From: Sulfobacillus acidophilus DSM 10332
Lineage (GTDB): Bacteria > Bacillota > Sulfobacillia > Sulfobacillales > Sulfobacillaceae
NCBI GenBank assembly: GCA_000237975.1
Contig: CP003179.1
Location: 1,178,001-1,242,000, forward strand
Direction of reading: 5' to 3'
Length of the DNA: 64,000 nt
The first letter of the stretch is position 1, and each line of letters starts with the position of its first letter. Shown here piece after piece: positions 1 through 64,000 of the stretch. A program made the position numbers and the translations under genes. The notes below the pieces were generated by a model that was given only the letters and a program-made list of their open reading frames with translations, was not told the origin of the DNA and made no database searches.

Positions 1-1164
1 CCGATTGATCCGCGACTCCCCTCGATCTTCGACATCGCATCTCCTCGCCCGGTCGAACCCGCGCCGGCCCCCCCTCCATCGGCGGAGGAGTCCCAACGGT
101 CGCGGCGCATTGTAGGGTCGCCGCCATCCGAGCCAGCAACCGAGGCGGCCCCCGCCTCGGAAGACTATCGATCCACCGACGCGGAGGGTTCGGAATCCCC
201 GGCGGCGGCCCCGACATCAACCGGCCCTGCGGCTCGCCGCGTCTCGCGTCAGGGTCGGCGGTTTCGAGTTCATCCCGCCGAACCGACCTCGGACCCGTCA
301 GGGGGAACGGCGGGTCCGCTGGTTCTTCCGGCCACAGGATCTTCACAGCCCGATCCACAACCGGCCATCCCGCCGGCCGAAGTCGTGCATCCCCTCGACA
401 CCCCGAAGTCGGTCCCGGTTGCCCCGCCCGACGGCGAACCGATGCGGACCGTGCGACGAGTCAAGCCGACGCCGCAGTGGGATACTCCGATGGACGCCCC
501 CACGGTTCAAGGGGTCATGGCCGGCCCCACGCATCGGGCCTTGACTCCGCCGTTTGTTGCCTGGGTTTGGGGGATGGAACGCCACGTCGGGACTACGACG
601 GCCGCCGTGGCCTTGGCCCATTGGTTTGCGTGGTGGCAAGAAACGCCCGTCTTGTTATTGGATGGACATTGGATGGCTCCCGGTGTGAGTCGGGTTTTAC
701 GGCGTCATGTACTACCGGGATTAGGGTGGGAAGCAACCCTCCGGGCGGCTCGTCCGTGGGAATCGCCGCCCCAAGTGGTGCAGATTTCGGACCGATTAAC
801 CGCCTGGGTGATCGGGCCAGGAGTCGCGTGGACCGCGCCTCTCCTGTCGTTCTGGCCGAAATTGTTATCACGGCTCCCCGCATCGGTGGTCGTCGTTGAT
901 GGCGGGTTACAACCGCCCCCACAGCCCGTCCAATGGAAAGGCATTGTCACCATGAACCCAGCCCATTTAGGCATTGTTCCGTCCCAAACGTGGATTCTCT
1001 CGCGGATGCAACGGGTGCAAGGGTCTCGCGTGATTGTTCTCCCCTCCGAACCGTTGGGCGATGAAGGCGTGGGGTCCGATGCGTGGCGTACCGCATGGGA
1101 TGATGTGGGGCAGTGGATCGCCGGGCAATTGATGGAAGATCAGCGGGTGCAAAAAGGTCGTTAA
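1..1164 (+). CDS. Degenerate ParA/CpaE-like P-loop protein (5' end outside window)
   Basis: The frame is open from the first base of the window, so the gene starts to the left; 387 residues are visible. The first ~180 are Pro/Ala/Ser-rich and look disordered. A compact domain follows with a MinD/ParA-like layout: a P-loop-like stretch GMERHVGTTTAAV (visible residue ~191), a VLLLDG strand and a VVVVDGG strand. The P-loop lacks both the signature lysine and the GKT lysine of ParA proteins, so ATP hydrolysis is doubtful. It ends about 80 bp before the VirB6-like gene. CpaE-like proteins localise secretion or pilus machines; a scaffold role here is inference. Confidence 0.6.
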   Translation, partial: PIDPRLPSIFDIASPRPVEPAPAPPPSAEESQRSRRIVGSPPSEPATEAAPASEDYRSTDAEGSESPAAAPTSTGPAARRVSRQGRRFRVHPAEPTSDPSGGTAGPLVLPATGSSQPDPQPAIPPAEVVHPLDTPKSVPVAPPDGEPMRTVRRVKPTPQWDTPMDAPTVQGVMAGPTHRALTPPFVAWVWGMERHVGTTTAAVALAHWFAWWQETPVLLLDGHWMAPGVSRVLRRHVLPGLGWEATLRAARPWESPPQVVQISDRLTAWVIGPGVAWTAPLLSFWPKLLSRLPASVVVVDGGLQPPPQPVQWKGIVTMNPAHLGIVPSQTWILSRMQRVQGSRVIVLPSEPLGDEGVGSDAWRTAWDDVGQWIAGQLMEDQRVQKGR

Positions 1165-1245
1165 CGCCCCGCCCCGTTTTGGGCGGGCAGGAGCATTTGC
1201 CGACTGCGGCGTTGGGGGGCGGTTACGCTGGATTTAGGCGCTTTA

Positions 1246-3534
1246 TTGAATCAACTGGGTCCCTTGATTCTCAAAAATACGGCAGGGGGCATTACCCAAG
1301 GGTTCCAAAACTTGGGACACGCCGTCAATCTGTGGCTTTTTTCGTTGCCAATGGTGGCGCTGTTATTTTTGCTCTACAGTCAAAACGTCGTGTCGCTATT
1401 GGGGGATTTAGGCGCGTGGTCCACCGATGGCAAAACAACTCAGGTCGTACAACAATTGCACGCCCTCGTCACCGGCACGCCGCCCCCCGCACTCCCGGCG
1501 AATTGGGGCAGCCCGTGGACGCCCGCTTGGACCGATGCCCAAGGGGTCACGCATGGATTGGCCGGATTGGTCGTGACCTGGCAACAGGTTCCCTTATGGT
1601 TTCTCGTCGTCATCGCGATTTGGGCCATCGGCTTTACCTGGGGGATTTTGATCCGCCGCCACGATCAGGCGTCGCAAACGCTGTCGGACGAATCGTCGGG
1701 ATCGGCCACGCTATGGCATCGGTTTCCCTTATTAACCCCTTTTAGCATCCTTGTCGCCACGTTGGTATTACCGTGGGCGATTCGCGTGCTATTTTGGCAC
1801 ATGATTATGAACCGCGTCGCGACGAGTATCTTACACACGCTCACGCATAGCTTAGGCGTCGCCCCGGCGATGGCCGTCAATCCGTTTTGGATTTGGGGCG
1901 CATTGTTGGGGATTTCTGGGCCGCATGGTATTGATCTCGGAAAAATCCCCTGGGCAGTCGCGTTACCCATTGGGGGGCATGTTGTCGGGAACATCTTACA
2001 CGGGGTGATGAACGATCTGCAAAGCTCGGTTCTCCAAAGCTCGGTGTTTCGAGATGTCACCAATTATCTCTATGGGTTAACGAATGCCGGGATTGTGGTG
2101 TTGGGATTATCCCAAGTCATCCTGTTAATCTGGACGGCGGAATTAGTCGGAGCCAGTCTGCTGATGAGCTTAACCGTGCTCTGGCTGATTACGTGGGTTT
2201 TGGATGTATGGTCCCCGGATGCTCTGCTTGCCGGATTCAGCGTACTAGGCCGCTCGGCGCTGGTGGTCTTAAGCGCGTGGGTTTGGGTCTTGTTTATTGC
2301 GGTCTTAGGAGGAGGCCCCCACGGCCCGTTAGGACTCCCCCCCTTAACGGCAGGATTTACCATCATCCTGACCACGCTCGTAACCGCCATATTTGCGGCG
2401 GGCGGTGCCATCTATTGGGCAATCCCCACGTGGCTCTATTTGCGGCGCACGCATCAGGTCGTCACCGCCCAATGGATGGCGTGGAAGGCGAGGATCGCCG
2501 CCGGTGAAATGGCCGTGGGAGCGTTGGTGACGGAAGGGGGGAATTGGGCGGCGCATAGCGCCCAACGCCTGCACAGTTTGGGATTACGAGGGATCGGGGG
2601 AGGCGAGATCGCTACCGCAGGAACGGCCGCCGCCCAAAGTCTCCAAACTCTCGCCACGGATTGGACGACATGGGGGCAACGGCTCCGAGCCGCCGGGTTA
2701 GAACGGCAAGCGCAAACCCTGAGCGGAGCCGGGCAAGCCGGATGGACCGCGTCGGAACAACAAGCCCAAACGTTAGCACGTCGTCTCGATCCGTTCAAAG
2801 GCCCCGCCGGGCATCCGGGCTGGGATGTCGGCGGATGGGCCACGCAATCCCCGGCTCTCGCATCACTGGCGGGCAACGAAGGTACTTGGGAGGCGTTGGA
2901 CGCCGGACGGTGGCAGTGGAGTGCGTGGGACCCCTCCACGGCTCAAGAGGCCGCACAAGCCATGCAGCAAGCCTTGACCCAAGCCGGGTGGACCGAGCAT
3001 TACGAGGATTGGGTCGAGTACTGGCGGCGCCAATTCCGGCAACAGGCCGAAGCCGTTGCGGCCCAAAAGTTAAAAGCGCAAAAAACGCCCTTGTCTCCCG
3101 CAGAATACCGGCGACGGTTACAAGAAAAAACCGATCAAATCGTCGCCCAAAACGAAGCCGGGTTTTTATCGTTGCTCACGCCCGACCAATGGGAACGGTA
3201 CGGCAAAGCGCCGACACTCCAAGCGCAAGGGACTCGCGTAATTGCCTCCGGATCTCCCGCCGGGTGGCAATACTGGGCCCCCATCTTAACACAATGGGGC
3301 GTGGATCAAGCTCGTGAACGCTATCGGGCCGGCATTCGGGAACGCTGGACGAACGGGGTCTGGGTCGCGGTTCCCGATAACGGGCAGGCCCCACCCGTCG
3401 TGACCGCCACGTGGAATCCGATCAATCAGTGGGCCGACGAGCATGTGTGGGACACCTCGGCGGCTTTTGCCACGCCCCCCGCTCCGGCGAATCCCCCCGC
3501 ATCCTCGAATCCCGAAGGGAGTGATCCGGCATAG
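1246..3534 (+). CDS. VirB6/TrbL-like polytopic conjugation protein
   Basis: This is a 762-residue protein. Its N-terminal ~400 residues carry several long hydrophobic segments; the rest is hydrophilic and rich in Ala, Gln and Trp. This layout, directly upstream of a PrgI-like and a VirB4 gene, matches VirB6/Orf15-type channel proteins of Gram-positive conjugative elements. No catalytic motif is visible. The TTG at 1246 lies ~27 bases from the best Shine-Dalgarno (GGGGGG at 1213). An in-frame CTG at 1228 has ideal spacing, so the true start may be non-canonical. The 3' end overlaps the next gene at an ATAG junction. The family call rests on topology and gene order rather than sequence motifs. 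Confidence 0.6.
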   Translation: MNQLGPLILKNTAGGITQGFQNLGHAVNLWLFSLPMVALLFLLYSQNVVSLLGDLGAWSTDGKTTQVVQQLHALVTGTPPPALPANWGSPWTPAWTDAQGVTHGLAGLVVTWQQVPLWFLVVIAIWAIGFTWGILIRRHDQASQTLSDESSGSATLWHRFPLLTPFSILVATLVLPWAIRVLFWHMIMNRVATSILHTLTHSLGVAPAMAVNPFWIWGALLGISGPHGIDLGKIPWAVALPIGGHVVGNILHGVMNDLQSSVLQSSVFRDVTNYLYGLTNAGIVVLGLSQVILLIWTAELVGASLLMSLTVLWLITWVLDVWSPDALLAGFSVLGRSALVVLSAWVWVLFIAVLGGGPHGPLGLPPLTAGFTIILTTLVTAIFAAGGAIYWAIPTWLYLRRTHQVVTAQWMAWKARIAAGEMAVGALVTEGGNWAAHSAQRLHSLGLRGIGGGEIATAGTAAAQSLQTLATDWTTWGQRLRAAGLERQAQTLSGAGQAGWTASEQQAQTLARRLDPFKGPAGHPGWDVGGWATQSPALASLAGNEGTWEALDAGRWQWSAWDPSTAQEAAQAMQQALTQAGWTEHYEDWVEYWRRQFRQQAEAVAAQKLKAQKTPLSPAEYRRRLQEKTDQIVAQNEAGFLSLLTPDQWERYGKAPTLQAQGTRVIASGSPAGWQYWAPILTQWGVDQARERYRAGIRERWTNGVWVAVPDNGQAPPVVTATWNPINQWADEHVWDTSAAFATPPAPANPPASSNPEGSDPA

Positions 3535-4418
3535 ATCCCACTATTCCCGATCTCGATCCTCGCTCCGAAGCCCATTTATTTGGAGCCATTACCGCCAATC
3601 AAGGCGTTTTGCTCTTAGCGATTTGGGCGGCGGGGGCTGTCGCGACGGCAATCTTTATCGTCCCGGTCGTCGGATTGGCCGGATGGATTCTGGGAGCCGT
3701 CGGGTTGTTTCTCTTCACCGCCTGGATGGCCCTCGACGGGCCGAGCCGATGGTGGCGCTATCGGCAATGGCGCCGCCGTCGTTCAATCGCGCCCTCTCGA
3801 CTCGATGGACCCGCCGGGTGGGATGCCGGACTCTGGCCCGCTCAGTATGCAGCCGATCCCGTCGCCAAACTGCCCAACGGTGCGGTACAATCCTGGGCCG
3901 TCATTACCGCGCCTCAATGGATGCTCTTGGGTTCTGCGGATATTCAGAGGTGGCATCAAGCCATTCAAACAATTATCCGCATCGCCACGCAACAAGATCT
4001 CTGGATCGACATCATTACCGGACAACAATTAGGCTCTCCGTGGCTCCCGGCCACGCCCATGACCCCGTTAATGCAAGCCCGGTGGCAATTTTGGGCATCA
4101 ACCAGCAACGCGATGGTTGTTAGTTACTGCTGGGTGCGACTTACCGCGTGGCAATCGGATCGAAACCAAGCCTGGCCGCGATTCCAAGCCGTGGCCCAAG
4201 CCTGGGCGGCCTTAACGTCGGACATGGCGTGGCACTGGCTCAGTGGGGAAGAAGTTCAACGCACGATGCGCATGTGGCTCGATCCGGCGCGAGCGTACAG
4301 TGAATGGCGGGCCCAAGTGGATCAGCGATTTCAAGGCGTTTCATCGGAGGGGTCTCGTCCGCGTCGCGTGGTGACGTTGGGCGGAGGCATTCAACCGTCC
4401 AGGAAAAGAGGGCGATAA
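3531..4418 (+). CDS. PrgI/VirB3-like conjugation membrane protein
   Basis: Two adjacent transmembrane segments near the N-terminus are followed by a basic stretch (RWWRYRQWRRRR) and a soluble domain of ~200 residues, lying directly before VirB4. PrgI/SCO6880-type VirB3 proteins have this form. The first usual start codon is TTG at 3609, but the frame is open further upstream and encodes LFGAITANQG, resembling the conserved segment that precedes the first membrane helix in PrgI proteins. No ATG, GTG or TTG exists between the upstream stop (3522) and 3609. An ATA at 3531 sits 9 bases after GGGAG and overlaps the previous stop (ATAG), so I place the start there tentatively (295 residues). Confidence 0.55.
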   Translation: MDPTIPDLDPRSEAHLFGAITANQGVLLLAIWAAGAVATAIFIVPVVGLAGWILGAVGLFLFTAWMALDGPSRWWRYRQWRRRRSIAPSRLDGPAGWDAGLWPAQYAADPVAKLPNGAVQSWAVITAPQWMLLGSADIQRWHQAIQTIIRIATQQDLWIDIITGQQLGSPWLPATPMTPLMQARWQFWASTSNAMVVSYCWVRLTAWQSDRNQAWPRFQAVAQAWAALTSDMAWHWLSGEEVQRTMRMWLDPARAYSEWRAQVDQRFQGVSSEGSRPRRVVTLGGGIQPSRKRGR

Positions 4419-4419
4419 G

Positions 4420-6297
4420 ATGATTAACCAATGGTCTCGCATTCGGAGGCCCGCGAATCCCGACGCCCAGCCAGGCGCACTCGATCACTGGTACGAAACG
4501 GCGCGGGCCATCCAATTACATGCCTCAAATGACGGCATGGGCGTGGCTCATCAAGCGTTTGTGGTGACGGATTGGCCGCCGTCTTCCACGACGGATTATT
4601 TTCCGACCTTGCAAATGCCGTTGCATCAAGGACAATGGCCGACCGTGCATTGGATGTGGGCCGCGACCCCGAGTCGATTGGACCTGGATGAATCCTTAGC
4701 GAAAAAAATTCGACGCTTGGAACTGATGTTAACGTTGAATCGCAACGATACCTTGGGCCCCCGACGAGACGAATATCAAGCGTACCAAGGGTTAATCGCT
4801 TTGCGGAACCTGCTCTTGGAAACCGGGGGACCGTTGGTCGACATTCAAACCATTATCATTGTCACGTCGCCTCCGGAATGGTTAGCCAGCGATGTGCAAG
4901 AACTGCGGGCGCGATGGCAAGCCTATGGCATTCATACCCGGCTGTTGGATGCGGATCAATTGCCGGCGCTGCTCCGAACGTTTCAAGGCCCTCAAGCCGC
5001 GCCCCTGGTGGATACCCCCCGTTCGTGGATGCAACGGCTGCGACACTGGATCTTCCCCCCGGCGCAACAATGGGAGCCACGCACCGTTCTCCCGCACCGA
5101 GCCAGTCAATGGATGTGGCCGGGATGGGGGCAGGTGGGCGATCCCCCGTCGGCTGTGTATGTGGGACATACGCCGCAACATCAACCCGTCTTTGTTGATT
5201 TTCGACGTACAGCCCAAAGCGATGCCGCGAACGTCTTGGTGGCCGGAGCTACCGGGTCCGGCAAATCCTTTTGGATGAAAACGCTCGTGCAAGGCTTATT
5301 GGATAATGGCTTTAGAATCATTATTTTTGATGTGGACGGCGAATATCGGGCCTTGTGTCACGCGGTCCACGGCACTTGGATCGATGTCTCGGCGGATGGC
5401 GGGGGAGCGTATCCCGATCCGTTGACGATCCCCGACGCCTACGACCCTACGGATACCCCGGAACACCGATGGCGAAGCATGTTGGGAAACGTGTCTCGGC
5501 TATTGGGCATTTTGGGGCAACTCACCGAATCCGAATTAGCCGCCGTGGAACGATCGGTCGTTCGCGCCTGGGCCACGTATAACGTGACCGTGGAGAACTC
5601 GGCCTCGTGGCCGCGAACGGTCGATGACCCGCATCCCACGATGGAGGATGTCTGGCATCAACTCGACCGGGCCCGCCCGACCGATGTGGACGCCGGAGCC
5701 GCCGCGGACAAACTCTGGCGAGCCGTCTGGGGATCGCAGAGCCTCCTCTTCCAAGGCCGTCGATTGCCGTGGACGGTGCCAACTACTCCGTTGACCGTCT
5801 GGTATCTAGGGAATTTGGCCCGCACGGAACAGACCATGCCTCCAGACATGGCGGCCCGTTATGCGTTGGTGTTGACCGTAACGTGGGGCTGGTTGCGCCA
5901 TTGGAAACGGCAGCGGGAATGGTCCGTTGTCGCGGTCGATGAAGCCCAGCGCATTATCCCGCAACCCGTCTTAGGCGCGTCGTTGGTGGACTTGGCATCG
6001 ACGATTCGGAAGTGGAACGGGGTTTTGCTCGCGGCCACGAACACGCTTGATCCCCTGCGCGAGGGGATTGGGGCGCAGTTATGGGATCACACGCCGGTCA
6101 AAGCCTTGTTGAAAATGGAAAACAATCACATCCAAGCCTTTGCGCCGGGATTGCACATGCCGCCCGGTGTACAACACCAATGGGAAAATCTGCCCGAAAA
6201 CCAAGTCCTCTTGCGAACCGTGGAAGGCAATTGGGCTGTGGTGGAGGCAGTCGTCCCGCCAGGAGAAGAGCAACTGTATCGGACTCGAGGAGGCTAG
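4420..6297 (+). CDS. VirB4/TraC-type conjugation ATPase
   Basis: VirB4 ATPases energise assembly of and transfer through the type IV secretion channel on the inner membrane face. The 625-residue protein has Walker A GATGSGKS at residues 276-283 followed by FDVDGEYRAL, the usual VirB4 motif, and Walker B VVAVDEAQRI near residue 505. The N-terminal third is the poorly conserved VirB4 N-domain. It starts one base after the stop of the VirB3-like gene and ends 3 bp before the wall-hydrolase gene, so all are probably one operon. The order VirB6-VirB3-VirB4-VirB1 resembles the core of Gram-positive conjugative elements. Start ATG has an AAGAGGG site. Confidence 0.88.
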   Translation: MINQWSRIRRPANPDAQPGALDHWYETARAIQLHASNDGMGVAHQAFVVTDWPPSSTTDYFPTLQMPLHQGQWPTVHWMWAATPSRLDLDESLAKKIRRLELMLTLNRNDTLGPRRDEYQAYQGLIALRNLLLETGGPLVDIQTIIIVTSPPEWLASDVQELRARWQAYGIHTRLLDADQLPALLRTFQGPQAAPLVDTPRSWMQRLRHWIFPPAQQWEPRTVLPHRASQWMWPGWGQVGDPPSAVYVGHTPQHQPVFVDFRRTAQSDAANVLVAGATGSGKSFWMKTLVQGLLDNGFRIIIFDVDGEYRALCHAVHGTWIDVSADGGGAYPDPLTIPDAYDPTDTPEHRWRSMLGNVSRLLGILGQLTESELAAVERSVVRAWATYNVTVENSASWPRTVDDPHPTMEDVWHQLDRARPTDVDAGAAADKLWRAVWGSQSLLFQGRRLPWTVPTTPLTVWYLGNLARTEQTMPPDMAARYALVLTVTWGWLRHWKRQREWSVVAVDEAQRIIPQPVLGASLVDLASTIRKWNGVLLAATNTLDPLREGIGAQLWDHTPVKALLKMENNHIQAFAPGLHMPPGVQHQWENLPENQVLLRTVEGNWAVVEAVVPPGEEQLYRTRGG

Positions 6298-6300
6298 GTT

Positions 6301-7287
6301 ATGGTTGTCTGGCACAAATCCGCCCCCCCTCCGCCCCGGCGCAAGCGCCACCGGTGGCTCTGGCTCTGGTTGTTGTTCCTCCCGTGGCTCTTTGTAGGGG
6401 AATTGCCGTGGGCGATTCAAGAATCGCAGAACCCCTCCGGGGATCAAGGGTTTTTGCCCATCCCCTTAGTCGCCGCAGCCCCCGTTCCGGCGACAGCCCC
6501 GGCGGAATTACAATATTGGCCGTTGCCGATCTCCGCCGCCCAACAATGGATCGAACAACACGATCCGGGCGCGTTGGCCGGATTGCCCCAGTACGTCGCA
6601 GTCTTGCAGGCCGCCGATGCCGCGGCTCGTCGGTACAATCTCAATCCGTTGTTACTATTAGGAGAATTAGGAGCCGAACAAGCCTTTTTATCCCCCGATG
6701 TTCCGGGTGGCATGGCGCACGCCCTCCAATTTGTGCAAAATCCGTGGGATTACGGGGTGTATCCCGGATCGCCCTTCGCCTTTGATATTGGCCCCCAGCA
6801 AAGCGCCTTGGGCGCGGCCAGTCTGACGGCGCAAATGGCCGATTCCGTCTTACACACCGGACATTGGTCCTGGTCCACGTTTGAAATCGCGTTGGCCCAA
6901 CGCTATGCCCAGGCCTGGCAACCGTGGGTCCGCAACACCTTTGGGCTTTGGGCCGCCATGCAAGCGACACCGGCCATTCACCAAGGGCAGTGGGCCTTAG
7001 CGACGCAAAATTTGACGTTGCCGGTGTGGACGACGATTGCGAACCAAACCCAAACCGACCCGGCACTCTTACATGATGCGACGACGCAACAGGCTGTGGC
7101 ACAAGCCACCAATCCGCTCGCGGTCGCGTCGTCCGTGATCACGTCGATTCAAACCTGGATTACAGCCCATGTGATGGGGGTTCTGATTGGCCTATTAGGA
7201 TCGGTTCGCGCCGGGGAAGTCGCCGGTCTATTAGAAGATGCGGCGACCGTGGTTGAAGATGTCGTAGTGGTGGCCGCCGCCGCTTAA
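6301..7287 (+). CDS. Membrane-anchored lytic-transglycosylase-like wall hydrolase (VirB1-like)
   Basis: One N-terminal membrane segment (WLWLWLLFLPWLFV) follows a basic stretch, so the rest should be outside the cell. Residues ~95-230 look like a lysozyme-type fold: AAARRYNLNPLLLLGELGAEQAF resembles the helix carrying the catalytic glutamate of soluble lytic transglycosylases, and WSTFEIALAQRYAQAW resembles the later helix with a conserved tyrosine. VirB1/Orf14 proteins open peptidoglycan for the conjugation channel, which fits its place right after virB4. The C-terminal ~70 residues end in hydrophobic and acidic stretches. No NlpC/P60 domain is seen, unlike Tn916 Orf14. Confidence 0.6.
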   Translation: MVVWHKSAPPPPRRKRHRWLWLWLLFLPWLFVGELPWAIQESQNPSGDQGFLPIPLVAAAPVPATAPAELQYWPLPISAAQQWIEQHDPGALAGLPQYVAVLQAADAAARRYNLNPLLLLGELGAEQAFLSPDVPGGMAHALQFVQNPWDYGVYPGSPFAFDIGPQQSALGAASLTAQMADSVLHTGHWSWSTFEIALAQRYAQAWQPWVRNTFGLWAAMQATPAIHQGQWALATQNLTLPVWTTIANQTQTDPALLHDATTQQAVAQATNPLAVASSVITSIQTWITAHVMGVLIGLLGSVRAGEVAGLLEDAATVVEDVVVVAAAA

Positions 7288-7312
7288 CCTCTGATTGCGA
7301 AAGGACGTGACG

Positions 7313-7543
7313 ATGATGCGAGGCCCGTTTAATGCGACGCCGAGCAACCCGGACCGGCTCGTCTGGGTGAAAATTCATGACCGGACCGCCCAACATCCGG
7401 ATATTTTGGTGCCGGTGCCGTTACGGATCGATGCGGAAGGCCCACAGGCCGTCGATGCCTATTTGCGAAAATCGGGTCGTTATCACCCGGACACCGAAAC
7501 TTGGTCGTTTTGGCCGTTTTCGGTCGAGGGGGATGACGCATAA
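7313..7543 (+). CDS. Small unknown protein in the conjugation operon
   Basis: The 76-residue product is soluble, with no signal peptide or membrane segment, and is fairly acidic at its C-terminus. It matches no family I recognise. The ATG at 7313 is preceded at good spacing by AAAGGA; a TTG at 7295 is also in frame but lies before that site. Its stop is directly followed by the ATG of the coupling ATPase gene with no spacer, indicating translational coupling and suggesting a role tied to the transfer apparatus. Confidence 0.6.
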   Translation: MMRGPFNATPSNPDRLVWVKIHDRTAQHPDILVPVPLRIDAEGPQAVDAYLRKSGRYHPDTETWSFWPFSVEGDDA

Positions 7544-9610
7544 ATGTGGGTTGCTTGGGCCCTTGCGGCCCTGGTTGTGGGCATTTTGTTGCAACACACC
7601 ACGGGCATTTTCGGACGAGGGGGGCAGATCCTGTCCGGCGGGACGTTTTGGCAAGCTCTACGGCAAGGCCCCCCTGTTTCTAGCTCCCACCCCCCCGTAT
7701 CCGCCCCCCCTGGGATGCCTCATCCCTCGGTATCGGTCTTCCATTCGGGGGAGGCAGCCTCGCCCCGGCTCTTTCCCTCATGGGAGATCATGGGGGAATG
7801 GGGCTTGGGGCTGGGACTCCTGATCTGGGGCCTGTGGGGAACGCTGTTATGGGCCTACAACACGTCGCCAGCCCATCGAACGTGGTCTCGATGGGGCGAT
7901 TGGATGCTCTGGCGATGGCCCATCGTCACTGCCGGGCTGCTATTTCGTCGACCCGATTGGGTGACAGAGGCTTGGCGACGGCATCGGGCGCTTCAGGATG
8001 ATCGGGGACCGACTCTCGCTCCCACGATTCCGCCAACGTGGATGCGCGCCGCCCAAGCGTTGGATCAAGGATTTGCCCAGAGCCTTCCCGACGTGGCGTG
8101 GATGACCACCGAAGACGGTCAACGGACTCGCCGAATGCACATTGTCGCGACCCCTAGCGGGATTGGCCCGCAATGGCCGCATGGCTTTCATGCCCCCACG
8201 ATGGAACACTGGCGGGAATGGGCGGCCCAATGGGGGCCCACTGTGCTCGTTCATGCCGGGGTGGGGGATGCCTGGCAACTCGATGCCTGGGGATTTTTTC
8301 ATCCTCTCCCAACATCGGGTGAATCGGTTCAGCCCATACCCGGCCCGATTTCAACGACGGGGAATCTGCCGCCATCACCCCCATCGGCCTCTGCGGTTCC
8401 TTTATCCCCGGCCACCCAATGGGGGCGGCATAGCTTAAAATGGGGCGATTTAATGGCCCTGGCGCCTGAATCCGCCCCCCCGTTGGCGGAACCCTTAGAA
8501 CCCGCTCGGATCGAGGACGTGATTAGCGTGTTAAATCGTCTAGGACTCCCGGGCGCAAAACCGATAGGGGGCTTCCGGGGATTAACGGTCGATATCATCG
8601 AAATTCGCCCCGAGCCGGCCTGGGCTAATCGGTTGTTAACGCCCACGATGGCGATGACGTTGGCCGGACAACTGGGGCATGGCGATGTTCCGTTAAATAT
8701 TCATTATGTTCGTGGCAAACCTGGGGTGGTGGCGATTGAACGACCGCGACCAGATCGGCGGTTTGTCGATTTAATGACAGTGTTGGCTCAAACCCCAACC
8801 GATACTCGACGCCAATTACAAGGGATGGCCATCCCGATTTGTTTGGGTGTAACTCCCGATGGGCAGGTTGTATGGTCGGATATGACTACCTGGCCGCATT
8901 GCTTAATTGGGGGAACAACTAACAGTGGAAAAACTACAGTCATTTCATCCTTGCTAACCAGTTTAACAATTACCATGCCGCCGTCCGACCTACGGATCAC
9001 CATTGTCGATCCGAAACACGGCTCACAATTTCCGTGGGTTCATCATATGCCACACATTGATGCCGTTTTGCTTGAACCGGATGATGTCGTTGCATTAGTA
9101 GCGCAATGGGCCGATGAGCAAGAAGAACGGTATAAACAATTTGCCGAATTAGGCGTGCCAGATTTAATTACGGCTCGGCAACGAGGAATGGTATCGTTGC
9201 CGTATCGTCTTTTAGTGATTGATGAATATAAAGATCTTAAGGATCGCCTGGATAAAGATGCCATAAAAGAATTTGAACGGAATATTGGCCGATTGGGTCA
9301 AAAAGCACGAGGTGCAGGGTTTTATCTATGGATTGCCACACAACATCCATTAGCCAATATTATTAGTTCGCCCTTAAAAGCAAATCTCCCTACTCGTATC
9401 GCCTTGCGGACATCATCGGCCTCGGATTCTCAAGTGATTTTAGATCGATCAGGAGCGGAAACCTTATTAGGGAAGGGCGATGCGTTATTTCTTCCGGTGA
9501 ATGTCAATGAACCGATTCGAGTACAAACTCCAGCAGTTTTACAAGAATCGCTCTGGGACTATATTATTAAGGCGTGGAAGTTAACCACAAACGGATATCA
9601 AGAAATGTGA
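7544..9610 (+). CDS. FtsK/VirD4-like coupling ATPase (T4CP)
   Basis: Coupling proteins bring the DNA substrate to the mating channel. The 688-residue protein has two N-terminal membrane segments separated by a Pro/Ser-rich loop, a linker domain, and a C-terminal FtsK/SpoIIIE motor: Walker A GGTTNSGKT at 456-464, DPKHG, Walker B LLVIDEYKDL and the later ATQHP segment typical of FtsK-family pumps. This matches Tn916 Orf21-type T4CPs more than chromosomal FtsK, since the gamma DNA-reading domain is absent. Base use changes inside the gene: the part before ~8870 is GC-rich like its neighbours, while the motor-coding part is clearly AT-richer, suggesting mosaic origin. Confidence 0.85.
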   Translation: MWVAWALAALVVGILLQHTTGIFGRGGQILSGGTFWQALRQGPPVSSSHPPVSAPPGMPHPSVSVFHSGEAASPRLFPSWEIMGEWGLGLGLLIWGLWGTLLWAYNTSPAHRTWSRWGDWMLWRWPIVTAGLLFRRPDWVTEAWRRHRALQDDRGPTLAPTIPPTWMRAAQALDQGFAQSLPDVAWMTTEDGQRTRRMHIVATPSGIGPQWPHGFHAPTMEHWREWAAQWGPTVLVHAGVGDAWQLDAWGFFHPLPTSGESVQPIPGPISTTGNLPPSPPSASAVPLSPATQWGRHSLKWGDLMALAPESAPPLAEPLEPARIEDVISVLNRLGLPGAKPIGGFRGLTVDIIEIRPEPAWANRLLTPTMAMTLAGQLGHGDVPLNIHYVRGKPGVVAIERPRPDRRFVDLMTVLAQTPTDTRRQLQGMAIPICLGVTPDGQVVWSDMTTWPHCLIGGTTNSGKTTVISSLLTSLTITMPPSDLRITIVDPKHGSQFPWVHHMPHIDAVLLEPDDVVALVAQWADEQEERYKQFAELGVPDLITARQRGMVSLPYRLLVIDEYKDLKDRLDKDAIKEFERNIGRLGQKARGAGFYLWIATQHPLANIISSPLKANLPTRIALRTSSASDSQVILDRSGAETLLGKGDALFLPVNVNEPIRVQTPAVLQESLWDYIIKAWKLTTNGYQEM

Positions 9611-9650
9611 TGCGTGTCAGTCAAGCGACAAAACAAGAGGAGGACTTTTT

Positions 9651-9956
9651 TTGAAAATATATCGGGGTAGACGACTTGATAATGGTGTTGCAATGATAGA
9701 AATTATTGACGAAGAAACTGCTCACACAACGTATCGATATTCTCGTAGTGATTCTGATCCGGAATTTAATTGGGGATTTAATGGCAGTGGTCCTTGGTAT
9801 GTAGCTGAATTCTTGTTACGCGACGTTACAGGCGACGACAATGTTGTTAAAAAATTTACATTGACCTTTGTAAATCAGTTTGTTAGTCGTTGGAATGATG
9901 GATGGGTTATCACATCGGATGAAATTCGTCAATGGATTGTGAGTCAACAAAATTAG
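9651..9956 (+). CDS. DUF6166-like small protein
   Basis: This is a 101-residue soluble protein. The central FNWGFNGSGPWYVAEFLL resembles the conserved FxWGYxGSGPxxLAxxIL core of the DUF6166 family common in phages and mobile elements, and the tail WVITSDEIRQWI matches that family's C-terminus. Its biochemical role is unknown to me. The TTG start at 9651 is chosen because AAGAGGAGG ends 8 bases upstream. The gene is strikingly AT-rich compared with the rest of the element, like the 3' half of the preceding gene. Confidence 0.6.
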   Translation: MKIYRGRRLDNGVAMIEIIDEETAHTTYRYSRSDSDPEFNWGFNGSGPWYVAEFLLRDVTGDDNVVKKFTLTFVNQFVSRWNDGWVITSDEIRQWIVSQQN

Positions 9957-9971
9957 CAACGGCGAAGCACC

Positions 9972-10000
9972 TTGACGCCCCTGTCGCGTAAGGGTATAGT
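9972..10000 (+). promoter_or_regulatory. Near-consensus sigma-A promoter
   Basis: TTGACG at 9972-9977 and TATAGT at 9995-10000 are separated by exactly 17 bases. This is the best housekeeping-type promoter I found in the element. No coding sequence starts within 300 bp downstream, so it drives either a non-coding RNA or a long leader for the gene at 10304. Confidence 0.6.
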
Positions 10001-10006
10001 ACTCGT

Positions 10007-10260
10007 AAGTGGCCGATGGTCACTGCGGATTTCCTATTGTTTACCCTCGAAAAACCTCGCCAAAACCTGCATCGCAAAAATTCTTGGTAGCGACTTAGAT
10101 GTCCGAATACGGTACAAAGCGAATTGGCACGGTTCGATTGCCAATGAGCCATGCTGCATACAGGCGTCGATTGTCGTCTTCGAACCAAATGCAATAATCG
10201 GCTAACTCGGGCGATTACGATTATCCCGGCTTCGGATCACGTGAAGGTCCGAAGCCGGGA
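10007..10260 (+). ncRNA. Possible small RNA or attenuator leader
   Basis: The 347 bp between 9957 and 10303 contain no convincing gene. The interval begins with a strong promoter (9972-10000) and ends with a perfect 13-bp inverted repeat (10224-10236 with 10248-10260). A transcript of about 250 nucleotides is implied. The short open frames across it have no ribosome site or recognisable product. It could be an untranslated regulator or the 5' leader of the thioredoxin-like gene 43 bp further on. Confidence 0.3.
10224..10260 (+). terminator. Strong hairpin before the thioredoxin-like gene
   Basis: TCCCGGCTTCGGA (10224-10236) and TCCGAAGCCGGGA (10248-10260) form a perfect 13-bp stem with an 11-base loop, followed by the weak T tract TATTTAGTA. 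It may terminate or attenuate the transcript started at ~10007. Confidence 0.45.
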
Positions 10261-10303
10261 TATTTAGTACACCGTTGACCTCACAAATAAGGAGCTATCA
10301 TCT

Positions 10304-11002
10304 ATGGCCGAAAAATCGTTGATTACTCTATCTCGCGCTGGATTCGCAGGATTGTTGACGCTCAGTTTGTTGGGCATGGCGGGCATTGGCTATGCCTTGG
10401 GGTTGACCCTTAATCACTCGGCCCCGGCCACCGCCCCGGCTGCCGCGCCGACGGGAACCCCCCCCGGATCATCCCCGACCCCGACAGGGCCATTTCAGGT
10501 GGGGCAAGCCTTCCCGTTTCAAACCGCCGTCGATCAACTTAACGGGACACCGACACATCTAGCGCAGGGATCGCGGGCAACCGTCGTCATGGCGATGGCG
10601 TCATGGTGTTTGTACTGTGGGTATGAGGACAAATATGTCCTACCACAACTCGCTAAAACGCCCGGCATCGCCGTTGACATCGTGGATGTCTCGCCCCAAG
10701 GCGGCATTGCGGACCCCGGACCGGAAAATCCCCCGTTTTCCGGCCATGATGGAACCGGCGGCCCTTTGACCGTTCCCGGCATGGAACAAACGATGCGCCA
10801 ATACGTCGCTACCTATGGTACATTATCGGCTCCTAACATCCATGTGTATGTCGCACCGTCGGCTACACAAGCCGCGTGGAACATTCAAGCCTTTCCGACC
10901 TTGGCGTTCGTGAACGCCCAAGGACGTATCGCTGTGGCTCCGCCCGGAGCATTAACCTTATCCCAAGCTCAAACCGCTTTGCAACAAACCCTGGGGCATT
11001 AG
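10304..11002 (+). CDS. Membrane-anchored thioredoxin-fold protein
   Basis: An N-terminal membrane segment (residues ~15-35) is followed by a Pro/Ala/Thr-rich linker and a thioredoxin-like domain with the redox pair C102-L-Y-C105 in SWCLYCGYE, and a later IQAFPTLAFVNAQGRI segment with the cis-proline typical of the fold. It should act outside the membrane as a disulfide oxidase, isomerase or reductase. The same element encodes two exported proteins with 22-24 cysteines (13913 and 20443), which are plausible clients; that link is inference. Start ATG has AAGGAG 12 bases upstream. Confidence 0.75.
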   Translation: MAEKSLITLSRAGFAGLLTLSLLGMAGIGYALGLTLNHSAPATAPAAAPTGTPPGSSPTPTGPFQVGQAFPFQTAVDQLNGTPTHLAQGSRATVVMAMASWCLYCGYEDKYVLPQLAKTPGIAVDIVDVSPQGGIADPGPENPPFSGHDGTGGPLTVPGMEQTMRQYVATYGTLSAPNIHVYVAPSATQAAWNIQAFPTLAFVNAQGRIAVAPPGALTLSQAQTALQQTLGH

Positions 11003-11067
11003 TTCAGGCTCAACCGCGATTTTGAGCGATTCTTTTTCGGCCAAGAGGCCAACAGCCCGGCATTCCC

Positions 11068-11088
11068 GGCCCCCGATTTCCGGGGGCC
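11068..11088 (+). terminator. Hairpin after the thioredoxin-like gene
   Basis: GGCCCCCG and CGGGGGCC form an 8-bp GC stem with a five-base loop. There is no clear T run, so termination is uncertain. Confidence 0.35.
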
Positions 11089-11178
11089 TTGAACGGCCCG
11101 GAATCCGTGTCTGTGCGCTCTTATCGTTTGATCTATTGCGGCTCTAATGGTTAATCTATTCGCAGGAAGGTGTTGACC

Positions 11179-12297
11179 ATGCCCCGAAATCCCAAACCGA
11201 TCCATATCGGGACATCCCTGGCTTGGCGCTCGATATTACAATGGGGGGCGTTAGGGGGGATAGGCTTGGCAGGAATCGGGGGGGCATTATGGTACGGAAC
11301 GCACGTACCTGCATCGCGAGCGGGGAAACCCATCGTCTTAAAAACTCCCACTCCCTCGGCGTTGCAGCAAACTCCGCCATCCGGCACATCCCCGGCCTCG
11401 CCCCCTGTTTCGCAATCTTCGCCGTCCGGGGTGCCTCGGTCATCACCCCCTTCAACCCATCCGCCAACCCCGCCGGTGTCCACTCCGCCGCAATCCTCGC
11501 TATGGGCGTCGATGGCGACAATAGATACCCATTATCTGACCCAATTAGTGGCTCTACAACACCAGGCATTACCGTGGCTCACTGCGAGCGTGGCGAACGA
11601 TGCGACCGTGGGGCTGAACGATTTTAATAATCCCATTGTCCTGAATCAATATCACGTGCCGCCTCTCCCGCCCTCGCTCGCGGCCGCCGGTGTGAATCCG
11701 GCGACACTTCCGGCCAATAACAGCATTGAGGGGTTGAGTTCGTCTCGTGTCGCCCTATGGCAAGCCGAGGCAGATCACGGACCGACAGTCGCTCATCTGA
11801 GCGCGGCCCAATTGACCACGGCAGTCAATACGGCAACACAATTTCTTCTGGCAGATGACGGTAATGGATGTAGCGCCGTATACTTGCAAAACCCTTTTGC
11901 GGCATGGGTTAGTGGATCGCGCACGTATGCCTTAACGTCACCGGCAATTTCCGTCGGTGGCCTAACAGGCCCCCAAGGGCTGTTTGCCCAACGCCAGTAC
12001 GTTTATCAGGCATGGGCCAACGTCAGCGCAGCGACCATCGGATTTTCCACGCCCGATCCCCAACCAGCCGGTCATGTCGTGACCACCGTTCTCATTAACA
12101 ATATTCAGGTCAATTTGGTTATGGGCGGCATTGACCAAGGGCATGAAATCATCGGAATTTACCCGGCCCCCCCGACGAACGTAGCCGTCGATCTGATTCA
12201 GGATAACGGTCAAACGCGCTGGTATGTCTCCTGGGCTTCATCGGGAGAGACCGGCAATCCCAGCCGAGTGCTGTGGACCGGCCCCGCCGTATCCTAA
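11179..12297 (+). CDS. Exported membrane-anchored protein with novel paired C-terminal domain
   Basis: The 372-residue product has one N-terminal membrane segment (~20-45), a long Pro/Ser/Thr-rich linker (to ~115), then a ~250-residue domain. That domain is clearly shared with the C-terminus of the next gene: both contain FNNPIVLNQYHVP, AGHVVTT, GHEIIG(I/V)YPAPP and VDLIQDNGQ. I do not recognise the family. The anchor-linker-domain layout recalls VirB8/TcpC proteins, which no other gene here supplies, but I see no sequence motif proving that. ATG at 11179 is preferred over GTG 11170 because AGGAAGG lies just before it. Confidence 0.65.
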   Translation: MPRNPKPIHIGTSLAWRSILQWGALGGIGLAGIGGALWYGTHVPASRAGKPIVLKTPTPSALQQTPPSGTSPASPPVSQSSPSGVPRSSPPSTHPPTPPVSTPPQSSLWASMATIDTHYLTQLVALQHQALPWLTASVANDATVGLNDFNNPIVLNQYHVPPLPPSLAAAGVNPATLPANNSIEGLSSSRVALWQAEADHGPTVAHLSAAQLTTAVNTATQFLLADDGNGCSAVYLQNPFAAWVSGSRTYALTSPAISVGGLTGPQGLFAQRQYVYQAWANVSAATIGFSTPDPQPAGHVVTTVLINNIQVNLVMGGIDQGHEIIGIYPAPPTNVAVDLIQDNGQTRWYVSWASSGETGNPSRVLWTGPAVS

Positions 12298-12316
12298 TTA
12301 AGGAGTGATAGATCCT

Positions 12317-13813
12317 ATGTTATCTCGTTCGATGCGCGCCGCCAGTGTCCTGGCGCTTGTCTCCACCAGCTTTGCCGGGATGCTGGCCGCCCCCGCCGTC
12401 CAAGCCAGCACCCCCGTCGTGACGCTGCAAGCCTCTGCCACCACAAGCCAACCGGGGGGCGCGATTACGTTGACCGCCAGCGCCCCCGGCGTGTCACAAG
12501 CCCAATATCAATTTTGGCTACAAAATCCCCAGGGCCAATGGTCCAGTACCCCCTACATCGGGAGCAATCACTGGACGTTCACGCCATCCCAGCCAGGCAC
12601 GTATCACGTCATGGTGTACGTACTGAGTCAGGCGAACGTGTGGGCGCATCGTTGGTCTCAGGCTCTGCATCCCACGAGTCCGGCGACGGTGACTGTTCAA
12701 AATCCGACCGTCACACTTCAACCCTCAACGACGAACAGCCCCGCCGGACAAGCTATCACTCTAACCTTGAACAATCCGGGGATCGCCCAAGCCCAATATC
12801 AATTTTGGATTCGTTACCCGAATGGTCAATGGACGGATACGCCGTATCTGTCTACCAACCAATGGACCTTTACGCCGTCTCAGGCCGGAACCTATCTCGC
12901 GATGGGGTATGTGCTGAGTCGTCCGAACGTGTTAGCCCACAATTGGTCCGCGGCCCTGCATCCCGCAACACCAGTCACGCTGACCATTCACAATCCGACG
13001 ATTTTTGACCAGTTTCAAGCGCAGAATCAACAGTTCTTAAATCAAAGCGTCTACTATGAGCGCAAGGCATTACCCTGGCTCAGCGTAACTATTGCCAATG
13101 ATGACACGCTAGGAATCAGTGACTTTAACAATCCCATCGTGCTGAATCAATATCATGTTCCGCTTTTACCCGTTTCGCTGGCCGCAGCCGGAATCGCCAC
13201 TAGTGCATTTCCCGCTAATAATGCGATTGTGGGAGAAACCCCCGCCCTAGTCACTCAATGGACCCAAGAGGCTCAAGCCATACCCGGATCGGCCTCTTTA
13301 ACATCAAGCCAAGTACTACAAGCCGTGACGACCGCCGTTCAAGCTAATTTGTTAGGAGACGGAAACGGAAATGGCGCTATATTTTTAGCTAATCCGGATT
13401 CCCCGACGGTATCCGGTATCCGCAACGCCGAATTGCAACAAGAACAAAAAAACCCGACCGACGCCGTGACTGCTTTGATCGGCCCCCAAGGTTGGTTCGC
13501 CCAACGCAATTATGTTTATCAAGAATGGGCGGATGTCTCGCAAGTTACCATTAGTGCTCCCCCGGCTGTCGATCCGTATCCGGCCGGCCATGTCGTGACG
13601 ACGCTACAAGTCAACAACATCGTGGTCAATCTCATCATGGGCGGGATATACCAGGGTCACGAGATTATCGGAGTTTACCCAGCCCCCCCTGTGAACGTGA
13701 GTGTTGATCTCATTCAAGATAACGGCCAAGAACGGTGGTATATCTCGTGGGGAACGTATGGAAATACGGGAAATCCGACGCAAGTTCTTTGGACCGGCCC
13801 CGCTATTCAATAA
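12317..13813 (+). CDS. Secreted protein with two tyrosine-rich repeats and the novel paired domain
   Basis: The 498-residue product begins with a signal peptide (SFAGMLAAPAVQAS, cleavage near residue 30). Two tandem ~95-residue repeats follow, each with AQYQFW, a W(T/S)-x-T-P-Y segment, WTFTPSQ, GTY and a closing HPxxPxTxT; they resemble the triple-tyrosine/Ig-like repeats of Firmicute surface proteins. The last ~260 residues match the C-terminal domain of the preceding gene. It is probably surface-exposed and may mediate attachment. The two genes lie 20 bp apart and probably arose by duplication. ATG 12317 has AAGGAG ten bases upstream; GTG 12305 is an alternative. Confidence 0.7.
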   Translation: MLSRSMRAASVLALVSTSFAGMLAAPAVQASTPVVTLQASATTSQPGGAITLTASAPGVSQAQYQFWLQNPQGQWSSTPYIGSNHWTFTPSQPGTYHVMVYVLSQANVWAHRWSQALHPTSPATVTVQNPTVTLQPSTTNSPAGQAITLTLNNPGIAQAQYQFWIRYPNGQWTDTPYLSTNQWTFTPSQAGTYLAMGYVLSRPNVLAHNWSAALHPATPVTLTIHNPTIFDQFQAQNQQFLNQSVYYERKALPWLSVTIANDDTLGISDFNNPIVLNQYHVPLLPVSLAAAGIATSAFPANNAIVGETPALVTQWTQEAQAIPGSASLTSSQVLQAVTTAVQANLLGDGNGNGAIFLANPDSPTVSGIRNAELQQEQKNPTDAVTALIGPQGWFAQRNYVYQEWADVSQVTISAPPAVDPYPAGHVVTTLQVNNIVVNLIMGGIYQGHEIIGVYPAPPVNVSVDLIQDNGQERWYISWGTYGNTGNPTQVLWTGPAIQ

Positions 13814-13845
13814 ATCAGATTCCGTAGTCTCACATCGACACTTCC

Positions 13846-13890
13846 ATACGTCAACGGCTCATCAGAGATGCACTTGAGCCATTGACGTAT
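13846..13890 (+). terminator. Terminator-like hairpin
   Basis: A 15-bp stem with one mismatch (13846-13860 with 13876-13890) and a 15-base loop lies just after the secreted-protein gene. No long T run follows. Confidence 0.5.
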
Positions 13891-13912
13891 TTCTAAAGGG
13901 GGGGGGGTATCC

Positions 13913-14821
13913 TTGAGCGATCCACAACGGATTCGATGGCGACGGGGATTCTACCTCGGAGTCTTTGTTGCCGTTTTTTTGTTCACCTTCTTAATCGGTT
14001 GGCATGTGGCTCTAGCGAAAAACGTCGGAAATGGCTCCGGCAATACACCCGGCGATCCCTGTAATGCCCCCAACCCACCCACGTATTGCCACCAGTCCAA
14101 CTGGAATTGCGTGGGGCATGATGTTGGCGGATGCGTAAACAATCAACAAGAAGTCGTCTATCCTAGCGGATGTTCTCCGTCCGTCCAATATTTTTCGTGC
14201 AGTAACGGAACCTGTCAGGGCAAGTCGGTGTTTTTGTCGTGTACTGGCTGTGGCACCGGCCTGTTTGAGCCGACCAATTCGTGTACGGGCGGTCGGAACG
14301 GCGCGAATTATCAAGGCCCGGCCAGTTGGTGTACAACGGGGTGTCACACCCAATCGCCTACCCCGCCGACGACCTCAAGCCAGCCGCCGCCGACCTCAAG
14401 CCAGCCGCCGCCGTCCTCCTCGAATCCGCCGCCGGGGTCGTCGCAGCCGCCCTCAACGCCTCAATGTACTCCGAGTACATCGACATCATGCAGTGCGCCC
14501 CTGTTGACGAGTTGTACGGGGTCGTGTACCACAACGGGGTGTAGTAATACCGGGGAGGCGTCCGGGGTTGAGTCATGTACGACGTATATTACGAACGCTG
14601 ATTGTACGACGAGTGTGGGCGGATCATATGATCAATGGGTAACTGTGTCGACCAGCGCTTGTCAGGCGGTCAAACAACAACAATGTGCCTATGCCCAACC
14701 CGGATATGCGATTACCCAATATTGCCTCTCCGGATTAAACGGGGGCGTGGTGAATTGTTCTGGATGGTCCTCGCCACAATATGACCCCGCAGTCTGTCCA
14801 GTTCCCACGCCTATTAACTAA
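13913..14821 (+). CDS. Exported cysteine-rich protein
   Basis: Starts with TTG at 13913, preceded by a long G-rich ribosome site (AAAGGGGGGGGG). An N-terminal hydrophobic segment (~12-32) acts as signal or anchor. The 302-residue product has about 24 cysteines, mostly in short CxxxC and SCT-type settings, and a central linker of Pro/Ser repeats (SSQPPP units, residues ~145-185) splitting two cysteine-rich halves. No homologous family is recognised. It is probably disulfide-bonded outside the cell and a possible client of the thioredoxin-like protein upstream. It closes its transcription unit: a strong terminator follows at once. Confidence 0.65.
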   Translation: MSDPQRIRWRRGFYLGVFVAVFLFTFLIGWHVALAKNVGNGSGNTPGDPCNAPNPPTYCHQSNWNCVGHDVGGCVNNQQEVVYPSGCSPSVQYFSCSNGTCQGKSVFLSCTGCGTGLFEPTNSCTGGRNGANYQGPASWCTTGCHTQSPTPPTTSSQPPPTSSQPPPSSSNPPPGSSQPPSTPQCTPSTSTSCSAPLLTSCTGSCTTTGCSNTGEASGVESCTTYITNADCTTSVGGSYDQWVTVSTSACQAVKQQQCAYAQPGYAITQYCLSGLNGGVVNCSGWSSPQYDPAVCPVPTPIN

Positions 14822-14826
14822 AGATC

Positions 14827-14869
14827 ATCTGGCTCTCGAGCGCCAAACGCTATGAGAGCCAGATTTTTT
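14827..14869 (+). terminator. Strong intrinsic terminator
   Basis: ATCTGGCTCTC (14827-14837) pairs perfectly with GAGAGCCAGAT (14854-14864), followed by a T6 run. It separates the exported-protein genes from the Tad pilus operon. Confidence 0.9.
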
Positions 14870-14882
14870 GCGAGGTGTTGTT

Positions 14883-16235
14883 ATGTCCGCCATTTTAGGC
14901 TATGCGTTGGGGCCCATTGACCCCCCTCTGTATCAACAAATCACCGAAACATTCCCGGCACAATATCTTTCCGATTGGGGGATTCGAGAAGCCGGGGCCA
15001 CGACGGATGCGGTGGTAGCCAATGGACTGCAAACCGATGTCCAACCGTGGACCACGTTGTTAGTCACCCCGTACTTAACCGGCCAGATCTCGTTGAGCGA
15101 AGCGTTAACCTTACTGAAAGATCGCTGGCCGATGTTGCGGATTGCCGTTCTTGCGGGCGAAGATCATGAAGCCTTGCGGCCTTTTATTGCGAAATTGGCT
15201 GCCTATCAAATTTATAATATTCTCGTAGCCGACAATTTTACCTTTAACGATTTGACCAGTCTCGTCACAACCGATTGGCCGTGGGAACGCATTAAGCCGT
15301 TTTTAACGGTTAGCCCGGCCGACGATCCCCCACAATTGACGACGTTACCCCCTCGGATACATGACCATCATCAACCCTATCAGGCATCGCAAGCGATTGC
15401 CTTGATCAGTGGGAAGGGGGGAGTCGGAAAAACCGGATTGGTGGCGAATCTCGCGTGGGCCTCGGCGCCGTGGGGGGGATTTGCTATCGATGCCGATTTG
15501 ACCAAACCGTCATTAGCCTGGTATTTTCGCGACCCCGGTACGGCGTGGTCCCCCGATTTACGCGAATTAGTGGGGCGTATTCCCGAACTCCAAGAATGGC
15601 ACGATTCCGATATGGAATGGCGAGTCACTCCTCGCCATAAACAACTAATACGCGATTTTTTAACCCAATGTCCCACCATCACGAACGGGGTTCAAGTCAT
15701 GGTCGGGTGGTCACGTACACAACCCGTATTATCGATGTTGCCCCCCGCTTTGATTGCGGAAATGATTCGTCAAGCGAAGCTACTGAAACCCATTGTCTGG
15801 GTTGATTTGCCTGCGGATGTTTATCAACCCTTTTGGGTAGACGTTCTACGGGCGGTCGATAAGATCGTCTTAGTGACTAGCCCCGATGCCATGACGGTTT
15901 ATGAAACGATGGATGTCTTAAAAAAATTGGACGTATTGCAAATTCCTCGATCTTTGGTAACGGTCTGGGTGAATTTCGGAGGGCGGGGAGAACTGACCCC
16001 CACCGATATTGTCCGGCGATATTTACATGTGCCTCTGGCGGGGACCACCGCTTATGATGCCAAGATGTGGCATACGGCATTAACCCGGCATCAATTGCCG
16101 GCCCAGCAACATCCAAAAATTTGGCAAAATGCCGTGCGGCAATTAACCGGATGGGACCCGCCCCGGCAGACTGTGGGGCGTCAATCGTTTTGGCCGAAGA
16201 TCAAACTATTCTCCACGCCACGAGGTGTAAAATAG
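14883..16235 (+). CDS. CpaE/TadZ-like pilus localisation ATPase
   Basis: CpaE/TadZ proteins position Tad pilus machines at the membrane. Residues 1-~140 form a receiver-like pseudo-regulator domain; residues ~170-420 are a ParA/MinD ATPase with an intact deviant Walker A, SGKGGVGKT (176-184), an FAIDADLTKPS strand and a VWVDLPADVY strand in the Walker B position. The gene begins the Tad block, 14 bp after a strong terminator. ATG 14883 is preferred over the TTG at 14868, which lies inside the terminator's T run. The lipoprotein gene follows after one base. Unlike the truncated protein at the window's left edge, its nucleotide-binding loop is intact. Confidence 0.85.
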   Translation: MSAILGYALGPIDPPLYQQITETFPAQYLSDWGIREAGATTDAVVANGLQTDVQPWTTLLVTPYLTGQISLSEALTLLKDRWPMLRIAVLAGEDHEALRPFIAKLAAYQIYNILVADNFTFNDLTSLVTTDWPWERIKPFLTVSPADDPPQLTTLPPRIHDHHQPYQASQAIALISGKGGVGKTGLVANLAWASAPWGGFAIDADLTKPSLAWYFRDPGTAWSPDLRELVGRIPELQEWHDSDMEWRVTPRHKQLIRDFLTQCPTITNGVQVMVGWSRTQPVLSMLPPALIAEMIRQAKLLKPIVWVDLPADVYQPFWVDVLRAVDKIVLVTSPDAMTVYETMDVLKKLDVLQIPRSLVTVWVNFGGRGELTPTDIVRRYLHVPLAGTTAYDAKMWHTALTRHQLPAQQHPKIWQNAVRQLTGWDPPRQTVGRQSFWPKIKLFSTPRGVK

Positions 16236-16236
16236 C

Positions 16237-16863
16237 ATGTCTCGATTTGTGTCACGAGCGGTAATGGGAAGCCTCATCACGGCAACCCTGTTGAGTGGAT
16301 GTGGCCTAGCAACCCCCTTGTCGTCATCGCGGCCCCCAGCGACGGCCTCTCCCTCCGCGTGGGCCGTTACGATCCGAGAAACGTTGCCCAATCAACAACA
16401 AGCGATCACCATTCAATGGGCCGGGATCTTGCGAGAGGGTCCGCGATGGCACTGGCAAACGTTAACACAAAAATTGCCACCCGATGGCACTCAGCCACTG
16501 ATTCGACATGATCAGACGGTGTCATCGACCCCCGCAGCCCAATCTGTCTCACATCATTGGCTTGCGATTACTCAAAGCCTTATCACCGATCACACGTGGA
16601 CAGGAATGCCTCTCGCCTTGGTAACCGGGTTGGCGATTCACCCCGCGTTACAATGGGGGCCTGGTGTTGCCACTCAAAAACGGCTTTGGGATCTAGGTTC
16701 CCAATCGATCCCGATCACATGGCATACCGGGGTTGACCACCAAGGCGCCACGACCCAATGGATCGGGCAACTGGAGATTCCTGCCATCGCGCAACCGGGC
16801 AAGGATTCTGCTATTCCGCCCGAATCGTTCACCATACGCATCGATGCCCGCCCCCAATTTTAG
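16237..16863 (+). CDS. Lipoprotein of the Tad locus
   Basis: The 208-residue product has a lipoprotein signal peptide with lipobox LLSG-C22, so the mature protein should be lipid-anchored outside the membrane. The rest is a soluble domain with Ile/Thr-rich beta-like stretches and no motif I recognise. Position between cpaE and the TadA ATPase gene suggests a pilus-assembly role analogous to the TadD/RcpB-like accessory proteins, but sequence does not prove this. The start ATG lies one base after the cpaE stop, so translation is probably coupled. Confidence 0.7.
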   Translation: MSRFVSRAVMGSLITATLLSGCGLATPLSSSRPPATASPSAWAVTIRETLPNQQQAITIQWAGILREGPRWHWQTLTQKLPPDGTQPLIRHDQTVSSTPAAQSVSHHWLAITQSLITDHTWTGMPLALVTGLAIHPALQWGPGVATQKRLWDLGSQSIPITWHTGVDHQGATTQWIGQLEIPAIAQPGKDSAIPPESFTIRIDARPQF

Positions 16864-16887
16864 AATAACCACGAGAGGAGCAATCAC

Positions 16888-18231
16888 ATGAGTCAAACAT
16901 CCCCGTTATGGCAAGCCTGGTCTCAACAAACGACGGCTCAACAATCGTGGTCTCTGGAAATCGAAGAGGCTTTTAATTGGTTGCGAACTCACGCGGGCGA
17001 TCTTTTGTTAGATCCTACGTCAGCCGATCCAGACACGTTAAAACAATGGATTTGGAAAGCGGTGGCTTCGCGTAATCTTCTTCCCCACGACGCAGATCGC
17101 CTTACCCAACGGCTATTTGACCAACTGACGGGGGCGGGAGTGCTAACCCCGCTGTTTTACGACCCTAGTATTACGGAAATTATGGTCGTGGATACCCATG
17201 TGTATATTGAGCGGCAGGGGCGCATTGTGCCTGCCTTGACCCTCGCCTCATCCAGCGATGCCATTCGATTAGCGGAGCAACTTTGTCATCATTGTCATGT
17301 AGAATATCAAACAACGAATCCGTTAATTAACCTCACGTGGCCGGAAAACGGAGCACGCATTAACATTGTGCATCATGTTTTATCGCCCACGGGGGTAGCG
17401 ATCACCATTCGCAAACGCAACGAAGAGGTGTCTTTGCAATTAGTCGATTTGATTCAAAGCCGGGCCGTCTCGGAAGAAGCGGCCATTTTAATTACCGAAG
17501 CGGCTCGAAGCCATTTGAATTTATTGTTTGCCGGAACACCGGGATCGGGCAAGACCACGTTGCTCCGGGCCTTTGCTCAAACGGCTATTGATCCCACGGA
17601 ACGGGTAATCGTCCTAGAAGATACCGAAGAACTTCGGCTACAATTTCCGCACATGATTGTCTTGATTGGGCAAACCGACGATCCGACGCCCGAAGAACGC
17701 CGCATGGGGATCGTGACCATTCATGAATTATTCCGCAATACGTTGCGCCAACGATTTGACCGCTTGCTGGTCGGGGAGGTCCGAGGGATCGAAGCCTTTG
17801 ATATGTTGCAAGCGGCGATTACCGGGGAGGGGGGAATTTTTTCGACGATCCATTTGCGAACCCCCCATGTCTTTTTAGAGCGACTGTTACTGATTGCGGA
17901 ACGGTATAATTTACGCCTATCGATGCCCTTGCTGGAACGCATTATTCCGAAAGCCATTGATTTTATCATCCAAGTCGAACGGGACGGGGAAGGGCATCGC
18001 CATATCTCGGAAATTGTTGAACACCTTCCCGATGGGCGAGCTCAAACGCTCTATGCGTGGAATCCTCAAACCCATCAATTGGAATCGCGTCTTCCCTTGG
18101 CGGATCATCACCGGGCATGGATGCAACGTCATCAACGATCAGCGTCCCCCGCATCCGCCGTACCGGAATGGCGCAAAGATTTATTGGAACTGTATAGCCA
18201 CTGGGACGATGTGGTACGACCGGCCAGTTAA
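16888..18231 (+). CDS. TadA/CpaF pilus secretion ATPase
   Basis: This VirB11-family hexameric ATPase powers Tad pilus assembly. The 447-residue protein has the N-terminal CpaF domain (GAGVLTPLFYDPSITEIMV, RINIVHHVLSPTGVAITIRK), Walker A GTPGSGKTT at 216-224, an acidic box VLEDTEELRL, Walker B RLLVGEVRGIEAFDML and the histidine box ITGEGGIFSTIH. All key residues are present, so it should be active. It could also serve the type IV secretion channel, since no separate VirB11 is encoded nearby, but the adjacent tadB and tadC argue for the pilus. Confidence 0.92.
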   Translation: MSQTSPLWQAWSQQTTAQQSWSLEIEEAFNWLRTHAGDLLLDPTSADPDTLKQWIWKAVASRNLLPHDADRLTQRLFDQLTGAGVLTPLFYDPSITEIMVVDTHVYIERQGRIVPALTLASSSDAIRLAEQLCHHCHVEYQTTNPLINLTWPENGARINIVHHVLSPTGVAITIRKRNEEVSLQLVDLIQSRAVSEEAAILITEAARSHLNLLFAGTPGSGKTTLLRAFAQTAIDPTERVIVLEDTEELRLQFPHMIVLIGQTDDPTPEERRMGIVTIHELFRNTLRQRFDRLLVGEVRGIEAFDMLQAAITGEGGIFSTIHLRTPHVFLERLLLIAERYNLRLSMPLLERIIPKAIDFIIQVERDGEGHRHISEIVEHLPDGRAQTLYAWNPQTHQLESRLPLADHHRAWMQRHQRSASPASAVPEWRKDLLELYSHWDDVVRPAS

Positions 18232-18246
18232 AGGGGCGAATAATTA

Positions 18247-19155
18247 GTGACGCAAGGAATTACGCTCGTGGTGTGGGGAATCATGGCGATAAGCATCGGG
18301 GGGGCCATCTGGTTGGGCCTCAATTGGCTCACACACCCCCCTACATTACCCGTTAAATCTGCATCGTCTCCCGCCGCCAAGCGGGCCCCCGAATCCACCG
18401 TCAACTCATCATCATCTGTCGCCATGCCTCGATGGGGAAGCCTGGTTTCGTCTTGGGAGGTAAAATTGATCACTCGGGCCATTCGGGGAGGCATCGCGGG
18501 AGGACTTTTGCTTCTAATTTTTGGGATTCTCCAAAACGCAGGAGCCGCGATAGCGTTTGGGATCATTGGATGGATGGCCCCGGCCTTGATCGCAGAAATC
18601 ATGGGCGAAACCCGCTGGGCGCGCCTAGATCGTTCGAGTTTCGCGGCCATGACCAATGCCCATTTTTTTCTCGAACGGGGGACGCCCGTGGTTGAAACAT
18701 TTCGGCGGGTTTTCGAGAGTGCCCAACCCAGTTTTCGGCGCTGGTTTCGACCGATGCTCTTAGGAGAGGCGGCAGGGCAGCCCCTCGAATCCACTCTGCA
18801 TCAACAGGCCGAAGCATTACAACATCAAGAACTTATGGTAGCCGCGGATATTTTGGCCGCCGAACGTCAATATGGGCAGACCGCTGCGACGTTTCATCGG
18901 TTGCTCACCTTGTGGAACGACCGAATAGAATTAGACGGCGAACGGCGGGGGACGTTATCAACCTTTGTCTTGATGGGTCACCTCTTTATTTTGATAGGGA
19001 TAACAGGCTTTTTCTATTTCGTGGTGGCAAATCCTGTAGTCCGGTCGCATGCGCATACCGGCGCCGGAGGGATGGTGATCGCTATTAGTGCCTGGCTTTT
19101 GGCAGGGGCTGTGGCCTGGCATACCCGTTTTTTGCGGGCTATGCATCAACGATAA
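18247..19155 (+). CDS. TadB-like pilus assembly platform protein
   Basis: The 302-residue membrane protein has an N-terminal anchor, a Ser/Pro-rich linker, a middle pair of hydrophobic segments (~80-110), a cytoplasmic GspF-like helical domain (VVETFRRVFESAQPSFRR and following) and two C-terminal membrane segments. This is the TadB layout; TadB and TadC form the inner-membrane platform on which TadA acts. The GTG start at 18247 has AAAGGGGCG upstream. It is followed 24 bp later by tadC. Confidence 0.8.
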   Translation: MTQGITLVVWGIMAISIGGAIWLGLNWLTHPPTLPVKSASSPAAKRAPESTVNSSSSVAMPRWGSLVSSWEVKLITRAIRGGIAGGLLLLIFGILQNAGAAIAFGIIGWMAPALIAEIMGETRWARLDRSSFAAMTNAHFFLERGTPVVETFRRVFESAQPSFRRWFRPMLLGEAAGQPLESTLHQQAEALQHQELMVAADILAAERQYGQTAATFHRLLTLWNDRIELDGERRGTLSTFVLMGHLFILIGITGFFYFVVANPVVRSHAHTGAGGMVIAISAWLLAGAVAWHTRFLRAMHQR

Positions 19156-19179
19156 CAAGGAACCAGGCGGGCGATTATT

Positions 19180-19989
19180 GTGACAAGAATTTCCGAACCA
19201 GAAGTATTACTCGTTATCGGGATCTTTTGGGGCATTTGGGGATGGCTATTACTGACCCTCCTCGAGACCCCCCGCGCCTTGTCGTGGCGAACCAAGAATG
19301 CGGAAAGCTCTCGCTTTCAATGGATTGAATCTCGATTGTCACCGTTCCTGTTGGACGAATACCGCATTTTATCTCTGACCCCCGGACAACTTCTCGGAGT
19401 CGGGGGCCTCATAGGATTCGGAACGGCCCTCTTGTTAATCGTGGTTCATCATCCCCTTTTAGCCCCGCTGGGATTTGGAGCAGGACTCTGGTTTGGCCCC
19501 CAATGGTGGATTCAATCACAATACCAAACCTTTCAACGCCAATTGCGTCAGGATTTTCCTACGATCATTATGTTGCTCCAGATCTATTTTGATCTAAATA
19601 TGTCCTTACTCGATGCCCTGCGGCGCATTCGTGGCGCCTTATCGAGTAGCGGGCGTCGAGAAATTGATCGTATCTTAAGTGGATTTGCCGAAGATCGGGG
19701 GGATGAATCCCTCACTGAATGGGGCCGACGGAGCCATATTGTTGAGTATCAATTATTAGCTTCCACGCTGATTGCTCAACGGGGAATGCAATTACGCAGC
19801 GATATGCTCACCCCACTGAATACGTTGTTAAATACGGCGCGGCAACAAGCCTTGCGAAGCCAAACCCGGCGATTAAATGCTTTGGCGGTATTAACGCCCA
19901 GCCTAGCCGTTTTTGCCGTCGTTATCCTTTATTTTTTCAGCATGATTGCGCACATTTCCGGCCTCTCCCTCGTTACACACTATTTTTAA
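19180..19989 (+). CDS. TadC-like pilus assembly platform protein
   Basis: The 269-residue membrane protein has an N-terminal anchor, two hydrophobic segments at ~65-110, a GspF-type helical domain (LRQDFPTIIMLLQIYFDLN, LDALRRIRGAL) and a C-terminal membrane segment. Length and topology match TadC and the gene directly follows tadB. It starts with GTG at 19180. It ends this transcription unit: an excellent intrinsic terminator lies 43 bp downstream. Confidence 0.8.
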   Translation: MTRISEPEVLLVIGIFWGIWGWLLLTLLETPRALSWRTKNAESSRFQWIESRLSPFLLDEYRILSLTPGQLLGVGGLIGFGTALLLIVVHHPLLAPLGFGAGLWFGPQWWIQSQYQTFQRQLRQDFPTIIMLLQIYFDLNMSLLDALRRIRGALSSSGRREIDRILSGFAEDRGDESLTEWGRRSHIVEYQLLASTLIAQRGMQLRSDMLTPLNTLLNTARQQALRSQTRRLNALAVLTPSLAVFAVVILYFFSMIAHISGLSLVTHYF

Positions 19990-20032
19990 CGCACCGTTAT
20001 GAAGTCATGACCCCCCGCCCCCGCTCTACCCC

Positions 20033-20066
20033 CGCCCAAACGATCCGGCTCGTTTGGGCGTTTTTT
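20033..20066 (+). terminator. Intrinsic terminator after tadC
   Basis: CGCCCAAACGA (20033-20043) pairs perfectly with TCGTTTGGGCG (20050-20060), followed by TTTTTTG. It isolates the pilin gene from the upstream tad operon. Confidence 0.92.
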
Positions 20067-20124
20067 GATCGCGCCCCCCTGATAGGGGCCGGCGATCTAA
20101 AACTTCAACATGGAGGTACAAAAC

Positions 20125-20358
20125 ATGGTACAAGCCTTGCGGAATCTCGCCATTCGGGGGTACGCTGCCTGGATTGCTCGCACCGACACTCGGGGGGAAG
20201 GTCATACGGGGTCCAATATTATTTGGATTATCGCGGTCATCGTTCTAGGAGGGGTCATTTTAGGCTTTGTCGCCGGGGCCGGAACGGCTTGGATGCACAA
20301 CAACTTTAACACCGTCACGCAGATGAATCCCGGCAGTAATGTAACCACAACGGGTTAA
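20125..20358 (+). CDS. Flp/Tad-type major pilin candidate
   Basis: The 77-residue protein has a short basic leader, a 25-residue hydrophobic helix (IIWIIAVIVLGGVILGFVAG) and a short polar tail. Aligning RGEG-HTGSN with Flp prepilins places the leader-peptidase cut after GEG, with Thr at +2 as in many Flp pilins but Asn at +5 where glutamate is usual. Two prepilin peptidases are encoded nearby. ATG 20125 is chosen because GGAGGT lies 8 bases upstream; ATG 20110 precedes that site. The gene stands alone between two strong hairpins, consistent with separate, high expression of the structural subunit. Confidence 0.72.
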   Translation: MVQALRNLAIRGYAAWIARTDTRGEGHTGSNIIWIIAVIVLGGVILGFVAGAGTAWMHNNFNTVTQMNPGSNVTTTG

Positions 20359-20369
20359 TGAGCCATTCG

Positions 20370-20403
20370 CCCCCTCCCCCCACTAATCCACCGGGGGAGG
20401 GGG
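20370..20403 (+). terminator. Hairpin after the pilin gene
   Basis: CCCCCTCCCCC (20370-20380) pairs perfectly with GGGGGAGGGGG (20393-20403); TTAAATA follows. Together with the terminator at 20033-20066 it makes the pilin gene a one-gene unit. Confidence 0.7.
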
Positions 20404-20442
20404 TTAAATAGGCGTTCCTCTGATCAGAAGGGGGAAATCAGG

Positions 20443-21399
20443 ATGCGCGACAGCACGCTATGGAAGCGGCCCTGGCGATGGGCGGGGGAGGGGACTACCG
20501 CAGGATCGGTCATCGCCTTAATTTTGTTAACCTTTGGCTTAACGGGCGGCATAGCACTCCAGCGAGTATTGCATACGGATAACGTATTAACCCAAGCCGC
20601 AACAATTGCGTTGCAATCCGAAGAGCAAAACGGATGTTGGACCGCGGCGACCACGCAAGCGGTAAGCAACACCTTAAAAGCCGGGGGGCTTGTGCCCAGC
20701 GCGGCTAAAGTAACCCAGTATACTGGCTCCACGCAATCCTATGGACAACCCGTCGTGGCCGGAATTCAATACCCCCTCCAAGTCTCGGTCGTCACTATGC
20801 CCGTTATGACCATTCCTGTCGCTTCGGCAGAATCGGGATCGAGTTTTTATGTTCCCAACGTAAGCGGAGGAACCAACACCGGGTGTACGACGCCGACGCT
20901 GGGGTATTGTCCGCAAACGACCTATCAGACACAATGCACACCCGCCCACCAAGTCTGTCAACCCGTCACATCGCAACAATGCGTCCCGGTCACACAACAA
21001 GTCTGTGGGACATCCTATCAAGAACAATGCGGATATCGGCCCGTTACGTCATATAGTTGTGGCCCCCAATCATCATGCGGATGGACGACACGGACTGTTT
21101 GTTCTCCGACAGAGCGATACGGGCTACTTTGGTGCCTCGGTACACCCAGCGACCCCTATAAATATTGTCACTACGGATGGTATCCAACGACGACTTGTAC
21201 CCCGCAATCGGTATACACTTGCCAAACGACGTATACTTGTGGCTGGCACACGAGCACCCAGTATTCGTGTACAACCGTTCCGGTTACCTCCTGCTCCTAT
21301 CAAACGACCCAATCGTGCCACCTCGTCACCACAACCCAATGCACCACCGTTCCTGAATCGTGTCAACAAGTTCCGGTCACCGTGAACACTTGCGGATAG
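20443..21399 (+). CDS. TadE-like anchored protein with cysteine-rich tail
   Basis: The N-terminus (GEGTTAGSVIALILLTFGLTGG) is a prepilin/TadE-like hydrophobic segment after a short basic leader, a possible substrate of the prepilin peptidases. The exported C-terminal ~175 residues of 318 are built of irregular Cys/Thr/Gln/Val units (TTTQCTTVP, SQQCVPVTQQVC) with about 22 cysteines in total. It may be a minor pilin or pilus-tip protein held by disulfides; this is inference. Tad pseudopilins normally lack such a tail, so the fusion is unusual. ATG 20443 follows GGGGAAATCAGG. Confidence 0.62.
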   Translation: MRDSTLWKRPWRWAGEGTTAGSVIALILLTFGLTGGIALQRVLHTDNVLTQAATIALQSEEQNGCWTAATTQAVSNTLKAGGLVPSAAKVTQYTGSTQSYGQPVVAGIQYPLQVSVVTMPVMTIPVASAESGSSFYVPNVSGGTNTGCTTPTLGYCPQTTYQTQCTPAHQVCQPVTSQQCVPVTQQVCGTSYQEQCGYRPVTSYSCGPQSSCGWTTRTVCSPTERYGLLWCLGTPSDPYKYCHYGWYPTTTCTPQSVYTCQTTYTCGWHTSTQYSCTTVPVTSCSYQTTQSCHLVTTTQCTTVPESCQQVPVTVNTCG

Positions 21400-21425
21400 T
21401 CGGATCACCCAACGGAGGAAAGTTC

Positions 21426-21977
21426 ATGGCTGCGATCTTATGGGGATGGTTTTTCCTCGTCCTCGGCCTGTTTGCGTGGACGGATTACCAGGGCGTGGCC
21501 CAACTGAATACGACCATTCAAACGATTAGTGGTGAGGTTCAACACGCGGTCGCGGGCAGTCTTATGCGTCCCGTGACGGCGCCGGGCGGCGGAGGCTATA
21601 TCAACGAAAGCCTTCAAGGACAAACCGTGCAATTCAGTCTCAACGGCATCATGCAAGGAACCGCCACCCTCTTGCACGACACTGATCCGAGCAGTATCGT
21701 GACCTTTACCCCTTCGGGAGGATTAGCCTGGTCCTTACCGGCGGCTCAACAATCCGCATTTCGTTTAACCGGCCCGGTTTTGATTGACCCTGTTCAATGC
21801 GTATCGTCCACCCGACCGCCCCAAATCACCACTCAAGTCGTGATACCGATGAGCTTGCCGATTCCCCTTGTTCAACAGTGGTGGTCCGCAACGGTTACGC
21901 AAACAATTACCATTCCCGTTGCGGGACAAGCCCCGCAAGACCAATTTAATGCGACCCAGTCATTAACATGCTCTTAA
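21426..21977 (+). CDS. TadE/TadF-like membrane-anchored protein
   Basis: The 183-residue product has an N-terminal membrane segment (ILWGWFFLVLGLFAW) and an exported beta-rich, Thr/Pro-rich domain with two cysteines. Size, topology and place between the TadE-like gene and cpaB suggest a minor pilin or pilus accessory protein. No specific family motif is visible. ATG 21426 is supported by GGAGGAAAG just upstream. Confidence 0.55.
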   Translation: MAAILWGWFFLVLGLFAWTDYQGVAQLNTTIQTISGEVQHAVAGSLMRPVTAPGGGGYINESLQGQTVQFSLNGIMQGTATLLHDTDPSSIVTFTPSGGLAWSLPAAQQSAFRLTGPVLIDPVQCVSSTRPPQITTQVVIPMSLPIPLVQQWWSATVTQTITIPVAGQAPQDQFNATQSLTCS

Positions 21978-22034
21978 ATTCGTGCCATTTCTGGTTCAGA
22001 AGGAAGGGGGAATGGGGGATTCGCCCCATGCTCG

Positions 22035-22745
22035 ATGCATAATGCCATCAAATTCGTGATTGCGACTAGTATCGCCGGGGCCGCGACATTCGCGGCCTGG
22101 CATGCAACTCGGCCCGCCGCTTTAACGTCCGTCGCCGTCGTCACCCAACCCGTGGCGGCTTGGACTCCCTTGTCGCCCACGAGTGTCGCCTGGCTCCGTG
22201 TAGCCAATCCGCCCGCCGGCGCCATTACCCAGCCCCAGGCTATGGCCCATTTCATCACGAATGCTCCCCTAGCCGCCGGGACGATCCTCACCCTCAACGA
22301 TAATTGGTCCGTCAACCCCAATGGCCTTCATGCGGGGGAAGTCCAATGGATTGTTCCAGTCACCGAATCGACGAGCGGGTTGGCCGGCGTCGGACAACGA
22401 GTGGATGTTTGGGATGTGGCTAATGGGCAACCGATTTTGATTGCCCAAGGGGTTCGCGTCATTGGACTCTTTACCAGTAACGGACAACCGATTCTGGCCT
22501 CGACCCCTGCGATGGCCGCCAGTAGTACTGGCGATTCCACGAATAATCCGGGGTCTGTGGGGCTAATGGCCTTGGCGGTTCCGGCTCAGGATATGTCCGT
22601 CTTATTAGGTCTGGCGAATCCTGCTTTTGTCGTCGATCCGAATGCGACCCATTTCGTTTGGCGATGGGGCGGGCCGCCCTCAGCCCCCCCCGCTAAGGTT
22701 CCGGGAACCCCTCCGCCTGCCCCGGCGTCGAATCCCAAGCCATGA
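22035..22745 (+). CDS. CpaB/RcpC-like SAF-domain pilus protein
   Basis: The 236-residue protein has an N-terminal anchor (residues ~5-25) then a SAF domain: VVTQPVAAWTPLSPTSVAWLRV, APLAAGTILT, and a second part VPVTESTSGLAGVGQRVDVWDV typical of CpaB/RcpC. In diderm bacteria CpaB works with the secretin; in monoderms it probably organises the pilus at the wall. The C-terminus is Pro-rich. The stop codon overlaps the prepilin-peptidase start (ATGA), so the two are translationally coupled. Confidence 0.8.
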   Translation: MHNAIKFVIATSIAGAATFAAWHATRPAALTSVAVVTQPVAAWTPLSPTSVAWLRVANPPAGAITQPQAMAHFITNAPLAAGTILTLNDNWSVNPNGLHAGEVQWIVPVTESTSGLAGVGQRVDVWDVANGQPILIAQGVRVIGLFTSNGQPILASTPAMAASSTGDSTNNPGSVGLMALAVPAQDMSVLLGLANPAFVVDPNATHFVWRWGGPPSAPPAKVPGTPPPAPASNPKP

Positions 22746-23182
22746 TCCGGTTGAGCGCCCCGATATCGTATCTCCCGACCGTCATTCTATGGTTCGCAAC
22801 GGGCATCGCAGCCTGGCACGATTGGCGCGTTCATCGAATCCCCCCGTTTTGGATAGGGGTGGCGGTGGGAACGACGGGGATTTGGCTGCTTCTTGGGGTC
22901 TGGCCGATATCCCGCTTGCTTTGGGGGGCGGGAATTTGGGGGTTTTATGAACTCGGATTGCGCAGGATGCCCGAATCCGTGGGATGGGGCGATGTCCAGT
23001 GGGCGACCTTGCTCATGATTGGGCTAGGCCCGTGGGGCATTATCCCCATTCTCGCCGGACATCTGGGCATCGAATATTTCCATTGGCGATACCCCCATCG
23101 GGTGGGGCATCCGTGGATGCCCGGCGCATGGGGGGGTCTCACCGGCTTGGGACTCTTTTGGATCATTTGGGTACACGGATAA
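22742..23182 (+). CDS. Prepilin peptidase, CpaA/TadV type (A24)
   Basis: This aspartic membrane protease cleaves prepilin leaders. The 146-residue polytopic protein has the two family aspartates in context: HD27WRVHRIP near the first membrane segment and GWGD83VQ, the GxGD motif. Length matches the short CpaA/TadV type without a methylase domain. Likely substrates are the Flp-like pilin (20125) and the TadE-like protein (20443). It overlaps cpaB by four bases. Confidence 0.87.
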   Translation: MIRLSAPISYLPTVILWFATGIAAWHDWRVHRIPPFWIGVAVGTTGIWLLLGVWPISRLLWGAGIWGFYELGLRRMPESVGWGDVQWATLLMIGLGPWGIIPILAGHLGIEYFHWRYPHRVGHPWMPGAWGGLTGLGLFWIIWVHG

Positions 23183-23218
23183 TGATCAATTTTCTATAGC
23201 GGCGAGAGAGGTGAAGTG

Positions 23219-23803
23219 ATGGCTTCACAACAAATCTGGGTTCGTTGGGATTTGCCGAATGTCGCGCCCCCGCCGGCCGCTTATCAACCGATGATTGTCG
23301 CGTGGATTTTCGGGGGAGTGGGGTATCTCTTCGGGGTAACGGAGGTGCCGGTCGGCCCGTGGCGGGCTTTGTGGATTGTCGGGATTACCGGAGTGGCGGT
23401 TTGGGGCTGGGCCCTCATGTGGCGACGCACGACGGAACCCGCTTTGTGGGATGGGCACCGAGTGATCGGGCAACAGTCCGGAGTATCGGCGGTGGTGGCG
23501 GGCTGGGTACCGGCGGTGCCCGGAGGGCGATGGGGCGGAATCATCGGCAAAGGCTTCGTACAGGGCCTCTTTGGTGGCTGGGTCATCGCGGCTGCGCATT
23601 TGCCGGGATCTATCGGGCATGGATTCACGACGGTTTATGCGGCGCCGATGGCCCTATGGCGGCGGGATGCCCTCGCGCTGGGGTTGGGCCTCGTGATTCC
23701 GGGGGCGTTCATGATGCCATGGAACACACCCTATCGAGCGTATGACGATCAATATAACCTGATCGCTATGGGATGGTTTGCAAAGCCCCCTCAACTCCCT
23801 TGA
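23219..23803 (+). CDS. Unknown membrane protein of the Tad locus
   Basis: The 194-residue protein has two N-terminal membrane segments (~28-65) joined by a tight turn, a soluble stretch with GHRVIGQQSGVS, and hydrophobic C-terminal segments rich in Gly and Trp. I do not recognise the family. It lies between the prepilin peptidase and the PilZ-like gene, so a pilus role is likely by position only. ATG 23219 and the immediately preceding GTG 23216 both fit the GAGAGGTG site. Confidence 0.55.
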   Translation: MASQQIWVRWDLPNVAPPPAAYQPMIVAWIFGGVGYLFGVTEVPVGPWRALWIVGITGVAVWGWALMWRRTTEPALWDGHRVIGQQSGVSAVVAGWVPAVPGGRWGGIIGKGFVQGLFGGWVIAAAHLPGSIGHGFTTVYAAPMALWRRDALALGLGLVIPGAFMMPWNTPYRAYDDQYNLIAMGWFAKPPQLP

Positions 23804-23867
23804 CCGGCTTCATCCGCTCATAACTCCTCGCATTTTAAGACAATCAGGCTTAATAAGGAGGTATCTT

Positions 23868-24539
23868 ATGCACCTGGCTCCTCCGCAGGTTCCGACCACG
23901 AATGATCCCCGTCTTCAACGCCCTCCGTTATATGTTCCCGTTCGACTCCATCATCCGCTTCGGGGGGCGCAAGAAACGTGGACGACCATGATTCGTTTAC
24001 GATTGCCCACCGAAGATTTACTGGCAGCGCCGTTGACCTGGCCCCAAAATACGCCGTGGCCGGACGGCGATACGGTTTTGACCTGGCACCACCAAGGGCA
24101 AGCCTTACAATACCCCGTTCATTTAACAACGGCATCCGGAGCGATCAATTATTGGCGAATTCGCTACCGAGGCCCTGCGGAAATCATCAACGAACGTCAG
24201 GAATGGCGCAATACCGAATGGACATTGTGGGGGCGGATTTGGCCGTTAACCGACGTTCAACTCGCGCACACCACGCGCAGCTATGACTTTTCGCCTAGTG
24301 CTATTCGTCTCTGGCTAAACACCATGACAACCCCGGATACCCTCTGGGGGGTGGAATGGCGCTTAGACGATAATGCCAAAATTACCGGAACGATGCGCGT
24401 CATTCGCCAAGAAACGCAGTCCACCACCTGGCGATATCAACGCGGGTGGATCACGGTGATGCGCTGGGAACAATTTGGCCCGGCCCACGATCAGGCGTGG
24501 CGCCTTTTCTGTTGGAAACATCAACCGAAAATCTTATAG
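23868..24539 (+). CDS. YcgR-type PilZ-like c-di-GMP receptor
   Basis: The 223-residue soluble protein resembles YcgR proteins: an N-terminal beta domain (~15-105) with DTVLTWHHQGQALQYPVHL, then a PilZ-like domain. The PilZ ligand motif RxxxR is present as R110-QEW-R114; the second motif D/NxSxxG appears as D140-FSPSA, with Ala replacing Gly. The downstream strands (GTMRVIRQ, the tail DQAWRLFCWKHQ) follow PilZ order. Such proteins bind cyclic di-GMP and switch pili, flagella or polymer synthesis. Placement after the Tad genes suggests pilus control. ATG 23868 follows AAGGAGGT; an upstream TTG would overlap the previous gene. Confidence 0.6.
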   Translation: MHLAPPQVPTTNDPRLQRPPLYVPVRLHHPLRGAQETWTTMIRLRLPTEDLLAAPLTWPQNTPWPDGDTVLTWHHQGQALQYPVHLTTASGAINYWRIRYRGPAEIINERQEWRNTEWTLWGRIWPLTDVQLAHTTRSYDFSPSAIRLWLNTMTTPDTLWGVEWRLDDNAKITGTMRVIRQETQSTTWRYQRGWITVMRWEQFGPAHDQAWRLFCWKHQPKIL

Positions 24540-24566
24540 CGCAAAAGGGACCGTCGATAAAACTCC

Positions 24567-26009
24567 ATGAACACCAAACATCCGATAATTGCCCCGTTAC
24601 TTGCTCTCACCGCGTTGCTGGCTTTAGCGCCTTTAGCCGGATTCACTTTGCATGGCGATGTCTTCTGGGATTTAGCGACCGGACGATGGGAATGGACGCA
24701 TCACGCCGTCTTGCGGTGGAATCCGTTTTCGTGGGGAGATCACGCCCCCTGGGTCAACAATGAGTGGGGCTGGGGTCTCATCCTTTATACCGCTAGTCGG
24801 TTCGGCCCGTGGGGGCTGTTGAGCGTGGCCGGGCTGGGTATTGTCGGGTGGTGGACCGGATTACGGGCCGTGATGCGGCGTCTCGCCCTCCCTTCGACCG
24901 CGCAATTGGGGATCTTAATTTTGAGCCTGCCCTTCGTCTGGCCGGGCTGGAGCGACCGCCCGCAAATTTGGGCCTATGCCTTCGCTGTATGGGGATGGGT
25001 CGTCTTATGGGATTGGGCCGATCCCCGACATGTCTGGACCTGGCGAGATGGCATCGCCCTTCTCGGCTGGATTCTGTGGGTTCAAATTCATGGGTCTTGG
25101 ATTCTCATCCCGGTGTGGGCCGTCATTTTGTCCACGCGACCGGGGGTCGCCCGCCGCCGGTTGTGGGGGGCGGCGATAGGAGCTTTGGGGCTGGCGGCGG
25201 TCGATAATCCGTGGGGATGGGCCTATGTGCAAAAGGCCCTGTTCACGTCCAGTTCCTCGACGATTGCATCGGCTATCGTCGAATGGTTGCCCCCGTCTTT
25301 TCATCAGGTGTTCGGGGTTTGGCTCCCGTGGATGATTCTCTTAAGCATCTTAACCTGGGGGATGGCCACCCGGCCTTTGTCGATCCGGGTCGAAGGCTGG
25401 CGGTGGATGATGCTAGCGGGTCTGGTAGGAGCTGCCCTTTATGCGGTCCGGTTTGAGCCGTATTTACCGTTGGCGTTGGCGTTGGGATGGCCGGCCCCGT
25501 CGATCCGATTCCCCGCCATTAAGCCCCCCCGATGGGTCGCTCCCGCCCTGTGGGGGATCGTCGGCATGGGGATACTGCTCATTGGCATTCGGATCGCCCC
25601 ATTGCGAACCGCATCCCTGACGGCCCCGCCCTTTGTCGCGGCGAATGTCGAGCTCAATCCCAGTGCCGAACCGGTGGCGGCGGTCGTCTGGCTGCAGCAC
25701 CACCCCGCCCAAGCCCGGCGCGTCTTCAATAATTATCGCATTGGGGGCTATTTGACGTGGATGGGGATTCCCGATTGGATTGACGGGCGCACCGGGTTTT
25801 GGATTCAAACGAGTCATCGATTCACGGCCTATGCGACGGTGATCGACGATCATACGTCGCCCCGTCCGGTCATTGCCGCCGCGCACCCGACCGCCATTCT
25901 CGCCCCCACAACCTCCCCGTGGATTTGGGGCATCACGGGGTGGCAGGGATGGCATGTGGCTTGGCATCAACAAGGCTGGACGATTTTGGTATCCTCAACC
26001 GGCGGATGA
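24567..26009 (+). CDS. GT-C-like polytopic membrane protein
   Basis: The 480-residue protein has ~9-11 membrane segments. The first extracellular loop, GDVFWDLATGRWEWTHH...NPFSW...WVNNEWGWGLILY, matches the acidic-loop signature of a widespread GT-C-like family. The C-terminal exported part has RVFNNYRIGGYLTWMGIP and WIDGRTGFW, also typical of those proteins. GT-C enzymes transfer sugars from polyprenyl-linked donors outside the membrane. A role in glycosylating pilins or surface proteins of this element is plausible but unproven. Confidence 0.65.
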   Translation: MNTKHPIIAPLLALTALLALAPLAGFTLHGDVFWDLATGRWEWTHHAVLRWNPFSWGDHAPWVNNEWGWGLILYTASRFGPWGLLSVAGLGIVGWWTGLRAVMRRLALPSTAQLGILILSLPFVWPGWSDRPQIWAYAFAVWGWVVLWDWADPRHVWTWRDGIALLGWILWVQIHGSWILIPVWAVILSTRPGVARRRLWGAAIGALGLAAVDNPWGWAYVQKALFTSSSSTIASAIVEWLPPSFHQVFGVWLPWMILLSILTWGMATRPLSIRVEGWRWMMLAGLVGAALYAVRFEPYLPLALALGWPAPSIRFPAIKPPRWVAPALWGIVGMGILLIGIRIAPLRTASLTAPPFVAANVELNPSAEPVAAVVWLQHHPAQARRVFNNYRIGGYLTWMGIPDWIDGRTGFWIQTSHRFTAYATVIDDHTSPRPVIAAAHPTAILAPTTSPWIWGITGWQGWHVAWHQQGWTILVSSTGG

Positions 26010-26051
26010 TATAATGAACATCAAGAAATATCAAACGAGGAGGGGCTACGG

Positions 26052-26522
26052 ATGGCGACGGATATGACGCTCAAAATTCCAACCCTGGCGGATTTATGGC
26101 GATGGATTCGGCGCGGGGACTCTCTTGCGCCTCACGAATCCCTTCAACCGTCCGTGATGCCATCCCCGCCCCTCTCGGAGAAGGCTGACGCCCCCCGCAT
26201 TCGACGCATTCGGCCAGTCCCTCCGATGCCCGGCGTCGCGTCGCCGGGGGTGTCGCCGACCCCCATCGTCTCCAACCGGCCCGCGCCGGCCCCGACGCAG
26301 GACCAAGCGGCCCAAACTCGCGAACGCATCGCCGTGCGATGGATTCAGCAACTCCCCTCCGGCACGCCCATTCACGTCCGAACCTTGGCCCAAGTCGGGC
26401 CGTGGCCGATAGGGACAACGTGGCATTTAGTACAACGGATCGCGGCTCGGTATCCGCACCTCGTCGAAGTCAAAGAACAGGAACAGGGGGGCAAACGGAT
26501 TCGAGAATGGTATCGGCGCTAA
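26052..26522 (+). CDS. Unknown protein with possible winged-helix tail
   Basis: The 156-residue protein has a Pro-rich, probably disordered middle (~30-90) and a compact basic C-terminal ~65 residues (IAVRWIQQLPSGTPIHVRTLAQVGPW through KRIREWYRR), whose predicted helices and turn would suit a small winged-helix fold. No membrane segment is seen. It may be a DNA-binding accessory protein. A textbook terminator follows six bases after its stop. AGGAGGGG precedes ATG 26052. Confidence 0.5.
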   Translation: MATDMTLKIPTLADLWRWIRRGDSLAPHESLQPSVMPSPPLSEKADAPRIRRIRPVPPMPGVASPGVSPTPIVSNRPAPAPTQDQAAQTRERIAVRWIQQLPSGTPIHVRTLAQVGPWPIGTTWHLVQRIAARYPHLVEVKEQEQGGKRIREWYRR

Positions 26523-26527
26523 CCGCC

Positions 26528-26552
26528 CGCCCGCTTCGGCGGGCGATTTTTT
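26528..26552 (+). terminator. TTCG-tetraloop intrinsic terminator
   Basis: CGCCCGC (26528-26534), loop TTCG, GCGGGCG (26539-26545), then T6. The next gene starts at once after the T run, so that gene must be expressed by readthrough or from an internal promoter. Confidence 0.93.
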
Positions 26553-26918
26553 ATGACCTGGATTACTTGGATTATTATTGCCAGCATCTTAATTGTGGGC
26601 CACGAACTGGGCCATGCCGCGGCCATGTTGTGGTATGGTCGCCTGCCCGACGCCCTCGTCGGGCGATGGTGGGGAATTGGCCTGCGGTGGAATATCCACG
26701 GATTATCGGTTCGAGCGCTTCGACACACCCTCTGGGCGGGGCCGTTAACCGAATTCGGGTTAGGCGTGATAGGCTATCTGGGGCATCCTCAGCATCCGGC
26801 ATGGATTCTTTTGGCAACGCTGGATACGGCCATCCAATTGATTCCTTGGGGCTTTTGGCCCAACGACGGCACCCGCCTCTGGCGCACTCGGCCCCTTATC
26901 AATCCTGATGTTGACTAA
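26553..26918 (+). CDS. Mini site-2 protease-like membrane metallopeptidase (M50)
   Basis: The 121-residue membrane protein has the zinc motif H17-E-L-G-H21 inside its first membrane helix and WPND105GTRLW near the end, matching the NPxxDG third-ligand motif of S2P proteases. It is far shorter than usual M50 enzymes (200-400 residues) and has no PDZ domain, but all three metal ligands and the catalytic Glu18 are present. S2Ps cut membrane-embedded regulators or signal-peptide remnants. No clear anti-sigma substrate is seen nearby. There is no good ribosome site: the ATG abuts a terminator T run. Confidence 0.7.
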   Translation: MTWITWIIIASILIVGHELGHAAAMLWYGRLPDALVGRWWGIGLRWNIHGLSVRALRHTLWAGPLTEFGLGVIGYLGHPQHPAWILLATLDTAIQLIPWGFWPNDGTRLWRTRPLINPDVD

Positions 26919-26949
26919 CTTTGATATTTACAGGAAAAGGGAGGTTGTC

Positions 26950-27402
26950 GTGTCCGCGTTTATCGAGCGCCAACGGCGCTATCCCGATCTTTTGGCGTAT
27001 CCGGGGTGGGACGATCTCATGCACAGTCAACTGGCCTGGGGCTTTGACTGTGGACCGGGATGGTTGCCGCTGATTGATATCGCTCTCGCAACCCTCAACT
27101 GGGGGTCACAACACGCCCCCACCGCGACCATCCATGTGCGCCAAGTGAAAGAAAAATTTGGGCGCTTAACCATTTATGCGGATTTGTCGAACGTTCCCCC
27201 GCCCGTTCGCGATGGCATCCTGTCCATTTTATCCCATTTAGCCGACCTCTCAACCTATACGTGCGAACAGTGCGGCCAAGCGGGGGCCCTGCGATCTACG
27301 GGAGGCTGGTGGCAGACTCTGTGCGATGCCTGTGAAACCGCTTGGCAAACTGCTGATGAACCGTTAAGCCAATTTCGCATCCGGTTAGGACGGGAGTTCT
27401 GA
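26950..27402 (+). CDS. Zinc-ribbon-containing hypothetical protein common in mobile elements
   Basis: The 150-residue protein carries the pattern CGPGWLPLI...VRQVKEKFGRLTIY...YTCEQCG...WWQTLCDAC, which I know from a family of uncharacterised phage and mobile-element proteins. The paired CxxC motifs (CEQC and CDAC) should bind zinc. Function is unknown. GTG 26950 is chosen because GGGAGG lies just before it; an in-frame ATG at 26908 would overlap the previous gene. It overlaps the following gene in a TGATG junction. Confidence 0.6.
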   Translation: MSAFIERQRRYPDLLAYPGWDDLMHSQLAWGFDCGPGWLPLIDIALATLNWGSQHAPTATIHVRQVKEKFGRLTIYADLSNVPPPVRDGILSILSHLADLSTYTCEQCGQAGALRSTGGWWQTLCDACETAWQTADEPLSQFRIRLGREF

Positions 27403-27929
27403 TGACAGTCGCCCTGGCTATTCTGAGCAGCGTGAGTTGGGGAGGCGTGGCTTTTTATCAAACGTGGCGCGATTGGCGAGATCGCCTCTTGCCGCCCGGC
27501 CCCAGTCTCTTGGCCGTCGCCATCACGTGGCTGACAGGATGGAGCGGATGGCATTGGTCATCGGCCATTTTTCTGCACCACGTCGAAGCGGGCCTAGGAC
27601 TCGGGGTGTTGTGGGCGCCGCTGTGGTGGTGGGGAGGTTTAGGGCTGGGGGATCTCGGCACGGCTATCGCACTCGGACTCAGTTTAGGCACCCTGCCTGC
27701 GTTCGCGGCGTTAGGGATGGGTCTTGTCGCGACGCTGATCGGCTGGGGCAGTCTGCGAGGCGTGCGGGCCATCACCGGACGCTCCCGCATCGAAACGCCT
27801 CAATCCGACGGGACGCCGCCCCTCATTCCGCTGGGGCCGGGCCTCTGGTTGGCAGGGTGGGGGGTGTGGCTGTGGTTGGTATGGATTCATAATGCTCCCG
27901 CCCACGGTCTGCTGATGATTAATCGATGA
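27402..27929 (+). CDS. Second prepilin-peptidase-like protein (A24)
   Basis: The 175-residue polytopic protein keeps both A24 aspartates: WRD24WRDRLLPPG after the first membrane segment and GLGLGD84LGTAIALGL, the GxGD motif; TPPLIPLGPGLWLAGW resembles the last conserved segment of prepilin peptidases. It is distinct from the enzyme at 22742 and lies outside the Tad block, in a cluster with the S2P-like gene. It may process a second set of pilins, or act as a GxGD protease on another substrate. Confidence 0.72.
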   Translation: MTVALAILSSVSWGGVAFYQTWRDWRDRLLPPGPSLLAVAITWLTGWSGWHWSSAIFLHHVEAGLGLGVLWAPLWWWGGLGLGDLGTAIALGLSLGTLPAFAALGMGLVATLIGWGSLRGVRAITGRSRIETPQSDGTPPLIPLGPGLWLAGWGVWLWLVWIHNAPAHGLLMINR

Positions 27930-27968
27930 ACAAATAGTAACATTAAACCTTGGGTGGAAGATTCAAAC

Positions 27969-28367
27969 ATGACCTATATTCCCACGACACTTGCCCAGGC
28001 TTGGACCGATGCTCTCGCGGGTCACGCATCTCCCCGCATTGTGTTGGGTAATTTTTTAGATGATTGGCGACGAGTATCCCAGCCCGAAAACCGTCACCGG
28101 CTTATCCGCGATCCCATTGCCGATACGGACGACGAGGAACTGCATCGGTGGGGAGCCTTTCTAGCTGCCACTGTCGAATATCTCACGGTGCGGGATGGTG
28201 TGCCGACGCCGCCGTGGGTTTTTGAGGATCGTTGGGTATTGCCCGAACCGTGGTTTTTATTATCGTACTGGAAAATGCGGGCGTGGCAACTGGCTGCCAC
28301 ACCGCCGCCGTGGAAACGCCGTCGAATTTTCGGGGGCGATGAACGCATGTTGATTGGGCGAGTCTAA
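27969..28367 (+). CDS. Conserved hypothetical protein, possible toxin-antitoxin-linked family
   Basis: The 132-residue soluble protein contains WGAFLAATVEYLTVRDGVPTPPWV, WVLPEPWFL and a C-terminal PPWKRRRIFGGDERMLIG. This pattern occurs in a family of short hypothetical proteins often paired with nucleotidyltransferase-like partners, though no such partner is present here. Function unknown. ATG 27969 has TGGAAG 8 bases upstream; GTG 27954 is in frame but has a weaker site. Confidence 0.5.
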   Translation: MTYIPTTLAQAWTDALAGHASPRIVLGNFLDDWRRVSQPENRHRLIRDPIADTDDEELHRWGAFLAATVEYLTVRDGVPTPPWVFEDRWVLPEPWFLLSYWKMRAWQLAATPPPWKRRRIFGGDERMLIGRV

Positions 28368-28542
28368 CACGTAGCGGCTCGACCCTGGCTTGGACGCATT
28401 GGGTAGAGAAGAGAGTCCGGCCCGCCCCTGTTTTTGATGTTGTCTGTCTTTGTCCTTGACTCGGTGATATTTACCGAATTTCCTGCCACCTACTCTCCCG
28501 GTATTTCGTCTCAGACATCACCCAACGGTTTCTGCGACAAGA

Positions 28543-28808
28543 ACCTCAAATGGGGTTCTTGCCTGCCCTGACCGTTTACCGACTCCCGAACGCTCATTCC
28601 GAGGGCAGACCGCAGGGGATCGGGGCGGCTTAGTGTTTCGGCCAAAAAGACAACAACAGGCAACATCAAATTTGAGGGCCGGTTGTGCTGTTTTGAGAAA
28701 CGATCCCTCTCGAAATCCATTGGGCCTCGCGAAAAACCTCAACCGGGGTTCTAGCCCGGAGACCCACAACGCCGCTACTGCTATTTCGCAAACCCCTATC
28801 GGGGTTCT
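28543..28808. repeat. Three copies of a 17-bp dyad repeat upstream of int
   Basis: ACCTCAAATGGGGTTCT (28543), ACCTCAACCGGGGTTCT (28736) and ACCCCTATCGGGGTTCT (28792) fit ACCYCWAHYGGGGTTCT. Each contains an inverted repeat; the first extends to CAAGAACC/GGTTCTTG and the third is AACCCC-TATC-GGGGTT. They lie in the 489 bp between 28368 and 28856, which otherwise holds no gene, and may bind a repressor or serve as integrase arm sites. A further dyad, TCGGTGATATTTACCGA, is at 28461-28477. Confidence 0.6.
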
Positions 28809-28820
28809 CCGTGCTATAAT
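28792..28820 (+). promoter_or_regulatory. Likely integrase promoter overlapped by a repeat
   Basis: A perfect TATAAT is at 28815-28820, 36 bases before the integrase ATG. The -35 position (28792-28797) has no consensus and is covered by the third 17-bp repeat, suggesting control by a protein bound there. Confidence 0.5.
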
Positions 28821-28856
28821 TCGGGGTACAATCCATCGTCGGGAGGTTCCTGCCCC

Positions 28857-30029
28857 ATGTCCTCACGCCCTAAAGAACCCCACGCCGCCGCCCCCCGGAA
28901 ACTCCCGTCGGGCCGTTGGCAGGCGCGGGTCACGTATTGGGATCGGGAGACCGGACAACGCAAAGAATTGACGCGCACCTTTGCCACCGAGCGGGAAGCT
29001 AAGAAATGGGCGAGAGAAGAAGAAGTTAAGTTACGGGAAACATGGCTTTCCCCACAGACATTATTAACTCTGACTGTCAACAACGTATTGGACCAATGGT
29101 TGGATGCCAAACGACTAAAACCAGTAGCTCGTTCCACCCTAGAGAGTTATATCGGACATCTCCGACATGTTCGACAGGCATTTGGTAATCAACTCGTTAA
29201 AGATATTAGCCCTAGTGATATACAAAAATTATATGCGTCCTTGAGTCATACCCATAGTCCGCGAACGGGTCAATACGTGGCGACACTTCTTCGCAGTGCA
29301 TTAGATTGGGCTGTTACGATGGATTTGATACCGACCAATCCAGCCCGAAAAGTTTCGAAGCCCCAAGTCCCTCGACGTGAAATGATTGTTCTCACTCCAG
29401 AAGATGCCACAAAATTATTACGGGTAGCCCAACAACATCGCCTGTATGCTCTGTGGTGGTTCATTGCTCTTATGGGAGTACGTAAAGGCGAGGCATTAGG
29501 TCTGTATTGGGAGGACATTGATTGGAATACCAAAACTGTTACAATCCGACGCACACTATCAGGGTCAGGGCGTCGGCGGTACCTATCTGCCCCTAAGACT
29601 CATCATAGCACCCGAACATTGGCGATGCCCGATATATTGATTCAAGTATTAAAACAATGGAAAGAGCAACAACAGAAAGATCGTATAATTGCTCAAACGA
29701 ACTGGGTCGAAACGCCTTATGTTTTTACAACCAAACGAGGAACACCGTGGGATGCGAGTGCGGTGACCCATCATTTTAAACGTGTCTTGCGTCAAGGAGA
29801 TTTTCCGACCCATTGGCGTATTCATGATCTGCGACACGCGATGGCAACACATTGGCTGGCTTCTGGTATTTCACCCAAAGTTGTGAGCGAACGGCTTGGT
29901 CATGCGAGTGTGGCTTTTACGCTTCAAGTGTATGCCCATGCATTGCCGCATCAACAAGCAGAGGCCGCCGAATACATGGCTGCTCGTCTATTAGGGCGAT
30001 CCACACACGATCCACACGAACCAACATAA
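28857..30029 (+). CDS. int: Tyrosine recombinase (ICE integrase)
   Basis: The enzyme catalyses integration and excision of the element. The 390-residue protein has an N-terminal arm-binding domain (GRWQARVTYWDRETGQRKELTRTF), a SAM-like core-binding domain (~65-150) and a catalytic domain with R209 (GVRKGEAL), a hairpin lysine (APKTHHSTRTL), H323-DLR326, H349 (LGHAS) and nucleophile Y359 (LQVYAHAL). All catalytic residues are present. It lies ~115 bp from the selC junction and reads toward it, the usual arrangement at an ICE end. Base use is AT-richer than in the pilus genes. Confidence 0.93.
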   Translation: MSSRPKEPHAAAPRKLPSGRWQARVTYWDRETGQRKELTRTFATEREAKKWAREEEVKLRETWLSPQTLLTLTVNNVLDQWLDAKRLKPVARSTLESYIGHLRHVRQAFGNQLVKDISPSDIQKLYASLSHTHSPRTGQYVATLLRSALDWAVTMDLIPTNPARKVSKPQVPRREMIVLTPEDATKLLRVAQQHRLYALWWFIALMGVRKGEALGLYWEDIDWNTKTVTIRRTLSGSGRRRYLSAPKTHHSTRTLAMPDILIQVLKQWKEQQQKDRIIAQTNWVETPYVFTTKRGTPWDASAVTHHFKRVLRQGDFPTHWRIHDLRHAMATHWLASGISPKVVSERLGHASVAFTLQVYAHALPHQQAEAAEYMAARLLGRSTHDPHEPT

Positions 30030-30141
30030 CCCATCAAATCGAACATCATCCTCAAAACCCAGAGGAATCCCAAAACGCTTGAAAAGACTAACGTAGAATA
30101 TTGGAACACCGTCGTTCACAACCCAAAAAACATACCATCCT

Positions 30142-30162
30142 AAAACTTCAAATCCGGTGGCT
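30142..30162. other. Right attachment junction (attR) of the ICE
   Basis: Homology to tRNA-Sec begins around the anticodon loop, right after the unrelated sequence TAAAA, so the integrase crossover lies here. The element should carry a matching selC 3' half that restores the tRNA at its left end, outside this window. The exact core length cannot be read from one end only. Confidence 0.7.
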
Positions 30163-30208
30163 GGCCTTAGAGGTCAGCGGTGGGTTCGATTCCCACATAC
30201 TCCCGCCA
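30145..30208 (+). tRNA. selC: 3' half of tRNA-Sec (selC), split by the ICE
   Basis: From CTTCAAATCCGG onward the sequence matches a selenocysteine tRNA: anticodon loop CTTCAAA (anticodon TCA), 3' anticodon strand TCCGG, a long variable arm CTGGCC-TTAGA-GGTCAG, T arm GTGGG-TTCGATT-CCCAC, an eight-base acceptor strand ATACTCCC, discriminator G and CCA. The eight-base acceptor strand is diagnostic of tRNA-Sec. The expected 5' anticodon strand (CCGGA) is replaced by TAAAA, and the D arm and 5' acceptor strand are missing, so the gene is cut at the anticodon stem-loop. Confidence 0.85.
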
Positions 30209-30223
30209 ACTTAAGCCCCGTAA

Positions 30224-30250
30224 GGCTTCCGAGGATCGGAGGCCATTTTT
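30224..30250 (+). terminator. selC terminator
   Basis: GGCTTCCGA (30224-30232) and TCGGAGGCC (30236-30244) form a 9-bp stem with one G-T pair and a three-base loop, followed by ATTTTTATTT. It lies 16 bp after the tRNA end and probably is the original terminator of selC. Confidence 0.75.
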
Positions 30251-31242
30251 ATTTGGGTTCAAAATATCCAAAAATGCCCTAGCCATATTCCGATCGTCTT
30301 CGCGAGCCGTCACCAAGAGATGGCGGAGCCGAAAGACCGCAGCAAATGTCAGTGACAGTAGAGACGCGCCGAGCGATGATAACAGCACCACGAATTTTGA
30401 TGCATCAATGGGCGGTCGGGGCGAGCTCATCGATTTGCGTGTCGTGGTTGGAGGCGATATATGGCAATATAATGAGTGTAGACGTGATCTCGACAGACGA
30501 CGCATCCGGAACAGAGGGAAGCCGCAATCGCCGACCCAAGTGAAGGATTTCCTGTTTCCCTTGGGGGGCATTGCCACTTGGCGCGAAACGGGCAAAATCG
30601 GGGTTGGTATGGCGAGCCATTCGGATGATCTAAAGGAGGCCGTCGAGGTCAAACGACGAGCGGCTCGGGCTGAGAGTCTAGTATCGGAGATAATGACCAG
30701 GCCAAAGCCTTTGCGCAGCGGGATCGTTATTGGCTCTAGGTCGTCTGGAATTTCGGTAGTGCCCGTCCCTACGCGATTCCAATCGCTGACCCCTTTAGAC
30801 GAATATTAGCGCGGAGCAAGGAGGGGTTATGATCCCTAACCCCGAAATCGCCTAGGTGACACTGATCTGCGGATCGCGCGCTGTCTTAGTCGATACCACC
30901 AGTTAAAGGGGCGATACGCTAGTGATAGGCTGAACTGGCTCAACCTGGGCGACTTTTTCACACCGATGGGCGGCGGCCAGCGGTTGTTAGGAGCTAGCCG
31001 CGATGTCGATGGGTTGTCCGTGTGGATTCCCCCACGATGGCATGAGCAAGGTGCGGGTGCCCATCTTTCTGGATAAATTGTCCAGGATGGACTATGTTCT
31101 TGACCGTTCTACTGGAATACCTGCACCACGATCAATAAATTAATCCCCGTGCCGCAGGCCGCGGATTCGCGCCTCCTCAAACCGAGTTCCTAAGTGTAAT
31201 TAAAGGCACGTTAACGGATCGTTGGAATTAACGAAAGGGTGC
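30251..31242. other. About 1 kb without a recognisable gene
   Basis: Open frames exist on both strands (the longest about 210 codons forward and 160 reverse), but none has a good ribosome site together with a recognisable domain, and the longest begins inside the tRNA. The stretch probably holds decayed remains between the ICE junction and the defence genes. Confidence 0.5.
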
Positions 31243-32040
31243 ATGAACATTCAACTTTTAACATATTTTATAGTTAGCAAGGACGAGTTTTTGATTTTTC
31301 GGGCAAGCGAAGGTAAACTCGGTCAGTTGATAAATAAATTGCCAGCCGAGTATCGACGATGTTACATAACGGATCAAGATTTACTAGATCGGGTTTCAAC
31401 GTTCAAGCGTTCTTATAGCGACATATTGAGGGAAGCTTATATCCCGGATGAGCCCAAGATAAAATCAGCGGAATTTGCTGAGATTCTATCGTATTTCCTC
31501 GTGAAGGAGCATTATCAACCCAACTATGTTCTCAAGGGGCCCAAAAAGTGGCGTTGGAAAGAGGACCGCAATCAGCCCGTCCACAAGACCGATATTGTCT
31601 TATTTGCGAAACAGGCGGATAGCCCTTCTAACGATGATCTTGTTGTGGCGGTTGAGGTGAAGGCTAAGGCTACGCAGAAAAACTCCTACGACCCGATTCA
31701 TGACGCGGTAAAAGGCGCCCATGATGATTCCACTAGGCGCCTTGCAGCTACGATCAACTGGTTAAAATCACAGTACGTTAAGAGAAACAATCCCGAGGCA
31801 GTGGAGTATCTTGAACGGTTCCGAAATCCAGTTGAACACGGTTCGTATCAAAAACACTTTAATGCGGTGGCGGTTGTTGATGAACAACTAGCAGAAGCGG
31901 AATTGACGCGGCCACGCGATTTAAGTCCATATTCATTTTCAGACCCGTTTTGCATCATTGTTGTATCAATCCCTAGTCTCAAGACGATGTACGAAAACGT
32001 TTACGAAAAAATTCCTGCGTCGGGGGGGGACTTATTTTGA
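31243..32040 (+). CDS. hamA: HamA-like nuclease (DUF1837) of a Hachiman defence system
   Basis: In Hachiman antiphage systems HamA is a DUF1837 effector nuclease that works with the helicase HamB. The 265-residue protein has a PD-(D/E)xK-like core: an early E (AEILSYFL), D117 in HKTDIVLF, and E138-V-K140 in VAVEVKAKA. Length (~280 usual) and coupling to a ~1000-residue helicase fit Hachiman. ATG 31243 is close to GAAAGGGTG; a TTG at 31222 is in frame upstream. Its stop overlaps the next start (TTGA). The pair has lower GC than both flanks, suggesting separate transfer. Confidence 0.72.
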   Translation: MNIQLLTYFIVSKDEFLIFRASEGKLGQLINKLPAEYRRCYITDQDLLDRVSTFKRSYSDILREAYIPDEPKIKSAEFAEILSYFLVKEHYQPNYVLKGPKKWRWKEDRNQPVHKTDIVLFAKQADSPSNDDLVVAVEVKAKATQKNSYDPIHDAVKGAHDDSTRRLAATINWLKSQYVKRNNPEAVEYLERFRNPVEHGSYQKHFNAVAVVDEQLAEAELTRPRDLSPYSFSDPFCIIVVSIPSLKTMYENVYEKIPASGGDLF

Positions 32041-35000
32041 TTGAAAGCAAGCTGGCGTATTGGGTAGCTCAATCGAAATCATGGCATACCTTTAAGGAAT
32101 TCAAGCTGTCCATCGAAAATCAAGCCGACTATCCATTTTTAGGGCATCCTAAAGATTTCTATATTACGTTATTTGGGAAAATGTTTGAACTAATTCATAA
32201 AGACCCATCAGAAGAAAATGCAGCACTAAATCGCATCAAAAATCAGATGCTGCAAATCGCCAAAGGCATGGAAATATATTCGCTCAAGGAAACCCGTTCG
32301 GAGTTTCAGGGGGTAGACTTTTCCAGGAATATGCTTTATGTAGCTTCTCTATATTACTTGGCTGATTATCCCGCATCGGCCTATATTTTGGCGAAGTTGT
32401 TTCCTCCGACTGTATATGAAGGAGAAGTCGACCAGTTCATATCGTCATTTCTTTGTAGGGATCTAGACCATTTGCCAACCTTTGCCGACCCCTTCGCCCG
32501 TTTTGTTTTAACCGGTAAACGGGAGAATTTAGAGGGTTTGTCCGCGACACTTCATGACGGGTCAGTGAAAGCCCGTGATCCCGATGAGTTTGTGTCGTTT
32601 CGAATTGCCGAAGCATTGGTCAAAAGCTTTATGGCTAACAACGTATGGCAGGATCTCGCAGACCGTTTCGATGTTCTGACTGAAGAGCGGTGGAAACAGT
32701 TTATTCGGCACGGGTTTGACCGAAGACCACCCGTGTGGTCTTTCTTTCCATCGCAGAGGCAAGCAATTGCACAAGGAATTTTGTCCGAAGACGCGAGATG
32801 TTTTGCGCTCCAGATGCCAACGAGCGCCGGGAAAACCGCACTTTGCGAACTGATCATCTTTAACCATATCTTGCAGAAACCAGGGAAAGTCTTGTTTCTT
32901 GCACCATATCGTGCACTAGCCTCCGAACTGCTGAGCGGGTTTGGTAGGCGTTTAGCTACCCTTGGAATTAGTTCGAAAGCTATGTACGGAGGGCACGTAC
33001 CTAACAATGAAGAGCGAGCGGCTATACAGGACGTTGACGTGCTGATCGCGACACCTGAAATGTTTTTAGCGGTCGAATCTGTTATCCCTGAGGTGTATGA
33101 GAGTTTCTCTCTTGTAATTTGCGATGAAGGACACCTCCTTGATGACACTACTCGGGGGTTGAACTACGAACTGTTGTTGGCAAAATTCAAGCTTCGGTCG
33201 CCAAATGCCCGGTTCGTGTTCCTTTCTGCGGTAGTACCGAACATAAATGAAATAAATCAGTGGTTGGGTGGCAATGAGTCGGTTGTCCGGTCGAATTACC
33301 GGCCAACAGAATTAGATTTGGCTTATCTTCAAAAAACAGCCAGAAATGGGTACATGTTAAACTTTAATCCCCATAAACGGCGACCCGAAAACTATCAGCT
33401 CTATCACTTCTTAACCCGAGGGGATATGGAATTTGTTAATATTCAAACTGGGCGGATTAACCATTATCGACTTGAAACCAGTGTAACTCGCCAATCCGTT
33501 GCCACTGCTATGAAAGCGTTACTTGCTGGGAAAGTCGCTCTATTCTCACCCCATAAAAGAAAGAATGGGGTAGAGAGTCTAGCTGAAGAGCTGATCAGGC
33601 AAACAATTAGCTCCTCTTTGCCAAAGCCGATCGAATTTGCGGATTCCACAATGATCGAACGTCTCCAAGAATACTTTGGGCGAGTGTTTGGAAAGGATTA
33701 TCTATTAACAAGATTGGTTCGGGTTGGTGCTCTGTACCACCATGGGGACTTACCTCAAAATATACGTGAAGTAGTCGAGTCCGCCATCCATACGTCGGCA
33801 TTTAGGTTATTAATCTGTACGAATACCTTGGCTGAAGGCGTTAACCTTCCCATTAAGGTGGTTGTTATTCACTCTGCCCGTCGGTTTGATAAGTATACAG
33901 GAACGCTCAAACCGCTGAAACTGCGTGACCTTGCCAACTTATTTGGCCGGGCGGGAAGATCTGGTCAGGAAACCACAGGCATGGTGATTGTTGTAAACCC
34001 TGTTGATCGACAGATAGTCAGCGATGCAATAGAGGGAACAAAGAACGAGGCGGTAAGCGGCTACCTGTTTGGTTTAATCGAAAACCTTGAGCGGGTTATT
34101 CGAGAACATCGGCTTGTACTCGATAACCGACTGTTGGAGAGTCAGAGCGAAGATTTTTTGCGGTTGCTCGATTCGATTGATGTGTCGCTTATTAGCCTAC
34201 TCGCAGAAGAGATCGATGTCGATCATTTAACACGCGAGATCAATACGCTAATACAAAGTACCTTTGCATATCATCAAGGCGACAGCGAACAACGCGACAC
34301 GCTCCGGGCGATTTTCAAAAGTCGTGGAGAACGATTGGTGCCTTATGTGCAAAACGGACAATTTAAAGCCATAAAAAACAGCGGGGCAACCCTGAGGTTC
34401 TTCGAGCAGGTCGTCCATAGGTTGCACCTTGAAGACGAAGTATGGAGCAAGACGACCCATCCATGCGATGACCGGTGGATGGCACATCTGTTTGATATCC
34501 TCTTTTCCCTGCCTCAAATTATAGCAACGGTGGATGATTTTAACACAGGACGATCCAAAGACGAGATGGCCGTTGACGCCACCGTTATTCGTGACATCTG
34601 CACTTTGTGGATGAAGGGACATTGGTATGGAGAAATTGCAACACGTCTTAATGTTGAAGTGTCTTATCTACTGCGTATTTTCTCGTCCATCGTGCACTCC
34701 ACAATTGGGACGTATGTGGCACAAATTATCCGATTAGCGTCGTATCTTTCAGAACATGAGGTCGGGATTTCGATTTCTGAGACAATCCTCGACTGGCCGC
34801 AATATCTTATGAGTGGCCTTCAGTATAAGACTGAACTGGAGTTGGTTAACCTTGGCTTTACTGAGCGTGAAGGTGTTATTGCTATAGCTAGATGGATGGC
34901 GCTGAATAATGTTCAGGGGTTTTCAGGTCCTGCGTTAAAAAGCTGGCTTGTGTTGTTTGAGGATAAACTCTTAGCTGAGATCAAGGACCTCATTACGACA

Positions 35001-35060
35001 GTGGCCTACGATAAAAGCGCTAAGGATTTTGACCTTCTGAGACATCAACCAATCTTATAG
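32037..35060 (+). CDS. hamB: HamB-like superfamily 2 helicase of a Hachiman defence system
   Basis: The 1007-residue protein has an N-terminal alpha-helical region (~1-240), a helicase core with motif I MPTSAGKT (260-267), motif Ia FLAPYRALASEL, motif II DEGH (363-366), motif III FLSAVVPN, a second RecA domain with ALYHHGDLP, CTNTLAEGVNLP and motif VI LFGRAGRSGQ, then a long C-terminal region. This Ski2-like core matches HamB, which is thought to sense damaged or foreign DNA and hold HamA in check. The TTG start at 32037 follows GGGGGGG and overlaps the hamA stop. The gene appears intact. Confidence 0.78.
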   Translation: MIESKLAYWVAQSKSWHTFKEFKLSIENQADYPFLGHPKDFYITLFGKMFELIHKDPSEENAALNRIKNQMLQIAKGMEIYSLKETRSEFQGVDFSRNMLYVASLYYLADYPASAYILAKLFPPTVYEGEVDQFISSFLCRDLDHLPTFADPFARFVLTGKRENLEGLSATLHDGSVKARDPDEFVSFRIAEALVKSFMANNVWQDLADRFDVLTEERWKQFIRHGFDRRPPVWSFFPSQRQAIAQGILSEDARCFALQMPTSAGKTALCELIIFNHILQKPGKVLFLAPYRALASELLSGFGRRLATLGISSKAMYGGHVPNNEERAAIQDVDVLIATPEMFLAVESVIPEVYESFSLVICDEGHLLDDTTRGLNYELLLAKFKLRSPNARFVFLSAVVPNINEINQWLGGNESVVRSNYRPTELDLAYLQKTARNGYMLNFNPHKRRPENYQLYHFLTRGDMEFVNIQTGRINHYRLETSVTRQSVATAMKALLAGKVALFSPHKRKNGVESLAEELIRQTISSSLPKPIEFADSTMIERLQEYFGRVFGKDYLLTRLVRVGALYHHGDLPQNIREVVESAIHTSAFRLLICTNTLAEGVNLPIKVVVIHSARRFDKYTGTLKPLKLRDLANLFGRAGRSGQETTGMVIVVNPVDRQIVSDAIEGTKNEAVSGYLFGLIENLERVIREHRLVLDNRLLESQSEDFLRLLDSIDVSLISLLAEEIDVDHLTREINTLIQSTFAYHQGDSEQRDTLRAIFKSRGERLVPYVQNGQFKAIKNSGATLRFFEQVVHRLHLEDEVWSKTTHPCDDRWMAHLFDILFSLPQIIATVDDFNTGRSKDEMAVDATVIRDICTLWMKGHWYGEIATRLNVEVSYLLRIFSSIVHSTIGTYVAQIIRLASYLSEHEVGISISETILDWPQYLMSGLQYKTELELVNLGFTEREGVIAIARWMALNNVQGFSGPALKSWLVLFEDKLLAEIKDLITTVAYDKSAKDFDLLRHQPIL

Positions 35061-35280
35061 AATGACGTTTCCTAGTTGTTGTTAAAACGAAGAGGCATGG
35101 GCTTGGATAGAAGTGCGAATGGTCGAGAAATTGGGGACCAGTGTGATTGAGGAAAAGGGAACAGGGATTCTGTACGGTCGGTCGTCAACTCCGGGACACC
35201 TAACACCATCAGATTTAGAATGGCTGTTAAATGGAGGCACTATCCAACGCCAGAAGAACCGGTACTGTGAACGGGGCCCC
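35061..35280 (+). other. Gap between hamB and the insertion sequences
   Basis: A short open frame (from 35113) runs through this interval into the insertion sequence at 35281. It has no ribosome site and no recognised domain. It may be the start of a gene cut by the insertion, or chance. Confidence 0.3.
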
Positions 35281-36078
35281 TATAGTGGTCCCCAAAAACT
35301 AGACAATTTGGGAGGCCCTTAAGTGTTACACGGGACACACGATGACGAAACAAAAGCGGTATTCCGCTACCTTCAAGAGCCAAGTGGTGCTCGAAATGCT
35401 CAAAGAAGAAAAAACCGTTAGCCAGATTGCTGCCGAATACGGCATTCATCCCAGTCCATTGCATCGTGGGAAGCGCCAGGCGCTCGAGAATTTTCCGCAG
35501 TTGTTTACCGAGTCCCCAGTACTCCAACAACAGGCCCAAGCCCACCAACAACAGCTGACCGAGCTGTATGCGGAAATCGGGAAACTGACCACCCAGGTCG
35601 AGTGGCTTAAAAAAATCTGGCCTCGACCCTGACCCGCGATGAACGGATCACCTTGCTGGATCGGGGAGTGGATACCCTGCCGTTGACGACGCAAGCCGCG
35701 TTGTTAAGCCTCAACCGCTCGAGCCTCTATTACCGGCCCGTCGGGCCGGATGCCGAGGAGATCGCGCTGAAGCATCGCATCGATGACATTGACACCGATC
35801 GACCGTTTTACGGATCCCGGCGAATAACGGCTCAGTTGAACCATGAGGGTTACACCGTGAACCGCAAACGCGTGCAGCGCTATATGCGGGAGATGGGGGT
35901 CTGGGGGCTCGCGCCGGGCCCCCAGACCAGCACTCGCCATCCCCAGCACCCGGTGTATCCGTATTGATTGAACGGTGTCACGCCGGCGTACCCCAATCAT
36001 GTGTGGGGGATTGACGTTATAGTGGTCCCCAAAAACTAGACAATTTGGGAGGCCCTTAAGTGTTACACTGGACACACG

Positions 36079-36381
36079 ATGGCGAAACAAAAGCGGCATT
36101 CCGCGACCTTCAAGAGCCAAGTGGTGCTCGAAATGCTCAAGGAAGAAAAAACGGTCACGCAGATCGCGGCCGAATACGGCATTCATCCCGGGCAGCTGCA
36201 TCGGTGGAAACGCCAGGCCCTGGACAATTTTCCGCAGCTGTTTGCGGAATCGCAGGCGCTCAAACTGCAAGCTCAAGCCCATGAGGAACAATTGACCGCA
36301 CTCTATGCCGAAATCGGTAAATTGACGACCCAAGTCGAGTGGCTCAAAAAAAAATCTGGCCTCGACCCTGACCCGCGATGA
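36079..36381 (+). CDS. IS3-family transposase OrfA
   Basis: The 100-residue protein begins with RHSATFKSQVVLEMLKEEKT and TQIAAEYGIHPGQLHRWKRQAL, the helix-turn-helix of IS3 OrfA, followed by a leucine-heptad region (LKLQAQAHEEQLTALYAEIG) for oligomerisation. It ends shortly after a run of nine A (36346-36354), the site where OrfA and OrfB frames meet. It binds the element ends. Confidence 0.88.
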   Translation: MAKQKRHSATFKSQVVLEMLKEEKTVTQIAAEYGIHPGQLHRWKRQALDNFPQLFAESQALKLQAQAHEEQLTALYAEIGKLTTQVEWLKKKSGLDPDPR

Positions 36382-36394
36382 ACGTCTGGCCTTA

Positions 36395-37216
36395 TTGGAG
36401 CGCGGGAGCGATGCGTTACCGTTAACGATCCAAGCCCACTTGTTGAGCCTCAACCGCTCCAGCCTCTATTACCGGCCCGTCGGGCCGGATGCCGATGAGA
36501 TCGCCCTCAAGCATCGCATCGATGAAATTTATACCGATCGGCCCTTTTACGGATCCCGACGGATGACGGCCCAGTTGAACCAGGAGGGTTACGCCGTGAA
36601 CCGTAAGCGCGTGCAGCGTTACATGCGGGAGATGGGCATTTGGGGGCTCGCACCGGGTCCCCAGACGAGTACCCGCCATCCGCAGCACCCCGTGTATCCG
36701 TATTTGTTGAAGGGTGTCACGCCCGCGTATCCTAATCACGTCTGGGGTATTGACGTGACCTATATCCGGCTGGCGCATGGTTGGGTATATCTGGTCGCCA
36801 TTTTGGATTGGTACTCGCGATTCGTGGTGGCCTGGGAACTCTCCGAAACCTTGGAATTGCCCTTTGTCCTCACGGCCGCGGAGCGGGCGTTGACCATCGC
36901 CACCCCGACCATTTGGAATCATGATCAAGGCAGCCATTTTACCAGTCCCCAATACACGGCCTTGTTGTTGGCCAAGGAGGTGCAAATCAGCATGGACAGT
37001 AAAGGGCGGGCGTTGGACAATGTGTTTACGGAACGGCTTTGGCGGAGTGTGAAATATGAAGAAGTGTATCTACACGATTATCGCTCACCGCGGGAAGCCC
37101 GGTTCGGCCTGAGCCGATACTTTACATTCTATAACTATCGCCGGCTTCACCAAGCCTTGGGCTATACACCACCCGCCGCCTGGTATTCGCCCCTCCCGTC
37201 ATCGGACCCGGATTGA
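36395..37216 (+). CDS. IS3-family transposase OrfB (DDE integrase domain)
   Basis: The 273-residue protein has an HTH_21-type region (IYTDRPFYGSRRMTAQLN) and an rve catalytic core with all three acidic residues: GIDVTYI, NHDQGSHFTS and TERLWRSVKYEE. Its frame stays open upstream to the A9 run, so a fused OrfAB product requires slippage there. The TTG at 36395 gives the shortest form. It should be catalytically competent if the fusion is made. Confidence 0.88.
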   Translation: MERGSDALPLTIQAHLLSLNRSSLYYRPVGPDADEIALKHRIDEIYTDRPFYGSRRMTAQLNQEGYAVNRKRVQRYMREMGIWGLAPGPQTSTRHPQHPVYPYLLKGVTPAYPNHVWGIDVTYIRLAHGWVYLVAILDWYSRFVVAWELSETLELPFVLTAAERALTIATPTIWNHDQGSHFTSPQYTALLLAKEVQISMDSKGRALDNVFTERLWRSVKYEEVYLHDYRSPREARFGLSRYFTFYNYRRLHQALGYTPPAAWYSPLPSSDPD

Positions 37217-37287
37217 CGGGAAGAAAACCGCTAGAGACGTTGGCCAGGGATTCAGGTAAGACCCGACAGACAGCCCTTCGGGCTGGG

Positions 37288-37335
37288 CCTTCCGTTTGGC
37301 GGCGGGCCAACAAGCGGCCCTCGCCAAACGGAAGG
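37288..37335. repeat. Conserved hairpin near the right end of IS3 copy 2
   Basis: CCTTCCGTTTGGC (37288-37300) pairs perfectly with GCCAAACGGAAGG (37323-37335). The same place in copy 1 (39899-39945) has CCTCCGGTTTG paired with CAAACCGGAGG. The stems differ by compensating changes, so the structure is maintained. Confidence 0.65.
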
Positions 37336-37697
37336 GTAAAGTCCCCCATGATAACCAAAGGAAGGAGGCCAGTCTCACACTTTTGGGGTCAAAAATCTGT
37401 CTTGACAGAGGGGTCCACCTTACGTGACCTATATCCGGTTGGTACATGGTTGGCTTTTCCTGGTGGCCATTATTGATTGGTATTCCCGGTTTGTCGTGGC
37501 GTGGGAGCTCTCCGAAACGTTGGAACTGCCCTTTGTGCTCACGGCCGCGGAGCGGGCGTTGTCCATCGCCACTCCGACCATTGGGAATCATGATCAATGT
37601 TAACGCCAACATTAAAATGATCCAGATCGCCAGAATGAATTTGACCCACACCTAACGAAATTTGACACCAAAACCCGACCAAAGGTGAGGTGTCTCC

Positions 37698-38735
37698 ATG
37701 ACAAGGAGTGGGCAAATTATGAAGATCCGTGATCTTCACGAACAAGGATATCGTATCCGGGAAATCAGTCGCAAGACGGGCATGAGAAATATTTGCGGAC
37801 CGATCCGGTCCGACGACGCCGGGCCTCCAGACCAGCGAAACTCGACCCCTTTAAGGCGTATTTGGACACACAAGTGGCACACGGGGTCACCAACGGCGTC
37901 CGACTGTTTCATGAGATTCGGCAGCAAAGCTATACCGGAGGATATACGCTCGTCAAGACCTATCTCCAACCGCGCCGGCCGGCGCGGACCCCTCAGACGG
38001 TCAGGCGGTTTGACACCGAGCCGGGCCAGCAGGCGCAAGTGGACTTTGGATTCTTTGGTTACGACGATGTTGCGGGTCGGCCTCAGAAGCTCTGGCTCGT
38101 TGTGATGGTCTTAAGCTATTCGCGCATGACCTATGCGGAGTTCGGGACCACTGCGGACGGCACGGCCGTACCGGGCTCAGACCCAGGGGCGTGTGGAACG
38201 GACGATGGGATCTATTCGGCATCACTTTTGGCCGGGCCGCACGTTCACCGATCTGGCCGACCTGAATCGTCAGCTGCTGCAATGGTTGGACACCGTCGCG
38301 AACGTGCGACCGCATGGCACGATCCAGGAGCGACCCCTCGATCGTCTGGCGACCGAACACCTGGAACCACTCCCGGATCCGGCCCGATGGGCTCCGTACC
38401 TCTTCGAAACCCGGACCGTGAGCCGGGATGGGTTCGTCGCCTATGGCGGGAGTCGATATGGCGTGCCCTGGACGGTTGCGGGACAACCCATTACGGTGGA
38501 AGACTGCGGCGACCGCCTGGTGTTTCGGGTCGATGGCGTGATGGTGGCCGAACATCCCCGGGCACCCGTCCCCGGCAGCGTGAATCCCCTTCGCGATCAA
38601 TGGCACGGCCTACCGCAGACGGATCCGGTTCCGACCCGTACGGGTCGGGCGCAACAGATTCCAACCCCGGATGTCGAAGTTCGCGATCTCGAAGAATACG
38701 CCCGGATTGGAGGGACGATTTCATGTTCCCGCTAG
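37698..38735 (+). pseudogene. istA: IS21 transposase IstA, frameshifted and internally deleted
   Basis: The start (KIRDLHEQGYRIREISRKTGM) is an IstA helix-turn-helix in one frame. The first half of the DDE domain (QAQVDFGFFGYDD, LWLVVMVLSYSRMTYAEF) follows in a second frame, and the C-terminal part (YRAQTQGRVERTMGSIRHHF through LEEYARIGG) is back in the first frame. The segment that should carry the second catalytic aspartate is missing near 38150. Two frameshifts plus a deletion make it non-functional. Its end overlaps istB. Confidence 0.82.
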
Positions 38736-39559
38736 AACAGGTTCATCAACAACGGGAAATGTTGGGGTTGCTGGATGCCGGAGCCGTCCTCGAGAATCGT
38801 TTAGACCAGGCTAGTCACGAGAATCTCTCGTATGTGGAGTTCCTCCAGGGCCTCCTGCAGGTGGAACTCCAAGCTCGACGGGAACGCTATCTTAAAGCCC
38901 GATTACGGCTGGCCCATTTTCCCGCGATCAAACGGTTAGAAGACTTTGATTGGACCTTCCAACCGTCCATTGATATGCGGCAAATCCAGTCTCTGGCTTC
39001 ATTGGCCTTCGTGGCGGAAGCCACGAACATTCTCTTCCTCGGACCTCCCGGGGTGGGAAAGTCCCACCTCGCGATATCCTTGGGCCTCAAGGCCGTCGAA
39101 GCCGGATTCGGCGCGTACTTTGTCACCGCCGACCGCCTCTTACAGGATCTGGAGAAGGCATATCATGAACATCGATTAGACCGGCGCATGCGGGTTTACC
39201 TCGCACCTAAGGTGCTGATCGTCGACGAATTTGGCTACCTGCCCTTATCGCGGGTAGCCGCGACGCTCTTCTTTCAACTCGTCTCCGCTCGCTACGAGCG
39301 GGGGAGTTTCATTCTGACCTCGAACAAGGGGTTTGCCGATTGGGGCGACGTCTGGGGGGATCCCGTCATCGCCACCGCCATTTTGGATCGATTGCTGCAC
39401 CATTCCCATGTGGTGAACATCCGCGGGGACAGTTACCGACTGAAAGACAAGAAACGGGCTGGCGTGTGGACTGCGCCAGCCATCCCCGCATCCCCGGGAG
39501 ATTCCGCCGGTGGGTCAAATTCGGTTGGCGCAAGTGGATCAAATTTAGATCGGCGTTGA
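38723..39559 (+). CDS. istB: IS21 helper ATPase IstB
   Basis: IstB is the AAA+ ATPase that selects target DNA for IS21 transposition. The 278-residue protein has Walker A GPPGVGKS, Walker B VLIVDEFGYLP and the later ILTSNKGFADWGDV segment typical of IstB. The ATG at 38723 overlaps the end of istA. The last ~30 residues run into the element's end and are not typical. The gene seems intact but lacks a working IstA partner here. Confidence 0.87.
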   Translation: MFPLEQVHQQREMLGLLDAGAVLENRLDQASHENLSYVEFLQGLLQVELQARRERYLKARLRLAHFPAIKRLEDFDWTFQPSIDMRQIQSLASLAFVAEATNILFLGPPGVGKSHLAISLGLKAVEAGFGAYFVTADRLLQDLEKAYHEHRLDRRMRVYLAPKVLIVDEFGYLPLSRVAATLFFQLVSARYERGSFILTSNKGFADWGDVWGDPVIATAILDRLLHHSHVVNIRGDSYRLKDKKRAGVWTAPAIPASPGDSAGGSNSVGASGSNLDRR

Positions 39560-39898
39560 CAATCAAGGCAGCCCTTTGACCAGCCCCCAATACACGGCCT
39601 TGTTGTTGGCTAAGGAGGTACAAATCAGCATGGACAGTAAAGGGCGAGCGTTGGACAATGTGTTGACGGAACGGCTGTGGCGCAGCGTGAAATATGAAGA
39701 AGTCTATCTACACGATTACCGTTCACCACGGGAAGCCCGATCAGGCTTGAGCCGATACTTTACGTTCTATAACTATCACCGGCTGCATCAATCCTTAGGC
39801 TACACGCCACCCGCGGCCTGGTATACGCCCCTCCCGTCCCTCGCCGGGAGTGGGGTTTCCCGGGATTGAATCCCTCCTAGACAGCCCTACGGGCTGGG

Positions 39899-39945
39899 CC
39901 TCCGGTTTGCCGACGGGCAGACAACCGCCCGCGCCAAACCGGAGG
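39899..39945. repeat. Conserved hairpin near the right end of IS3 copy 1
   Basis: CCTCCGGTTTG (39899-39909) pairs with CAAACCGGAGG (39935-39945), matching by position and structure, not by exact sequence, the hairpin at 37288-37335 in copy 2. Between here and 40187 I see only the IS end and non-coding sequence. Confidence 0.6.
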
Positions 39946-40187
39946 GTAATGGTTTCGATGACACTCAAAGGAAGGAGGCCAGTCTCACACTTTAGGGGTC
40001 AAAAATCTGTCTTGACAATGGGGTCCACCTTACCCTGTCCATGTCTTCACCTGTTCACATAATTCTGCCACCACTGTCTTTTTCCGTAAAAATCATGGAG
40101 CATCGCAGTTTGTATCTCCCGCTCTGTTAATCATCACTTGAGGTGTTCGTTATATTCGAATAACTATAGGGCTTGCGCGTCGAGAAG

Positions 40188-40227
40188 AAAAACGACCCAT
40201 TTCCTCCACGATGTGGGGTAAAATGGG
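40188..40227 (-). terminator. Terminator of the small flavoprotein gene
   Basis: Read on the minus strand, CCCATTT and AAATGGG (complements of 40221-40227 and 40196-40202) form a stem whose loop includes a further short pairing, followed by CGTTTTT. It lies 50 bp after the minus-strand gene at 40277-40846. Confidence 0.65.
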
Positions 40228-40276
40228 CCCTTTTGACGGCATTGTTGCCGAACATACGATTGGGGAAGATCCGTGT

Positions 40277-40846
40277 TTATTCTGCCGGTTTATATACGTC
40301 GTGATCGACGTAGCGGGCGCCTTTGAGTTCGCTTAACAAATTGATGGCGACTTTGGCTCCGTCGCCCGCCGTAATAATGGTGTGCATACTGACACCGGCG
40401 ACGGTTCCGGCCGCCCAAACGCCCTCCATCGAGGTTTTGCCTTCCGGAGTCACGTCAATAATGGTTTTAATCCGGGGCTCGGTACCGGGTTTGGTCTTGA
40501 CGCCAATCCGCTCAGCTAAGTCGGTATATAGGCCGGTCGCTAAGATTACTTGACGGGCCTCATACGTTCCGTGATCGGTCTCAATGACCAGGTGATCGTC
40601 CTGGTGCGTGAGATTGGTGACGTCGGCGGTCATAATCTCGGCCCCCAATTGTGCGGCCTGATTTTTACCGGTATCGACCAAGTCCGGGCCGGTGATCTCG
40701 GGGGCACCATAATGGTTTTTAATCAATGCGCGTCGGGTAACACTGAGCCCGTTATCCAGCATTAAGGTTTTGAGTCCGGCTTTCGCTAAAAACATGGCGG
40801 CACTGGCTCCCGCCGGCCCCGCCCCAATGACGGCAACATCATACAT
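40277..40846 (-). CDS. Short FAD-dependent oxidoreductase (thioredoxin-reductase-like)
   Basis: The 189-residue protein has an N-terminal dinucleotide site VIGAGPAGASAAMFLAKAGLK, the ILATGLYTD segment and the C-terminal GVWAAGTVAGVSMHTIITAGDGAKVA that contacts FAD in thioredoxin-reductase-like proteins. It lacks the separate NADPH domain and the CxxC pair, so it is a single-domain flavoprotein whose electron donor and acceptor are unknown. ATG at 40846 has GGAGGAGG upstream. It is the first chromosomal gene beyond the IS cluster. Confidence 0.75.
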   Translation of the reverse strand: MYDVAVIGAGPAGASAAMFLAKAGLKTLMLDNGLSVTRRALIKNHYGAPEITGPDLVDTGKNQAAQLGAEIMTADVTNLTHQDDHLVIETDHGTYEARQVILATGLYTDLAERIGVKTKPGTEPRIKTIIDVTPEGKTSMEGVWAAGTVAGVSMHTIITAGDGAKVAINLLSELKGARYVDHDVYKPAE

Positions 40847-40980
40847 TGACGGTGGTCCTCCTCCTGATGAATAGGCAATTACTAATCATGAGTTAGCATA
40901 CTGCGAATGGGAAGGCCGAGCAATATTCGCCAAAACCTTTGACGCTAAAAGGCTATACTGATTCAGGGAGGCGGTGGCCT

Positions 40981-41559
40981 ATGGATCGAGAAACGCGTCA
41001 GTTTTGGGCGGAAAGGCGCCGAGAGATGCTTCGCCGGGATCGTCAGCGCCGGGGCGGCGATCCGTACTTAACCTACGGGCTGATTGCCCTCATGGGGCTT
41101 GGCTGGTTGTTGCAAGTCGTGTTCCCCGTCTGGCTCAGTCAACTCCCGATGGTGCCCGGCGGATTTTTTCTCTTCATGCTGGTTTCGACAATTTTGCCGG
41201 GCAGTCTCTTGAGCTTGGTGTTTGCGGGCGTATTCATCTGGCTGATTGGGCCGGCTATTGAATCGAGTACGGTCCCGTGGCAATATCTCGTGATCTTTTT
41301 TGGCGCCGGATTGGTCGGTGTGGCATTGAGTCATTTAGTGGGCGGGGGGCTTGTCGGTGGTTCTCTCGCCGCCTTTGGGATAGCCGGAGCCTATGTTCGT
41401 CTCATGGCCGGTTGGTCGCGATCGGGTGCCACCCAATGGGCGTTGGTCCTTTTGGGAATTAACGTGTTGTTGTCCGGTTTTCAACTGCCGTACCTGGCGG
41501 GGATGCTCGGCGCTTTCGGGGCGGGGTATGGATTGGCGATGTTTTTACAATTGAGATGA
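40981..41559 (+). CDS. Rhomboid-like membrane protein, probably inactive
   Basis: The 192-residue protein has a basic N-terminus and about six membrane segments. GGSLAAFGIAGAY resembles the rhomboid GxSxxxxGxxGAY helix with its serine nucleophile, and PGSLLSLVFAGVFIWLIGPAIES matches the HLxxNxxxLxxxGxxxE region in form only. The helix that should carry the catalytic histidine reads AGMLGAFGAGY, with no histidine. It is therefore probably a pseudoprotease. ATG 40981 has GGGAGGCGG upstream. It overlaps the convergent MFS gene by 15 bp. Confidence 0.6.
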   Translation: MDRETRQFWAERRREMLRRDRQRRGGDPYLTYGLIALMGLGWLLQVVFPVWLSQLPMVPGGFFLFMLVSTILPGSLLSLVFAGVFIWLIGPAIESSTVPWQYLVIFFGAGLVGVALSHLVGGGLVGGSLAAFGIAGAYVRLMAGWSRSGATQWALVLLGINVLLSGFQLPYLAGMLGAFGAGYGLAMFLQLR

Positions 41560-42741
41560 CTGCTGGGGAAGGGCCGAGTCGTCGTGTTGCTGTACACTTT
41601 TTTGGTGCCACCACCAGATTGCGACCGGCGTTATCGCCCAGACCGCCAACAACGGCCCCAATTGATTGGGATGAAGACGCGGATGGGTTATGATGAGAAG
41701 CATCACCACCAATAGGCTGACTAGGCGTCCGCTGTTGATTGCGACTTCTTTGATGGCGGTCAATCGGGCTTGATGGGAAAAGTCCGTACCAAATTGGGTA
41801 ATCCATTGGAGGGCTTGGGATTCAAGCGCCACTTTAAAGCTGGGATAGGCTAAGGCCACGAGACCTCCTAACCCTAACAGCACCCCGGGGGTCAGGGGGA
41901 GCCAAAACAGGCCGAAGGCCAGCCAGGATAGGGCGACAGCGTAGATTAACGGACGAATACGGGGCGTCCGCCCAAGCCAGGTGAACACGAGCCCTTGAAC
42001 CGTCGCTTGCATAGCCGTATAGATGCCTAAGAGTTCGGCACTATGGGACACGATAAAAAGCAACAGAGGCGGCAGGAAAAAATACAATCCATCGCGAAGT
42101 CCGAGACTGACAAAGCTGAGCAATAAAGGACGCCAGCCCGGGATTCGTAGGGTTTGGGGGTGCACCGGTCGTGGGGCAGGGGGCGTCGTCGCCCATGCCG
42201 GTCCGATGATCAAAAGATTGGCGGCTAGACTGGCCAACCCCACCAAAAACACGAGCCGATAGCCGGCAGCTCCCGGTAAACGGGTGATGACCCATCCGCT
42301 CGCCGGAGGCACAATCAGGCCCAAGAGGGCTTCTAAACTGCCCGTCCAGCTATTGTACCAATGGGAGTCGCCAGGAGTGACCCATTGAGCCGATAAGGTG
42401 AACCAGGCCAGCCAATAACATCCGGACGACAGGCCTTCGAGAATGGCCAATTCCGGCAACAGGTCCCGTGCGCGGGGGCCAAGCCAAAGGAGAGCGGCTA
42501 AAAAGACGGCATTAAAAAAGATGCCTATCGTCATGAACACGACGCTGCGCGGAGGGCGCAGCCATACGGCGGCTACCGCGAAGGTACCGGTCATGGTCAT
42601 AAACAAGACGATATAAAATCGGACAATAGGCAGAAATCCGGAACCAATGTGCCAAAACCAGGCACTCATAAAACTGGAGGCCATATAAAAGGCCAACGTC
42701 CACCCCGTGGTGATGAGAAAAAGACGGGTAACCGGTTTCAT
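41545..42741 (-). CDS. MFS transporter
   Basis: The 398-residue protein has about twelve membrane segments and the general layout of a major facilitator carrier: six helices, a central hydrophilic loop (TTPPAPRPVHPQTLRIPGWR), then six more. Charged motif A between helices 2 and 3 is weak (WLRPPRSVVF). Substrate cannot be read from sequence. ATG at 42741 follows AAAGGAG. It is divergent from the quinone oxidoreductase gene, with about 100 bp between them. Confidence 0.7.
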   Translation of the reverse strand: MKPVTRLFLITTGWTLAFYMASSFMSAWFWHIGSGFLPIVRFYIVLFMTMTGTFAVAAVWLRPPRSVVFMTIGIFFNAVFLAALLWLGPRARDLLPELAILEGLSSGCYWLAWFTLSAQWVTPGDSHWYNSWTGSLEALLGLIVPPASGWVITRLPGAAGYRLVFLVGLASLAANLLIIGPAWATTPPAPRPVHPQTLRIPGWRPLLLSFVSLGLRDGLYFFLPPLLLFIVSHSAELLGIYTAMQATVQGLVFTWLGRTPRIRPLIYAVALSWLAFGLFWLPLTPGVLLGLGGLVALAYPSFKVALESQALQWITQFGTDFSHQARLTAIKEVAINSGRLVSLLVVMLLIITHPRLHPNQLGPLLAVWAITPVAIWWWHQKSVQQHDDSALPQQSSQL

Positions 42742-42844
42742 GGAAATCTCCTTTACCGGGTCTAATCATCGCACATTACGTCGGGTAGGAAAATGGGGAA
42801 TCCTGGAGATTGCGAAATGGATGCGAACGATCGGAGGAGTTGAG

Positions 42845-43825
42845 ATGAAAGCAATTCAGATTGCGGAAAACGGCGGACCGGAGGTGCTAAAGCTGGTAGA
42901 CCTGCCGACGCCCGAACCCGGACCGGGACAGGTTCTGATTCGAGTGAAAGGGACATCGGTCAATTACGCGGATATTAAAGCCCGCCAAGGCCGATATCAT
43001 GGGGCGCCTCCGTTACCGTTCATTCCCGGATTGGATGTGCTCGGTCAGATTGTGGCGATACATCCCGAAAGTCCTCCGGTCTTTTCGGAAGGGCAATGGG
43101 TCGTGGCCTTTCCGCGGACGGGCTCGTATGCCGAATATACGGTGGCCGATATAGCCCATACGTTTGCCTTGCCGCCGGGAATCTCCCACGATCAGGCGCA
43201 AGCGGCATTATTGGTGGGGGTGACGGCTGATCAAGTGTTACGGGTGAAAGGTCGCCTGGCGCCCGGCGATAGCGTATTGATCCATAGTGCGGCCGGCGGC
43301 GTAGGGTCCACCGCGGTCAAACTGGCGCATATCTATGGGGCCGGCAAAGTCTGGGGCAGCATTGGTCGTGAGGAGAAAAGGGCTTGGGTTGAGCAACTGG
43401 GAGTCGACGGGGTTTTTATTTATCGAGGTCGGACCTACGCGGATGATTTATTGGCCCAAAGCGGGGGACGTGGCGTCGACGTGATTTTGAACGGACTAGG
43501 CGGGGGCACACTCTCTGAAGACATGCGGTGTTTAGCTCCCCTGGGTCGGTTGGTGGTCTTTGGGGATACTTTGGGTCCCAATTTAATTGCGCCGACGGTG
43601 CTCTATCCCACGAATCGGTCGGTCATCGGCTTCAGTTTTGGTCACTTACGGCGCGAGCGGCCCGATCAGGTGGCGGCTATGGTCGCCCCCGTCATGGACT
43701 TGTTGCAATCCGGCCAGCTTTCCGTCACCATTTCCGAACGTTTTCCCTTGGACGAGGCACGATTAGCCCATGACCTGATGGATCGCGGCCAGACCGTCGG
43801 CAAAATCCTGATCGATGTTGCTTAG
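42845..43825 (+). CDS. Zinc-free NADPH:quinone oxidoreductase (MDR family)
   Basis: The 326-residue protein is a medium-chain dehydrogenase without the zinc ligands: N-terminal catalytic domain (VKGTSVNYADIKARQG, PFIPGLDVLGQI) and a Rossmann domain with HSAAGGVGSTAVKLA as the NADPH site. This is the quinone oxidoreductase/zeta-crystallin type; other enone reductions are possible. ATG 42845 is chosen because GGAGGAGTTGAG lies just before it; the frame is open further upstream but overlaps the divergent gene. Confidence 0.85.
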   Translation: MKAIQIAENGGPEVLKLVDLPTPEPGPGQVLIRVKGTSVNYADIKARQGRYHGAPPLPFIPGLDVLGQIVAIHPESPPVFSEGQWVVAFPRTGSYAEYTVADIAHTFALPPGISHDQAQAALLVGVTADQVLRVKGRLAPGDSVLIHSAAGGVGSTAVKLAHIYGAGKVWGSIGREEKRAWVEQLGVDGVFIYRGRTYADDLLAQSGGRGVDVILNGLGGGTLSEDMRCLAPLGRLVVFGDTLGPNLIAPTVLYPTNRSVIGFSFGHLRRERPDQVAAMVAPVMDLLQSGQLSVTISERFPLDEARLAHDLMDRGQTVGKILIDVA

Positions 43826-43932
43826 CTCACTTAAAATAATGGGATGAAAAACGGATAGCCTCTGACGCGTGGTAACACTTCGGTAATATTTTGGGGTTAC
43901 ACTCGTTTTATCACGCGAAGGGGGTTGTACGG

Positions 43933-44205
43933 ATGGCGACGCGCGCCTTAAGCGATGCCAAAAAAATGCCGCGTGAGCGGGTTTTGCAGTTAATTCAGGC
44001 AATGAAAAAAGGGCTGGTGGCGGTATCTTTGGCGGGATTCGGGATGGTGATGGTGCTCGTCTCCCACCACAAAGTGGGGGTGACCGCCCGTGCGGTCAGT
44101 CCGGCCCCTCGGCCGACCCTCAATCAATTTTTTCAACAATCAACGGGACAAACGGTAATGCCCTCGCCGACGGTCAATTCCGGGAGCATGACCAATGTCT
44201 CGTAG
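43933..44205 (+). CDS. Small single-span membrane protein upstream of apbE
   Basis: The 90-residue protein has a basic N-terminus, one membrane helix (GLVAVSLAGFGMVMVLV) and an exported Pro/Ser/Thr-rich tail ending in VNSGSMTNVS. It overlaps apbE by 11 bp and so is probably co-translated. It may be a substrate of the FMN transferase or a subunit of the redox complex formed with the cytochrome-b-like protein, but the usual flavinylation motif is not convincing. Confidence 0.55.
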   Translation: MATRALSDAKKMPRERVLQLIQAMKKGLVAVSLAGFGMVMVLVSHHKVGVTARAVSPAPRPTLNQFFQQSTGQTVMPSPTVNSGSMTNVS

Positions 44206-45136
44206 GCGGGATCCGCTAGATAACTTTGAGACCGTCGAATTTCCGGCAATGGGTACGACAGTGGCGGTCACCATGCCCGAACCCCTTGCCCCGCCGGTTT
44301 CCGCGTTAGCCCGTGCCACATTTGAAGAATGGGAAAAGGTGTTCAGCCGATTTCGCCCGGACAGTGAGCTGAATCGTCTGAATCGCCATAGCGGGCGGCT
44401 TTATCGGGCATCATCCGTGTTATACCGGGCCGTTCAAGCGGCCCTGGAGGCGGCGCGGGAAACCGATGGCCTTTTTGACCCCACGTTGGGGCGTCATCTG
44501 GGCGTTCTGGGTTACGACCGGTCTTGGGATGAGGGGGCTCTCGACCGCGATCAGCCGGTGACGGCGATTGACCTTCCGACCGGACTTTGGCGCCAAGTCA
44601 AGCTCTACCCGACAGCGCGGGCTATCTGGTCGCCTCCAGGCACGGTCTGGGACCTCGGCGGGTTGGTCAAAGGATTGGCGGTGGATGCGGTGATTGCCGC
44701 CTGTGTGTCCCGGCAATTCCGACCGGTTATGGTGAATGCCGGAGGCGATTTAGCCGTCTGGGGAGTTCCTCAGGGATGGGCCGGCTGGCCGGTGATGCCG
44801 CCTTGGCCAGGGGGAGAGGCCGTTTTATTGTTAGAAGGGGCATTAGCCACCAGCGGGGTGACGCGGCGTCGATGGCGACGGGGAACGGACTGGATGCATC
44901 ATTTGCTTGACCCGCGGTCCGGACAACCGACTCGGCAACCGTTATGGACCGTGACGGTGGCGGCTCCCGGCTGCGCGATGGCGGATGTGGCGGCCAAAAC
45001 CGCGTTCATTCGAGGGCCACAAGAAGGTCGCCGTTTTCTGGAACGGTTAAACTATGCGGGCGCCTTCTGGTATACCGATGGACACGTTGAAGCGGTCGGA
45101 TCGTTTCCGTTAACAACGCGAGGAGGCGCCGTATGA
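44195..45136 (+). CDS. apbE: FAD:protein FMN transferase ApbE
   Basis: ApbE attaches FMN covalently to a threonine of exported redox proteins. The 313-residue protein has the family segments FPAMGTTVAV, FEEWEKVFSRFRPDSELNRLN, WDLGGLVKGLAVDAV, VNAGGDLAVWG, LATSGV and the metal-binding end MHHLLDPRSGQP. No signal peptide is visible, so it may act inside the cell or be anchored through partners. It overlaps both neighbours, forming an operon with the small membrane protein and the cytochrome-b-like gene. Confidence 0.9.
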   Translation: MSRRRDPLDNFETVEFPAMGTTVAVTMPEPLAPPVSALARATFEEWEKVFSRFRPDSELNRLNRHSGRLYRASSVLYRAVQAALEAARETDGLFDPTLGRHLGVLGYDRSWDEGALDRDQPVTAIDLPTGLWRQVKLYPTARAIWSPPGTVWDLGGLVKGLAVDAVIAACVSRQFRPVMVNAGGDLAVWGVPQGWAGWPVMPPWPGGEAVLLLEGALATSGVTRRRWRRGTDWMHHLLDPRSGQPTRQPLWTVTVAAPGCAMADVAAKTAFIRGPQEGRRFLERLNYAGAFWYTDGHVEAVGSFPLTTRGGAV

Positions 45137-46179
45137 CCATGCTCATCACCTGGGAAATCGTACGCGCCAGCGGGTTTGTGGCTTATGCGCTCGTTAGCCT
45201 GTCGGTCAATTTAGGGCTGATGATGAGTCTCCGGTGGCAATCGGCTCGATGGTGGCCACGCCAATTTCACTATGAGTTCCATCAGTTTTTGATTTTGCTG
45301 GCCGGATTTTTTACCGTAGTTCACGGGGTCTTTGCCTGGTTAGACCCTTTTATGAAGTTTCGCTGGTACGAACTGGTGATTCCCGGGGCCAGCCATTATC
45401 GTCCGCTTTGGATGGCTTTGGGCATTATCGCGGCTGAACTCGGCTTGCTGGTGGTCTTGTCGACCTGGCTTCGCCCGCATATCGGCTATCCCTGGTGGCG
45501 GCGGCTCCATGGGCTGACCTTTTTGGTCTTTCTTTTGGCGACGGTGCATGGTCTAGGTACCGGAAGCGATACCAAAACACCTTGGGCCCTCTTGTTCTAT
45601 GGGGTTCCGGTCGCCGCGGTCAGTCTTCTCGGGCTCTTTCGGCTGTACCGTATTCCCGGTCTGCTCCGTTGGGGAACGGCCGGTGTGGTCGGTTTCTGGA
45701 TCGTGGGCATTTGGTGGGTGGTTAAAGGCCCGCTTCAGAGTAATTGGAGTCAGGTGGCCAACAATCATCAGGGAACCGGGGCCCGGATTGCACTCGCTTC
45801 GGTGCCTGCGGTGACGTCGACGCCCAGGGGGATATCCCCGACGTCGGTCCAAGGTTCGGTTACCGAAAGGCAAGTCGGGCTGGGCACGGTCCAGTTGAAT
45901 TTGTGGGCCACATTGCCTTCGGGAAATATGGTTGCGGTGACCGTCACCGGTAATGTGGTGGAAGACGGGTCGCTCGCGGTGACCGGCGGAACCGCCCTGT
46001 GGGAGCCGCCCCATTCGCCTGCCGCCTTTGAGGGGCCGATAACGGTCACCGCCCAAGGAGTGTCTGCAACGTTGCACCCCTTGAGCGGCGGTAAATCCTA
46101 TACGTTTCAACTCACGCTGACCCAACTGAATCCGGCGGCCGGAACCTTTGCCGGGCAAGTCCAAATCACCGCCGAATAG
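45133..46179 (+). CDS. Ferric-reductase-like cytochrome b membrane protein with exported domain
   Basis: The N-terminal ~200 residues have about six membrane helices with two pairs of histidines (EFHQFLILL...VVHGVF and RLHGLTFLV...TVHGLG), the bis-heme arrangement of ferric reductase-like proteins. Residues ~230-348 form an exported beta-rich domain of unknown family. It lacks FAD/NAD domains, so electrons must come from quinol or a partner. Start overlaps the apbE stop (ATGA), implying that an ApbE-flavinylated protein works with it. Confidence 0.75.
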   Translation: MTMLITWEIVRASGFVAYALVSLSVNLGLMMSLRWQSARWWPRQFHYEFHQFLILLAGFFTVVHGVFAWLDPFMKFRWYELVIPGASHYRPLWMALGIIAAELGLLVVLSTWLRPHIGYPWWRRLHGLTFLVFLLATVHGLGTGSDTKTPWALLFYGVPVAAVSLLGLFRLYRIPGLLRWGTAGVVGFWIVGIWWVVKGPLQSNWSQVANNHQGTGARIALASVPAVTSTPRGISPTSVQGSVTERQVGLGTVQLNLWATLPSGNMVAVTVTGNVVEDGSLAVTGGTALWEPPHSPAAFEGPITVTAQGVSATLHPLSGGKSYTFQLTLTQLNPAAGTFAGQVQITAE

Positions 46180-46181
46180 GC

Positions 46182-47504
46182 TCATGCCAATTGGGCCAAG
46201 ATTTCTCCGATCGTGGGACTGGCATAGGATACGCGTTGGAGATGGTCAATGGACACCTGGGCGGCTACGGCCAGAGCCACCACGTTCATGAGATCGGCGG
46301 CATGGGGGCCTAACGCTTCTCCCCCGAGGACGATGCCGTCCGCATCGGTCACCACTTCCACCGCCGTTTCCGGCATCTGTTCGAGATAAGGCTTCAGAAT
46401 AAGCCCGTTCGGTAGCTCCGCCCGATAGCGCCGGGTTCCCTGAGTCGAACCAACCCGCGCAATTTCCGGAATGGTATAAATGGCTTCGACGACGGGCGTG
46501 GGGACCAGCGATTGTCCGACCGCGTGTAAAATCGCCTGCTTACCTTGCATGACGGCCCGATTGGCTAATAAGGCGGATCCCCCCGCTGCGTCTCCGACGG
46601 CATAAACTCCGGCGACCGACGTCTGGCTGGTGAGGGGGTCGACGGCAAAGAATCCTTTCGGATCCAGCTCAAATCCTAAAGGACGCAATTCGTCGGCGGT
46701 AAAGACCGGAATGCGTCCGGAAGCTAACAATACGTGGGGAGTAGCGGCCTCGTGGGCAACCCCGTTTTCGGTCCAGTGAAGGACGACGGTCTCCGGACGG
46801 GCTTCCAAACCGGTGATGCGGGCGCCCCAGACAAACTGCACGCCCTCGGCGGTGAGTCGGTCGGCTAACGTTCGGCTTAACCCCGGAGAAAAGTCTGCCA
46901 ACGGCCGGGTTCCGGCGTGATAAACGGTGACCCGGGTCCCTAACCGGATAAACAACGAGGCGGCTTCCAACCCGGTGGCACCGGCTCCAATAATGGCGAT
47001 TTCTTCCGGTACCGCTTTTAACATATGAAACACGCGCGGAATCATGACGCGTTGGCCATCGGGCTTCGCGCCGGGAACCAGGCGCTGTTTCGAGCCGGTC
47101 GCAATGATGACCACGTCCGCCTCTAAGCGTTCGCCTGACGGGGTTTCGACGGCGACCGGGCGGGCTTCGCCGACGACGAGTCGGCCGCTCTCCGGAATAT
47201 AGCCGACACCCTGCCGGTCGAGCCACTGACGGGTCATTTGCTGCATTTCTTCCATGGCGCGATGTTGATCCGTCATGACTTGATCCCATTCTTCCCGGTG
47301 CCACCGGCTGCCGAGACGGCGGCCGTGTTCGAGCGTGGCGACGGCGTTTAAAAGAAATTTACTGGGGACTAAACTATGGTTGAGCGCATTACCGCCTGGT
47401 GGCTCCGGATCTAAGAGCGTGACCGACAGGCCCTGTTGGCGGGCGGTTAGACTGGCGCTGAGTCCGCCTGGGCCACCGCCGAGAATCACGACGTGTTTGG
47501 ACAT
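46182..47504 (-). CDS. Disulfide-reductase-family flavoprotein lacking the redox cysteines
   Basis: The 440-residue protein has the full pyridine-nucleotide-disulfide fold: FAD site ILGGGPGGLSASLTARQQG, NAD(P) site AIIGAGATGLEAA, YAVGDAAGG and the dimerisation domain. Where lipoamide dehydrogenase and mercuric reductase have GGTCLNxGCIPSK it reads GGNALNHSLVPSK: both cysteines are gone but PSK is kept. It therefore cannot do disulfide chemistry and may be an NAD(P)H oxidase, quinone reductase or transhydrogenase-like enzyme. It converges on the cytochrome-b-like gene with a 2-bp gap. Confidence 0.82.
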   Translation of the reverse strand: MSKHVVILGGGPGGLSASLTARQQGLSVTLLDPEPPGGNALNHSLVPSKFLLNAVATLEHGRRLGSRWHREEWDQVMTDQHRAMEEMQQMTRQWLDRQGVGYIPESGRLVVGEARPVAVETPSGERLEADVVIIATGSKQRLVPGAKPDGQRVMIPRVFHMLKAVPEEIAIIGAGATGLEAASLFIRLGTRVTVYHAGTRPLADFSPGLSRTLADRLTAEGVQFVWGARITGLEARPETVVLHWTENGVAHEAATPHVLLASGRIPVFTADELRPLGFELDPKGFFAVDPLTSQTSVAGVYAVGDAAGGSALLANRAVMQGKQAILHAVGQSLVPTPVVEAIYTIPEIARVGSTQGTRRYRAELPNGLILKPYLEQMPETAVEVVTDADGIVLGGEALGPHAADLMNVVALAVAAQVSIDHLQRVSYASPTIGEILAQLA

Positions 47505-47755
47505 GAGAATCCCCCCGGGGTATTATTTTCATAATTGCTATCGTGCCATACCGTCGGCTTTCGGGAAATACCCCGATGAGCTATTTTCTCCGCGATCACT
47601 CCCGCCGGAAGACAAAGGGTGTTCTCGATTTCATGGCGGTAATATGTCTAAAGCGCATCTATCCGAAACGTGTGCTTGATTCCGGCCAACCCCGGAGGCA
47701 CATGGAGATCCATGTCAACCTGTCGATTTATCGTGGATGGGGGTTGTAAACTTTC

Positions 47756-49009
47756 TTAACCGGGAAATAACTGGGGAGATTCGTGGCGCTCCAATACCGT
47801 GAATTCGTCTTTAATCCGCCACATATTGAGGGCCAATATAGTGACCGACAAGGCCGCCAATAGCCAGGACCAGGCTAACGGCAACACATGGAGCAACAGC
47901 CCGGCCGTTAACGAGCCTAAGGGATTGGCCACCCCAAAGAGTGTCATCATTAAACCAAAGACGCGCCCTTGAACGTGGGTGGGCACCACGCGCTGTAGGA
48001 TGGTCATAAAAAGTGCATTAGTGACCCCGTTGGCGGCGCCGCCGGCCAGCATCAAGAGCGCGGACAACGGTGGCCAGGGCGAGAACGCAAAGCCCATGGT
48101 GAATATTCCTACGATAAGGGACAAAGCGGTCGTCACCGGCTTCAGGGGCCAGCGCTGAAAGGACCCGGCCGTGATACTGCCTATCACCAAACCGGTTGCC
48201 CAGCTCGCATCGACCAGTCCATACCATAGGGCGCTGGCGTGGAGGTGGTGGTGTACCCAGTACGGCATCATGGTAAAGGCCGCCATAAACGCAAAATTGC
48301 TGAGCACAATCCAAGGCAACAACCGCGTCAAGACGGGAATTTTGCCAAAGGTGGCGCCCCCTTCGCGCAGCCTAATCCAAAATGCGGGAGCCGGAGACGG
48401 ATGATCCGCTTCGTCCTTCTCCTCTGGTCGCCGCAACGGCGCCGCTACGGTACGCATCATCAAGGCAATGGTGACGGCCGAAATCCAAAAAGATCCCATG
48501 TCAAGTCCAAACACCACCCGTAGCCCGAGTCCGACCACGGCAGCCCCACCGAGTGCCGAACCGAGGGCGGACGCGATTTGACTCGTCACCGAATATAATC
48601 CGTTAGCCCCTGTCAAGTCTTCGGCGTCCACCAAATGCGGTACCAAAACCATTTCGGCGGGAGAAAATACGGCACTGCCGAGTGTGTTAAGCGCGATTAA
48701 CGCAACCATGATCCATGGCATCCAGTGTGGGTTGACCAATGCCAAAAGCCCGCAGAAGACGGCCAGCCCGCGCAGGAGATCCGTCATGAGCATAATTTTT
48801 CGGGGATCGTAACGATCAACCAGGGTTCCGCCGATGACGCCCAAAAATGTGGGCAGCGTCATCGCCAGTCCGGCGATGGACAGCATCTCGGGCGCTTTTA
48901 ACTGAATCTCCCAAAGCGCTAAGATGGAAAAGACCGCATTGCCCAACTGGGACAAGAGCTGTCCGGACCATAGCCAACGATAGCCGGGATAGCGCCAGAA
49001 AATTGCCAT
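47756..49009 (-). CDS. MFS transporter, MFS_3-type exporter
   Basis: The 417-residue protein has about twelve membrane segments. The segments GTLVDRYDPRKIMLMTDLLRG (motif A type) and ALNTLGSAVFSPAEMVLVPHLV are typical of the MFS_3 group that includes macrolide and enterobactin exporters. The substrate is unknown. The gene stands alone; 251 bp upstream of its stop and 439 bp beyond its start hold no other gene. Confidence 0.8.
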   Translation of the reverse strand: MAIFWRYPGYRWLWSGQLLSQLGNAVFSILALWEIQLKAPEMLSIAGLAMTLPTFLGVIGGTLVDRYDPRKIMLMTDLLRGLAVFCGLLALVNPHWMPWIMVALIALNTLGSAVFSPAEMVLVPHLVDAEDLTGANGLYSVTSQIASALGSALGGAAVVGLGLRVVFGLDMGSFWISAVTIALMMRTVAAPLRRPEEKDEADHPSPAPAFWIRLREGGATFGKIPVLTRLLPWIVLSNFAFMAAFTMMPYWVHHHLHASALWYGLVDASWATGLVIGSITAGSFQRWPLKPVTTALSLIVGIFTMGFAFSPWPPLSALLMLAGGAANGVTNALFMTILQRVVPTHVQGRVFGLMMTLFGVANPLGSLTAGLLLHVLPLAWSWLLAALSVTILALNMWRIKDEFTVLERHESPQLFPG

Positions 49010-49240
49010 AGGCCAACCTCGCCTGATTTATTTGCGAAAATGACTTCATCTGCACCAGAATATCGCAAAAACACGTTTCGATGTGAATCAGCGGTGCGAG
49101 GGGACCCATAATTTTATGGAGGAACTCTCGTCCTTTATCGTTCAAGCGATGGCGCCCACGGCGTACGGTTCTTGACAGCCTTGGCCCCGGCCTCGTGGGG
49201 TTTATTCGTCGGAGCTTCTCGTCAGCTTTTGGCTTTTGGC

Positions 49241-49269
49241 TTGACAGCTTTTTGACCGAATTTGTTAAT
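49241..49269 (+). promoter_or_regulatory. Possible amt promoter
   Basis: TTGACA at 49241-49246 and GTTAAT at 49264-49269 are 17 bases apart, 180 bp before the ammonium transporter. A second TTGACA (49269-49274) lacks a good -10. The rest of the 439-bp gap (49010-49448) holds no gene that I can see. Confidence 0.4.
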
Positions 49270-49448
49270 TGACACAAAATCCCTCGGTATCTTTGGTGTT
49301 ATTCCAACGGAAAACCTGTCAAAACCTCTTGAGCAGATTGGTTAATGTGTCATATATTGATAAACGTAATGGAAGTTCATTGGCTATCGAACCGATCTTG
49401 ATGAAAGAGATGCCATAATCCCTAACAAAGGAACAAAGGAGGTTTCTC

Positions 49449-50837
49449 ATGTACATTCCTTCACCGCAATATTTAAGTCCCGGGGATAATGCTTGGCAAT
49501 TGACGGCGGCGACCTTTGTAGGGATGCAAACGGTCCCCGGATTAGCCATTCTTTATGGGGGGTTGGTCAAGAAAAAGTGGGCGATCAACTCGGCCATGAT
49601 GGTGGTGTACGCGTTTTCGATTGTCTTGATTAGTTGGGTGCTGTGGGGCTACAGCATGGGGTTCGGCAATCCCTTAAAACTTGGGCCCGGGATCTTGTCG
49701 GGCATCGTGGGAATTCCTCACCCCGTGTTAGGATCGCTGGCCGAGCAAGGACAGGCGTCAATTCCTCTCTTAAACGGCTTGATGCCGAGCTTCCGATTTC
49801 CCGGAGCCACGTTAATCTTCTTTCAGTTTGTATTTGCCGCCATTACACCAGCCATTTTAGCCGGGGGTGTATTAGGCCGGATGAATTGGAAAGCGTGGAT
49901 GTTGTTTGTCCCCATTTGGTCCACTTTGGTGTACAGCATCAACGCGTTTATGCTCTGGGGCGGCGGTTGGCTATCCCAGTTAGGCGCGGTGGATTATAGT
50001 GGAGGCTATGTCATTCATGTGGCGGCCGGTATTTCCGGGTTTGTGGCAGCTGCCGTGGTTGGCCCCCGGTTGGTCAAAGACCGGGAAGACTTTTCCGCCA
50101 ACAACTTACTCATGGCGTTAGCGGGGGCCGGGATTTTGTGGCTCGGCTGGAACGGGTTTAACGGGGGAGACCCGTACTTTGCCAATGCCGATGCGGCGGC
50201 GGCGGTGCTCAACACCAATTTGGCGACGGCGGCGGCGTTGGTCAGCTGGTTGGTGCTCGACATGTGGAAAATGGAAAAACCGTCCCTTATCGGGATGATT
50301 AACGGCATGGTGTGTGGATTGGTCGCCATAACTCCGGCGGCCGGCTATGTGACGGGTGTCGGGGCGATTCTGGTCGGTATTTTTGGGGCCGCGATTCCCT
50401 GGTACACGATGAACCGTTTAGGGACCAAAGGTATTTTTGCCAAAGTCGACGACACGTTGGGAGTTTTCCACACGCACGCGGTAGCCGGTGCGGTGGGAGG
50501 ATTGATGACGGGATTGTTGGCGGATCCGGCGATGAGCGAGTACTTGGGTGTCAAAACCTCCAACGTATCGGTCACCGGATTATTTTACGGCAATCCTCAC
50601 CAATTCGTCGTGCAACTGGAAGCGCTACTGGTGATTTTGCTCTATGACGGATTGATGACGTGGGGGATTTTGAAGGTCATTGGATTGGTGGTGCCGCTAC
50701 GGATGAAAGAAGCTCAACTGATTGACGGGGATCACGCGATCGCGCGCGATATTACGCCCGATCCGTTACCGCCGGCCGCTCCACGACACCCGGAGGCAAG
50801 TCCCATGCCGGGTTATGCCTTTACCCCTACCGAATAG
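49449..50837 (+). CDS. amt: Ammonium transporter Amt
   Basis: The 462-residue polytopic protein carries ammonium across the membrane. Amt features include TAATFVGMQTVPGLAILYGGLVKKK, the first pore histidine in VDYSGGYVIHVAAGISGF, the WLGWNGFNGG segment, and the second pore histidine in DDTLGVFHTHAVAGAVGGLMTG. All pore residues seem present. No glnB-type PII gene is adjacent, unlike many bacterial amt operons. ATG 49449 has AAAGGAGG upstream; a bidirectional terminator follows. Confidence 0.93.
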   Translation: MYIPSPQYLSPGDNAWQLTAATFVGMQTVPGLAILYGGLVKKKWAINSAMMVVYAFSIVLISWVLWGYSMGFGNPLKLGPGILSGIVGIPHPVLGSLAEQGQASIPLLNGLMPSFRFPGATLIFFQFVFAAITPAILAGGVLGRMNWKAWMLFVPIWSTLVYSINAFMLWGGGWLSQLGAVDYSGGYVIHVAAGISGFVAAAVVGPRLVKDREDFSANNLLMALAGAGILWLGWNGFNGGDPYFANADAAAAVLNTNLATAAALVSWLVLDMWKMEKPSLIGMINGMVCGLVAITPAAGYVTGVGAILVGIFGAAIPWYTMNRLGTKGIFAKVDDTLGVFHTHAVAGAVGGLMTGLLADPAMSEYLGVKTSNVSVTGLFYGNPHQFVVQLEALLVILLYDGLMTWGILKVIGLVVPLRMKEAQLIDGDHAIARDITPDPLPPAAPRHPEASPMPGYAFTPTE

Positions 50838-50870
50838 GTCCCCCCTTCCTTATCTTACCGGGAAATCTGG

Positions 50871-50895
50871 CGGCCCTCGTGAAAAGCGAGGGCCG
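50871..50895. terminator. Bidirectional terminator between amt and panE
   Basis: CGGCCCTCG (50871-50879) and CGAGGGCCG (50887-50895) form a perfect 9-bp stem with a 7-base loop between two convergent genes. A short T-rich tract flanks it only weakly. Confidence 0.7.
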
Positions 50896-50903
50896 TCTTC
50901 CCA

Positions 50904-51869
50904 TTAACGAGGTCCGTCCTCTGGTGGGGCCGTCTCTGGCGCCAATAGGCGCCATAACGCGTCAGGGGTCGGGGCCATCCGCTCAATGAGCGTGACGACG
51001 GCTTCATGGGTCGGTAACGAGAGACCGTAACGCCTCCCTTGTCGCAGTAAAAATCCGTTGATGGCTTGGATTTCCGTAGGCCGGGTAGCCAAGACATCCT
51101 GCAACATGGAGGAGCGGTTGGCACGAGTGGCTTCGGCGAGTTCCTGAACCGTTTTGACGAGAGGCTTTAACGGCCGATCCTGTCCCGTAGCCCGAGCCCA
51201 TACGGTGCGAGCTTCGTCAAGTAAAGGGGGGGCCAGCCGCCATATCGGATGCGTCGGCAGTTCGCCGTTTTTCACGCCGGTTAGAGCGCTCAAAGGATTA
51301 ATGACGCTATTTTGCAAGAGTTTTTGCCACCGGCGTTCCTGAATGGCGTCGGGGGATTCCCACGACCAATCGGGCCAGGGCGGAAAATCGCGAGGCTGGC
51401 CCGAATCCGGCATCGACATCCAAGTGTGGCCGGTGGCCCGAAGAAACACCCCGGCGGGTCCGTCGGGGGGATCGACGCGGGTTAAGGCATCGGTGGTGAC
51501 GCCCGCCAAGAACGTGATGCCCGGAAATCGGCGGAAAATATCTTCTTGACCCATGCCGTTCATGAGGGAAAAGACTCGCGCGGTCGGGGCGTTTTGACTA
51601 ATCCAGGTTAATATACGGGGCATGGCCGCCCACTTGACCGCCAAAAGAATCGAGGAGGCGGGATTGGCCAGTGGGGCCTCCCAGGGCAGGAATGCCGGGT
51701 AGATGATATCCGGCTCCGGCCGGTCCGGAGGGTATACCGCATAGGGCGGGGGGGTCGTGCCGATGACAATCGGGTTGTAATCCCGTAACCGATAGGCATA
51801 ATACCGGCCTAACGCGCCGGTTCCGAGGATGACGAGGCGGGATGCCGACGGTGCCAAAATTCCTGCCAC
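50904..51869 (-). CDS. panE: 2-dehydropantoate 2-reductase (ketopantoate reductase)
   Basis: PanE reduces ketopantoate to pantoate with NADPH in pantothenate synthesis. The 321-residue protein has the N-terminal nucleotide site LVILGTGALGRYYAYRL, a MNGMGQ segment like the conserved NG(L/M)G region, and a C-terminal domain with KLLQNSVINPLSALTGVKNGEL, which carries the catalytic lysine and asparagine context. It overlaps the 3' end of panB by 61 bp and starts with GTG at 51869, so the two are one operon. The long overlap may mean the true start is slightly downstream. Confidence 0.83.
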   Translation of the reverse strand: MAGILAPSASRLVILGTGALGRYYAYRLRDYNPIVIGTTPPPYAVYPPDRPEPDIIYPAFLPWEAPLANPASSILLAVKWAAMPRILTWISQNAPTARVFSLMNGMGQEDIFRRFPGITFLAGVTTDALTRVDPPDGPAGVFLRATGHTWMSMPDSGQPRDFPPWPDWSWESPDAIQERRWQKLLQNSVINPLSALTGVKNGELPTHPIWRLAPPLLDEARTVWARATGQDRPLKPLVKTVQELAEATRANRSSMLQDVLATRPTEIQAINGFLLRQGRRYGLSLPTHEAVVTLIERMAPTPDALWRLLAPETAPPEDGPR

Positions 51870-52675
51870 TCCTTGTCGGGAACGTGATAGCTATGGGTCT
51901 CATCCGGGAATTGCCGTTCGGTGACTTCCCGTCGATATTGCGTAATACCCTCTAGCATTGCCTGCCGGACGTGGGCAAATGGTTTGGCGAATTTAGGATA
52001 ACTGGACGACAATCCGAGACAATCATGAAAAACCAGTACTTGCCCGTCGGTTTGATGGCCGGCACCAATGCCGATGGTGGGCACGGGAATAGACTCGGTT
52101 ACATATTGCGCCACCCGGTCGGGAATCCCTTCGAGAACCAACGCGATAATGCCGTGATCGGCCAGTACTTGAGCATCGTCAACCAGTGCTTCGATGGCAT
52201 CCGCAGTTCGTGCCTGAACCCGGTAACCGCCCATTCGGTGAATGCTTTGCGGGGTGAGCCCGAGATGCCCGACAACCGGGATCTCATGCTGGACCAAGGC
52301 GTCGATGACGGGAAGGATCGATCGTCCGCCTTCGAGCTTCACCCCGTCGGCGAGTGCTTCTTGCATCAAACGGCCGGCATTTTGGAGCGCGATTTCCGGG
52401 GTGACATAGCTTAAAAAGGGCAGATCGACAATCATCATGGTGTGCGGGGCGCCTCGACGCACCATTTTGGCATGATAGACCATGTCATCCATCGTGACCG
52501 GAATCGTCGAGGGATAGCCGAGTACCGTGGTACCGACCGAATCGCCTACGAGAATGACATCGACGTCCGCCTCTTCCGCTAATTGGGCCCCGGGAAAATC
52601 GTAGGCCGTCAGCCACACTAAGGGCGTCCCGCCTTTTTGTCGCCGCAACTCGGGCGCCGTCAGTTTCTCTTTCAT
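51809..52675 (-). CDS. panB: 3-methyl-2-oxobutanoate hydroxymethyltransferase
   Basis: PanB makes ketopantoate from ketoisovalerate and methylenetetrahydrofolate. The 288-residue protein has WLTAYDFPGAQLAEEADVD, ILVGDSVGTTVLGY with the metal-binding aspartate, a conserved VKLEGG segment carrying the lysine, GHLGLTPQS and GIGAG, all hallmarks of the family. Length is normal. It precedes panE; panC and panD are not in the window. ATG at 52675 is well placed. Confidence 0.93.
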   Translation of the reverse strand: MKEKLTAPELRRQKGGTPLVWLTAYDFPGAQLAEEADVDVILVGDSVGTTVLGYPSTIPVTMDDMVYHAKMVRRGAPHTMMIVDLPFLSYVTPEIALQNAGRLMQEALADGVKLEGGRSILPVIDALVQHEIPVVGHLGLTPQSIHRMGGYRVQARTADAIEALVDDAQVLADHGIIALVLEGIPDRVAQYVTESIPVPTIGIGAGHQTDGQVLVFHDCLGLSSSYPKFAKPFAHVRQAMLEGITQYRREVTERQFPDETHSYHVPDKEWQEFWHRRHPASSSSEPAR

Positions 52676-52846
52676 TCCCCTATCAGCCTTCCTCCTGGTT
52701 GTCCGTTATCTTGTGAAATGTCAGGCTTGCCTTTCGCTCCCTGTCATTCAATGGTAGCATATATATGGCACCAAATGGACGGCTGGTCTGCCCGCCCTTT
52801 TTCATCGACGTAATGGATACCAGCCGAGCAGGGGGAAACGATACGC

Positions 52847-53995
52847 ATGAATTTTGATTTGACTCCCGAGGAGACCATGATTCGGGAGGCCGTCCGCGAT
52901 TTTGCAGAAGGTGTGGTGGCGCCCGGCGCCAAGGAGAGAGACGAAAAATCCGAGTTTTCCTTTGAGCTGATGCGTCAAATGGGAGAACTCGGGTTTTTTG
53001 GTATTCCCTTTTCGGAAGAATGGGGAGGCAGCGGGGGAACGACGATTGCCTACGCCTTGGCGGTGGAAGAAATCGGTCGCGTGGATGCGTCCCTTGGGCT
53101 GGGATTCGCCGCCCATGTCTCGTTAGGGTTGTCGCCGCTCTATTTGTTCGGAAGCCCCGCTCAAAATGAGCGGTACTTAGTTCCGGCCATCGCGGGCCGC
53201 TATCTGGCGGCGTTTGGGCTGACGGAACCGGATGCCGGTTCCGATGCCGGCGGCACCAAGACTTATGCCGAACGGCAAGGAGACCGCTTTATATTGACCG
53301 GGGAAAAATGTTATATCACCAATGCCGGTCATGCGGGATATATTGTGACGACCGCACGCACATCCCGCGAACATCGGCGGATTTCGGCCTTTATCGTGCC
53401 CCGGGAAGCACCGGGGGTAGCCGTTACGTGTGCCTATAACAAATTAGGGATGCGATCCAGCGAAACCTGTGAAATTCATTATGATCGGGTGGAAATCCCC
53501 GAAGACCACCTGTTGGGTATCGAAGGCAAGGGCTTTCACCAATTTTTGGACATTCTGGACGGCGGCCGGATTAGCATAGGTGCCTTGTCCGTCGGAGTGG
53601 CGCAAGCCGCTTTAGACGCGTCTTTGGCGTATGCTAAAACTCGCCGGCAATTTGGCCGTGCCATCGGGGAGTTTCAAGCCATCCAGTTTAAATTGGCCGA
53701 TATGGCGATGGAAGTGGAATTGGCGCGCACCATGGTTTTAAAGGCGGCTTGGCTGAAAGATCAACACCGACCGTTTGCGCAAGAAGCGGCGATGGCCAAG
53801 CTGTTTGCCTCGGAAGTGGCGATGCGGGCCGCTAATCAAGCGGTGCAAATTCATGGTGGAGCGGGGTATATGAAAGACTATCCGGTTGAACGGTATCTCC
53901 GGGATGCCAAATTATTGGAAATTGGCGAAGGCACGTCCGAAATCCAGCGACTGGTGATTGCTCGCCAATTAGGGCTGGACGGCCGGTCTTCATGA
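52847..53995 (+). CDS. Acyl-CoA dehydrogenase
   Basis: This FAD enzyme oxidises an acyl-CoA to the 2-enoyl-CoA, probably in branched-chain (leucine) degradation given the downstream genes. The 382-residue protein has [25 protein letters not shown], the C-terminal [20 protein letters not shown] and [33 protein letters not shown]. The glutamate in GEGTSEIQ is the catalytic base of short-chain type enzymes; true isovaleryl-CoA dehydrogenases have Ala there (GAGTSE). The substrate may therefore differ. Its stop overlaps the next start (ATGA). Confidence 0.9.
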
Positions 53996-54693
53996 CCCAT
54001 TGGGATACCGTCTTAGCGGCTTTGGCGGAACCGCCGAGTCCCGACCGGGTGCGGTATTGGCAAGCGCGCAGGACTCGACTGGGTGAACTGGGGTGGCCCG
54101 ACAATTGGAGTGACCGGATTGCAGGCTGGATGGCGGGTGGCATTTTTCGTCTCGATTGGAGCTGGCCGGCCAACCTCGGGGACGGCCCAATCGCCCCGGG
54201 GGCATCGTCGGTGACCGTCTATGCCGAGGATCCCGCTTTACTGGTTTCCTGGGGACCCGGTCAAATCGGGGTCTTTTCGCATCGGGCCGTGGCGGCTTAT
54301 CTGGACCTTTGGCGTCTTTACCGATGGCGGCGCATTTTTGGAATGCCGCGATGGGTGAATTGGGCGAATGAGGTGCCCGGGTATTCGGATACGCTCTCCC
54401 TATACCCCTTGCCGTCGCCTCTGGCGGGGTTTTGGGCGGCGGGTAATCCGGCCGGCCGTTGGCTTTTTCATCCCGCCGTTTTAGGGCCGGTGCTGGTCGA
54501 AACCGAAGACGGTTGGCACATGGCGCCGGATTGCGATTGGGCCTATGAGGCGGGGCGTCTTAAGCTCCGCGGCGAACGGATCGTCGACGGGATGTGGACA
54601 GCGGGCCGATTGAGCCCTGTCGGGGGAGAAGGCGGCTGGTTTGTCTGGTCGGTGCCCCCGGAGGCCTGGCACGCATTAAATATCAAAAAATAA
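53992..54693 (+). CDS. Unknown protein in the acyl-CoA degradation operon
   Basis: The 233-residue soluble protein is Trp- and Pro-rich, with no signal peptide, membrane segment or motif I recognise. It overlaps the acyl-CoA dehydrogenase stop by four bases and precedes the biotin carrier gene by 20 bp, so it is an integral part of the operon and not a later insertion. A lineage-specific accessory role in the pathway is possible. Confidence 0.65.
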
Positions 54694-54713
54694 GATAACC
54701 GGGAGGAATCGGG

Positions 54714-54929
54714 ATGCAAGCGATTACCGCCAGTTTAGCGGGCATGGTGTTTAAAGTGTTGGTTAAGCCGGGGGATCAAGTGAGCCCGGGCCAAGAAGTG
54801 GTGCGCTTGGAATCGATGAAAATGGAAATTCCTGTGGAGTCCGAAATACAGGGAACGGTGCTTGAGGTGCCGGTCAAGGAAGGGGATTTTGTCAATGACG
54901 GCGATCCCCTCGTCATTATTGAAGACTAA
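54714..54929 (+). CDS. Biotin carboxyl carrier protein, free-standing domain
   Basis: The 71-residue protein is a biotinyl domain alone: the biotin-accepting lysine is in the motif RLESMKMEIPV, with hairpin flanks of beta strands (GMVFKVLVKPGDQV and GTVLEVPVKEGDFV). It carries CO2 on biotin between a biotin carboxylase and the carboxyltransferase encoded next. The pro-thumb region of acetyl-CoA carboxylase BCCP is absent, matching the small carriers of acyl-CoA carboxylases. Confidence 0.92.
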   Translation: MQAITASLAGMVFKVLVKPGDQVSPGQEVVRLESMKMEIPVESEIQGTVLEVPVKEGDFVNDGDPLVIIED

Positions 54930-54947
54930 GCAACGGGGGAGAAACCG

Positions 54948-56465
54948 GTGGACAGGCAGGAATTAACGGATTTGCGCGAACGGGTTCGTCTCGGCGGACC
55001 GGAAAAATATCGAAATCGACTACCGGCCGAAGGGAAGTTGCCGGTTCGGGAACGGATTAATCGGTTATTGGATCCCGGCTGGGTCGAAGACGGTTTGTTG
55101 GCCAACAACGGCGATCCGGAACTGAGTGCCGATGGGGTCGTGACCGTTACGGGGACTATTGACGGGCGGCCTGTAGTCGTGATGGCGAACGATCCTACGG
55201 TGAAGGCGGGATCGTGGGGCGCACGCACCGTGGAAAAGATTTTGCGGATACAGGAAAAGGCCGAGCAACTCAATTGTCCGATCTATTATTTGGTCGACTC
55301 GGCCGGGGCTCGGATTACCGATCAGATTGAGATGTTTCCCGGGCGGCGAGGCGCCGGCCGGATCTTCTATAACCAAGTCAAGTTATCGGGACGGGTCCCG
55401 CAAATTTGTTTGTTATTTGGACCGTCGGCGGCCGGAGGGGCCTACATTCCGGCCTTTACCGACATTGTGATAATGGTTGAGGGACATGCCTCCATGTATC
55501 TGGGTTCGCCCCGCATGGCCGAAATGGTAATCGGGGAAAAGGTGACCCTGGAGGAAATGGGTGGGGCCCGAATGCACTGTACCGTGAGTGGGGTAGGCGA
55601 TTTATTGGTGGAAACGGAAGAGGAGGCGATACGCCTGGGGCGGGAATATCTAGGGTACTTCCCGGATAACTATCAAGGCCAGCCACCGGTGAATCCGCCC
55701 GCTCCGCCGGCTCCCACCGACTGGGCCCGGTTAATTCCCTCCAACCAGAATGTCCCGTTTGATATGCAGCGGGTCATCGACGGGATCATTGACCAAGGCA
55801 GCTGGTTTCCGATTAAGCCGTTGTTTGCCCCTGAAATTCTCACCGGACTCGGTCGCATTGAAGGCCGTCCGGTCGGCATTATTGCGAACCAGTCGAAAGT
55901 GAAGGGCGGCGTCTTGTTTGTCGATTCGGCCGACAAGGCAGCACGCTTTATTAACCTCTGTGACGCGTTTAACATTCCCTTGCTGTTTCTGGCCGACGTG
56001 CCCGGCTTTATGATCGGGACCAAAGTGGAACGGGAAGGCATTATTCGGCATGGAGCCAAGCTGATTGCCGCGGTGTCCGAGGCGACGGTGCCGAAAATTA
56101 GCGTGATTGTCCGCAAAGCATATGGGGCGGGCCTTTATGCCATGGCCGGACCGGCGTTCGGGTCGGATGCCACAATCGCTTTGCCGACCGCGCAAATTGC
56201 CGTGATGGGACCGGAAGCCGCCGTCAATGCGGTGTACTATAACCGGATTCAAGAATTAGAGGGCGACGAACGCCGTGCGTTTATTCGCCAAAAACAAGAA
56301 GAATACCGGGAAGATATCGATATTCGGCGGTTGGCCGCCGAGCTGATTGTGGATGAGGTCATTTTACCGGAAGAGTTGCGTACCGAACTGGCCCGTCGCT
56401 ATCGGCTCTATGCCCATAAAAGCCGGGAATTTAGTCAACGTCGGCATCCCGTTACCCCAGTGTAG
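54948..56465 (+). CDS. Acyl-CoA carboxylase, carboxyltransferase beta subunit
   Basis: This biotin-dependent carboxyltransferase of the PCC/MCC beta type moves CO2 from biotin to an acyl-CoA, here most likely 3-methylcrotonyl-CoA given the HMG-CoA lyase downstream. The 505-residue protein has two crotonase-fold halves: VDSAGARITDQIEMFPGRRGAGRIFYNQ and GPSAAGGAYIPAF, then LFLADVPGFMIGTKVEREGIIRHGAKLI and YGAGLYAMAGPAF. GTG 54948 lies 19 bp after the biotin carrier. No biotin carboxylase subunit is encoded in the window. Confidence 0.9.
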   Translation: MDRQELTDLRERVRLGGPEKYRNRLPAEGKLPVRERINRLLDPGWVEDGLLANNGDPELSADGVVTVTGTIDGRPVVVMANDPTVKAGSWGARTVEKILRIQEKAEQLNCPIYYLVDSAGARITDQIEMFPGRRGAGRIFYNQVKLSGRVPQICLLFGPSAAGGAYIPAFTDIVIMVEGHASMYLGSPRMAEMVIGEKVTLEEMGGARMHCTVSGVGDLLVETEEEAIRLGREYLGYFPDNYQGQPPVNPPAPPAPTDWARLIPSNQNVPFDMQRVIDGIIDQGSWFPIKPLFAPEILTGLGRIEGRPVGIIANQSKVKGGVLFVDSADKAARFINLCDAFNIPLLFLADVPGFMIGTKVEREGIIRHGAKLIAAVSEATVPKISVIVRKAYGAGLYAMAGPAFGSDATIALPTAQIAVMGPEAAVNAVYYNRIQELEGDERRAFIRQKQEEYREDIDIRRLAAELIVDEVILPEELRTELARRYRLYAHKSREFSQRRHPVTPV

Positions 56466-56476
56466 GAGGCATTCCG

Positions 56477-57421
56477 ATGATTCAAGGTATGCGGATTCCG
56501 GAGTATGTACAAATCAAGGACGTATCCCCTCGAGACGGACTGCAGGCGGAACCGACGATTGTTTCCACCGACCAAAAAGTCGAACTGGTTAACCGGTTAA
56601 CGGCTGCCGGCGTACCGGTCATCGAGGTGACGTCATTTGTGAGTCCGAAGTGGCTTCCCCAAATGGCGGATGCGGAAGAGGTCATGCGGCGGATTGAACG
56701 GAAACCGGGGGTTCGCTACAGCGTATTGGTGCCGAATCCCAAAGGCGCCGAACGGGCATTTCAGAGTCAGCCGGACGAAATTACCGTGTTTGTGTCGGCG
56801 AGTGAAACCCATAACTATAAAAATGTCCACCGTTCGATCTCCGAATCTTTAGCCGGGTTTGCCGAAATCACCGAAATGGCCAAAGATGCCGGCGTGCCTG
56901 TCACCGCGGTCATTGTGACCGCCTTTGGCTGTCCCTATGAAGGGCGGGTGCCCCAATCCCAGGTGCTCGATCTTGCCGCTAAACTAACTGGTCTGGGCAT
57001 CCTGGACATTACCCTGGGCGACACCATTGGCGTGGCCAATGCCGTCCAAGTGTACGACATGATGGAAGCGTTTCAACTGTCGTTGCCCATGGTGCGCCTG
57101 GCTATGCATTTTCATGACAACCGGGGTACGGCGTTGGCGAACATGGTGGCGGCGTTAATGGCAGGCTGTGATCGGTTTGAAACAGCGTTAGGGGGGATTG
57201 GCGGGTCGCCTTTTTCCCCCGGGGCCGGCGGTAACTTGGCATCCGATGACGCCGTCTACTATTTGCAAGAAATGGGGATTCGCACCGGCATCCACCTGGA
57301 GCAGCTTTTGGAAGCCACGCGATTTTTAGAGTCGGTCATTGGGCATGCGGTGCCGTCTCGGGTCTATCGGGCCGGAGGACGGATGACGCCGGTGGGTCCG
57401 GAGGGGGATTGGCATGAGTGA
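56477..57421 (+). CDS. mvaB: Hydroxymethylglutaryl-CoA lyase
   Basis: The enzyme cleaves HMG-CoA to acetyl-CoA and acetoacetate, the last step of leucine breakdown. The 314-residue TIM-barrel protein has VSPRDGLQAE, TAFGCPYEGRV, GDTIGVANAV and HFHDNRGTALANMVAAL with the metal-binding histidines. The flexible-loop cysteine of the usual GGCPYA motif is replaced by serine (GGIGGSPFSPGAGGN), which occurs in some bacterial relatives and may alter activity. It starts 11 bp after the carboxyltransferase and overlaps the hydratase gene. Confidence 0.88.
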   Translation: MIQGMRIPEYVQIKDVSPRDGLQAEPTIVSTDQKVELVNRLTAAGVPVIEVTSFVSPKWLPQMADAEEVMRRIERKPGVRYSVLVPNPKGAERAFQSQPDEITVFVSASETHNYKNVHRSISESLAGFAEITEMAKDAGVPVTAVIVTAFGCPYEGRVPQSQVLDLAAKLTGLGILDITLGDTIGVANAVQVYDMMEAFQLSLPMVRLAMHFHDNRGTALANMVAALMAGCDRFETALGGIGGSPFSPGAGGNLASDDAVYYLQEMGIRTGIHLEQLLEATRFLESVIGHAVPSRVYRAGGRMTPVGPEGDWHE

Positions 57422-58199
57422 TACGATTGTATGCCGGCGGGGACCTGTAACCCGGGTGATGATTAACCGACCGGCCGTTCGTAATGCGCTGAACAGCGAA
57501 TCTCTACGTGCGTTAAGGGAGTGTCTGGAGTCCATTGGCCAGGACCCCACGATTGAGGTAGTGATTCTTACCGGGGCAGGCGACAAGGCCTTTTGTGCCG
57601 GGGCCGATTTGTCGGAAGTGGCCCAACTGCGGACGGTTGAAGCGGTGCGGCAATATTTCGCGGGAATGGCCGCCGTTATCGAAACGCTGCATCGGCTGCC
57701 ACAGCCGGTCATCGGGGCCGTATTTGGCTATACCTTGGCCGGGGGCATGGGGCTGGCGGCCGGGGTCGATTTGTTGATTGCGGCCGACGACACCCGCTTT
57801 GGGTTACCTGAAGTGAAGGTCGGTCTTTATCCAATGGTGGTCACCGCGCCCATCATGCGGTTGATTGGTCCTCGGCGGACGCTGGAGCTGGGATTGACCG
57901 GCAAAATGATCGATGTGGCAACGGCCGAGCGTTGGGGATTTGTCAACGAGGTGGTTCCTCGCGCCCAATTGGAGGCTAAAGCGGCCGAATGGGCGGATGC
58001 CATTCGGCAGGGATCCGGCGTCATCGCCCGCTTAGGGAAAGAAGGGTGGCGACTGGCCCAAGAGTTGCCGTTCACCGAGTCCCTCGCGACGTTGGAAAGC
58101 TTGGTATCGTTAGTGGCTTTGTCGGCCGATTCCCAAGAAGGCATCCGGGCGTTTCAGGAAAAACGGCCACCCCAGTGGCCCTCTCGTCCGACGGATTAA
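57414..58199 (+). CDS. Enoyl-CoA hydratase/isomerase family (likely methylglutaconyl-CoA hydratase)
   Basis: The 261-residue crotonase-fold protein has the oxyanion-hole segment DKAFCAGADLSE and RFGLPEVKVGLYP, whose glutamate matches Glu164 of crotonase. The position of the other catalytic glutamate (GGGxE) reads GGMGLA, so one acid residue is missing. In the operon it would hydrate 3-methylglutaconyl-CoA, linking the carboxylase and the lyase, but an isomerase or decarboxylase role cannot be excluded. It overlaps the lyase gene by 8 bp. Confidence 0.82.
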   Translation: MSDTIVCRRGPVTRVMINRPAVRNALNSESLRALRECLESIGQDPTIEVVILTGAGDKAFCAGADLSEVAQLRTVEAVRQYFAGMAAVIETLHRLPQPVIGAVFGYTLAGGMGLAAGVDLLIAADDTRFGLPEVKVGLYPMVVTAPIMRLIGPRRTLELGLTGKMIDVATAERWGFVNEVVPRAQLEAKAAEWADAIRQGSGVIARLGKEGWRLAQELPFTESLATLESLVSLVALSADSQEGIRAFQEKRPPQWPSRPTD

Positions 58200-59380
58200 C
58201 CGGCCTTCAGCTGGCGGCGCGCCCAGAGCCAAACGGCAAATGCCCCGAAAAGAAACACTTCGTTGACGGCAATGACCCCGGGATACCGGTAACGCGACCA
58301 GAGCATCCCGGGGATGGCGGCGCCCAAGCTGCCGCCAATGTAATAAAACACGGTATAGACCCCCCCAGCGGCCCCGCGGCCATGGGGGGCAATTTGTCCC
58401 GCGAGACCGGGTGTAATGGCTTGTGCGGTAAATTGGCCAAAGGTGATGAGCGAGAGTCCGATTAAGATGATCGGCAAATGCGGAATCAGGGTAATCGGCA
58501 TGCCCACCATAACCAACGTCAGTCCCACCCCGATGACCTCAAAGGGGCCGAAACGGGAACTGGCTCGGCCAGCCAACGGCGACGCAACGACTCCGAAGAT
58601 ATAGGTAAAAAACACCAGACCGATAGCTAGTTGGGAGAGTCGGAATGGCGGTCCTGCCAAATCGTAAGTTAAGAAGGTAAAACTGGAAATAAAGGCAAAG
58701 AAGTAGCAAAAACCGAGAAATCCCAGCGCTAGCAATCCCGGATGACGAAAACTGGCCGCCAAATTGCGAAAAGCGCGGTGCCAACTGGGATCGGGCCGAA
58801 AACGGCGGCTTGGGGGTAAAAAACGCCATAGCCAGAGCCCGGTGATCTCCGTGAACGCCGCAATCACCCAAAATGCGGGACGCCAGCCCCAAAGCGCAGT
58901 GAGTACGCCCGTACCCATTCTGCCGACCAGTCCGCCCATGACCGTCGATCCCACGTAAAGCCCCATCAATAGATGGGAGGCCGGAGGACGGTATTCTTCG
59001 TTGACGTAGGCAATGACCACGGCAATGATACCGGGGATTAAAAGGCCGGTCAGCGTGCGCCAGACAAGAAAGAGCGCCAGACGATGGGAGAATGTCGCTA
59101 AGAGGGTAGGGATGCCCAGTAACAGGGTCGCGATGACCATGAGATTTTTCCGGCCGACTCGGTCGGAGAGCGGTCCGACGACCACCGACGCGGCCGCAAT
59201 GCCTAAGACCGTCAAGCCTAAGGAGAGACTGACACTGGCTTCGCGGGCGTGAAACACCTGACGGAACATCGGCAATAGGGGCTGAACGTCGTAAAGATTG
59301 GCAAACACCACAAAAGCGGCCAAAAATAAGCTGATGGCAGCCCAGGGAGAAATGGTGTCACGCGGTTCCGGTATGGTCAT
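58196..59380 (-). CDS. MFS transporter, drug/metabolite exporter type
   Basis: The 394-residue protein has about twelve membrane segments, with PLSDRVGRKNLMVIATLLLG as the canonical motif A after helix 2 and a second partial motif SRFGPFEVIGVG in the second half. It resembles arabinose-efflux/YnfM-type exporters; substrate unknown. ATG at 59380 is chosen because GAGGAGGGG lies right before it; a GTG seven codons upstream would precede that site. Its 3' end overlaps the convergent hydratase gene by four bases. Confidence 0.83.
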   Translation of the reverse strand: MTIPEPRDTISPWAAISLFLAAFVVFANLYDVQPLLPMFRQVFHAREASVSLSLGLTVLGIAAASVVVGPLSDRVGRKNLMVIATLLLGIPTLLATFSHRLALFLVWRTLTGLLIPGIIAVVIAYVNEEYRPPASHLLMGLYVGSTVMGGLVGRMGTGVLTALWGWRPAFWVIAAFTEITGLWLWRFLPPSRRFRPDPSWHRAFRNLAASFRHPGLLALGFLGFCYFFAFISSFTFLTYDLAGPPFRLSQLAIGLVFFTYIFGVVASPLAGRASSRFGPFEVIGVGLTLVMVGMPITLIPHLPIILIGLSLITFGQFTAQAITPGLAGQIAPHGRGAAGGVYTVFYYIGGSLGAAIPGMLWSRYRYPGVIAVNEVFLFGAFAVWLWARRQLKAG

Positions 59381-59470
59381 GAGCCCCTCCTCGTTCCTCA
59401 CTAAAGTTTAGCGTATCGGCGAAATCTGTGCAGAAAAAATTTGCACCAGAAATTGCCGGGCTCGAAACCC

Positions 59471-59498
59471 TTGATTACCGAGGTGGGTTGGTTATAAT
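59471..59498 (+). promoter_or_regulatory. Promoter of the mutagenesis cassette
   Basis: TTGATT (59471-59476) and TATAAT (59493-59498) are 16 bases apart, 38 bp before the ImuB-like start. A LexA-type box lies directly downstream. Confidence 0.65.
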
Positions 59499-59504
59499 GA
59501 AAAG

Positions 59505-59518
59505 CAAACAAATGTTTA
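59505..59518. promoter_or_regulatory. SOS (LexA/DinR) box candidate
   Basis: CAAACAAATGTTTA matches 12 of 14 positions of the Bacillus-type box CGAACRNRYGTTYG; only the two outer G positions differ. It sits just after the -10 element, where LexA binding would block transcription of the ImuB-DUF6504-DnaE2 cassette. The operator role is inference from sequence and from the known SOS control of such cassettes. Confidence 0.55.
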
Positions 59519-59535
59519 ATAAGGGTGACGGGCTA

Positions 59536-60624
59536 ATGGCTTTCATTTATTGGCGGCTGGGCCATCTCACCCGAGCCGACCGACGGCCATTGCAGGCTTT
59601 TGTGGTTTATCGGAATCACCAGGTGTTTGATGTGGACAAGACCGGTTGGGATCGGGGCATTCGCCCCGGTGATGCCTTAGAGACCATGAAATGGCGGTAT
59701 CCCGAGGCCGTTTGGGTTCCCTGGCAGGCGGTAGATTATGCGGCAACCGATCAGGCTTTGCGGGATTGGGTGGCATCCAAAGCCGCCTCTTACCATTACG
59801 AAGCGATTCAGCAAGGGTGGTGGGAATGGCCGCGATGGACGCGATCGGCGTTTGATGCGTTAATGGCGGAAGTTGTTCCACGATGGGCCGGCCGGGTTGA
59901 AGCGGGGGTGGCGCGCCATCCGGGGATGGCGGCCTGGATTTGTGCAGAAGGGGACCGGTTAGCCTTGCCGGTTTGGTCTCATTCCTTTGGGAAAACATAT
60001 GTTCTTAGCAAGGATCAAGAAGAACGGCTGTGGCCTCGATTGCCGCTTCGCTATCTAGAGAACATCCCGCCGGGACGGCGTCGGCAATGGCGGCAGCGCG
60101 GTTGGCGCACATTGGGGGAGGTGCCGGGATTAATGCAAGAAATCCGGCAATATCGCTGGCCGCAGGTCGACCCATCGTCCCGACAGACCCCGATTGTGAT
60201 TGAGCGATGGCTAGAGGGGGCGAGCTGGCAAGGACTGGCCGAGTTGGTCTCCGATATCGGAGACGAACTGGTCCGCCAATGTCAAATGCAAGAACTGGGG
60301 GTTTCGGGTCTACACCTTTTGTGGCTGAGTGAAGAGGGACCGGAAACGCGCCAAAGAACTTGGCCCATCGTGGCGAGTCAGCCCGTGCAGATCAAAGCCC
60401 GCGTGCTGTCACTGTTGCGGCAGCCTCCACAAGCACCGCCGGAAAAAGTCCGACTGGAAGCCTATTGCGGTCGGCCGGTCATGGGGCAGATGGACTGGTG
60501 GGGGGGACGGAGCAGGCCGTTACGGACCGACTTGGCGGGAATGACAAAGGATTGGTCGGTGAGCCGTCGGGAACGATTACTGCAATTTTGGGATGTCTGG
60601 CGCATGCCGGTGGTAAGGCCGTGA
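59536..60624 (+). CDS. imuB: ImuB-like, catalytically dead Y-family polymerase homologue
   Basis: ImuB proteins are inactive Y-family polymerase relatives that recruit DnaE2 to stalled forks. The 362-residue protein has the Y-family stretch GWDRGIRPGDALETMKWRYPEAVWVP and a C-terminal region resembling the little-finger domain, but the N-terminal DxDxFF metal site is absent (MAFIYWRLGHL). The order with a DUF6504 gene and dnaE2 downstream supports the call. ATG 59536 follows AAGGGTGA; earlier in-frame starts lie over the promoter. Confidence 0.78.
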   Translation: MAFIYWRLGHLTRADRRPLQAFVVYRNHQVFDVDKTGWDRGIRPGDALETMKWRYPEAVWVPWQAVDYAATDQALRDWVASKAASYHYEAIQQGWWEWPRWTRSAFDALMAEVVPRWAGRVEAGVARHPGMAAWICAEGDRLALPVWSHSFGKTYVLSKDQEERLWPRLPLRYLENIPPGRRRQWRQRGWRTLGEVPGLMQEIRQYRWPQVDPSSRQTPIVIERWLEGASWQGLAELVSDIGDELVRQCQMQELGVSGLHLLWLSEEGPETRQRTWPIVASQPVQIKARVLSLLRQPPQAPPEKVRLEAYCGRPVMGQMDWWGGRSRPLRTDLAGMTKDWSVSRRERLLQFWDVWRMPVVRP

Positions 60625-60854
60625 AGCTGTTGACCGCGGTCTGGGTTTCAGGACAAGTTCCTCAGAAATTTTTTTGGAATCAACGAATGATCGCCATCCG
60701 GCGGATCATAGATTATTGGCGGGATATTGGGGAGTGGTGGTTAGATGAACCGGAATTATGGTTCTGGCGGGTGGAAGGATCCGATCGGGGGGTCTATGAG
60801 TTGGCCTGGAACCCCGAAAAAAATCAATGGTGGTTATATCATGTCTACGACTAA
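60621..60854 (+). CDS. DUF6504-like small protein
   Basis: The 77-residue protein has VPQKFFWNQRMIAIRRIIDYWRDIG, WFWRVEG, and the closing WWLYHVYD, matching the small DUF6504 family often found between imuB and dnaE2. Its biochemical role is not known to me; it may help form the mutasome. GTG 60621 overlaps the imuB stop by three bases, so translation is coupled. Confidence 0.68.
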   Translation: MKLLTAVWVSGQVPQKFFWNQRMIAIRRIIDYWRDIGEWWLDEPELWFWRVEGSDRGVYELAWNPEKNQWWLYHVYD

Positions 60855-60987
60855 TCTTCAAAAAGCCCGCGTCATTCCGTTTCCGGGTGGACCCGCACCG
60901 ATTATCTGGCGCTGGCAGGGACGGCGATATCGGATTCGTCCAGGCTCCTGGGCTTTTCGCTGGCTAACGTTTTGGAACCTCCGGTGA
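60841..60987 (+). CDS. Very small basic protein before dnaE2
   Basis: The 48-residue protein overlaps the DUF6504-like gene by 14 bp and ends 4 bp before dnaE2. IIWRWQGRRYRIRPGSW recalls the N-terminal WRGRRYxV core of DUF6504 proteins, so it may be a second, truncated family member. The tight packing on both sides argues that it is translated. Confidence 0.5.
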   Translation: MSTTNLQKARVIPFPGGPAPIIWRWQGRRYRIRPGSWAFRWLTFWNLR

Positions 60988-60991
60988 GAAG

Positions 60992-63900
60992 ATGGCAGGT
61001 TTGTCGGCCCATCTGCATGTACATTCGGCGTTTTCCTTTTTAAATGGGGCTTCGATGCCCGAAGACCTGGTAGCGGAGGCGGCCCGGCAAGGCATCGAGG
61101 TATTGGCATTAACCGATAGCGATCGCGTATCGGGTGTCGTAGCCTTTTTAAAGGCGTGCGAAGAATATGGCATCAAGGGGTTGGTCGGGGCGGAGGTAAC
61201 CGTTGAAGAGGCGGGCAAACTCATTTTGTTGGCGCCGGATACCGAAGGATATACGCGACTGAATCGTCTATTGACCGAAGCGCATTTATCGTCGCCCCGC
61301 GGGGCCCCGCGGGTTTCCTGGGACGTTCTGGATACCTGGGGGCCGGGATTGGTAGGTCTGACCGGCGATCGTGAGGGGATTTTAGCCCGGGCTTGGCTAA
61401 AAGGGCGTCGGGATACCATCGAGGATTTGGCCCGGCGGCTTCAGCGCAGTCTTGCCGGTCGTGTCTATATCGAGTTGACCGCCAGTCTTTTACCGGGAGA
61501 TCGCCTATTGTTCCGGGCGCTTGGAGATATCGGGCAAGCGCTGGGAATTCCTCTGGTGGTAACCGCCGCCGCCCATTATGCCCGAAAGCAAGATTTTGGT
61601 CTTTTTGATTTAATGACCTGCATTCGGTTGGGACAACCGGTCGAAGCGGTTTCGCCGGAACGGCGGCTTAATGCGGAAAACTATCTGAAGCCGTGGTCAA
61701 TGTTGGCTCAAACGTTTCGGGCTTGGCCGGAGGCGTTGGCTACCACCCGGCAGTTGGCGGAAACATTGCAAACACCGGATATTTTAACGCGCCGGTATCC
61801 TCCCGGATTTTCATTGCCGGACGGGGTGACCGCCGACGCCTATCTGCGTCATTGGGTGCGCCAAGGCGCTAAATGGCGTTATCGTGAACGCTGGCACACC
61901 GTGTGGCCTCGGATTCGTCATGAACTCGAGGTCATTAGCCGGCTTGGCTATGCCGAGTATTTTTTGGTGGTCTGGGACGTGGCCCGTTATGCTCGACGGC
62001 AAGGCATTCGGTTTTCCGGGCGAGGATCGGCCGCCGATTCGGTTGTGGCCTATGTGCTGGGCATTACCGATGTGGATGCGTATGCTCGGCAACTCTTGTT
62101 TGAACGGTTTATGAGTCCGGAACGGCAAGAAGCGCCGGATATCGACATTGATTTTGATGCACGTTACCGCGACCAAATCGAAGCGTACGTGGTAGAGCGT
62201 TACGGACAAGATCATGTGGCCCGGGTGGCCACTTACCAAACGTATCGACCGCGGCTGGCGGTCCGTGAAATAGGCAAGGTATTGGGGTATCCGCCGGCCG
62301 AATTGGATGCGTTAGCCAAATCGCTGCCGGAAATGCCGATTACGGCGATTTTAGAGCATTGGGACGATATTCCCGAACTTCGGCAATATGCGGACGCTGA
62401 CCGCTTGCGCCAAGTCTTGGCATGGGCACAAAAAATTACCGGGAAACCCCGTCATTTAGGGACGCATCTGGGGGGCGTAGTCATCAGCCAACGTCCACTG
62501 GCGGAAATCGGGCCGCGGGAACGATCCGCCAAAGAGGTGGAAATTATGCCGTTTGATAAACGGGATATCGAAACCTTGGGTCTTATGAAACTGGATTTAT
62601 TATCCCTACGGATTTTTTCGGCGGTCGATATCGCGCAAAAGCACATTCAAAGCGAACAGCCGGCTTTTGATTATGATCGGATTCCCTTAACCGACGACCA
62701 AACCTACCAACGGCTCGCCCGAGGGGAAGGGGTGGGGGTTTTTCAACTGGAGAGTCCGGCCCAGCGGGCGTTGGCCCAACGGTTAAAGCCGGATACTTGG
62801 GAAGATATCGTGGCTAGTTTAGCCCTCATCCGTCCCGGTCCCATTAAAGGCAATATGGTGGATCCGTTTGTGGCGAGGCGCCGCGGATACGAGCCGGTCA
62901 CCTATCTTTTGCCCGAACTCGAGCCGATTTTGAAGAAAACTTACGGGGTCATCTTATTTCAAGAGCAAGTTATCGCGATTGCCAGTCGCATCGCGGGGTT
63001 TACCCCAGGCGAGGCCGATGCTTTGCGCCGGGTGATGACCCATGCCCGGTCGCCGGAGGAAATGGCGGCTATCGGCGACCGGTTTCGGGCCAAAGCCGAA
63101 GCTCGGGGGATCGATCCGGTTACTGCCCAAGCACTTTTTCAACAGATTGCCGGATATGCCAGCTACGGGTTTAATGAAGCACATGCTGCCGCCTTTGCGG
63201 AAACCGCCTATCGCACGGCCTATTTATTGGAACATTATCCGGTCGCGTATTTTGTCGGCTTGTTGAATGCGGAGCCACTGGGCTACTACCCGATCGATAT
63301 TTTATTGGTAGAAGCGCGTCGACGGGGGGTAACGATTCGTCCTCTCGACATCAATCACAGTCAGGTAGACGTGGTGCCGGAGGAAGGGACTATTCGTTTG
63401 GGGTTTCGGCTGGTGAAGGGATTGGGACGATCCGAAGCGGAGTGCCTCGTCGCCCGGCGACCGCCCGGGGGTTACCGTCACCCGGAAGAGGTGATTGAAC
63501 GGTCCTGTCTTTCGATGGATCAGCTTATCCCACTGATTCATGTGGGGGCTTTTGATGCCATTAACCCGGATCGGGTCGGGTTATTACAGGATATTGCCGG
63601 ACCGAACGCCCTGCAACTCTCGGAAGCGCGTCCGGAGCGCCGACCGGTGCTGGCCCAGCGGTTGGCCGCCGATTATCGCTATTTGGGGTTTGGCCAAGAG
63701 ACCCAATGGATGGCTTTGTGGCGGACCAAGCTGGTGCAGCAGGGATTCTTAACCGTTGCAGAGGTCCTGCAAAAGCCTCCCGGAACCCCCGTGCGTTTGG
63801 TGGCCATGATTTACCGCCCTCATCGGCCGCCGACCCGAAGCGGGAAGATTGTCGTCTTTTTATCCCTTTGGGATGAAACCGGTCTCTTGGAAGCCCATTT

Positions 63901-64000
63901 GCCGCCAGAGGGATATCAGCAGTATGGTCATTTGTTGTTCGGCGGAAAGGCGGTGCGTGTCGTCGCCCTTTCGGGGACTCGTCAACCCGGCGGTATGGGG
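60992..64000 (+). CDS. dnaE2: Error-prone DNA polymerase DnaE2 (3' end outside window)
   Basis: This C-family polymerase performs mutagenic lesion bypass with ImuB. The frame is open to the window's right edge; 1003 codons are visible of an expected ~1050. The PHP domain starts at residue 6 (HLHVHSAFSFLNGAS); the catalytic aspartates are in PDIDIDFD (382-389); KLDLLSLR, FQLESPAQRA, LALIRPGPIKGN, FQEQVIAIA and GYASYGFNEAHAAAFA are DnaE landmarks. ATG 60992 lies 4 bp after the previous stop. DnaE2 rather than DnaE1 is favoured by the cassette context and the shorter length. Confidence 0.92.
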   Translation, partial: MAGLSAHLHVHSAFSFLNGASMPEDLVAEAARQGIEVLALTDSDRVSGVVAFLKACEEYGIKGLVGAEVTVEEAGKLILLAPDTEGYTRLNRLLTEAHLSSPRGAPRVSWDVLDTWGPGLVGLTGDREGILARAWLKGRRDTIEDLARRLQRSLAGRVYIELTASLLPGDRLLFRALGDIGQALGIPLVVTAAAHYARKQDFGLFDLMTCIRLGQPVEAVSPERRLNAENYLKPWSMLAQTFRAWPEALATTRQLAETLQTPDILTRRYPPGFSLPDGVTADAYLRHWVRQGAKWRYRERWHTVWPRIRHELEVISRLGYAEYFLVVWDVARYARRQGIRFSGRGSAADSVVAYVLGITDVDAYARQLLFERFMSPERQEAPDIDIDFDARYRDQIEAYVVERYGQDHVARVATYQTYRPRLAVREIGKVLGYPPAELDALAKSLPEMPITAILEHWDDIPELRQYADADRLRQVLAWAQKITGKPRHLGTHLGGVVISQRPLAEIGPRERSAKEVEIMPFDKRDIETLGLMKLDLLSLRIFSAVDIAQKHIQSEQPAFDYDRIPLTDDQTYQRLARGEGVGVFQLESPAQRALAQRLKPDTWEDIVASLALIRPGPIKGNMVDPFVARRRGYEPVTYLLPELEPILKKTYGVILFQEQVIAIASRIAGFTPGEADALRRVMTHARSPEEMAAIGDRFRAKAEARGIDPVTAQALFQQIAGYASYGFNEAHAAAFAETAYRTAYLLEHYPVAYFVGLLNAEPLGYYPIDILLVEARRRGVTIRPLDINHSQVDVVPEEGTIRLGFRLVKGLGRSEAECLVARRPPGGYRHPEEVIERSCLSMDQLIPLIHVGAFDAINPDRVGLLQDIAGPNALQLSEARPERRPVLAQRLAADYRYLGFGQETQWMALWRTKLVQQGFLTVAEVLQKPPGTPVRLVAMIYRPHRPPTRSGKIVVFLSLWDETGLLEAHLPPEGYQQYGHLLFGGKAVRVVALSGTRQPGGMG

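Follow-up and report, generated by a model that had tools for sequence, protein, structure and literature searches.

Can a protein of 121 residues be a working site-2 protease (S2P), and if so, what would it cut? The question is raised by an open reading frame of Sulfobacillus acidophilus DSM 10332 (protein P0001), located within the window, by which we mean the whole 64,000-nucleotide stretch of DNA that was analysed. The initial annotation had seen in it a miniature S2P, close to the minimum for an M50 core, with HELGH and WPNDG ligands intact and a start placed right on the T run of a terminator. The gene stands at the end of a Tad-like cluster, in the following setting (positions are those of the window):

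16888-18231, plus strand: CpaF/TadA-like ATPase (PF00437, E 2.6e-24; phmmer 1e-46 to 1e-51 against the CpaFs of relatives' Tad loci)
18247-19155, plus strand: TadB-like membrane protein, named by order and look
19180-19989, plus strand: TadC-like membrane protein, named likewise (matching relatives' TadC-like genes at 8e-5 to 7e-6)
20110-20358, plus strand: Flp-like small pilin, recognised by eye; no Pfam match over cut-off
22742-23182, plus strand: prepilin-peptidase-like (A24, TadV/CpaA) protein (19.5 bits, under the curated 26.5)
25986-26015: promoter-like site before the 156-residue upstream gene
26052-26522, plus strand: upstream gene, 156 aa, no Pfam match, with the look of a small DNA-binding protein by eye
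26524-26552, plus strand: intrinsic-terminator-like hairpin with its T run
26553-26918, plus strand: the mini-S2P gene, ATG to TAA, 121 aa
26950-27402, plus strand: downstream gene, no Pfam match (scanned with a longer start at 26908), C-terminal part Cys-rich by eye
27402-27929, plus strand: second prepilin-peptidase-like (A24) protein (18.6 bits, under the curated 26.5)
28857-30029, plus strand: tyrosine integrase (PF00589, E 3.1e-26)

The pilus genes are accompanied by a Cys/Thr-rich repetitive protein (20443-21399; no Pfam match over cut-off), and the cluster has the peculiarity of holding two A24-like genes (22742 and 27402), both of them weak Pfam matches.

The frame carries the residues ascribed to it, with HELGH at 17-21 (H17, E18, H21) and D105 within PWGFWPNDG (98-106), as well as E67 within GPLTE (63-67) and Q95. 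Its codon-usage log-odds reach +42.9 bits, against -3.4 to -30.1 for the other five frames, and this, together with 35 aligned relatives, rules out a chance open reading frame. The upstream gene ends in a TAA (26520-26522) that shares the frame of the protease, hence the ATG at 26553 is the first ATG, GTG or TTG available to it and no earlier start exists. This start does lie on a terminator-like T run: a stem of eight pairs, all GC (26524-26545), is followed by ATTTTTT directly against the ATG. Such sites show no excess in the 2.7 kb scanned (3, versus 2.6 in shuffled sequences), and the local RNA fold around the hairpin is not unusual (z -0.96). The Shine-Dalgarno match of the gene is weak (-5.5 kcal/mol; the median of the 35 relatives is -10.8, and four are weaker), and the GTG at 26950 of the next gene is preceded by a strong Shine-Dalgarno-like sequence (-12.7).

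We modelled P0001 with AlphaFold2 from an alignment of 14 sequences (the window protein and 13 from genome contigs), and obtained a mean pLDDT of 87 and a pTM of 0.78. The model (helices 3-27, 53-77, 83-96 and 105-111; strands 35-40 and 43-46) reproduces the S2P core, that is, a helix, a re-entrant beta hairpin (35-46) and two further helices, with HELGH inside the first helix and a loop of five residues (78-82) between the second and the third. Foldseek ranked mjS2P of M. jannaschii (PDB 3b4r) first, with a probability of 1.00 and an E value of only 0.047, aligning residues 1-121 on its residues 38-164; no match reached E <= 0.001. Unlike P0001, mjS2P is a chain of 218 residues with more transmembrane helices (six), a Ser at position 67 and a shorter Asn-Asp stretch. 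VIA-align gave Z 10.1 for SpoIVFB (2.6 A over 111 residues), 10.1 for A. aeolicus RseP (117 residues) and 8.7 for mjS2P (114 residues), with unrelated chains reaching 6.7 at best, values that are middling by themselves, as for helical bundles a Z under about 13 may mean little. A profile of 25 family members, run against all PDB sequences, found mjS2P at 3.1e-5 and SpoIVFB at 0.0011 with the HExxH and DG motifs aligned, and the case for the S2P fold lies in the agreement of these sequence matches with the structural ones. Counting along this alignment places H17 at residue 43 of SpoIVFB and residue 54 of mjS2P, and D105 at residues 137 and 148, respectively; the zinc-coordinating residues of SpoIVFB are given as H43, H47 and D137 (PMC11486902). 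The correspondence suggests, indirectly and through the alignment, that D105 lies near the HELGH residues rather than away from them. In the model, the beta hairpin matches the re-entrant loop of SpoIVFB, which is described as a hairpin to which the substrate adds a strand (PMC11486902).

The larger S2Ps share this core and differ from P0001 in what surrounds it. SpoIVFB (B. subtilis, M50B, PDB 8vjl) has the same core, re-entrant hairpin and HExxH plus DG ligands, whereas its 288-residue chain holds further transmembrane helices and a CBS domain (PMC11486902); in its NLLPIWPLDG motif the Asn-Asp stretch is two residues shorter than in P0001, and its position 67 is a His. RseP/Eep of subgroup I likewise has the catalytic core, but within a protein of over 400 aa with a PDZ domain and four transmembrane segments (PMC9672952). 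The additional helices and the CBS domain of subgroup III are absent from P0001 (three helices, 121 aa), and so is the PDZ domain that subgroup I inserts between core helices, where P0001 has the five-residue loop. P0001 also departs from two canonical motif details. The S2P motif of helix 2 reads GxxxN/S/G, and E67 takes the place of the N/S/G. The extended motif NxxPxPxLDG (PMC9672952) calls for Asn where P0001 has Q95. Taken together, model, structural matches and family profile support the miniature S2P identity, and calling it close to the minimum was fair, P0001 being the three-transmembrane core common to S2Ps (PMC10202637, PMC4597795) and little else.

How widespread is this short form? 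With P0001 alone as query, 20 of 154 class genomes gave matches (that in G018 seems to be false), and the family profile, at E <= 1e-8, reached 29 of the 42 genomes of the order, 26 of them with at least one open frame under 200 aa. Outside the order (the 154 genomes of the class and a phylum sample of 398 genomes) the listed matches were mostly frames of about 250-500 aa, i.e. ordinary M50 proteins, and a few sat in frames of 167-224 aa. Within the genomes sampled, the short form was seen only in the order around Sulfobacillus. A search of 72,556 plasmid records matched only pY0017 and pL15 of S. thermotolerans, both typed as conjugative, whose 'M50 family metallopeptidases' are 37% and 41% identical to P0001 and annotated at 130 and 103 aa. 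These copies adjoin a phospholipase-D-like gene and lie near a DUF4406 gene, and the feature lists around them name no Tad genes. On pL15 the match is split in two, and a frame change seems to have cut the copy short.

For the conservation analysis we aligned 36 members of 119-141 aa (starts chosen by us), namely P0001, 34 genome copies and the pY0017 copy. The table leaves aside the truncated L019, the broken L031 and L096, the stop-containing G090:C167 and the later L097 and L098; the weak match in G018 (L022) and one of the two in G101 (L028) looked false when translated and were dropped. H17, E18, H21, G29 and P98 are invariant (36/36, and with them HExxH), and D105 is present in all members except L016, which has G. 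Position 67 is an acid throughout (27 E, 9 D), as opposed to N (8) or S (3) in 11 full-length M50s of the same phylum, all of which have Asn at position 95; that comparison set was filtered on an NxxP...DG pattern, and none of the 11 was lost by the filter. The Asn of the NxxP motif is kept by the other 35 members, so that Q95 occurs only in P0001, and between this Asn and the Asp the members exceed the full-length M50s by one or two residues, with L077 and L085 as exceptions. The mini-S2Ps are a distinct subfamily by their residues: GxxxN/S is replaced by GxxxE/D, and most members have one or two additional residues ahead of DG.

Most of the profile is also covered by its matches to full-length M50 proteins of the phylum, and the curated databases respond to the family unevenly: P0001 scores 13.8 bits against PF02163 (M50; cut-off 27.2) and has no NCBIfam match, 19 of 25 members match PF13398 (Peptidase_M50B) at E <= 0.1 (best 1e-7), and 14 of 25 match DUF3267, a putative zincin peptidase. 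A fragment of a larger M50 gene was ruled out by the length of 119-141 aa of the 36 members and by the Shine-Dalgarno sequences that most relatives have of their own. Origin as a phage gene was likewise rejected, as no phage match was found with a relative as query and none was confirmed in viral contigs with the family alignment; PHROGs held no match for the 25 members.

Across the family, the mean number of K+R per member is 0.0 in the N-terminus, 4.1 in loop 1, 0.4 in loop 2 and 3.6 in the C-terminus. By the positive-inside rule, the charges in loop 1 and the C-terminus place the N-terminus probably outside.

The gene had been placed 'in the ICE', a claim that stands in part. The window does hold conjugation-type ATPases (HerA/TraG-like and FtsK-like; PF19044/PF01935, PF01580) and the tyrosine integrase, but no relaxase of the two families searched (PF02486, PF03432) was found in the genome at E <= 0.1, and no direct repeat of at least 14 bp that could mark att sites links the integrase end (29901-31300) with 72 kb on the left. 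A search for tRNAs gave no lead. As far as this evidence goes, the element is plasmid- or ICE-like and integrated at most. Upstream stretches encode a ParB-like protein and a DNA polymerase III beta-like protein, and a second Tad-like cluster lies there too. Behind the integrase lies a Hachiman anti-phage system (31222-35060, plus strand; HamA by PADLOC at 1.8e-64, HamB at 1388.7 bits). The conjugation-like set of the window (genes at 1246, 3609, 4420 and 7544, spanning 1246-9610) is found again, complete or partial, in G091, G109 and G110 (loci L073, L074, L075, L089, L091 and L093), with a VirB4-like match also in G093. G091 and G093, which carry a related VirB4-type gene, have no mini-S2P family match at E <= 1e-8; in G109 and G110, which carry one too, the family copies are on a different contig from it or more than 0.5 Mb distant.

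Do the pilus genes travel with the protease? In the window, 8.3 kb separate the mini-S2P gene from the cpaF-like gene ahead of it, and 0.5 kb from an A24-like gene that follows. Over the order we counted the copies within 5 kb of cpaF or tadE, using as queries a cpaF taken from a linked locus (P0002) and the tadE of Pfam. The count covers matches at E <= 1e-8 in open frames under 200 aa, which make up 37 of 42 places (five longer ones were dropped); it takes in the L019 and G090:C167 copies and leaves out the lower-scoring L096, L097 and L098. Seven of the 37 copies are so linked, against 0.22 expected (P 2e-9 if the copies were independent and contig ends are ignored), a P value that overstates the link, because the seven stem from about two ancestral arrangements. 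The other 30 copies have no Tad marker within 5 kb; the window copy is one of them, as its cpaF is too distant for the query.

In the first arrangement, that of G104 (L080, L086), the protease gene ends within the start of a tadG-like gene (an ATGA overlap) and tadE comes next, the TadG-like protein of L080 matching PF13400 at 3.7e-13 and that of L086 being 73% identical to it. In the second, found in five genomes of one genus (L046, L051, L052, L053, L055), the mini-S2P gene lies 2.2-2.4 kb from cpaF and is convergent to the Tad genes. Three further genomes of the same genus, with short contigs (L047, L048, L060), show an adjoining open reading frame of about 600 codons that looks like a membrane protein, and a DUF192-like gene occurs near the L060 copy, a gene of the same kind adjoining the L055 copy. 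The low-scoring copy of G106 (L096) stands 1.65 kb before tadE, its frame apparently lost before DG. Elsewhere the contexts vary: in one genus the copies sit between dehydrogenase-like and formate-THF-ligase-like genes (by eye). Beside the mini-S2P genes of two genera there is a coiled-coil-looking protein (L029:10724-11131, minus strand; L056:9400-9813, plus strand); a zinc ribbon was detected in the L029 neighbour, to which the L056 neighbour was likened by eye. Some relatives are draft or metagenome contigs with possible misassembly, and the phmmer set of open reading frames contained a longer overlapping frame in place of the protease, which makes it uninformative on protease presence; presence was judged from the family searches. 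The second Tad-like cluster lies about 35 kb upstream (L069:12348 to L030:1213, chromosome about 1158348-1163213); its CpaF is related to that of the window (3e-77), and the family search of the own genome found no mini-S2P there. We consider the Tad link, with about two arrangements and the window's own, to be suggestive, and the pilus connection made by the initial annotation is, as such, supported by gene neighbourhoods.

We tentatively favour the view that P0001 is a genuine minimal S2P of the M50B type, most likely cleaving single-span membrane proteins of the Tad/Flp machine; we infer its zinc binding, proteolysis, topology and substrates, and hold the whole to be quite possible. The protein would span the membrane with three helices, N-terminus outside and C-terminus inside, and be oriented as the larger S2Ps are. 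H17, H21 and D105 would form the predicted zinc site, with E18 as the general base, and the re-entrant hairpin, which lies between the first two helices, would pair with a strand of the substrate, as in SpoIVFB and RseP. As the outer gate helices and the PDZ or CBS domain of larger S2Ps are absent, the protein probably acts together with other membrane proteins. In this orientation it should take single-span segments with the N-terminus in and the C-terminus out, a description that TadE/TadG-type proteins, judging by their N-terminal hydrophobic stretch, would fit; these proteins are direct neighbours in the clearest operons. Candidate substrates would be TadE/TadG-type pseudopilins, or unassembled or leftover subunits. 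The removal of cleaved prepilin leaders, proposed at the outset, is unlikely: prepilin peptidase cuts before the hydrophobic stretch (PMC3244431), hence the leader itself is no membrane helix.

The excess near Tad genes and the ATGA overlaps with tadG-like genes in L080 and L086 also bear on the suggestion that the mini-S2Ps perform a general membrane clean-up, in which remnant signal peptides or small membrane proteins are degraded and the Tad neighbourhood is incidental. Such a role is described for E. coli RseP, which clears signal peptides and degrades small membrane proteins (PMC8144685, PMC10470546), and it would suit the 30 unlinked copies and their varied contexts. It would also suit a genome in which a DXR-like gene (by eye) adjoins one for an RseP-like protein of 412-442 aa, the mini protein hence being an addition; on balance, with the Tad excess and the overlaps against it, we think this rather unlikely. 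Somewhat less credible still is that the window copy has no activity or is barely expressed, being silent or decaying cargo. Q95 replaces the Asn of all other members, a residue of the extended LDG motif, to which a part in substrate binding is ascribed (PMC9672952), the start abuts the terminator behind a weak Shine-Dalgarno match, and damage occurs among other copies (L016 without its Asp, L096 and pL15 apparently out of frame). The frame of P0001, however, has neither stop nor frameshift, retains HELGH and D105 and carries a strong coding signal; several other genes of the element have Shine-Dalgarno matches weaker than -5.5 kcal/mol (starts assumed); and N364A in E. faecium RseP is reported to have changed bacteriocin sensitivity and binding only slightly, protease activity being a different test (PMC9672952).

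The initial annotation leaned towards regulated intramembrane proteolysis, in which the protease would release a membrane-bound regulator of transfer or pilus genes and so couple membrane signals to transfer. Anti-sigma factor cleavage is described as the best-known role of bacterial S2Ps (PMC10202637), and immediately upstream of P0001 there are a promoter-like site and a possible DNA-binding protein. That protein, however, shows by eye nothing like a transmembrane segment and matches no Pfam family; inspection of the neighbours revealed no membrane-bound regulator, and those scanned included neither a recognisable anti-sigma factor nor a site-1 protease. P0001 itself is too small to contain a PDZ or CBS domain. 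For these reasons we rate such coupling as improbable. Among known S2Ps, RseP/Eep of Enterococcus faecalis raises production of the sex pheromones used in plasmid conjugation (PMC10202637).

Among the top-ranked open-licence literature, judged by title or the start of the abstract, no work dealt with an S2P acting with Tad/Flp pili, and equally none with the mini-S2P family (searches on minimal S2Ps, S2P motifs, mobile elements, and Sulfobacillus plasmids, Tad and ICEs). A more far-reaching reading, which we put forward as doubtful, is that the mini-S2Ps may be the smallest working intramembrane metalloproteases and, in some lineages, dedicated Tad/Flp proteases that cut TadE/TadG-type pseudopilins. 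If they are active, a three-helix core would suffice for intramembrane metalloproteolysis, with neither gate helices nor accessory domains, and the mini-S2Ps would offer a compact system for studying mechanism and structure; if Tad proteins are among their substrates, a widespread adhesion machine would gain a proteolytic step.

Follow-up and report, generated by a model that had tools for sequence, protein, structure and literature searches.

Known elements at tRNA-Sec and related systems

Genomic islands at selC, the gene of the selenocysteine tRNA (tRNA-Sec), are integrase-driven in the enterobacteria. The LEE is one of these selC-inserted islands (PMC6174562, PMC3408504). They share with the locus described here, from Sulfobacillus acidophilus DSM 10332, the tRNA-Sec gene as attachment site of an integrase-driven island, but belong to another phylum and are unrelated in gene content, and in S. 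acidophilus the identity block is 64 nt long, reaching from the anticodon loop as far as the CCA end. A preliminary description of the locus had rightly named selC as an island target in enterobacteria; the site is also used outside them, as tRNA-Sec is the attB of the Pf-tRNA-Sec prophages of Pseudomonas aeruginosa, and related phages with other integrases occupy other tRNA genes (PMC7549136). These, unlike the present element, are filamentous phages, and their identity block, of 27 bp, spans the T-arm and acceptor end but leaves out the anticodon loop.

Actinomycete ICEs (AICEs) and other elements of the FtsK/TraB type are generally known for insertion into tRNA genes, a tyrosine integrase, a small HTH protein, an FtsK-like translocase and a primase-polymerase-like protein, all of which recur in the S. 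acidophilus element, which is far larger and differs by a VirB4-like ATPase and Tad-type loci. In the same host family, Sulfobacillus thermotolerans Kr1 possesses an ICE with a T4SS/T2SS plasmid-like region (PMC6803676), likewise a plasmid-derived chromosomal element with secretion genes; neither a tRNA nor an integrase is mentioned in that source. At ssrA of Dehalococcoides, tandem islands are bounded by repeats of a single RNA gene, and several of them, which have no integration module, have been suggested to move by accretion together with neighbouring islands (PMC3146451). These islands and cis-mobilizable elements are a precedent for the tandem, integrase-less cassettes described below, except that the Dehalococcoides islands involve serine recombinases and ssrA, whereas the Sulfobacillus family shows tyrosine-type arm repeats, three tRNA genes, and cassettes of 1.4–5 kb with toxin-antitoxin or defence genes.

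Insertion into tRNA genes, and into selC in particular, is a known kind of event. Its occurrence at selC in the Bacillota, and the use of selC throughout the family, seem not to have been described in the literature searched. The earlier remark that no Firmicute ICE had been described at tRNA-Sec also held, since no Firmicute element at this gene was found in the open-access literature searched, which does not prove absence.

The displaced half of selC and the intact gene

The window, a stretch of 64,000 nucleotides (C1:1178001-1242000), belongs to a genome of two contigs with 3,557,831 bases in all, of which the chromosome accounts for 3,472,898. Its positions 30145-30208 (C1:1208145-1208208) are identical in 64 of 64 nt to nt 33–96 of the intact tRNA-Sec on the same strand, starting with ACTTCAAATCC and ending with CGCCA, and a perfect match of this length is not due to chance. 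The 3' half of a tRNA-Sec previously recognised to the right of the integrase is thus real, and starts three bases later than the 30142 given for it.

The sole full tRNA-Sec gene of the genome (C1:1103216-1103311, plus strand, 96 nt) is reported as tRNA-SeC by ARAGORN and scores 73 bits with Rfam (cut-off 47). It lies to the left of the half-gene in the same orientation, the two copies being 104,897 bp apart, so that the intact gene which the preliminary description expected at the other end of the element, as the decisive check, is present 104.9 kb leftward; the 5' end predicted for it, GGGAGTAT, comes close to the actual GGGGGTAG without matching it. A genome-wide pattern search that tolerates up to 3 mismatches locates the tRNA-Sec 3' part at these two sites and nowhere else.

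Within the window ARAGORN detects no tRNA and Rfam nothing at its gathering threshold, and the fragment alone, with the wrong 5' half, reaches 18 bits as tRNA-Sec, as expected for a tRNA fragment. In the intact gene the 5' anticodon strand reads CCGGA; ahead of the fragment TAAAA stands in its place, the loss of CCGGA having already been noted, so that the junction falls on the 5' side of the anticodon loop or immediately after it, in agreement with the anticodon stem-loop position proposed earlier. The host genome encodes SelA and SelB, so tRNA-Sec is presumably in use, with selC under selection to stay whole, and an element restoring tRNA-Sec would be tolerated. Outside the window, a tRNA with a Cys anticodon (GCA; C1:1007566-1007656, minus strand; L002:1497-1591) scores 56 bits, above the Rfam cut-off for tRNA-Sec, and resembles the known tRNA-Sec-like Cys tRNAs.

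Integrase, element ends and attachment sites

The half-gene follows the end of a tyrosine integrase gene after 115 bp (Table 1). The tandem GATCCACAC pair in the 3' end of this gene has a counterpart at C1:1103387 and 1103399, 75–90 bp past the intact tRNA-Sec. The 120 kb examined contain four copies of this 9-mer, all of them in these two pairs, against about one expected by composition. The pairs most likely represent arm sites of the integrase, as the arm sites of tyrosine integrases usually take the form of short direct repeats, paired at both ends of the attachment region. Just inside the left end, a 66-aa ORF at C1:1103520 (MNTLPSHVEVLTVPEAARILRVSRFKMYDLVKK...) encodes, as judged by eye, an HTH_17-/MerR-type HTH protein, a likely excisionase by the same judgement. 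When joined in silico, the flanks of the element give a 96-nt tRNA-Sec accepted by ARAGORN, and the element's own ends give no tRNA with the same program.

Table 1. Features of the interrupted selC locus (window positions, unless prefixed C1)
Feature	Coordinates	Strand	Evidence
Whole element; its left 75 kb lie leftward of the window	C1:1103312-1208208, plus attL copy 1103248-1103311		
Right-hand 30 kb of the integrated element	1..30208		64-bp direct repeats at both ends; flanking synteny
VirB4/TraC-like ATPase (HerA/TraG P-loop)	4420..6297	+	Pfam DUF87 3e-11, P-loop_TraG 1.7e-10
FtsK-like DNA translocase, possible coupling/transfer protein	7544..9610	+	Pfam FtsK_SpoIIIE 2.9e-24
Tad/type IV pilus-like ATPase (16888-18231) and T2SSF membrane protein (18247-19155)	16888..19155	+	Pfam T2SSE 2.6e-24, T2SSF 2e-5
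Tyrosine integrase, 390 aa	28857..30029	+	Pfam Phage_integrase 3.1e-26, Phage_int_SAM_3, Arm-DNA-bind_4
Tandem GATCCACAC pair, 3' end of integrase gene; probable right-arm integrase sites	29998..30017 (copies at 29998 and 30009)	+	
attR, displaced 3' two thirds of tRNA-Sec (nt 33–96)	30145..30208	+	100% over 64 nt to intact tRNA-Sec
Cassette left end (a second class of elements, integrase-less), next to the half tRNA	30218..30386	+	82% identity to conserved left end
Hachiman pair, HamA (31222-32040) and HamB (32037-35060)	31222..35060	+	PADLOC HamA 1.8e-64, HamB 1388 bits
Conserved chromosomal genes, selC neighbourhood resumes	50904..58199		homologues downstream of selC in G018 and G019

The locus thus shows the components of a tRNA-targeted integrative element, namely an end-located tyrosine integrase, a tRNA 3' repeat with the intact tRNA opposite and an uninterrupted site in relatives, as well as those of the integration/excision module of an ICE, namely the integrase, att repeats, arm-type repeats and an HTH ORF. 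The best explanation, to which we give a probability of about 95%, is that a 105-kb integrative, possibly conjugative element entered selC by site-specific recombination through the tyrosine integrase encoded at the right end of the element. Directly observed are the repeats, the order of the genes, the sequence of the rebuilt tRNA, the synteny and the recurrence of this layout in relatives, and the proposed integration into selC is borne out by the matching arm-type repeats of both ends, the complete tRNA-Sec formed by the joined flanks and the uninterrupted site in two relatives. The integrase would have recognised the anticodon-loop region of tRNA-Sec, within which the exact crossover point would fall, and the incoming element would have brought its own copy of nt 33–96. 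Insertion would then have created a whole tRNA-Sec at the left junction, composed of the host's 5' part and the element's 3' part, and the native 3' part of the host gene would have been displaced to the right junction, as the half-gene of the window. Excision, of which the element may still be capable, would join the two halves and restore the original selC.

The S. acidophilus genome encodes a second integrase of the same subfamily (C1:414989-416143, L082), which is 44% identical, contains GGCGTCACCACG repeats in its 3' end and adjoins the 3' end of another tRNA gene.

Gene content and capacity for conjugation

The VirB4/TraC-like ATPase matches the NCBIfam TraC-F-type model at 2.8e-17, far under the curated cut-off, and its homologues are distant plasmid ones only; the FtsK-like protein matches FtsK at 1.1e-36 and plasmid_TraB at 2.3e-7, both under cut-off. 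The other recognised genes of the element encode a PolB-type exonuclease, a CI/LexA-like repressor with S24 peptidase, a PD-(D/E)XK nuclease, a helicase with HINT domain, a primase-polymerase-like protein, a BRO protein, IS elements, DNA methylases, a sigma factor-like protein, EAL and GGDEF proteins, two Tad-like loci, ParB and a DnaN-like clamp. The HINT domain lies between the helicase motifs of its ORF (L127:6153-8627; C1:1109152-1111629) and is a probable intein. A tRNA-Ser(UGA) gene is located inside the element (C1:1130364-1130453; L010:17365-17454).

A Pfam scan of roughly 55–60 larger ORFs of the element detects no relaxase, and the element is for this reason called integrative, possibly conjugative. 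The label ICE used in the preliminary description is kept as provisional because of the missing relaxase; conjugation is plausible from the VirB4-like and FtsK-like ATPases. A serious alternative, which we put somewhat below even odds, is a non-conjugative integrative element of plasmid-like or satellite-like nature, in which the Tad-like pili would serve another purpose and movement would occur in another way. It accords with the relaxase result and with the element's own replication-type genes (primase-polymerase-like protein, helicase, DnaN-like clamp and ParB), whereas the VirB4/TraC-like ATPase, the FtsK-like translocase and the Tad-type ATPases argue for conjugation, the backbone which they form recurs in two relatives, and FtsK-type transfer of dsDNA in actinomycete ICEs is generally known to work without a relaxase.

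These relatives contain the Tad/VirB4/FtsK backbone at C1 ~140–190 kb (G018) and C1 ~640–666 kb (G019) of their own genomes, and no integrase of the subfamily of the S. acidophilus enzyme is detected at either locus. selC was considered as the site of these backbones and rejected, as they lie ~25 kb upstream of selC at a different site; backbone and attachment site are thus not coupled.

selC in relatives and across the family

G018 and G019, two other species with complete or nearly complete genomes, contain an uninterrupted selC between homologues of the S. acidophilus flanking genes. The three genes upstream of it share 61–71% identity with their S. acidophilus counterparts, and of the downstream homologues, which correspond to the conserved chromosomal genes of Table 1, four share 57–78% and three 29–36%. 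The distance from selC to this downstream run is 3.4 kb in G018 and 5.1 kb in G019, those few kb being different DNA, and the same flanks are ~125 kb apart in S. acidophilus, where the element contributes 104.9 kb and the sequence to its right ~20.7 kb. The ~20 kb of further accreted DNA to the right of the half-gene implies that the history of the locus is longer than one event.

Matches to tRNA-Sec are present in 27 of 34 family genomes, many of which contain extra 3' halves beginning at nt 31–34. Integrases of the same subfamily are encoded ~90–120 bp ahead of tRNA-Sec halves in G006, G008, G022 (Sulfobacillus harzensis DSM 109850), G024 and G030, while the nearest relative found of the S. 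acidophilus integrase, 68% identical in the best segment, precedes a truncated tRNA-Sec half, ACTTCAAATCCAATGGTCGGCGTTAGACGCCGGTGG, in G028. selC is thus a conserved docking site in the family, with integrase relatives next to tRNA-Sec halves in six genomes besides that of S. acidophilus. A short repeat pair of its own is present close to the 3' end in most of these integrase genes, namely GATCCACAC in S. acidophilus, GGGCCGCAG in G006, G008, G022 and G030, and TTCATCAACA in G024, and left ends with GGGCCGCA repeats follow intact selC in G006, G022, G013 and G030.

Other integrases of the subfamily target tRNA-Arg(UCU), tRNA-Gln(UUG) and further tRNAs, the Arg and Gln halves being also cut at the anticodon loop. 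A quick tree, with moderate support, splits the tRNA-Sec targeters into two groups and nests one of these among the Arg and Gln targeters. Among 188 loci of distant integrase relatives from other genomes and viral contigs, searched with a pattern that misses decayed halves such as that of G028, convincing tRNA-Sec targets are found only at the two Sulfobacillus loci, together with one unrelated pattern match.

Integrase-less cassettes to the right of the half-gene

The ~170 bp next to the half-gene (Table 1), in which a single arm-like site, CGTCACCA, is located at 30308, have counterparts that follow selC or tRNA-Sec halves in many family genomes, where they form the start of small elements. 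The corresponding right end in those genomes is a conserved region of 150 bp, which contains a tandem CCGTCACCA and an inverted copy, and ends in a tRNA-Sec half without an integrase. A native selC terminator was considered for 30218-30386 and is disfavoured, since the sequence recurs twice in each of G020, G008 and G003, and in several genomes similarity in the post-selC sequence is lost just past the arm-like repeats, at about +110 to +130, both of which fit an element end better than a native selC flank. It may still be native flank where a second end is not found, as in G018.

This arrangement suggests another origin of the half tRNA, as the relic of a different and older element, one of the integrase-less cassettes, in which case the present integrase would not have made the junction. 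The cassette left end directly to the right of the half-gene and the many tRNA-Sec halves of the family without an adjoining integrase are compatible with it, but the sequence to the left of the half-gene is not the conserved cassette right end, whose model begins to match no earlier than the repeat start, the GATCCACAC pairs connect the integrase end with the left end beside the intact selC, and the 68% identical integrase of G028 likewise adjoins a tRNA-Sec half, so that this origin is very improbable and insertion by the adjoining integrase is preferred. Duplication or assembly error, a general possibility and nothing beyond, has next to no probability for a repeat that ends at the anticodon loop, is accompanied by an integrase and paired arm-type sites, and lies in a finished genome whose layout is repeated in independent genomes.

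The right-end model does not find the right end of the cassette begun at 30218 in the window. The variable region to the right of the half-gene contains the Hachiman pair, after the cassette end. At 37793-39556, the last 230 residues of a 588-aa ORF match DrmD in PADLOC, a possible DISARM-type remnant.

The pattern of arm pairs occurs in 22 of the 34 genomes and not once in the reversed control. The right ends terminate in halves, named by anticodon, of tRNA-Sec (14), tRNA-Arg(UCU) (about 30) and apparently tRNA-Phe (5), and 49 of 52, an approximate count as two loci overlap in sequence, have no subfamily integrase at their arms. Cis-mobilizable elements have flanking attachment sites but neither an integrase nor transfer genes, the integrase being supplied from elsewhere; the cassettes, as candidates for such elements, are bounded by tRNA halves and conserved arm-type repeats and mostly devoid of a subfamily integrase. 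Tandem ends are spaced 1.4–5 kb, and the cargo between them includes PIN, PemK/MazF, ParE, Abi_2, DUF4411 with an IrrE-type protein, and a TOTE-type conflict protein. One array (L078) comes after an integrase-bearing element, and G020 contains a small integrase-less cassette after selC; the cassette loci include L077, L078, L079, L275-L280 and L304. Integrases with CGTCACCA repeats are also encoded at other sites, such as tRNA-Arg(UCU) in G001 and the S. acidophilus paralogue at C1:414989, and the Arg and Sec cores, CTTCTAATCC and CTTCAAATCC, differ in one base of ten.

We tentatively propose, as an idea we hold with less than even confidence, that selC, tRNA-Arg(UCU) and tRNA-Phe anchor tandem cassettes, each with a tRNA half, two CGTCACCA-type arm pairs, no integrase, and toxin-antitoxin or anti-phage cargo, which would be moved in trans by integrases with the same arm repeats. 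Such movement, a hypothesis, would amount to an integron-like cassette system built on tRNA halves, with the 105-kb element at the head of one such array. The cassette arrays are a more unusual result than the selC insertion itself.

Implications

With this locus the Bacillota join the lineages with an attachment site in the single-copy gene of the selenocysteine tRNA, and one integrase clade keeps the tRNA-Sec target across genera. The exact ends, the core and the arm-type sites are now given for a 105-kb element of a biomining, mineral-oxidising bacterium, which makes its excision and transfer directly testable. The family-wide, integrase-less cassettes bounded by tRNA halves turn the existence of trans-mobilised cassette arrays outside integrons into a testable question.
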